Shown here one piece after another: positions 1 to 21,997 of a stretch of DNA of 21,997 nucleotides. This stretch comes from an uncultured Gemmatimonadota bacterium (lineage in GTDB: Bacteria; Gemmatimonadota; Gemmatimonadetes; Gemmatimonadales; GWC2-71-9), in NCBI GenBank assembly GCA_946887295.1, contig CAMPKP010000046.1, positions 1 through 21,997 on the forward strand, in the 5' to 3' direction. A program made the position numbers and the translations under genes. How positions within the stretch are numbered: the first letter of the stretch is position 1; each line of letters opens with the position of its first letter. The notes under the pieces were generated by a model. The model saw only the letters and a list, made by a program, of their open reading frames with translations, was not told the origin of the DNA and searched no databases.

Positions 1-574
1 CCTTCGACAGGTGCTCGATCGCCTCGCCGAAGATCCGCTTCTTGAGACAGATGTACCCGACGTTGATCCGGGCCAGCGCGTTGGCCGGCTCCTTCATCAG
101 GACCCTCGAGAAGGTCGCCAGGGCGTCGTCGTAGTCCTCGTGCAGCATCTGGGCCCAGCCCAGCAGGGACTGGGCCTGGATCTCGCCGGGGGAGAGGGCG
201 AGTGCCTTCTGCAGGGCCTGAATGGCGCCGGCGTGGTCGCCCAGCGAGATCAGGCTCCAGCCCTTCTCGATGAAGGTGGACGCGCCGAGGTGGTCGGCCT
301 GAACGGCGGGCCTCGCGCCGGTGAACTGCGGGGCGGGAGCCGGGCCGGCCGGGGCGGCAGCGGCCCCGTTATTCATCTGTTTGTAGCGCTCGGCGAGCCC
401 GCGGATCCCGTCCTTGAGCTGACCCAGCTCGACGAGCGTCGCGTCGACTCGCTTGAACAGGGCGATGATCTCGCGCTTCACTTCTTCGCGCACGGCGGGA
501 TCCTGGGCGGCATCGAGGCGTGCCTCGACCTCCCGGAACTGATCCTTCAGGCCGCCCACCAGCGATTCGCTCAT
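1..574 (-). CDS. TPR protein with N-terminal coiled coil, 3' end cut by window edge
   Basis: An open frame of 191 codons runs from ATG at 574 off the left edge, so the protein is C-terminally incomplete. Residues 1 to about 65 are charged and helical (heptad-like, rich in Glu, Lys, Arg and Leu), which suggests a coiled coil. An Ala/Pro linker follows (about 70-85), then tetratricopeptide repeats from about residue 95: I see the LGDHAGAIQALQKAL-type helix pair, a second unit around LLGWAQMLHEDYDDALATF, and a third starting at the edge. The start sits 1 nt after the stop of the preceding cheW, so it is probably translated by coupling. TPRs are protein-docking scaffolds; no enzyme motif is visible. 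Given its place behind cheW, it may dock chemosensory components, but that is inference. This is the fourth TPR-bearing gene of the locus. Confidence 0.85.
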   Translation of the reverse strand, partial: MSESLVGGLKDQFREVEARLDAAQDPAVREEVKREIIALFKRVDATLVELGQLKDGIRGLAERYKQMNNGAAAAPAGPAPAPQFTGARPAVQADHLGASTFIEKGWSLISLGDHAGAIQALQKALALSPGEIQAQSLLGWAQMLHEDYDDALATFSRVLMKEPANALARINVGYICLKKRIFGEAIEHLSK

Positions 575-575
575 C

Positions 576-1040
576 TCAGCCGGTCCCCATCGCGCTGAGC
601 GCCAGGCGCTCGGTGGACGAGAGAAGCTTCCGGGCGTTGAGGATGATGATGGTCCGGCCGGGCCTGGTGACCAGTCCCGAGATGTATGCGGCCGCCAGGC
701 CGCTCACCACGGGCCCGGGTGCGGAGATGGTACGGCTGTCCACCCGCAGCACCTCGCGGACCTCGTCCACGAGGACACCGACCCGCTGCTCACCGAGGTC
801 CACGATCATGAGGCGGGTCTCGTCCCGGATGGGAGCCTCCAGCTCGAAGCGCTTCCGCAGGTCCACCACCGGTACGGCGCCACCGCCGTACTGGACTACT
901 CCCTCCAGGAATCCGGGCGACTGCGGCAGCCGGGCCGGCGGCTCGTACCGCAGGATCCGCTGGATCTGCAGGATGTCGAACGCGAACTCCTGGAAGCCCA
1001 CCCGGAAGGTCACGAGTTGGATGTCGTCGTCCGCATTCAT
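576..1040 (-). CDS. cheW: CheW-type chemotaxis coupling protein (154 aa)
   Basis: A single CheW domain fills the 154-aa protein, the normal length. CheW bridges the CheA kinase and receptors in membrane or cytoplasmic arrays. Visible landmarks are the N-terminal strand IQLVTFRVGFQEFAFDI, the GVVQYGGGAVPVVDLRKRF stretch matching the family's G-V-x-N-x-R-G-x-x-x-P-V-x-D-L-R region (with Tyr/Gly where Asn/Leu-Arg is usual), and VGVLVDEVREVLRV near residue 95, the usual receptor/CheA contact region. It starts at ATG 1040, overlapping the previous cheW-like gene by 4 bp (ATGA). Of the three CheW proteins in the window this one looks most canonical. It carries no receiver domain, so it is not CheV. 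Confidence 0.93.
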   Translation of the reverse strand: MNADDDIQLVTFRVGFQEFAFDILQIQRILRYEPPARLPQSPGFLEGVVQYGGGAVPVVDLRKRFELEAPIRDETRLMIVDLGEQRVGVLVDEVREVLRVDSRTISAPGPVVSGLAAAYISGLVTRPGRTIIILNARKLLSSTERLALSAMGTG

Positions 1041-1462
1041 GAGGTCGCTGTCTCCACTATGCGGGCACCGATTGCCGTCAGATCGAGCAACGGAATGATG
1101 CCGTCCTCCCGCCGCACGACCGCGACGGCGAACGGCAGCGAGACGTCGGGCGGCACCGGCAGGCCGGGCTCGCGCAGCACCTCCTCGGCATCGTCCACTT
1201 CGAGGCAGATGCGGCGCCCCCCGAGCTGCACCATCACGGCGGTCCCGCCGCCCGCGGCCGGCTCCGCACGGCCCTCGAGCAGCGAGGCGAGGTGGACCAG
1301 CGGCACGATGCGGCCCCGCGAGCTCGTCACCCCCCGGACCGCCGGCTCGGTGCTCGGCACCGGATACACCGGGCCGAGGTCCAGGACCTCGATCACCTGC
1401 TCCAGCGCGAGACCGACGGTCCGGCCGCCCGCGCGCACCAGGAGCCATCCTTCGCGGCTCAT
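1037..1462 (-). CDS. cheW: divergent CheW-like coupling protein (141 aa)
   Basis: This small protein is covered by one CheW-like beta-barrel domain: [22 protein letters not shown] at the N terminus, [20 protein letters not shown] in the middle and [17 protein letters not shown] toward the C terminus. These match the strand order of CheW, but several family positions (Asn-Leu-Arg-Gly, Val-Asp-Leu-Arg) are replaced. It may therefore couple a different receptor or CheA surface, or act as an array linker. ATG 1462 overlaps the cheB stop by 4 bp (ATGA) and its stop overlaps the next cheW by 4 bp, so cheB and the two coupling proteins are probably translated together. The family call is solid; the partner is unknown. 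Confidence 0.88.
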
Positions 1463-2535
1463 GGCTTCTCCATCCTCCCCAGCTCCTCCGTCACCCGGGC
1501 CGCGATCCGCCCGACCGGCAGCACGTGGCGTGCCCCGCCCCCCTGCAGGGCCGCATTGGGCATCCCGTAGATCGTGGATGTCTCCCGGTCCTGGGCGATT
1601 CCTATCCCGCCGGCGTCGTGGATCCGCCGGAGCCCGTCGGCGCCATCGCGGCCCAGGCCGGTGAGGACCACACCGATCGCGCGGGTTCCGTAGAGCGCGG
1701 CGACACTGCGAAAGAGCGGGTCGGCCGCGGGGCGCACTCCCCAGACGCTCGGCTCACGGCCGAGCTCGATCCGGGGACCATCGGGGCCCGCGACGATGCG
1801 CATGTGGTAGTCGCCGGGCGCCACATACGCGGTGCCGGCGAGAAACGGCGTATCGTGAGCGGCTTCCACCACGCCGATGTGGCTCTGGGCCGCCAACCGC
1901 TCGGCGAGACTGCGGGTGAAGCGCGGCGGCATGTGCTGCACGATGGCGATTCCCGCGCTCAGGCCCGCGGGCAGCTGCGGCACCAGCTCCGCGAGCGCGC
2001 GCGGCCCTCCGGTGGAGGCGGCGATGGCGACGCAGAACGTCGCCCGGCCGGGCACGGAGAAGAGCGCGGCGGGCGGCAGCGCGCGGGACGGGCGGGCCAG
2101 CACCGGGAGCCGGTGGATGTCGGCGGAACGCGCGGCCCGGAGTGCGCCGAGCAGCCGGTCCGCCAGGCGGCGCGCCGACTCGTCGGTGCGCTCCTCCTCC
2201 TTGGCCACGAGATCCACGGCGCCAAGCTCCAGGGCCCGGATGGCGGCGGCCGTGCCGGGGCCGGCGTAGGAGCTCACCACGACGATGGGCCGGGGCGATT
2301 CCGACATGATGTAGCCGATCGCGCCGAGACCGTCGAGCTCGGGCATCTCCAGGTCCATCAGGACCACGTCCGGCGTGTGAGAGTGCACCTTCCGGAGCGC
2401 ATCCATGCCGTTTCGTGCCGTGGCGACGACCGAGAATTCGCCGCTGCCGTCCACCACGTCGCTGAGCAGGCGCCGAAAGAACGGGCTGTCGTCGACCACC
2501 AGGACGGTGCGGGCGTCAGATCGTGTGGATACCAT
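1459..2535 (-). CDS. cheB: CheB, chemotaxis response regulator protein-glutamate methylesterase
   Basis: This 358-aa two-domain protein has the usual CheB length. An N-terminal receiver (residues 9-125) has the acidic pair D15/D16, phospho-acceptor D61 in [13 protein letters not shown] and K112. A linker follows, then the methylesterase domain from about 165. The catalytic triad is visible: S174 in AASTGG, H201 in IVQHMPPRF and D297 in [11 protein letters not shown]. CheB removes methyl groups from (and deamidates) receptor glutamates once phosphorylated by CheA, opposing the CheR encoded just upstream. After the receiver lysine there is KEEE instead of the usual K-P. The chosen ATG gives a 20-bp overlap with cheD; it lies 10 codons before the first receiver strand, and no better-placed start is evident. 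Confidence 0.96.
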
Positions 2536-3004
2536 GCGCCACCGATCTGATCTCCAGGGTCCCCGCCGACACATCCAGTCGGACCGTCCGGCCGAAGTCT
2601 CCGCCGACCGACTCGCCCACCACCGGGATGCCCTCCGCATTGAGCACCTGCCGTGAGGCGACCACATTCCGCTCGCCCATCTGGATGGTGCCCGGAGGGG
2701 CGAGGGCGGCGAACATGCTGGCACCTCCGGCGAGCCGCGCGGTGATGCGGCGCGGGCTCGCGCCCCGGTCCGCCATCAGCTCGAGGAGCCGTGGAACCGC
2801 CGTGTGCGGCGATTTCGCGAGGTTGCCGTCGTGCTTGCTCAGCCCGGGCGATGGGAGCAGCACGTGCGCCATCCCGCCCACGCACGCCTCGGGATCGTGC
2901 TGCACGATCGCGATGCAGCTCCCCAGCCCGACGGTGATGAGGGTGTCCCCCGCCCCGCCCACCTGAAGATCCGCGACCCGGACGACGATCTCCCGAGTGC
3001 TCAT
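2516..3004 (-). CDS. cheD: CheD, chemoreceptor glutamine deamidase
   Basis: The protein is 162 aa, full length for CheD. CheD deamidates specific receptor glutamines, and in organisms with CheC it also binds CheC and modulates its phosphatase activity. The active-site residues are all present: T24, C30 in [11 protein letters not shown] and H47 in GGMAHVLLP. This is the Thr-Cys-His set known in Thermotoga CheD, offset by three residues. Further family landmarks are [12 protein letters not shown] and [19 protein letters not shown] 3004 overlaps the cheR stop by 4 bp (ATGA). A CheC gene lies about 10.5 kb upstream in the same run, so a CheC-CheD feedback pair is plausible. Confidence 0.96.
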
Positions 3005-3819
3005 GCCGGCCGCCGGTAGACCCGCTCGCGCGGATCCACGAGCACCAGGCGCTCCCGCACGGTGCCGAAGAGCGTCTCCACCTTGCCCAGCACCAGGTAC
3101 CCACCCGGCGCGAGGCTGTCGGTGAACACCTGGAACAGGCGCTCCTGCATGGGCCGGTCGAAGTAGATGAGCACGTTGCGGCACACCACCATGCGATAGT
3201 CGCGCCCGGGTGGGCGGCCGGCGCTCAGGTCCACCCGCCGCACGAAGACCCTGGCGCGGACACGCGAAACCACCTGGAGATCCGGGCCCGACGTTTCCAG
3301 GTAGCGGTCCACCAGCTCCTGCGGCATCTCGGTCAAATTCTCGGGGCGGTACCGGGCCTCTCTCGCCCGCTCGAGGCTCATGCGGTCCACGTCGGTGGCG
3401 TCCACCACGATGCGGCTCAGCTCGCCGGAGCGCCCGGTCCGGTCGAGGTGCTCCGCGGCGAGAATGGCGATGGTGTAGGCCTCCTCGCCCGACGCGCAGC
3501 CGGCGCTCCACACCCGGATCTCGCCGGTGCCGGGAGCGCAGAGGCGCGGGATCAGGTCCCGGCGCAGCAGGTTCCACGTCTCGGCGTTCCGATAAAAGCG
3601 GGTGACGTTGATGGTGAGCGTGTCGCGCAGCCGCTCGTATTCCGCGGGGCTGCGATCGAGGATCGCCTGATACTCGGCGTACGAGTGCACGCCGCAGGCA
3701 CGCATCCGCACCGCGATGCGTCGGCGGACGCACTTGTCCTTGTACGCCTCGACGGGGAGTCCGGCGCCTTTGGAGATCTTGCGCGCGAGCGCGGCGAACC
3801 CGGCATCGTCGGGGATCAC
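3001..3819 (-). CDS. cheR: CheR, chemotaxis protein-glutamate O-methyltransferase
   Basis: This 272-aa protein transfers methyl groups from S-adenosylmethionine to glutamates of chemoreceptors. The N-terminal all-helical domain (residues 5-75) contains a basic stretch, KCVRRRIAVRMRACG, typical of the receptor-facing part. Next come NVTRFYRN (usual NVTxFFRxxxxF), the SAM-binding motif VWSAGCASGEEAYTIAI (103-119), the acidic loop VVDATDVD (138-145) and the VVCRNVLIYFD motif (211-221). The start is GTG 3819, overlapping the previous stop in a GTGA quartet; this gives the expected N terminus with no long extension. No TPR is fused to this CheR, although a TPR-rich protein is encoded directly before it. 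Confidence 0.96.
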   Translation of the reverse strand: MIPDDAGFAALARKISKGAGLPVEAYKDKCVRRRIAVRMRACGVHSYAEYQAILDRSPAEYERLRDTLTINVTRFYRNAETWNLLRRDLIPRLCAPGTGEIRVWSAGCASGEEAYTIAILAAEHLDRTGRSGELSRIVVDATDVDRMSLERAREARYRPENLTEMPQELVDRYLETSGPDLQVVSRVRARVFVRRVDLSAGRPPGRDYRMVVCRNVLIYFDRPMQERLFQVFTDSLAPGGYLVLGKVETLFGTVRERLVLVDPRERVYRRPA

Positions 3820-5432
3820 CGGCCGACGTCCAGCATCTCGAGGTTGGCGCGGGCCAGCTCGTGGGCGGGGTTGAGCTCCGTCGCCCGGCGCCAGCTCTCG
3901 CGCGCGCGCTCGTGGTCGCGGCGCTTGTAGGCGATGTTGCCGAGCTTGAAGTAGAGATCGTCGCCCAGATCGGGCGCGAGCTTCGCCGCGCGGTCGTAGG
4001 CCTCGCGCGCCTCGTCGAAACGCCCGTTCCGATAGAGAATGTCTGCGAGATTCTTGGAGATCTGGGGGAGCGACGGATCCTCGGCCAGCGCGGCGCGCAG
4101 CATGGTCTCGGCGCCGGCGACGTCCCCGGCGAACTCGCGCAGCACGGCCAGGTTGTTCCGCAGGACGGCACTCCCCGGGTGCGCCGCGACCCCTTCCTCC
4201 GCGGCCTTCAGGGCGCCCTCGGCATCGTCGAGTCCCGCGCTGGCGAGGGTGGCCGCCCAGTACCAGAGCGGCGGCGCGGCCTTGGCGCCCGCGAGCTCGC
4301 GGGCGCGGGCCAGCCGCCCCTGGGCCACCTGGTACTCGCCCCGCTTGAGCGCGACGACGCCCCAGCCCAGCATCACCCGGGCGTCGTCCCGCGCGCGGCT
4401 CGCGGCATCGCCGTACGCGGCATCCGCCTCGTCCAGCCGGCCGAGGCGCTCGAGGGCGACCCCGAGGTTGTGCAGCGCGGGCGCGCGGGGCCCGCCCTTC
4501 TCGAGGGCCTGACGGAAGGCGGCCACGGCCTCCTCCCAGCGAGCCTGCCGGAGCGCGATGAGGCCGAGGAAAAAGGGCGCGCTCGCGTCCGCCGCCCGGA
4601 GATCGGCGACGCGGCGGAACTCGCGCAGGGCCTCGTCCAGCATGGCCGCCTTGTAGAAGGCGATGCCGAGATTCCGGTGCTCGTCCACCCGGCTCTCGTT
4701 GACCCGGGGCGCGGCCGCCGCCGAGGTGCCCACGCGGTGCGCGAAGCCGGCGGTGATGAGGCCGAAGAGCGCCTTGCCTGCGTCGAACTCGACCAGGCCG
4801 CTCTCCTCGACCACCTGCGCCACGTCCCGGGTTCCGTCCAGGAGCGGCACCAGCCGCCGCTGCTCGTCCGACAGCTCCGGGGCGGACTCGCCGATGTGGG
4901 TGCCGTCCACCGAGAAGATCAGGTCGAACGACGGGATCTTCTTCTCGATGAGGCTCCACTCGTCCACCCGCCGCGCGCCCTCGAGCAGCAGGTACTCCGG
5001 ATTGATGCGGACCAGAAAGTCCTCGCGCTCGGGCCGCACTCCGGCCTCGAAATTGAAGGTTCCCGAGCTCCAGGTGAACAGGTAGTAGACCGCCTCCTCG
5101 ATCTGGACCCGCATGTAGCGCTCCAGCTCCTCGCGGGGGAGGAATCCGAGCTGGACCAGGATCTCACCCAGCTTCAGCTCGCGATCGGCCTCCTGGCGCT
5201 CGACCGCCGCCCGCAGCTGCTCGGCCGTGATCCGGCCGCTCCGGGTCAGGATGTCGCCCAGGCGGTCGCGGCGGTTGACGATCGAGGCGTAGACGATCTG
5301 CCCCTCGTCGAAGTAGATCGTGCCGAAGTTGTGCCGGTCGGCGAGCGCGAGGCATCCGGTCCGCCGCCCGAGGAAGAGCAGCTGGATGACGTCGGGGAGG
5401 CTCGCCTCCTTGAGGCTTCCCTTGATCGCCAT
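3816..5432 (-). CDS. DUF4388 (PATAN) domain protein with C-terminal TPR array
   Basis: This is a 538-aa cytoplasmic protein. Residues 1-130 form a DUF4388/PATAN domain: the IKGSLKEASLPDVIQLL start, GRRTGCLALADR, GTIYFDEGQIVYA, then ITAEQLRAAVERQ, LGEILVQLGFLPREELE and a closing IEEAVYYLFTWSSGTFNFE. A helical segment follows (145-235, GARRVDEWSLIEKKIPS and a winged-helix-like DGTRDVAQVVEESGLVEF). From about 250 to 533 there are TPR units (LGIAFYKAAMLDEALREFRRV and others). PATAN domains are adaptor modules in prokaryotic signalling and are known next to receivers in cyanobacteria. ATG 5432 shares one base with the preceding stop (TGATG). The N-terminal half is clearly paralogous to the 348-aa protein encoded at 9766-10812. 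No catalytic motif is present; the specific role is unknown. Confidence 0.88.
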   Translation of the reverse strand: MAIKGSLKEASLPDVIQLLFLGRRTGCLALADRHNFGTIYFDEGQIVYASIVNRRDRLGDILTRSGRITAEQLRAAVERQEADRELKLGEILVQLGFLPREELERYMRVQIEEAVYYLFTWSSGTFNFEAGVRPEREDFLVRINPEYLLLEGARRVDEWSLIEKKIPSFDLIFSVDGTHIGESAPELSDEQRRLVPLLDGTRDVAQVVEESGLVEFDAGKALFGLITAGFAHRVGTSAAAAPRVNESRVDEHRNLGIAFYKAAMLDEALREFRRVADLRAADASAPFFLGLIALRQARWEEAVAAFRQALEKGGPRAPALHNLGVALERLGRLDEADAAYGDAASRARDDARVMLGWGVVALKRGEYQVAQGRLARARELAGAKAAPPLWYWAATLASAGLDDAEGALKAAEEGVAAHPGSAVLRNNLAVLREFAGDVAGAETMLRAALAEDPSLPQISKNLADILYRNGRFDEAREAYDRAAKLAPDLGDDLYFKLGNIAYKRRDHERARESWRRATELNPAHELARANLEMLDVGR

Positions 5433-7459
5433 CAGCGCCAGTCCTCGAGCAGGCGGTCGGCGAGCTCGGGCCATTCCCAGACCATCTTCTCGCGGCTGCG
5501 GGCGCCCCCGGCCGTCGGAGCCACGATGCCGCTGGAGCGCTGGGCCGGCGGCCGCGGGGTGTGCGCGGCGGCCGGAGCCTCCGCCGGCGGGCCGGGCGGC
5601 AGGCCATCCAGCACCTCGCGCGCGAGCGCGACCGACGGCGGAGCGTTGCGGGCCTCCGCGGCGTTGAGGACCCGCTGCAACTGGGCGACGAGCATGCGGA
5701 CCGAGTCCACCGCTCGCGAGGCCATGTGATCCACCACCGCCGGGTCGGCGGAGCCGAGCTTCGCCGCGAGCTCCCGCGCGACCACCCGCTCGCGGATCTC
5801 CCGGTCGGGGGCGGCCAGATCCACCACGAGGCCGCCCTCGAGCCGGGTGCGAAGCCGCGGCTCGAGGCCATGGATCTCCGCGAGCGGCACGGCCGAGGTG
5901 AAGATCATCTGGCGTTCCGACTCGAGCAGCATGTTGTACAGGAGGAACAGCTCGTCCTGGGTCCGATCGGTCTCCGCGACCAGATGCACGTCGTCGAGGA
6001 GGAAGGCGGAGATCCGGCGGTAGCGCGAGCGCCAGATGCCGACGGCGTCGCGGTCGATCGCCGCGATCAGCTCGCCGGTGTACTCCGGGCCGCTCAGGCA
6101 CGCGACCGGCGCCCTCGCCCCTTCGGCCAGCGCGTTCCCGACTGCGTGAAGCAGGTGCGTCTTGCCGGTGCCGCCGGCGCCGACGATGACGAGCGGGTTA
6201 TAGCGGCCGCCCGGATCCTGCACCACCGTCCGCGCGGCCTCGAGCGCGACCTTCGCCGACGGACCCTCGATCCACTCCTCCAGCCGCCAGAGCGGCGAGG
6301 GCGCCGAGGGGGCGACCGCACCTTCGCGCGCGCGCGCGAGGAGCGACTCCGCCGCGGCGAGGTCGCCCGGGTCGCGGAACGCGGCGGACCCCACCAGGTC
6401 GGCCGCCAGCTCGGCGGTCTCCGCCTCCATGTCGCGAAGCCGCTGGACGTCGCACTCGAAGTCCCGGAGCGCCTGCGTCGGGTCGGGGACGACCTCCTGA
6501 TCCAGCAGCTTCTGGAGCCGCCCGGTGCGGTACCCCTCTCCCTCCCAGCGGAGGATCGCCGCGCCGATCTGGGTGCGCCACGCGTCCACCTGCTGCGCCA
6601 CCGTGGCCGAGATCTCGCTGAGGAAATCGGAGAACTCGTCGGGTGCCGCAGCCGGACTCGGCCCCGGCGGCGGGACCGGCGGGGCCGGCTCGTCGCCCGC
6701 CGACTGCGCGGCGATACCATCGGTCCCCCCCCTCGCCCCCAGCGGCCCGCCGATCATCGCCTTCGCCTGCTCCGGGTCGATCGGCTTGTCGCTCACCGCC
6801 TGAAAGGCGACCAGCCGGTTGAGGGCCCCCAGCAGCTCGCGCACGTTGTCGATGTCGAGGCCGGCGATCGCCTCGAGCACTCCGTCGGCGAACGACGCGC
6901 GCCGCTCCTCCGCCTTTCGGCGGAGAATCGCGACCCGGGTCTCGTAGTCGGGAGCGGAGACGTCGATGATGAGTCCGCCCGCGAAGCGGCGGATGAGGCG
7001 CTCGTCCAGGGCCTCGATCTCGGCCGGAGGCCGATCGCTGGTGAGGACGATCTGACGGTTGGTGGTCTGCAGCGCGTCGGTGAGCCGCAGCAGCTCGGCC
7101 TGCATCTCGCGCCGGTGGGTCAGGAACTGCACGTCGTCCACCAGGAGGAGATCGACGTCGAGAAAGCGCTTGCGATACGCCTCGCCGTGCCCCGCCGCGA
7201 TCGCGGCGTGGAACGCCTCGACGAACTCGTCGAGGGTCAGGTACTCGACCTGGAGGTTGGGATCGATCGCCCGGGCGGCGTGGCCCAGGCCCATCAGCAG
7301 GTGGGTCTTGCCAAGGCCCGGGCGCGCATAGATGAAGAGCGGGTTGTACACCGTGCCCGGCGACTCGGCCACGGCCTTCGCCGCCGTGACGGCCAGGCGG
7401 TTCGCCGAGCCGACCACGAAGGTGTCGAAGCGGTAGAGCGGGTTGAGCGTGACCGTCAT
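5432..7459 (-). CDS. tandem DnaA-like AAA+ ATPase without a DnaA-box-binding domain
   Basis: This 675-aa protein has two DnaA-type AAA+ modules in one chain. Module 1 (residues 8-235): FDTFVVGSANRLA, Walker A RPGLGKTHLL (K51), Walker B LLLVDDVQF (D108/D109), sensor 1 LTSDRPP, box VII-like arginine R158, sensor 2 arginine R207 in NVRELLGALNRL. Module 2 (390-605): Walker A GAGGTGKTHLL (K433), Walker B AFLLDDVHLV (D489/D490), sensor 1 FTSAVPL, RLRTRLEGG (R539), sensor 2 R588 in SVRMLV. Between them lie a Pro/Ala linker (255-273) and a helical segment with a WEGEGY motif. The tail is low complexity and ends in a Trp-rich WEWPELADRLLEDWR. DnaA domain IV is absent, so it is unlikely to be the replication initiator. 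It overlaps the MglA-type gene by 4 bp. By analogy with other DnaA-like ATPases it may act as an assembly switch; function unknown. Confidence 0.85.
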   Translation of the reverse strand: MTVTLNPLYRFDTFVVGSANRLAVTAAKAVAESPGTVYNPLFIYARPGLGKTHLLMGLGHAARAIDPNLQVEYLTLDEFVEAFHAAIAAGHGEAYRKRFLDVDLLLVDDVQFLTHRREMQAELLRLTDALQTTNRQIVLTSDRPPAEIEALDERLIRRFAGGLIIDVSAPDYETRVAILRRKAEERRASFADGVLEAIAGLDIDNVRELLGALNRLVAFQAVSDKPIDPEQAKAMIGGPLGARGGTDGIAAQSAGDEPAPPVPPPGPSPAAAPDEFSDFLSEISATVAQQVDAWRTQIGAAILRWEGEGYRTGRLQKLLDQEVVPDPTQALRDFECDVQRLRDMEAETAELAADLVGSAAFRDPGDLAAAESLLARAREGAVAPSAPSPLWRLEEWIEGPSAKVALEAARTVVQDPGGRYNPLVIVGAGGTGKTHLLHAVGNALAEGARAPVACLSGPEYTGELIAAIDRDAVGIWRSRYRRISAFLLDDVHLVAETDRTQDELFLLYNMLLESERQMIFTSAVPLAEIHGLEPRLRTRLEGGLVVDLAAPDREIRERVVARELAAKLGSADPAVVDHMASRAVDSVRMLVAQLQRVLNAAEARNAPPSVALAREVLDGLPPGPPAEAPAAAHTPRPPAQRSSGIVAPTAGGARSREKMVWEWPELADRLLEDWR

Positions 7460-8058
7460 CCGGCCACCGCGCCGGAGGCGAGCCGCTTGAGCACCAGTTC
7501 GGAGATGCCGCGCAGCGTCTCGAAGACGCCGGAGCCGTGCAGCGCGTCGCCCGCGAAGCTGTGCACCGAGCGAAAGTTGAGCGCGTCGTCCATCTCCTCG
7601 TGGGTGAGGATCAGGTCGCGAGGAAGGTCCTGCTTGTTGTACTGGAAGACCACCGGGAGCTGGCGGATGTCGACGCCCTGGGCCAGCAGGTTGTCCTGCA
7701 GGTTCTGCAGGCTCTCCAGGTTGTCGTCGAAGCGGCGGGCCTGGCTGTCGGCCACGAAGACCACGCCGTCGGCGCCCTGGAGTACCAGCTTGCGGGTGGC
7801 GTTGTAGTAGCTCTGGCCGGGCACCGTGTAGAGCTGGAACTTGGTCGCGAATCCGGAGATGGAGCCGAGCTCGAGCGGCAGGAAATCGAAGAACAGCGTC
7901 CGGTCCGTCTGGGTGGCGAGCGAGACCATGCGGCCGCGGCGGCTCTCGGGCACCCGGCCGTAGACGTACTGCAGGTTCGTGGTCTTTCCGGACCGGCCCG
8001 GCCCGTAATACACGATCTTGCAGGTGATCTCGCGCGCCGTGAAGTTGACCAGTGACAT
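7456..8058 (-). CDS. mglA: MglA-family small Ras-like GTPase
   Basis: This 200-aa protein is MglA-like along its whole length. Motifs: MSLVNFTAREITCKIVYYGP at the N terminus, P-loop GPGRSGKTT (19-27), TQTDRTLFFDFLP (50-61) containing R53, the switch II stretch TVPGQSYY with T78 and Q82, DGVVFVADSQ, and NKQDL (141-145) for guanine specificity. R53, T78 and Q82 carry the same numbers as the residues known to matter in Myxococcus and Thermus MglA. MglA-GTP marks the leading cell pole and directs type IV pili and gliding complexes; MglB roadblock proteins act as its GTPase activator. Such a gene lies 4 nt upstream (8063-8524). ATG 8058 is fixed by the family's conserved N terminus. The biological output here is inferred, not shown. 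Confidence 0.94.
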   Translation of the reverse strand: MSLVNFTAREITCKIVYYGPGRSGKTTNLQYVYGRVPESRRGRMVSLATQTDRTLFFDFLPLELGSISGFATKFQLYTVPGQSYYNATRKLVLQGADGVVFVADSQARRFDDNLESLQNLQDNLLAQGVDIRQLPVVFQYNKQDLPRDLILTHEEMDDALNFRSVHSFAGDALHGSGVFETLRGISELVLKRLASGAVAG

Positions 8059-8062
8059 GTGG

Positions 8063-8524
8063 CTACCGCCCGAAGAGAGCTTTGAGACTGGAGTCCAGCT
8101 CGTGCTCGAAGTTCTCCGGCAGCGTCACGGCCGCGGGCTGCTCCCGCGGCGCCGCCGAGGCCAGCTGCTGCACCATCTGGTCGAAGAAGAGCTGCACGAT
8201 CCCCACCGAGGTTTCCGGGCCGAAGACGACCAGGCCGATCCACCGGCCGCGCGGAGTGGCGAAGCCGGCGAGCAGGCAGCTCTGCCGGGCCCCGTGATGC
8301 ACCAGCGCCTCGAACCGCGAGGCACCCATCAGCCGGGCCAGCTCCTCGGTCGAGGCGCCGATCCCGGCGCCGAGCGCGGCGGCGGTCATGACGTCGAGGG
8401 AGCGGCTGAACCCGTGCTGCGCCACCACCTGTCCCGACGACGTCATCAGCAGCGTGAGCCGCGCCGACGATTCGTCGAGGAAAGTCTGCAGGGGCACCTC
8501 GACCCAGGGCTCGAGTGCGCGCAT
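8063..8524 (-). CDS. roadblock/LC7-type, MglB-like protein (153 aa)
   Basis: A roadblock/LC7 fold is the best reading: residues 8-60 hold an amphipathic helix (PLQTFLDESSARLTLLM), a strand with TSSGQVVAQHG and a helix rich in Ala/Gly (DVMTAAALGAGIGASTEELARLMG). They are followed by the strands ALVHHGARQSCLLAGF and RWIGLVVFG and a closing helix GIVQLFFDQMVQQLA. A C-terminal tail (125-153) may reach across a partner as in MglB. ATG 8524 shares one base with the upstream stop (TGATG), and the downstream MglA-type gene begins 4 nt after its TAG stop. By position it is the strongest candidate for the cognate MglB/GAP. Sequence alone does not prove GAP activity. Confidence 0.8.
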   Translation of the reverse strand: MRALEPWVEVPLQTFLDESSARLTLLMTSSGQVVAQHGFSRSLDVMTAAALGAGIGASTEELARLMGASRFEALVHHGARQSCLLAGFATPRGRWIGLVVFGPETSVGIVQLFFDQMVQQLASAAPREQPAAVTLPENFEHELDSSLKALFGR

Positions 8525-8871
8525 CAGTCCAGCCGGCTCGCGGCGTCCACCATCTCCAGGCGGGCGAGCCCCACGTTGGCATCCGGCCCCGTGACCGCGA
8601 TCAGCACCAGAGCACCGGGGGAGGGGGCCGCCAGGATCGAGCCCCGCTCGGCGCGGACCTGGACGAACGCCGGGGGGCGGCGGCCGGCGCCATCGGCCGT
8701 GCGTACCAGCCTCCCGACCAGACTCCCCGCCAGCGCCGCCGCGGCCCGGCCGTCCACACCGTCCATGAGCTGCTCGGCGACCACCAGGCCGTCCTCGGCG
8801 GAAGCGATCAATGCACCGCGCACTCCGGGAACCCGGGTCACCCGGTCGAGAACGCCCTGGACGCCGGTCAC
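8524..8871 (-). CDS. roadblock/LC7 domain protein (115 aa)
   Basis: This short protein consists of one roadblock/LC7 domain: helix VTGVQGVLDRVTRVPGVRG, strand ALIASAEDGLVVAEQL, helix GRAAAALAGSLVGRLVRTAD, strand FVQVRAERGSILAAPS, strand LVLIAVTGPDANVG and a final helix GLARLEMVDAASRL. This order and length fit the family. The start is GTG 8871, which overlaps the previous stop as GTGA; in-frame sequence further upstream is alternate-frame sequence inside the preceding gene and has no roadblock features. Roadblock proteins dimerise and regulate Ras-like GTPases. It probably homodimerises or pairs with the other roadblock units of the cluster to regulate the MglA-type GTPase. Confidence 0.82.
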   Translation of the reverse strand: MTGVQGVLDRVTRVPGVRGALIASAEDGLVVAEQLMDGVDGRAAAALAGSLVGRLVRTADGAGRRPPAFVQVRAERGSILAAPSPGALVLIAVTGPDANVGLARLEMVDAASRLD

Positions 8872-9773
8872 TGGACCCGCTCCAGCCAGGACTTCGCCGC
8901 GCGAGCGGCGCGTTCGGCCACCAGCGCCACCCGCGCCATGGGGAGCGAAGGCTCCCTGGCGGCGAGCAGGACGGTCTCGCCGGTGGGACGGACCAGCACG
9001 AGGTGCGCATCGGGACACTCGACCGTGATGGTCTGCCAGGCCCCCAGCTCCAGCAGCCGGGTGGCTCGGCTCGCCTCGCGCGAGACACCGGCGAGCTGCG
9101 CGGCGACGCGGTCGCCGGTCTCCTCGCCGTCCGGCGCAGGCAGTGAGCCCGCCAGCCTGAGACCATTGGCGTCCACCAGCACGAGCCCGTGGCCGCCCTC
9201 CAGCTGCGCGAAGGGAGAGCCGGCGTCGGGCAGCTCGGCGGGGCCCGTGCTCGGAGCGGCAAGCACCGGCTCCGGATCGCTGGAAGCGCCCGGTGCCGGT
9301 TCCGGAGCGCTCGCCGGCGACTCGGCAGCCGCGACCGGTGTGGACTCGCTCGGCACCCGCGGCGTCATTCCGCGGGACTCACGGCGCACCCGGGCGAGCG
9401 CCTGCGCGATGGAGGGGTCGTCCGGATCCGCCTCGGCCGCGCGCTGCAGGTGCTCGATCGCCGCCGCGGCATCGCCCGCCCTGAAGTAGAGGAAGGCGAT
9501 TCCCTTCAGGGCAGCGGTGCGCATCGGGTCGAGCCTGAGCGCGTCGGCCCAGGCGTCGAAGGCGCCGGCCAGGTCGCCCTGGTCGCTGAGGATGCGGGCC
9601 ATGAGGTCGTGCGCGTCGGCCAGGCCGGGATACCTGCCCAGGCCGCCGCGAGCGACCTTGCACGCGGCCTCGAGCTGGCCCCTGCGCCGGAGCGCTTCGG
9701 CGAGCTCCAGGAACGCCAGACTCGTCGGCTCCTCCGCCAGGCGCGTCGTGAGGGTACGGATGTCGTCACTCAC
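8868..9773 (-). CDS. TPR protein with C-terminal roadblock/LC7-like domain
   Basis: This 301-aa protein has three parts. Residues 1-125 are three to four TPR units (LAFLELAEALRRRGQLEAACKV, AHDLMARILSDQGDLAGAFDAW, ALKGIAFLYFRAGDAAAAIEHL). Residues 130-185 are an Ala/Pro/Ser/Glu linker. Residues 186-300 resemble a roadblock domain (HGLVLVDANGLRLAGSL, RVAAQLAGVSREASRATRLLEL, HLVLVRPTGETVLLAA, a closing helix LVAERAARAAKSWLERV). It starts at GTG 9773, 8 bp inside the preceding gene, with a GGAG about 9 nt upstream. The likely role is to tether a GTPase-regulating fold to a TPR partner. The TPR call is firm; the roadblock call is good but rests on strand pattern and Gly-Leu turns. Confidence 0.82.
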   Translation of the reverse strand: MSDDIRTLTTRLAEEPTSLAFLELAEALRRRGQLEAACKVARGGLGRYPGLADAHDLMARILSDQGDLAGAFDAWADALRLDPMRTAALKGIAFLYFRAGDAAAAIEHLQRAAEADPDDPSIAQALARVRRESRGMTPRVPSESTPVAAAESPASAPEPAPGASSDPEPVLAAPSTGPAELPDAGSPFAQLEGGHGLVLVDANGLRLAGSLPAPDGEETGDRVAAQLAGVSREASRATRLLELGAWQTITVECPDAHLVLVRPTGETVLLAAREPSLPMARVALVAERAARAAKSWLERVQ

Positions 9774-10812
9774 CGTGTCGCTCCAACTCCTTCACCAGGG
9801 TTTCCACGGCGCGGCGCATGCGCTCCACGGCCGGGGCCTCCGCTTCCTCGCCCGGCGACCGGGGACCGAGCCGGCTCCACGCGTGCCAGGTCTCCAGCGC
9901 CCGCGCGAAATGTCCCATGGCCGCCTGGCACACGCCGAGCAGACGCCGCGCCTCCGGCATGAGCGGATCCCGGCGCAGCACCTCTTCCAGCGCTCCGGCC
10001 GCGATGTCGTACGAGCCCTGCGCCAGCGCCTCGCGCGCCGGGACGAGCAGCGCGGCGGGATCCCTTCCGGGCTCAGGCTCCTGCCCCGGGCGTGCGGGAT
10101 CGCCCAGCGCCACCACGCCGGCCGCGGTGAGCCCATAGACCGTGCGCGCCACCTCGAACTCCGAGCGGCCGAGCACTTCGGCGAGCGCGCGCAAGTCGCG
10201 CTCGCCGTCCACCGCCGCGAGCACTTCCCACTCGAAGGGCACGAGGTCGAGCGGGGGCGCGGCTCCGTTCTGATCGGGCAGCCGGGGCACCAGGCCCAGG
10301 TGCGACACCTTCGAGCCGATGCGCGACCACTCGTCGAGACGACGGGCGCCCTCCATCAGCAGGGCCTCGGTGGGCGAGCGCACCGGCGCGTCCACGGCCG
10401 CCTGGCAGGGCGAGCCCTCCTCGAACCGGAAGTAGCCCTCGGTCCAGGCGAGGAGCTCGAACACCGCCTCCTCGATCTGCGCCTTCACCTGGCGCTCGAG
10501 CTCGCGCCGCGAGATGGCACCCAGGCTCAACAGGATGTCGCCCAGGCGACGGGTGTCCCCCGCGTTCTGCAGCGCCCGACCGCGATGGAGCTGCTCGGCG
10601 GTGATCTTGCCGACCCGCACGAGGCGCCCGCCGATCGGCTGCGGGTCGCTGCCGAGCGACGCGGCGACCACCCCGCCGCGGTCGAAGCACACGGTCGCGG
10701 CCGTCTGCCGCAGCTCGGAGGTCACGCGCAGCACCCCGCTCTTCCGGCCGAGGTCGAGCAGCTGGAAGACGTCCTGGATGTGCAGGTCCTTGAGGGGTCC
10801 CTCGAGCGCCAC
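9766..10812 (-). CDS. DUF4388 (PATAN) domain protein with short TPR tail
   Basis: The 348-aa protein begins with a DUF4388/PATAN domain (1-135): LEGPLKDLHIQDVFQLLDLGRKSGVLRV, a strand TAATVCFDRGGVVAAS, then ITAEQLHRGRALQ, LGDILLSLGAISRRELE and IEEAVFELLAWTEGYFRFEEG. A segment with GARRLDEWSRIGSKVSHLG and a winged-helix-like DGERDLRALAEVLGRSEFEVA follows (150-245), then about two TPR units (265-345). The order matches the 538-aa protein at 3816-5432, so the two are paralogues. The start is GTG 10812, 3 nt after the upstream stop, with a GGGGTGA ribosome-binding-like stretch. It has no enzymatic motif and is probably an adaptor within the GTPase/chemosensory system. Confidence 0.86.
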   Translation of the reverse strand: MALEGPLKDLHIQDVFQLLDLGRKSGVLRVTSELRQTAATVCFDRGGVVAASLGSDPQPIGGRLVRVGKITAEQLHRGRALQNAGDTRRLGDILLSLGAISRRELERQVKAQIEEAVFELLAWTEGYFRFEEGSPCQAAVDAPVRSPTEALLMEGARRLDEWSRIGSKVSHLGLVPRLPDQNGAAPPLDLVPFEWEVLAAVDGERDLRALAEVLGRSEFEVARTVYGLTAAGVVALGDPARPGQEPEPGRDPAALLVPAREALAQGSYDIAAGALEEVLRRDPLMPEARRLLGVCQAAMGHFARALETWHAWSRLGPRSPGEEAEAPAVERMRRAVETLVKELERHGE

Positions 10813-10815
10813 CGA

Positions 10816-13527
10816 TCACCCCGCCGAGGCTGCGAAGATGTGCTGGAGATCCCGGGCGGATCGCGCCCGGCTCCGGGCCTGCGCGGCGTAGGGACCGGAC
10901 GGGTCGAGCTGCACGACCCGCTCCCAGGCCTCGACCGCCTGGTCGAAGTGGCGCTGGCGGGCGAGCGCGGCACCCTGGTGGTAGAGCGCGCCGGCGTGGT
11001 CCGGGTCGAAGCGAAGCACCCGTGCGAAGGCCTCGAGCGCCTGGGTCGTGCGGCCGTCGTCGAGCAGCGCGCGACCGAGGGCGGTGAGTGCCTCGAGCTC
11101 GTAGGGGTCGGTCTCCAGCAGGCGAATCAGGACCGCGGCCGCAGCCCGCGGCGACTCCAGCCGCCCCTTGAGGTCGGCGAGCGCGAGCGCCGCGGCGCTG
11201 TAGGTCGGGAGCAGGTCGAGCGCGCGCTCATACGCCGCGCGCGCCGCCGCCCAGTTGCCGCGCTCCTCCTCGAGGCCGCCGAGCTCGTACCAGACCCGCA
11301 CCAGCGATGGATCGAGCTGGAGCGCGGCGTTGAAGGCCGCGAGCGCCGCCGGACGGTCGCCCAGGCGGGCGGAGACCTGGGCCTGAAGGTGGAGCAGGTC
11401 CGAGCGCCCGGGGGCCAGCGTCTGCGCCTCGCGGATGCAGTCGAGGGCGCCGAGCGCGTCGTTGACCGCCAGGCGCACCCGGGCCCGGGCGACGAGCACC
11501 TCGATGTCGCCCCGGACCCGCTGCGACAGATCGTCGGCCAGGGGCGCGGCCTCGGAGGCCCAGCCCAGCGCCAGCAGCGCGCGGATCTCACCCAGGGTCG
11601 CGTCGGGATCGTCGGGCGCGGCGGCCCGCGCCTCCCGGTAGCGCTCCAGCGCCTCGCCGTAGAGTCCGCGCTTCGCGAAGACGTCGCCGAGCAGCACCGC
11701 GGCCGCCGCCCTGGGGGCGCCGCGGGCCGTCGCTCTGGAGACCTCGGCCAGCGCGAGGTCGAGCAGTCCCTTGCCGATGTAGTCGCGCGCCAGGTCGAGC
11801 GCGTCGGCCGGAGCGGCCCTGGACGGCGCCTGCTGCGCGGTCGGCGTGAGCTCCTCGAAGAGGCGGTCGAGCACCGGCGCGTCGAACTCGAACTCACCCG
11901 CGAGCTCGTCCCCGCCGGCGGCTTCCGCGGCGAGCTCCGGCGCGATGGCGATCGTGGGGTCCTCGTACTGCAGGTCGATCGTCAGCGAGAACTTCTGGGG
12001 CACGTAGAGCGGCTCGAGCTCCAGGGCCCGGCGGGTCTCCCGCAGCGCGCCGTCGAAGTCGCCGAGCTGGCTCAGCACGAAGCTGAGGTTGTAGTGCGCC
12101 GCCGCGAAGGCCGCATCGGCATCCACCGCCCGGCCGAAAGCGTTGCGCGCGTCCTCGTAGCGCCGAAGCTCCATCAGCACCAGCCCCACGCCGTTCCACG
12201 CGACCGCGCTTCCCGGCTGCTCCGCGAGCGCCTGCTGATACTCCTCGAGGGCGGCGCGGAACTGCCGGCGCTGGAAGGAGAGCAGGCCGAGATTCAGCCG
12301 GGCCGCCAGCAGCGGCCGGTCGGCGCCCAGCGCCTGGCGGAACGCCGCCACGGCAGCGTCGGGCTTCGCCTCGTGGGCCCGCACCACGCCGAGGTTGTTC
12401 CACGCGAGCTGGTAGGCGGAATCGATGCCCACCGCGCGCTCGTAGGAGACCACCGCCTCGGCCCTCCGTCCCGCCTGGTGGAGGCAGACCCCGCGCTCGT
12501 TCCACAGCTTGGGAGAATCCGGATGCTCGCGGACCAGCCCCTCGTACAGCTCGAGCGCCGCGCCCAGCTCCCGGCGGAGGAGATGCACCTCGGCCATGGC
12601 CTGGAGATTGAGCCGCCGGTCCTCGCCCACCTCGAGCGCGAGGCGGTACTCCCGCAGCGCCTCCTGGTGATAGCCCTTCTGCCGGAGCGCGAGACCCAGG
12701 TTGAAATGCGCCAGTGCGGCGCCCGCGACCGGCTGGGGGACGGCGATCCCGCGTCCGCGGGCCGCGCCGGGGCCGGTGCCGTTGGGCTCCGGCGCGCCGG
12801 GCTGCTGCCGGTCGAGGGAGAGGTTGGCCTGCGCCTTGGCCAGGGTGGGGTTCAGCGCGATGGCGCGCCGGGTGGCCTCGCGGGCCGCCTCGTGCTGCCC
12901 CATGTCGCCGTACACGAAGGCCAGGAGGTAATGCGCCTCGGCGTAGTCGGGGTTGCGGGCGATCGCCTCACGGAGCGCGCCGAGGGCCGCGTCGTTGAGG
13001 CCGCGATTGTAGAAGACCTCGCCGCTGTAGAAGCGGGCGACGGCGCTGGAGGGGTCGGCGGCGCAGGCGCGCTCCAGCCAGGCGCTGGCCGCGTCGAGCT
13101 CGCCGCGGGCCTTCTCGGCGAGCCCCAGCTGGAGCATCGCGGGGACGTCGTGCGGGTGCCAGGCGAGCAGCCCCTCGAACTCGGCGATGGCCTCGACGTA
13201 GCGGCCGAGCGCGGCGTAGGCGCGCGCCAGCTCCCACCGGCTCTCGCGGTCCTCGGGCCGACGGCGCACACCTTCCCGCAGCTCGGTGATCCGGCGGTCG
13301 TAGTGGCCGCTCTCCCGATAGGCGATGTCCAGGTTGTCCTGCGCCACCTGCATCTTGGGATCGAGCTCGAGCGCCTTCACGAACTCGGCGATGGCCTCCT
13401 CCACCAGGCCTTTCTGGTGGTAGAGCACGCCGAGATTGTTGTGCGCGCCCGCATCGGACGGATCGATGCGGCCGGCGAAGGAACGGAGAACGGCGAGATC
13501 GCGCTCGGAGAGCACGGGGCCCGGCAT
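10816..13527 (-). CDS. large TPR repeat protein (903 aa)
   Basis: Nearly the whole chain is tetratricopeptide repeats, roughly twenty or more, starting at NNLGVLYHQKGLVEEAIAEF (about 30) and ending in GALYHQGAALARQRHFDQAV. Two non-repeat breaks divide it: a Gly/Pro/Asn stretch near 245-265 and an acidic, Pro/Ala-rich stretch near 530-580 (EFEFDAPVLDRLFEEL). Each TPR block may be a separate superhelix. There is no signal peptide, so it is predicted cytoplasmic. No catalytic domain is visible. ATG 13527 lies 4 nt after the cheC stop; the first 25 residues precede the repeats. In this context it is probably the largest scaffold of the locus. A long open frame on the opposite strand is explained by codon bias. 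Confidence 0.9.
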   Translation of the reverse strand: MPGPVLSERDLAVLRSFAGRIDPSDAGAHNNLGVLYHQKGLVEEAIAEFVKALELDPKMQVAQDNLDIAYRESGHYDRRITELREGVRRRPEDRESRWELARAYAALGRYVEAIAEFEGLLAWHPHDVPAMLQLGLAEKARGELDAASAWLERACAADPSSAVARFYSGEVFYNRGLNDAALGALREAIARNPDYAEAHYLLAFVYGDMGQHEAAREATRRAIALNPTLAKAQANLSLDRQQPGAPEPNGTGPGAARGRGIAVPQPVAGAALAHFNLGLALRQKGYHQEALREYRLALEVGEDRRLNLQAMAEVHLLRRELGAALELYEGLVREHPDSPKLWNERGVCLHQAGRRAEAVVSYERAVGIDSAYQLAWNNLGVVRAHEAKPDAAVAAFRQALGADRPLLAARLNLGLLSFQRRQFRAALEEYQQALAEQPGSAVAWNGVGLVLMELRRYEDARNAFGRAVDADAAFAAAHYNLSFVLSQLGDFDGALRETRRALELEPLYVPQKFSLTIDLQYEDPTIAIAPELAAEAAGGDELAGEFEFDAPVLDRLFEELTPTAQQAPSRAAPADALDLARDYIGKGLLDLALAEVSRATARGAPRAAAAVLLGDVFAKRGLYGEALERYREARAAAPDDPDATLGEIRALLALGWASEAAPLADDLSQRVRGDIEVLVARARVRLAVNDALGALDCIREAQTLAPGRSDLLHLQAQVSARLGDRPAALAAFNAALQLDPSLVRVWYELGGLEEERGNWAAARAAYERALDLLPTYSAAALALADLKGRLESPRAAAAVLIRLLETDPYELEALTALGRALLDDGRTTQALEAFARVLRFDPDHAGALYHQGAALARQRHFDQAVEAWERVVQLDPSGPYAAQARSRARSARDLQHIFAASAG

Positions 13528-13531
13528 CGGC

Positions 13532-14149
13532 TCAGGGCAGGCGGATGGCGTCGAAGATGGCCCGCAGCGACGGCATGTCGGGCAGGAGCAGGAAATGACC
13601 GCGCAGGGGCTCGGTTCCCTCGACCCGGAAGGAGGTGTCGACGCAGAAGACGAAGTCGCGATCGTGACCGAAGTTCAGATAGGCGGTGGTCAGCACCGCC
13701 GCGCTCAGATCCACCACCAGACTGGGCACCGACGGCACCAGCATCATGCCCATGAAATCGCTGAGCGCGTTGAGATAGGCGCTCGCGAGAATGTTGCCGG
13801 CCTCCTTGATGCCCGACTGCTCCATGGCCCCGAACTCCACGGTCGTCCCGGGCTCGCGCCGGAGCAGGATATCGCAGAGGGTGCGGGCGGAGCCTTCCGG
13901 GAACATGACCAGCGTTCGACCGGTGAGGTCGCCCATCATGTGCATCATGACCGCGGCGATGACGGTGTCGGGGGCGCCGACCAGATCCGTCACCTCCTCC
14001 AGCGCGCGGATGTTGACCTCCGGCACGGCGATCATGATCGTGCGGTTGGTCATCTGGGACAGCGCGGTCGCGGCGTGTCCGGCGCCGATGTTGGCCACCT
14101 CACGCAGGGCGTCGAGCTGGAGCTCCTTGAGGTCCCGCACGTCTTCCAT
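13532..14149 (-). CDS. cheC: CheC-family CheY-P phosphatase
   Basis: The 205-aa protein is a full-length CheC. Both active-site signatures of the family, (S/D)-x3-E-x2-N-x22-P, are intact: D13-E17-N20-P43 in the first half and S112-E116-N119-P142 in the second. CheC dephosphorylates CheY-P and partners with CheD (encoded at 2516-3004), which in well-studied species raises its activity. The pseudo-symmetric repeat is visible as DALREVANIGAGHAATAL versus SGIKEAGNILASAYLNAL. It has no N-terminal FliM-type CheY-binding peptide and no FliM C-terminal part, so FliY/FliM is excluded. The start codon follows a very strong ribosome-binding site that overlaps the cheA stop. Confidence 0.95.
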   Translation of the reverse strand: MEDVRDLKELQLDALREVANIGAGHAATALSQMTNRTIMIAVPEVNIRALEEVTDLVGAPDTVIAAVMMHMMGDLTGRTLVMFPEGSARTLCDILLRREPGTTVEFGAMEQSGIKEAGNILASAYLNALSDFMGMMLVPSVPSLVVDLSAAVLTTAYLNFGHDRDFVFCVDTSFRVEGTEPLRGHFLLLPDMPSLRAIFDAIRLP

Positions 14150-14150
14150 G

Positions 14151-14158
14151 CCTCCTCC
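14151..14158 (-). promoter_or_regulatory. strong Shine-Dalgarno of cheC overlapping the cheA stop
   Basis: On the minus strand the cheA TAG shares its final G with a GGAGGAGG stretch, one base before ATG 14149. It is among the two strongest ribosome-binding sites in the window and fixes the cheC start. It suggests cheC has its own high initiation rate as well as coupling. Confidence 0.85.
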
Positions 14159-16017
14159 TACACCAGCGCGGCGGCGTCGAGGATGAGCGCCGGTGATCCG
14201 TCCGCCAGAATCGTCGCGCCACCGACGTAGGGCGGCATCCCGCGGGGCGCGTCGAATGGCTCTACCACGATGTCCTGCTGCCCCATCAGCGCGTCGACCA
14301 CCAGGGCCGCGCGCCGATCACCGACCTCCAGGATGACGGTCGGCGCGCGGGGCGGCGCCGGCCGGGGCTGGTTCCGCACCAGCTCGCGGAGGTGAACCGT
14401 GGGGATCACCTGGTCCCGCACCAGCAGCGCCTCGCGGTCGCGGACCGCCGTCACCGAGCGGGGGTCGAACTCCACCGTCTCCGCCACATAGGCGAGCGGC
14501 ACCGCGTAGCACTCGCCGGCGGCCGTCGCCAGCAGGGCCCGCACGATGGCGAGGGTAAGCGGCACCCGGATCGTGAACGTGGTCCCCCGCCCCATCTCGC
14601 TGCGGACCTCGATGGTTCCGCCGAGGGCCCGCACCCGCGTCACCACCACGTCCACGCCGACGCCACGGCCGGATACGCCGCTCACCGCCTGGGCGGTGCT
14701 GAAGCCGGGCCGGGCGAGCACCCGAAGCAGGAGATCGTCGGAGAGCCCGTCGGCGCCCGTCTCGACCAGGCCCTCGCGGCGCGCCTTCGCCATGATCGCC
14801 TGCCGGTCGATGCCGCGGCCGTCGTCGCTCAGCCGGAGGGCGACGTAGTTCCGCTCCCGGCTGGCCGAGATCAGGATGCGGCCTTCCTCGTTCTTCCCGG
14901 CCGCCGCGCGCTGCTCCGGCGTCTCGATGCCGTGATCGGCCGCGTTGCGGATCAGGTGCAGCAGCGGCTGGCCGATCTCGTCGAGGATGGAGCGGTCGAG
15001 CTCGATCTCGTCGCCCTCGGCGTCGAAGCGGATCCGCTTGCCGAGGTCGCGGGCCAGGTCACGGACCAGCCGGGGAAAGCGCTCCAGCACTTCGCCCACA
15101 GGCGTCATCCGCGCGGCGATGACTTCGGCCTGGATCTCGGAGACCAGTCGCGCGATCCGGTCGCTCACCTCGTCCAGCGCCGGCTCCGGCGCCGCGGCCG
15201 CGATCACGCCGAGCCGGTTCTTCGCCACCACCAGCTCGCCCACCTGCTTCATCAGCGCGTCGAGCCGGCCGAGCTCCACCCGGATCTGCCGGGACTGACC
15301 GCCCGTGGCGGCGGCCTGATCGTCGTCGAAGCGCACGGCATCGACGTCGCCCGCGCCGCGGAGCACATCCACGACCCGCTCGTCGCTGGCCGCACTGGCG
15401 AGCCGGAAGTGGAAGCGGCCGTCGAAATCGTGGCTGTCGAACTGCGCCAGCGGGGGCCGCAGCGCGCTCACCACCCCGAGCGACTCGGCGCGCCGGACGA
15501 CCAGCGCCGCCCGGGCACCGCGCATGATGGCGTCGCGCCGGAGGGTCACCTGCACCGGCCGGGCCCGCCCGTCACCGGCCCCGAGATCGCCGTTCCGGGG
15601 AGGCGAGGCGACCCCCGTCGCCGTCGGCGCGACCGCAGCGAGCCCCGCCGCCGCGGCGTCGAGATCCTCCGCCAGCTTCCGGTCCGCGACCGGCTCCGAG
15701 CCGATCACCGCCCCTTCGACCGACGAGGCCAGCGCGTCCACCGAGCGGAAGAGCAGCTGGAACACCGAGGGATCGGGCGTGACGGAGCGCTGGCGCAGCG
15801 CGTCGAGCAGGTTCTCCAGACGGTGGGCCAGATCGGCCGTCCCGGTGTACCCCATCGTCGCGCCCATGCCCTTGATCGTATGGATCGCGCGGAACAGTCC
15901 GCCGACCTGCCGGGTGGCGGAGGGCTCGCGCTCCCATTCAAGGAGAAGCTGATTGCAGGCGCTCAGGTGCTCCCGGCTCTCGGTCAGGAACAGCGCGGCG
16001 TACTTCGAGACGTCCAT
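14158..16017 (-). CDS. cheA: CheA chemotaxis histidine kinase
   Basis: This 619-aa kinase takes signals from CheW-coupled receptors and phosphorylates CheY and CheB. Domain order: P1 Hpt (1-105) with phospho-acceptor H46 in RAIHTIKGMGATMGY; a linker and a degenerate P2-like segment (155-235); P3 dimerisation helices (247-310, LGRLDALMKQVGELVVAKNRL); P4 ATPase with N box LIRNAADHGIE (355-365), G1 DDGRGID (398-404), G2 SGRGVGVDVV (449-458) and RGTTFTIRVPLTLAI; and P5 CheW-like (490-619). All catalytic boxes are intact. N box AADHGIE carries Ala-Ala where Ser-Ile/Leu is common. It begins 3 nt after the cheY stop, typical of a cheY-cheA pair. It has no C-terminal receiver, unlike the Frz/Pil hybrid CheA proteins. 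Confidence 0.97.
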   Translation of the reverse strand: MDVSKYAALFLTESREHLSACNQLLLEWEREPSATRQVGGLFRAIHTIKGMGATMGYTGTADLAHRLENLLDALRQRSVTPDPSVFQLLFRSVDALASSVEGAVIGSEPVADRKLAEDLDAAAAGLAAVAPTATGVASPPRNGDLGAGDGRARPVQVTLRRDAIMRGARAALVVRRAESLGVVSALRPPLAQFDSHDFDGRFHFRLASAASDERVVDVLRGAGDVDAVRFDDDQAAATGGQSRQIRVELGRLDALMKQVGELVVAKNRLGVIAAAAPEPALDEVSDRIARLVSEIQAEVIAARMTPVGEVLERFPRLVRDLARDLGKRIRFDAEGDEIELDRSILDEIGQPLLHLIRNAADHGIETPEQRAAAGKNEEGRILISASRERNYVALRLSDDGRGIDRQAIMAKARREGLVETGADGLSDDLLLRVLARPGFSTAQAVSGVSGRGVGVDVVVTRVRALGGTIEVRSEMGRGTTFTIRVPLTLAIVRALLATAAGECYAVPLAYVAETVEFDPRSVTAVRDREALLVRDQVIPTVHLRELVRNQPRPAPPRAPTVILEVGDRRAALVVDALMGQQDIVVEPFDAPRGMPPYVGGATILADGSPALILDAAALV

Positions 16018-16020
16018 GCG

Positions 16021-16383
16021 TCAGCCCAGGACGCGCTGCACCGCCTCGAGCACGCGAGAGGGCTGGAAGGGTTTGACCACGAAGTCCTTGGCCCCCGCCT
16101 GGATGGCCTCGACCACCAGGGCCTGCTGCCCCATCGCGCTGCACATCAAGATCTTCGCGTCGGGATCGGTCTTGCAGATCTCCCGCACCGCCTCGATGCC
16201 CCCCATGTCGGGCATCACGATGTCCATGGTGACGAGATCGGGCTTGAGCTGGCGGTACTTGTCGACCGCCTGCACGCCGGACTCGGCCTCGCCCACGACC
16301 TCGAACCCGGCCTGGGTGAGGATGTCGCTGATCATCGTGCGCATGAAGATGGCATCGTCGCAGACGAGGACGGTGTGACTCAC
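16021..16383 (-). CDS. cheY: CheY, single-domain chemotaxis response regulator
   Basis: This 120-aa receiver-only protein is phosphorylated by CheA. Key residues: acidic pair D9/D10 in VLVCDDAIFMR, phospho-acceptor D54 in VTMDIVMPDMGG, switch Ser S82 in ILMCSAMGQQ and K104 in DFVVKPFQ. No output domain is attached. The start is GTG 16383, with GGAGGAG 5 nt upstream; reading further upstream gives a non-receiver sequence that runs antiparallel-like through cheW in another frame, so the longer open frame is rejected. Its output target is not in the window. The dedicated phosphatase is probably CheC at 13532-14149. Confidence 0.95.
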   Translation of the reverse strand: MSHTVLVCDDAIFMRTMISDILTQAGFEVVGEAESGVQAVDKYRQLKPDLVTMDIVMPDMGGIEAVREICKTDPDAKILMCSAMGQQALVVEAIQAGAKDFVVKPFQPSRVLEAVQRVLG

Positions 16384-16448
16384 GACAGCTCCTCCGGGGT
16401 ACAGGACAGCGGGCGGCGGGGGGCGGCTGCTGCGGTGTGCTCCCCCGT
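16384..16448 (-). other. 65-bp cheW-cheY spacer, longest intergenic gap in the window
   Basis: This is the only gap over 8 bp. It is C/G-rich; a weak CGGGGG/CCCCCG pairing with a long loop is possible, but no U tract follows, so it is not an intrinsic terminator. I see no clear -35/-10 pair. It does contain the cheY ribosome-binding site. If an internal promoter exists between the housekeeping genes and the che genes it would be here or within the cheW/rluD coding sequence. Confidence 0.6.
16389..16395 (-). promoter_or_regulatory. strong Shine-Dalgarno deciding the GTG start of cheY
   Basis: The minus strand reads GGAGGAG, then a 5-nt spacer, then GTG 16383. This supports GTG instead of any upstream codon as the start of the 120-aa CheY. 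Confidence 0.82.
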
Positions 16449-16886
16449 CTAGGCGCCGATGATCGGCTCGAACAGCCGGTCGATGTCGAGCAGAATGAAG
16501 TGCTGGCCGTCCCGCAGCCCCACCGCCCGGACGAGCCGGGGGTCTACGCCGGGGAGATCCGCCCGCTGGGCCACCGACTGCTCCGGGACCTCGAGGAAAT
16601 CCAGCACCTGCCCGACCCCGAGCCCGTACCGGCGGCCCCCCACTTCCACGAGCACGATCGCCCCCTCGTCGTCGGCCCGCCGCTCCTGCTGCAGGAGCAC
16701 GTGGCCGTCGAGCACGGTGAGCAGTGTGCCGCGGACGTTGACCAGACCTTCGATCGCCTGCGCGACACCCGGAATTCTGGTGGCCGGCAGGCGCGGCAGG
16801 ATCTCCCGCACGATCCCTGCCGGGGCCGCGCAAATAAGCGCACCGATCCGAAAGATGACGGCGTGGAGCGTCTTCGAATTAGCCAT
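16449..16886 (-). CDS. cheW: CheW-type coupling protein (145 aa), first gene of the che block
   Basis: A CheW domain spans residues 7-140: HAVIFRIGALICAAPAGIVREIL, IEGLVNVRGTLLTVLDGHVLL (matching the family's G-x-x-N-x-R-G-x-x-x-x-V-x-D region), IVLVEVGGRRYGLGVGQVLDFL and VGLRDGQHFILLDIDRLF. It links CheA, encoded two genes downstream, with receptors. ATG 16886 lies 8 bp inside the rluD reading frame, just before the rluD stop. This is the boundary between the housekeeping and signalling genes. Normal family length; no fused domains. Confidence 0.92.
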   Translation of the reverse strand: MANSKTLHAVIFRIGALICAAPAGIVREILPRLPATRIPGVAQAIEGLVNVRGTLLTVLDGHVLLQQERRADDEGAIVLVEVGGRRYGLGVGQVLDFLEVPEQSVAQRADLPGVDPRLVRAVGLRDGQHFILLDIDRLFEPIIGA

Positions 16887-17892
16887 CTCTATTATGGAAA
16901 AGAAGATAGCTCAGGGGTTCCGGGTGAGCAACAACTTCTCTCCCCCCCGCCACGAGCAGCGCCTCACGCAGATCGGCGGGCCATTCGGCTCGAAATTCCA
17001 GCGGCTCCCCGGTCGCCGGGTGGCGGAATGCCAGACCGGCCGCGTGAAGCGCCTGCCTCGGCGTGGCCCGCTCCAGCGCCTCGGCGTCCCGCCGGGCCGC
17101 CCCCGAGACCCGCCGGCTCCCTCCGCCCGCATAGGTCGGATCGCCGACGATCGGGTGGCCGATGTGCTCCAGGTGCACCCGGATCTGGTGGGTCCGCCCG
17201 GAATGGAGCTCGAGCCTCAGCAGGTCGGCCACGCCGAAGCGGGCGACGACGTAGGCGTCGGTGCGGGCCTTCCGCCCCTCGGGTGCGATCGCCATGCGCT
17301 TCCGGTCCACGGGATGTCGGGCGATCGGCGCCTCGATGACGGTCGGGCTCGCTCCCAGGTGCCCCCAGGCGAGCGCTGCGTAGGTGCGGCGCACCCGCCG
17401 GGCCGCGATCGCCGCGCCTAGCCGGCGGTGAGCCAGATCGGTCTTGGCCACGACCATCAGTCCCGAGGTGTCGCGGTCGAGGCGGTGGACCACGCCGGGC
17501 CGGCCCTCCGCGCCTCCGGCCAGAGTCGTGCCGCGCGCGACGAGGGCGTTCACCAGGGTGTCGTCCCAGTGACCCGGCGCGGGATGGACCACGAGGCCGG
17601 CCGGCTTGTCGATGATGGCGAGGTGCTCGTCCTCGTAGACGACGGCGAGGGGAATAGAGGCCGGGCGGAGCGTGCGGGGCGCCTGGTGCTCGGGGACCTG
17701 AACCACGATCCGGTCCCCGCGAGTGAGCGTCCGTGACGCCCGGGCGGGCTTGCCGCCCACGGTGACGGCCTTGTCGGCGACGAGCCGGGCGGCCTGGGTT
17801 CGGGAGAGACCGAGCTGGTCCGCCAGGAAGCGGTCGAGGCGCTCGGTCTCGGATGGGACGACGGTGAACTCGATCCGGGCGCCCGGCGTCAC
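16879..17892 (-). CDS. rluD: RluA/RluD-family 23S rRNA pseudouridine synthase
   Basis: The 337-aa enzyme converts specific uridines of structured RNA to pseudouridine; S4-containing members with this architecture act on 23S rRNA. An S4 RNA-binding domain covers residues 16-75 (RLDRFLADQLGLSRTQAARLV), and the catalytic domain covers about 83-315. The signature HRLDRDTSGLMVVAK has catalytic D139; further landmarks are RRTYAALAWGH, the RTHQIRVHLEHIGHPIVGDP stretch, and LHAAGLAFRHPATGEP near the C terminus. It starts at GTG 17892 in a GTGA overlap with lspA, and the lspA-rluD order is common in bacteria. The exact target uridines cannot be read from sequence. Confidence 0.94.
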   Translation of the reverse strand: MTPGARIEFTVVPSETERLDRFLADQLGLSRTQAARLVADKAVTVGGKPARASRTLTRGDRIVVQVPEHQAPRTLRPASIPLAVVYEDEHLAIIDKPAGLVVHPAPGHWDDTLVNALVARGTTLAGGAEGRPGVVHRLDRDTSGLMVVAKTDLAHRRLGAAIAARRVRRTYAALAWGHLGASPTVIEAPIARHPVDRKRMAIAPEGRKARTDAYVVARFGVADLLRLELHSGRTHQIRVHLEHIGHPIVGDPTYAGGGSRRVSGAARRDAEALERATPRQALHAAGLAFRHPATGEPLEFRAEWPADLREALLVAGGREVVAHPEPLSYLLFHNRDG

Positions 17893-18416
17893 GCCGCCGA
17901 CGCCGACTCCGGCTCCGCGCGTCGGGAATCCTCACGCCACATCGAGATCACCAGCGCGATCGCGCCGCAGCTCACGGCGATGTCGGCCAGGTTGAAGGTC
18001 GGCCAGCGCAGCGCGCCGATCCCCACGTCGAGGAAGTCCACCACCCCGCGATCGCTGCGGATGCGGTCGATCAGGTTGCCGGCCGCCCCCCCGGCGACGA
18101 GGCCCAGCGCCAGCTGCCGGAACGCGTCGCCCAGCGGGCTGGTGCGCGACATCCGGTGCAGGACGAAGACGGCCACGATCGCGACCGTCAGAAAGATCCA
18201 GCGGGAGTACGGGCCGAGATGCAGGCCGAACGCGGCCCCCTGGTTGTAGACCAGCCGAAGCTGGAACCAGTCGCCCAGGACCGCGATCCCCGGCGTGCGG
18301 AGGAGCGTCGCCTCGGCGACGATCTTGGTGACCAGGTCGAGCACCACGACCATGGTCGCCGCGGCCCAGAAGATCCAGCGCTCCGGACCGGCGGCGGACT
18401 CAGCGGCGCTTCCCAT
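17889..18416 (-). CDS. lspA: lipoprotein signal peptidase (signal peptidase II)
   Basis: This 175-aa inner-membrane aspartyl protease cleaves the signal peptide from prolipoproteins after lipidation. There are four hydrophobic segments (about 13-33, 72-88, 100-114, 140-159). Conserved motifs: D27 in VLDLVTK, VYNQGAAFGL with N58, GGAAGNLIDRI (N114, R118), catalytic D127 in GVVDF and catalytic D145 in FNLADIAVS. I start it at ATG 18416, which has AAGGAG and GAGG stretches just upstream, not at an earlier in-frame codon at 18455 that would add 13 basic residues and lengthen the overlap. It overlaps the DksA-type gene by 17 bp and rluD by 4 bp. Confidence 0.95.
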   Translation of the reverse strand: MGSAAESAAGPERWIFWAAATMVVVLDLVTKIVAEATLLRTPGIAVLGDWFQLRLVYNQGAAFGLHLGPYSRWIFLTVAIVAVFVLHRMSRTSPLGDAFRQLALGLVAGGAAGNLIDRIRSDRGVVDFLDVGIGALRWPTFNLADIAVSCGAIALVISMWREDSRRAEPESASAA

Positions 18417-18783
18417 CTTCCTCTTTCTCCTTGCAGGTGATGCAGAGGCGCGCATGGGGGAGCGCGTCGAGACGCTCGAAATTGATCTCCTGGCCGCACT
18501 GGTGACAGTGCCCGAATTTCTCGGGCGTGCCGTAGAGGCGCCGGAGCGCCTCGTTCACGTGCCAGAGATAGCGCCCCTCCTGCGAGGCGAAGAGGAACTG
18601 CTTCTCCCGCTCCATGGCGTCGGTGCCCTGGTCCGCCATGTGGAACGAGTAGGAGGACAGGTCACCGTCCGAAGACTGCAGGGTGGCGTTGAAGGACTCG
18701 TCGTAGTAGCCCAGCTCCTTCATCACGCGCGCACGCTCTTCGAGAAGGCGCTTCTCCAGATGTGACAGCTGCTTCTTGTTCAT
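18400..18783 (-). CDS. DksA/TraR-family C4 zinc finger protein
   Basis: This 127-aa protein has a helical N-terminal two-thirds and a C-terminal zinc finger with four cysteines (C93, C96, C114, C117). The coiled-coil tip region has ADQGTDAMEREK, with D51 and D55 in the place of the acidic tip of DksA, followed by the family's usual Glu-Arg-Glu. DksA proteins bind the RNA polymerase secondary channel and, with ppGpp, alter promoter choice; shorter relatives of this type are often encoded next to ileS and lspA. ATG 18783 overlaps the ileS stop by 4 bp (ATGA). It is shorter than E. coli DksA (151 aa), so I do not assign the symbol. Confidence 0.92.
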   Translation of the reverse strand: MNKKQLSHLEKRLLEERARVMKELGYYDESFNATLQSSDGDLSSYSFHMADQGTDAMEREKQFLFASQEGRYLWHVNEALRRLYGTPEKFGHCHQCGQEINFERLDALPHARLCITCKEKEEDGKRR

Positions 18784-21700
18784 TCCCCGTCCCTGGGTTG
18801 CGGACCGGTCCCGTTGCGACCGTCCAGGTATCGTTGCACTCCCACCATCACTCCATGCCCTTCGATGTCGACCTGCTGCTCCAGGTCGGGCGTCGGCGCC
18901 CGGCTGCCCAGCTCCAGCCGCCGGGCGAGCGTCTCTCCCTGAATGAACTCCGCGTGCCCGCGGACCGCCTCGAGCACCGGGTCGTCGGCCGAGATCCAGA
19001 GGCCGATCCGGTCGGTGTAGACGTAGCCGGCCTCCTTCCGGAGCCGCTGCACCCGGTTCACCACCTCGCGCGCGAGCCCTTCCTCGCGGAGCGTCTCGTC
19101 GAGCCGCGGGTCGAGCGCCGCGACATAAGGGCCGTCGCTCGCCACCAGCCAGTCGCTCGCCACGTCGCGCTCCACCACGATGTCCTCGGGGAGGAAGGTC
19201 ACGGGCTCGCCTTCGACGTCCAGCGTGGCGGTGACACCGCGCTCGAGGCCACGCAGCTGCTCGGCGTCGAGCTGCGTGGCGGCCGCCGCGACGGCGGGCG
19301 TCCGCTTGCCGTAGCGCTTCCCCAGCGAGCGGAAGTTCGGCTTGGCCCTGAGCCGCACCAGCTCGGTGTCCGACGCGACCACCTCTACGGCCTTGACGTT
19401 CACCTCGACGCGCAGCAGCTCCAGCAGCTCCTCCAGCGCGGGGCCGCGCGCCGCCGGCGGCACCGCGACCTGCATGCGGGCGAGCGGCTGCCGGACCCGG
19501 AGCCCGCGCTCTTCGCGAGCCGCCCGCGCCAGGGAGGCGAGCCGGCGCACCGCCTCCATGGCGGCCTCCACCGCCTCATCCCGGCGGCCCGAGGACTCGG
19601 GAAACCGGGCGAGGTGGACCGAAGTTCCCACCAGCGCGCGATGGAGCCAGTCGCTCAGGAAGGGCGCGGCCGGCGCCAGCATCCTGGCCACGGCGACCAG
19701 CGCCTCGTGCAGGGTGGCGAGGGCGGCGGGATCCGCCGCGGCGTCCACCGCCCAGAAGCGGGGCCGGTTGACCCGGACGTACCAGTTGGACAGCTCGTCC
19801 ACGAATCCGATCAGGGTTCTGACGCCCGCGGTCGGGTCGTAGCCGCTCCACGCCGCGTGCACCGCCTCGACGGTGGCGTCCAGCCGGCTGAGCAGCCAGC
19901 GGTCCACCAGGGGGCGCGTCTCCGGCACGGGCGCGGCCGCCGGCGTCCAATCCTCCGCGTAGTCGGCGAAGAACTTGTAGGTGTTGCGCAGCTGGTTGAC
20001 GAAGCCGCGCGCCACCTCGCCGATCGCCTCCTGATCGAAGCGCTTGGGCAGCCAGACCTGGCTCGAGGCGAGCAGGTAGAGCCGGACGGTGTCGGCGCCG
20101 AACGTCCGGATCATGTCCCACGGGTCCACCACGTTGCCGCGGGTCTTCGACATCTTCTGGCCCGCGGCGTCGAGCACGAGGCCGTTGACGATGACGTGGC
20201 GGTACGCCGGGCTGTCGAAGGCGGCCGTCGCGATCGCGAGCAGAGAGTAGAACCAGCCGCGGGTCTGATCCAGCCCTTCGCAGATGAAGTCGGCCGGGAA
20301 GTGCCGGGCGAATTCCCGCTGGTGCTCGAAGGGATAGTGCCACTGCGCGTACGGCATGGCGCCGGAGTCGAACCAGGCATCGATCACCTCGGGGGTGCGT
20401 CGCATGGTGCCGCCGCAGCCGCACTTCCACGTGATCTCGTCGATGAACGGCTTGTGCGGATCGAAGCCGGCGGGAAGCGGGCGGCCCGACAGCTCCTCCA
20501 GTTGGGCGTAGCTGCCGACGACTTCGACGTGCGAGGCGTCGGCCTCGCAGACCCAGACCGGCAGCGGCGTGCCCCAGTAGCGGTCCCGGGAGAGCGCCCA
20601 GTCCACGTTGTTCTCCAGCCATTCACCGAAGCGTCCGGCGCCGACCTCGGGCGGATGCCAGTCCACCTCGCGGTTGAACTCCAGCATCCGCTGCTTCACC
20701 GCGGACGTGCGCACGAACCAGGAGTCGCGGGCGTAGTAGATCAGCGGGCTGGAGCACCGCCAGCAGTGGGGATAGCTGTGGCTGTAGGGCTCGGTCAGGT
20801 GCCAGCGCCCTTCGCGCTTGAGCCGCTGGATGATGAGGTCGTTGGTCTCCTTGTCGGTGACCAGGCGGCCCTCGATCTCCGGCCACGAGGTGCCGGTGAA
20901 GGTGCCGTCGGCGCCCACCGGGCGAACCAGCGCCAGTCCGTGCTCGATGCCCGCCTGGTAGTCGTCGGCGCCGAATGCGGGCGCCATGTGCACCAGGCCG
21001 GTCCCGTCGTCCGCGGTGACGAACTCGCCCGGAACCACGATCCGCGCCGCCCTGTCGGCCGGCAGCGGCACGACCTCGAGCGGCCGCACGTAGCGCAGTC
21101 CGACCAGCTCGCTGCCGGGGAATACCCGCCGGGCACCGAGCTCGGCGAACGTGGGCGCGCCCTTGTTCGCGCCGCTGGGGAGCCCGGCGCGCGCGGTCGC
21201 CAGGATCAGCCGGCGACCCGCCACCTCGTACTCCCCGTACTCGAGCTCGGGATGGACCGCGACCGCGACGTTGGAGACCAGGGTCCACGGCGTCGTGGTC
21301 CACACCAGGAGCTCGCGGCCGGAGCCGTCGTCCAGCGGAAAGGTGACGTAGATCGAGTTGGTGCTGACGTCCTCGTAGCCCTGCGCGAGCTCGTGGCTCG
21401 AGAGCACCGTCCCGCAGCGGGGGCAGTAGGGCAGCACCCGATGGCCCCGGTACAGCAGGTCGCGCTGGTGCAGGCGAGCCAGCAGCCACCACACCGTCTC
21501 GATGTAGTCGTTGCTGCAGGTGACGTAGGGATGCTCGTAGTCGAGCCAGTAGGCGATCCGGTCGGAGAGCGCCTCCCACTCCTCCTGATACTTGAACACG
21601 CTCTGCCGGGCGCGCTCGTTGAACTCGCGCACGCCGAAGGCCTCGATGGCCTTCTTGCCGTTGAGCTTCAGCTCCTTCTCGACCTCGATCTCGACCGGAA

Positions 21701-21997
21701 GGCCGTGGGTATCCCACCCCGCGATGCGGGTGACCGATTTCCCCTGCATCGCCTGGAAGCGACAGACCAGGTCCTTGATGGTGCGCGCGAAGACGTGGTG
21801 GATGCCGGGGCGGCCGTTGGCGGTCGGCGGGCCCTCGTAGAAGACGAACGGCGGACCGTCGCCATTGGCCTCGAGCGTCTGGTGGAAGAGGTCCTCCTCC
21901 TTCCAGAGCGCGTGCTGCCGCCGCTCGAGGTCGTCGGCGCCGACATCGGGCAGGGAAGGAAAGGCCTTCAGGTAAGTCGCTCCACCAGGGTCGGGAG
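18780..21997 (-). CDS. ileS: isoleucyl-tRNA synthetase, type 2 (IleS2-like), 5' end beyond window
   Basis: The 1071 codons visible are nearly the whole enzyme; only a few N-terminal residues are missing, since the frame stays open to the right edge. It charges tRNA-Ile. In visible numbering: FVFYEGPPTANGRPGIHHV (50-68), AGWDTHGLPVEIEVEKEL, the CP1 editing domain with LLVWTTTPWTLVSN and GTGLVHMAPAFGADDY, a YCPRCG zinc-type knot, DWALSRDRYWGTPLPVW, WKCGCGG, DAWFDSGAMPYAQWHYPF, the KMSKT loop (20142-20156) and a long anticodon-binding C-terminal part. Length and the GWDTHGLPVE-x-E-x-E-K-x-L stretch point to the type-2 (eukaryote-like) group. The class I signature reads GIHH, not HIGH. It is the first gene seen in the run. 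Confidence 0.96.
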   Translation of the reverse strand, partial: PDPGGATYLKAFPSLPDVGADDLERRQHALWKEEDLFHQTLEANGDGPPFVFYEGPPTANGRPGIHHVFARTIKDLVCRFQAMQGKSVTRIAGWDTHGLPVEIEVEKELKLNGKKAIEAFGVREFNERARQSVFKYQEEWEALSDRIAYWLDYEHPYVTCSNDYIETVWWLLARLHQRDLLYRGHRVLPYCPRCGTVLSSHELAQGYEDVSTNSIYVTFPLDDGSGRELLVWTTTPWTLVSNVAVAVHPELEYGEYEVAGRRLILATARAGLPSGANKGAPTFAELGARRVFPGSELVGLRYVRPLEVVPLPADRAARIVVPGEFVTADDGTGLVHMAPAFGADDYQAGIEHGLALVRPVGADGTFTGTSWPEIEGRLVTDKETNDLIIQRLKREGRWHLTEPYSHSYPHCWRCSSPLIYYARDSWFVRTSAVKQRMLEFNREVDWHPPEVGAGRFGEWLENNVDWALSRDRYWGTPLPVWVCEADASHVEVVGSYAQLEELSGRPLPAGFDPHKPFIDEITWKCGCGGTMRRTPEVIDAWFDSGAMPYAQWHYPFEHQREFARHFPADFICEGLDQTRGWFYSLLAIATAAFDSPAYRHVIVNGLVLDAAGQKMSKTRGNVVDPWDMIRTFGADTVRLYLLASSQVWLPKRFDQEAIGEVARGFVNQLRNTYKFFADYAEDWTPAAAPVPETRPLVDRWLLSRLDATVEAVHAAWSGYDPTAGVRTLIGFVDELSNWYVRVNRPRFWAVDAAADPAALATLHEALVAVARMLAPAAPFLSDWLHRALVGTSVHLARFPESSGRRDEAVEAAMEAVRRLASLARAAREERGLRVRQPLARMQVAVPPAARGPALEELLELLRVEVNVKAVEVVASDTELVRLRAKPNFRSLGKRYGKRTPAVAAAATQLDAEQLRGLERGVTATLDVEGEPVTFLPEDIVVERDVASDWLVASDGPYVAALDPRLDETLREEGLAREVVNRVQRLRKEAGYVYTDRIGLWISADDPVLEAVRGHAEFIQGETLARRLELGSRAPTPDLEQQVDIEGHGVMVGVQRYLDGRNGTGPQPRDGE
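21795..21806 (-). other. altered class I signature motif (GIHH) in IleRS
   Basis: The minus strand codes Gly-Ile-His-His in the position of the His-x-Gly-His ATP-binding signature, directly after ANGRP. The first and third residues of the motif are thus exchanged (GXHH). I checked the codons GGC ATC CAC CAC individually. Confidence 0.9.

Follow-up and report, generated by a model that had tools for sequence, protein, structure and literature searches.

In the window, a stretch of 21,997 nucleotides from an uncultured Gemmatimonadota bacterium, a protein of 675 amino acids was identified which contains two DnaA-type AAA+ modules in one chain (5432..7459, on the minus strand like all features of the window described below). 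We propose, with a probability of about 0.45, that this DnaA-like protein is the subunit acting as ATP switch in a c-di-GMP/MglA/Che surface-signalling complex, arranged around a DUF4388-TPR protein with an MshEN motif and likely to act on type IV pili. The architecture of the protein, its conservation pattern, its constant gene neighbour and a joint absence in one clade were observed directly.

Domain architecture and distribution

Read from its ATG, the protein consists of module 1 (residues 1-242, 6734..7459), a DnaA-type AAA+ module with an intact ATP site, a helical middle domain (residues 275-385, 6305..6637), module 2 (residues 386-622, 5594..6304), also of the DnaA-type AAA+ kind and containing the arginine finger R539, and a free C-terminal tail (residues 655-675, 5435..5497) with the pattern E-[KR]-x-[VI]-W-x-W-P-x4-R-x2-E. 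Two stretches of the open reading frame were matched by the Pfam model Bac_DnaA, with an E-value of 1e-89 for the whole protein. When the pieces were profiled separately, Bac_DnaA was the top model for either one among the models listed (residues 1-245, E 1.8e-52; C-terminal piece, E 3e-36), which bears out the claim of a first-pass annotation that two DnaA-like modules share one chain, and rules out a different AAA+ clade as the source of module 2. The Walker A, Walker B, arginine finger and sensor 2 residues were located in both modules, namely K51, D108/D109, R158 and R207 in module 1 and K433, D489/D490, R539 and R588 in module 2. Profile searches of the whole protein and of its cut pieces found neither Bac_DnaA_C (domain IV), the lack of which had also been claimed, nor DnaA_N (domain I); both were present in 8/8 canonical DnaA proteins tested from relatives. 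The AlphaFold2 model of the protein has a mean pLDDT of 88.4, and the values within the two modules mostly exceed 90; with a pTM of 0.53, it does not fix their relative arrangement.

For the helical middle domain, no convincing match was obtained in Pfam, NCBIfam or the PDB. When searched alone, it was detected in 86/150 genomes, by coordinates at the DnaA-like gene, with one borderline extra match, and a DnaA-like protein devoid of this domain was found in the genome G071. In comparison to canonical bacterial DnaA, the AAA+ fold and motifs of domain III are shared by the modules, and module 1 is 45% identical to domain III of Bacillus subtilis DnaA over 233 columns; the differences are the two modules in one chain, the domains I and IV that were not found, and the additional helical domain and C-terminal tail. 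The equivalog TIGR00362 reached 442.1 against a cut-off of 343.9 when scored on the whole protein, but with two matched stretches, the best of which spans profile positions 103-335 of 437. Several database entries name the protein 'chromosomal replication initiator protein', perhaps because two partial matches sum above the equivalog cut-off, and automatic annotation of Gemmatimonadota can thus mislead.

The DnaA-like gene was identified at this locus in 89/150 sampled Gemmatimonadota genomes; neither it nor the DUF4388-TPR neighbour gene was found in 49/150. The survey thereby shows that the fused form occurs widely across the phylum and is linked to the GTPase/chemosensory operon, and its recurrence in many genomes rules out an assembly error. 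Of 17 genomes checked, 13 clearly have a canonical dnaA as a separate gene, and in the single-contig genome G014 it lies at 2,084 kb, with the DnaA-like gene at 776 kb.

The operon and the DUF4388-TPR neighbour

In the window, the DnaA-like gene is preceded by a gene for an MglA-type small GTPase (7456..8058), the frame of which ends in ATGA across the DnaA-like start, a 4-bp overlap, and overlaps the start of the downstream DUF4388-TPR gene (3816..5432) by 1 base in the sequence TGATG. Further upstream are genes for a Roadblock/MglB-like protein, the start of which is not fixed (8063..8551; Robl_LC7 19.2 bits, cut-off 23; MglB model 37, cut-off 200), a TPR and Roadblock protein with the Roadblock match above cut-off (8868..9773), a second DUF4388-TPR protein (9766..10812; MshEN model 32.3 bits, under the cut-off of 38), a TPR-repeat protein of 903 residues (10816..13527), a CheC/CheX-family protein (13532..14149), CheA (14158..16017), a CheY-type receiver, its start codon not fixed (16021..16398), and CheW (16449..16886). 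On the other side, the DUF4388-TPR gene is followed by cheR (3001..3819), cheD (2516..3004), cheB, also with a start codon that is not fixed (1459..2565), and genes for two additional CheW proteins (576..1462). Gene order and overlaps suggest that the MglA-type GTPase, Roadblock and DUF4388 genes belong to a single operon. This operon has the appearance of a system that controls surface behaviour and not DNA replication.

The coupling to the MglA GTPase claimed by the first-pass annotation holds for the overlap in the window, but it is the DUF4388-TPR protein, and not MglA, that is constant as a neighbour. MglA is missing from the locus in 12/89 genomes having the DnaA-like gene, which corresponds to three changes on the neighbour's tree (11 of the 12 genomes are in the tree), and is thereby ruled out as an obligate partner. 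At two loci, L016 and L017, no che match was found within the locus. Where MglA or the che genes have been lost, the DUF4388-TPR gene still follows the DnaA-like gene.

Inside DUF4388, an MshEN-type c-di-GMP motif is present at residues 57-110 (5103..5264; 46.1 bits against a cut-off of 38), and the last TPR stretch occupies about residues 485-538 (3819..3980). The NCBIfam MshEN model gave 50.6 bits for the neighbour at L067; L076 and L078, from a clade without the DnaA-like gene, were not among the matches listed. In this clade, where the other genes of the operon are mostly retained, the MshEN insert is found in 0/9 neighbour rows, as opposed to 88/88 other rows, and the last TPRs are also absent; the joint absence of DnaA-like gene, MshEN insert and last TPRs amounts to one event on one branch, that is, one independent pair. 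Some neighbours have lost individual key residues of MshEN, the Gly of the second motif being changed to Ala in 9/88. The DUF4388 N-terminus had been considered as a lost docking surface, since alignments begin near position 108; the true cause is the missing MshEN insert. A frame of 1002 residues at L066 was considered as a natural fusion of the DnaA-like protein and its neighbour. However, its TPR part is encoded in a different frame (ORF 2622-3464), and it has neither module 2 nor DUF4388, which indicates a deletion or a bad join instead of a fusion.

DUF4388 is presumably the PatA N-terminal (PATAN) family. PATAN regulators from cyanobacteria were described to bind the pilus motor PilB1 (PMC9090330); in contrast to these regulators (PixE and others), the DUF4388 protein of the window contains an MshEN insert as well as a TPR array, and its gene is accompanied by that of an AAA+ protein. 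The MshEN c-di-GMP receptor consists of two 24-residue RLG...Q half-motifs (PMC5013675). Both half-motifs are present in the window neighbour, with the NCBIfam model over its cut-off; unlike in known MshEN domains, they lie inside DUF4388, are separated by a spacer of 6 residues instead of 5, and the second begins with KLG. In Myxococcus xanthus, MglA-GTP influences where PilB is localised by way of the TPR protein SgmX (PMC7519303), and this pilus control has an MglA-type GTPase, Roadblock, TPR and a Che-like pathway in common with the window. The word DnaA is absent from the MglA papers PMC4316618 and PMC11580455.

Conservation and non-equivalence of the two modules

Motifs were compared in 82 proteins, comprising the one of the window and those of 81 genomes. 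Judged from this comparison, the best conserved parts are the Walker A Lys of module 1, present in 82/82 proteins, and the free C-terminal tail, the Trp of which is kept in 81/82 and sits 12 residues before the C-terminus in 80/82; in G066, the tail is degenerate. The Walker A Lys of module 2 is present in only 64 of 82 proteins. The arginine finger of module 2 is kept in 72/75 proteins having that region (the exceptions are G117, G143 and G046) and, as if it completed the site of module 1, in 11/11 copies of this module that have no Walker A Lys. Nine of these 11 copies fall in one clade. Seven proteins have no module 2, so that an arginine finger in cis is not universal. A tree of 118 chosen rows separates module 2, as one clade, from a clade of module 1 and the single-module proteins (SH-aLRT 99 each). 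The two modules are not equivalent; the earlier suggestion of a covalent DnaA-like pseudo-dimer tied to the GTPase/chemosensory operon stands with this correction.

The first-pass annotation had also stated that a DNA-binding domain is lacking, which applies to domain IV but is less clear for module 2. The positions V156, K188 and R190 of Aquifex DnaA were taken by us to be contacts to single-stranded DNA. In module 2, Arg is found at the R190 position in 70/75 proteins (R499 in the window), Ile or Val at the V156 position in 67/75 and Lys at the K188 position in 51/75, and R190 and I156 are kept in 11/11 copies without the Walker A Lys; module 1 mostly lacks these residues and has Glu at position 190 in 63/82. 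These positions would be dispensable in a pure protein switch. They favour an alternative in which module 2 would bind single-stranded nucleic acid, for example DNA imported by type IV pili, with module 1 driving the ATP cycle. We consider this improbable: canonical DnaA of Gemmatimonadota has Met at position 190 in 11/13 proteins, so that the Arg of module 2 may serve a different contact, the window protein has Thr at position 188, and module 2 is dispensed with in the seven proteins mentioned above.

Proposed mechanism and remaining alternatives

For the proposed ATP switch, a DnaA-clade AAA+ ATPase would have departed from replication and joined a surface-signalling complex. ATP would be bound by module 1, and module 2 would fold onto it within the same chain, donating its arginine finger. 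Binding and hydrolysis of ATP might then open and close the module pair, shifting the helical domain and exposing or hiding the WxWP tail, for which the C-terminal TPRs of the DUF4388-TPR hub are the predicted docking site. This hub, the putative physical partner, would report c-di-GMP via its MshEN insert and be linked to MglA as well as to the Che pathway, with type IV pilus control as the probable output. In a bolder version, which we regard as doubtful, a single conversion in a large part of the phylum would have turned a DnaA paralogue into a self-contained AAA+ pseudo-dimer of an ATP-sensor module and a built-in arginine-finger activator. This pseudo-dimer would be a switch, gated by c-di-GMP, on a PATAN/MshEN-TPR hub which combines MglA polarity with Che signalling and thereby drives type IV pili.

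As to the output, matches of the PilT family average 3.76 in genomes with the DnaA-like gene (n=89) and 1.16 in those with neither gene (n=49), averages which ignore kinship. The PilT copy number follows clades. G066 carries the DnaA-like gene and has no PilT match at the threshold used. No FlhA match was found in 54/89 genomes with the DnaA-like gene, which makes a flagellar output unlikely to be general; FlhA is also commoner with the gene (35/89) than with neither gene (6/49), and the association is therefore not specific for pili.

A loader or remodeller of the DnaC/IstB type, with an oligomeric ATPase, for instance the pilus motor PilB/PilT, as its target, is unlikely. The scores of the window protein were 87.5 for the IS21 helper model (IstB/DnaC-type; cut-off 200) and 29.2 for PRK07952 (DnaC; cut-off 357). 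Slightly less credible still is a replication regulator which, like the DnaA inactivator Hda, is of DnaA-type AAA+ without a helix-turn-helix domain and would co-assemble with or cap canonical DnaA, coupling initiation to surface signalling: both modules are DnaA-type, their arginine fingers are retained in most cases and canonical DnaA is usually clear as a second protein, but the window protein is a tandem within a signalling operon, the Hda model TIGR03420 gave 148.5 bits (cut-off 194.8), the gene goes with its DUF4388-TPR neighbour and lies far from dnaA in G014, one clade lacks it and mostly retains the remaining operon, and about a third of the genomes have neither gene of the pair. A link to the replication origin or the cell cycle, which had been suggested before, found no support in the gene context or in the G014 positions.

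ATPases of the DnaA clade are known for loading and controlling the replication machinery, and as helpers in transposition. If the bolder version of the proposed ATP switch is true, a DnaA relative would have a job beyond these two processes. Were a widespread paralogue indeed embedded in c-di-GMP/MglA/Che signalling, the ATPase switch of the initiator would prove to be reusable in the control of cell behaviour. The truncated forms that occur in nature make its mechanism open to direct testing.

Occurrence and identity of the DnaA-like family

The DnaA-like proteins are a real and widespread family, of which no description was found in the literature searched. In a search for close relatives, all 23 loci from the species-genome collection bore Gemmatimonadota titles. 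Matches to Bac_DnaA above the cut-off were obtained in all 17 genomes searched with this profile, and a clear separate dnaA was identified in 13 of them. One additional partial match was present in G005, and in G007, G010 and G011 the two tandem modules were the only matches, which was attributed to incomplete bins. By the present tests, the family is a DnaA-clade ATPase that is neither DnaA nor Hda. The DnaA equivalog TIGR00362 scores above its cut-off on the gene of the window (5432-7459, minus strand) via two partial matched stretches, which may be the reason for the name replication initiator in databases.

The DUF4388-TPR neighbour was detected in 101 of 150 Gemmatimonadota genomes. Of these, 89 carry a complete or partial DnaA-like gene at the locus and 11 do not; in the remaining one, G156, the locus is interrupted by a contig end. 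As an independent check, a profile of the helical domain matched in 86 of the 150 genomes, by coordinates at the DnaA-like gene, with a single borderline extra match in G143. The profile missed three of the 89 genomes, namely G071, which is devoid of the helical domain, and G119 and G144, which are cut by contig ends. A 1002-aa frame in locus L066 (1606-4608, minus strand) resembles a fusion of the DnaA-like protein and its neighbour, but this was rejected: the two parts are joined out of frame, following either a deletion or an assembly error.

Gene order and the DUF4388-TPR neighbour

In the direction of transcription, the window contains ileS, a dksA/traR-type gene, lspA, a rluD-like gene, cheW, cheY, cheA and cheC/X, followed by genes for a 903-aa TPR protein, a DUF4388-TPR, a TPR-Roadblock and a Roadblock protein, mglA and the DnaA-like gene, after which the DUF4388-TPR neighbour (3816-5432, minus strand), cheR, cheD, cheB, two cheW genes and a TPR gene are located; ileS, the rluD-like gene and the final TPR gene are putative identities assigned by reading alone. 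The mglA stop overlaps the DnaA-like start by 4 bp, and the DnaA-like stop overlaps the start of the following gene by 1 base. In a second DUF4388 protein (9766-10812, minus strand), an MshEN-like motif scores 32.3, short of the cut-off of 38.

The mglA gene was not found at the locus in 12 of the 89 genomes (G148, G113, G154, G089, G147, G149, G071, G106, G083, G129, G130 and G114, with G147 having a damaged locus), in which the DnaA-like and DUF4388-TPR genes are still together. Matches to MglA occur in the genomes of eleven of these, all but G071; G071 is listed with one match at 1.2e-63. For the 11 of the 12 genomes that are included in the neighbour's tree, the absence corresponds to three changes (gains or losses). 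In loci L016 and L017, no che match is left and the remaining genes are present. In one clade (L060, L061, L065 and L067), the DnaA-like and DUF4388-TPR genes are the sole queried genes left, beside ileS and a rluD-like gene; a weak response-regulator match lies downstream in L065-L067.

The DnaA-like gene is absent from one clade, represented by nine genomes in the neighbour's tree. It is also absent from G108, which sits on a contig end; in G146, the locus is rearranged. The G146 locus is collapsed (L083 9559-10799), and a partial cheY-like sequence leads into the DUF4388-TPR gene midway along its length. In the window, the DUF4388 domain of the neighbour (5103-5264, minus strand) contains an MshEN-type c-di-GMP motif above the NCBIfam cut-off, which is absent in one clade. 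This insert (residues 57-110) is missing in 9/9 members of the clade without the DnaA-like gene and present in 88/88 others, a number including the cut locus of G156. The last TPRs of the neighbour are likewise missing in 9/9, and in the contig-cut G017. Because the joint absence traces to a single event on a single branch (SH-aLRT 99), it is suggestive and falls short of statistical proof. The best reading is that DUF4388-TPR is the closest partner of the DnaA-like protein.

Residue conservation in the two modules

Residues were counted in 82 proteins, from the window and 81 genomes. In module 1, the Walker A lysine is present in 82/82, the second Walker B aspartate in 79/82, the arginine finger in 69/82 and sensor 2 in 71/82. 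The C-terminal tail shows the motif E-[KR]-x-[VI]-W-x-W-P-x4-R-x2-E, with the second tryptophan kept in 81/82 (lost in G066) and located 12 residues from the end in 80/82. By this pattern of natural variation, the most constant parts are the tail and the ATP-binding function of module 1.

In module 2, the Walker A lysine is found in 64/82, the arginine finger in 72 of the 75 proteins having that region, and sensor 2 in 48 to 54 proteins, varying with the alignment. Eleven module 2 copies lack the Walker A lysine, nine in one clade plus G148 and G065 (lysine to arginine); all 11 retain the arginine finger, as well as arginine and isoleucine where Aquifex DnaA has R190 and V156, respectively. 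Module 2 resembles a helper contributing an arginine finger, and the three proteins with module 2 but without the finger (G117, G143 and G046) count against a strict rule. Module 2 is absent in seven proteins (G043, G121, G118, G066, G094, G071 and G049), which appear to fall in five places on the neighbour's tree; in the module tree, they group with module 1, and several of their branches are long.

V156, K188, R190 and T191 of Aquifex DnaA are residues which we take to be ssDNA contacts. These positions are mostly altered in module 1 (glutamate at 190 in 63/82) and mostly retained in module 2 (arginine at 190 in 70/75, lysine at 188 in 51/75); canonical Gemmatimonadota DnaA has methionine at 190 in 11/13. 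From the retained positions of module 2, some nucleic-acid binding may be possible.

Possible output and role

Genomes that carry the DnaA-like gene have a mean of 3.76 PilT-family matches (n = 89); the corresponding means are 2.18 where DUF4388-TPR occurs alone (n = 11) and 1.16 where both genes are missing (n = 49). FlhA is commoner with the DnaA-like gene (35/89) than with neither gene (6/49), and was not matched in 54 of the 89; both counts track clades, and kinship was ignored in the comparison. G066, which carries the DnaA-like gene, showed no PilT match. The counts fit a type IV pilus output without proving it. In known systems, MglA-GTP, the TPR protein SgmX and PilB are linked in M. 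xanthus (PMC7519303; PMC11580455), PATAN regulators are linked with PilB1 in cyanobacteria (PMC9090330), PATAN genes are located near some mglA genes (PMC4316618), and MshEN is a c-di-GMP receptor (PMC5013675). These systems point the same way. The best reading is that the DnaA-like protein serves as an ATP switch within c-di-GMP/MglA/Che signalling; every step past gene association and residue conservation is inferred.
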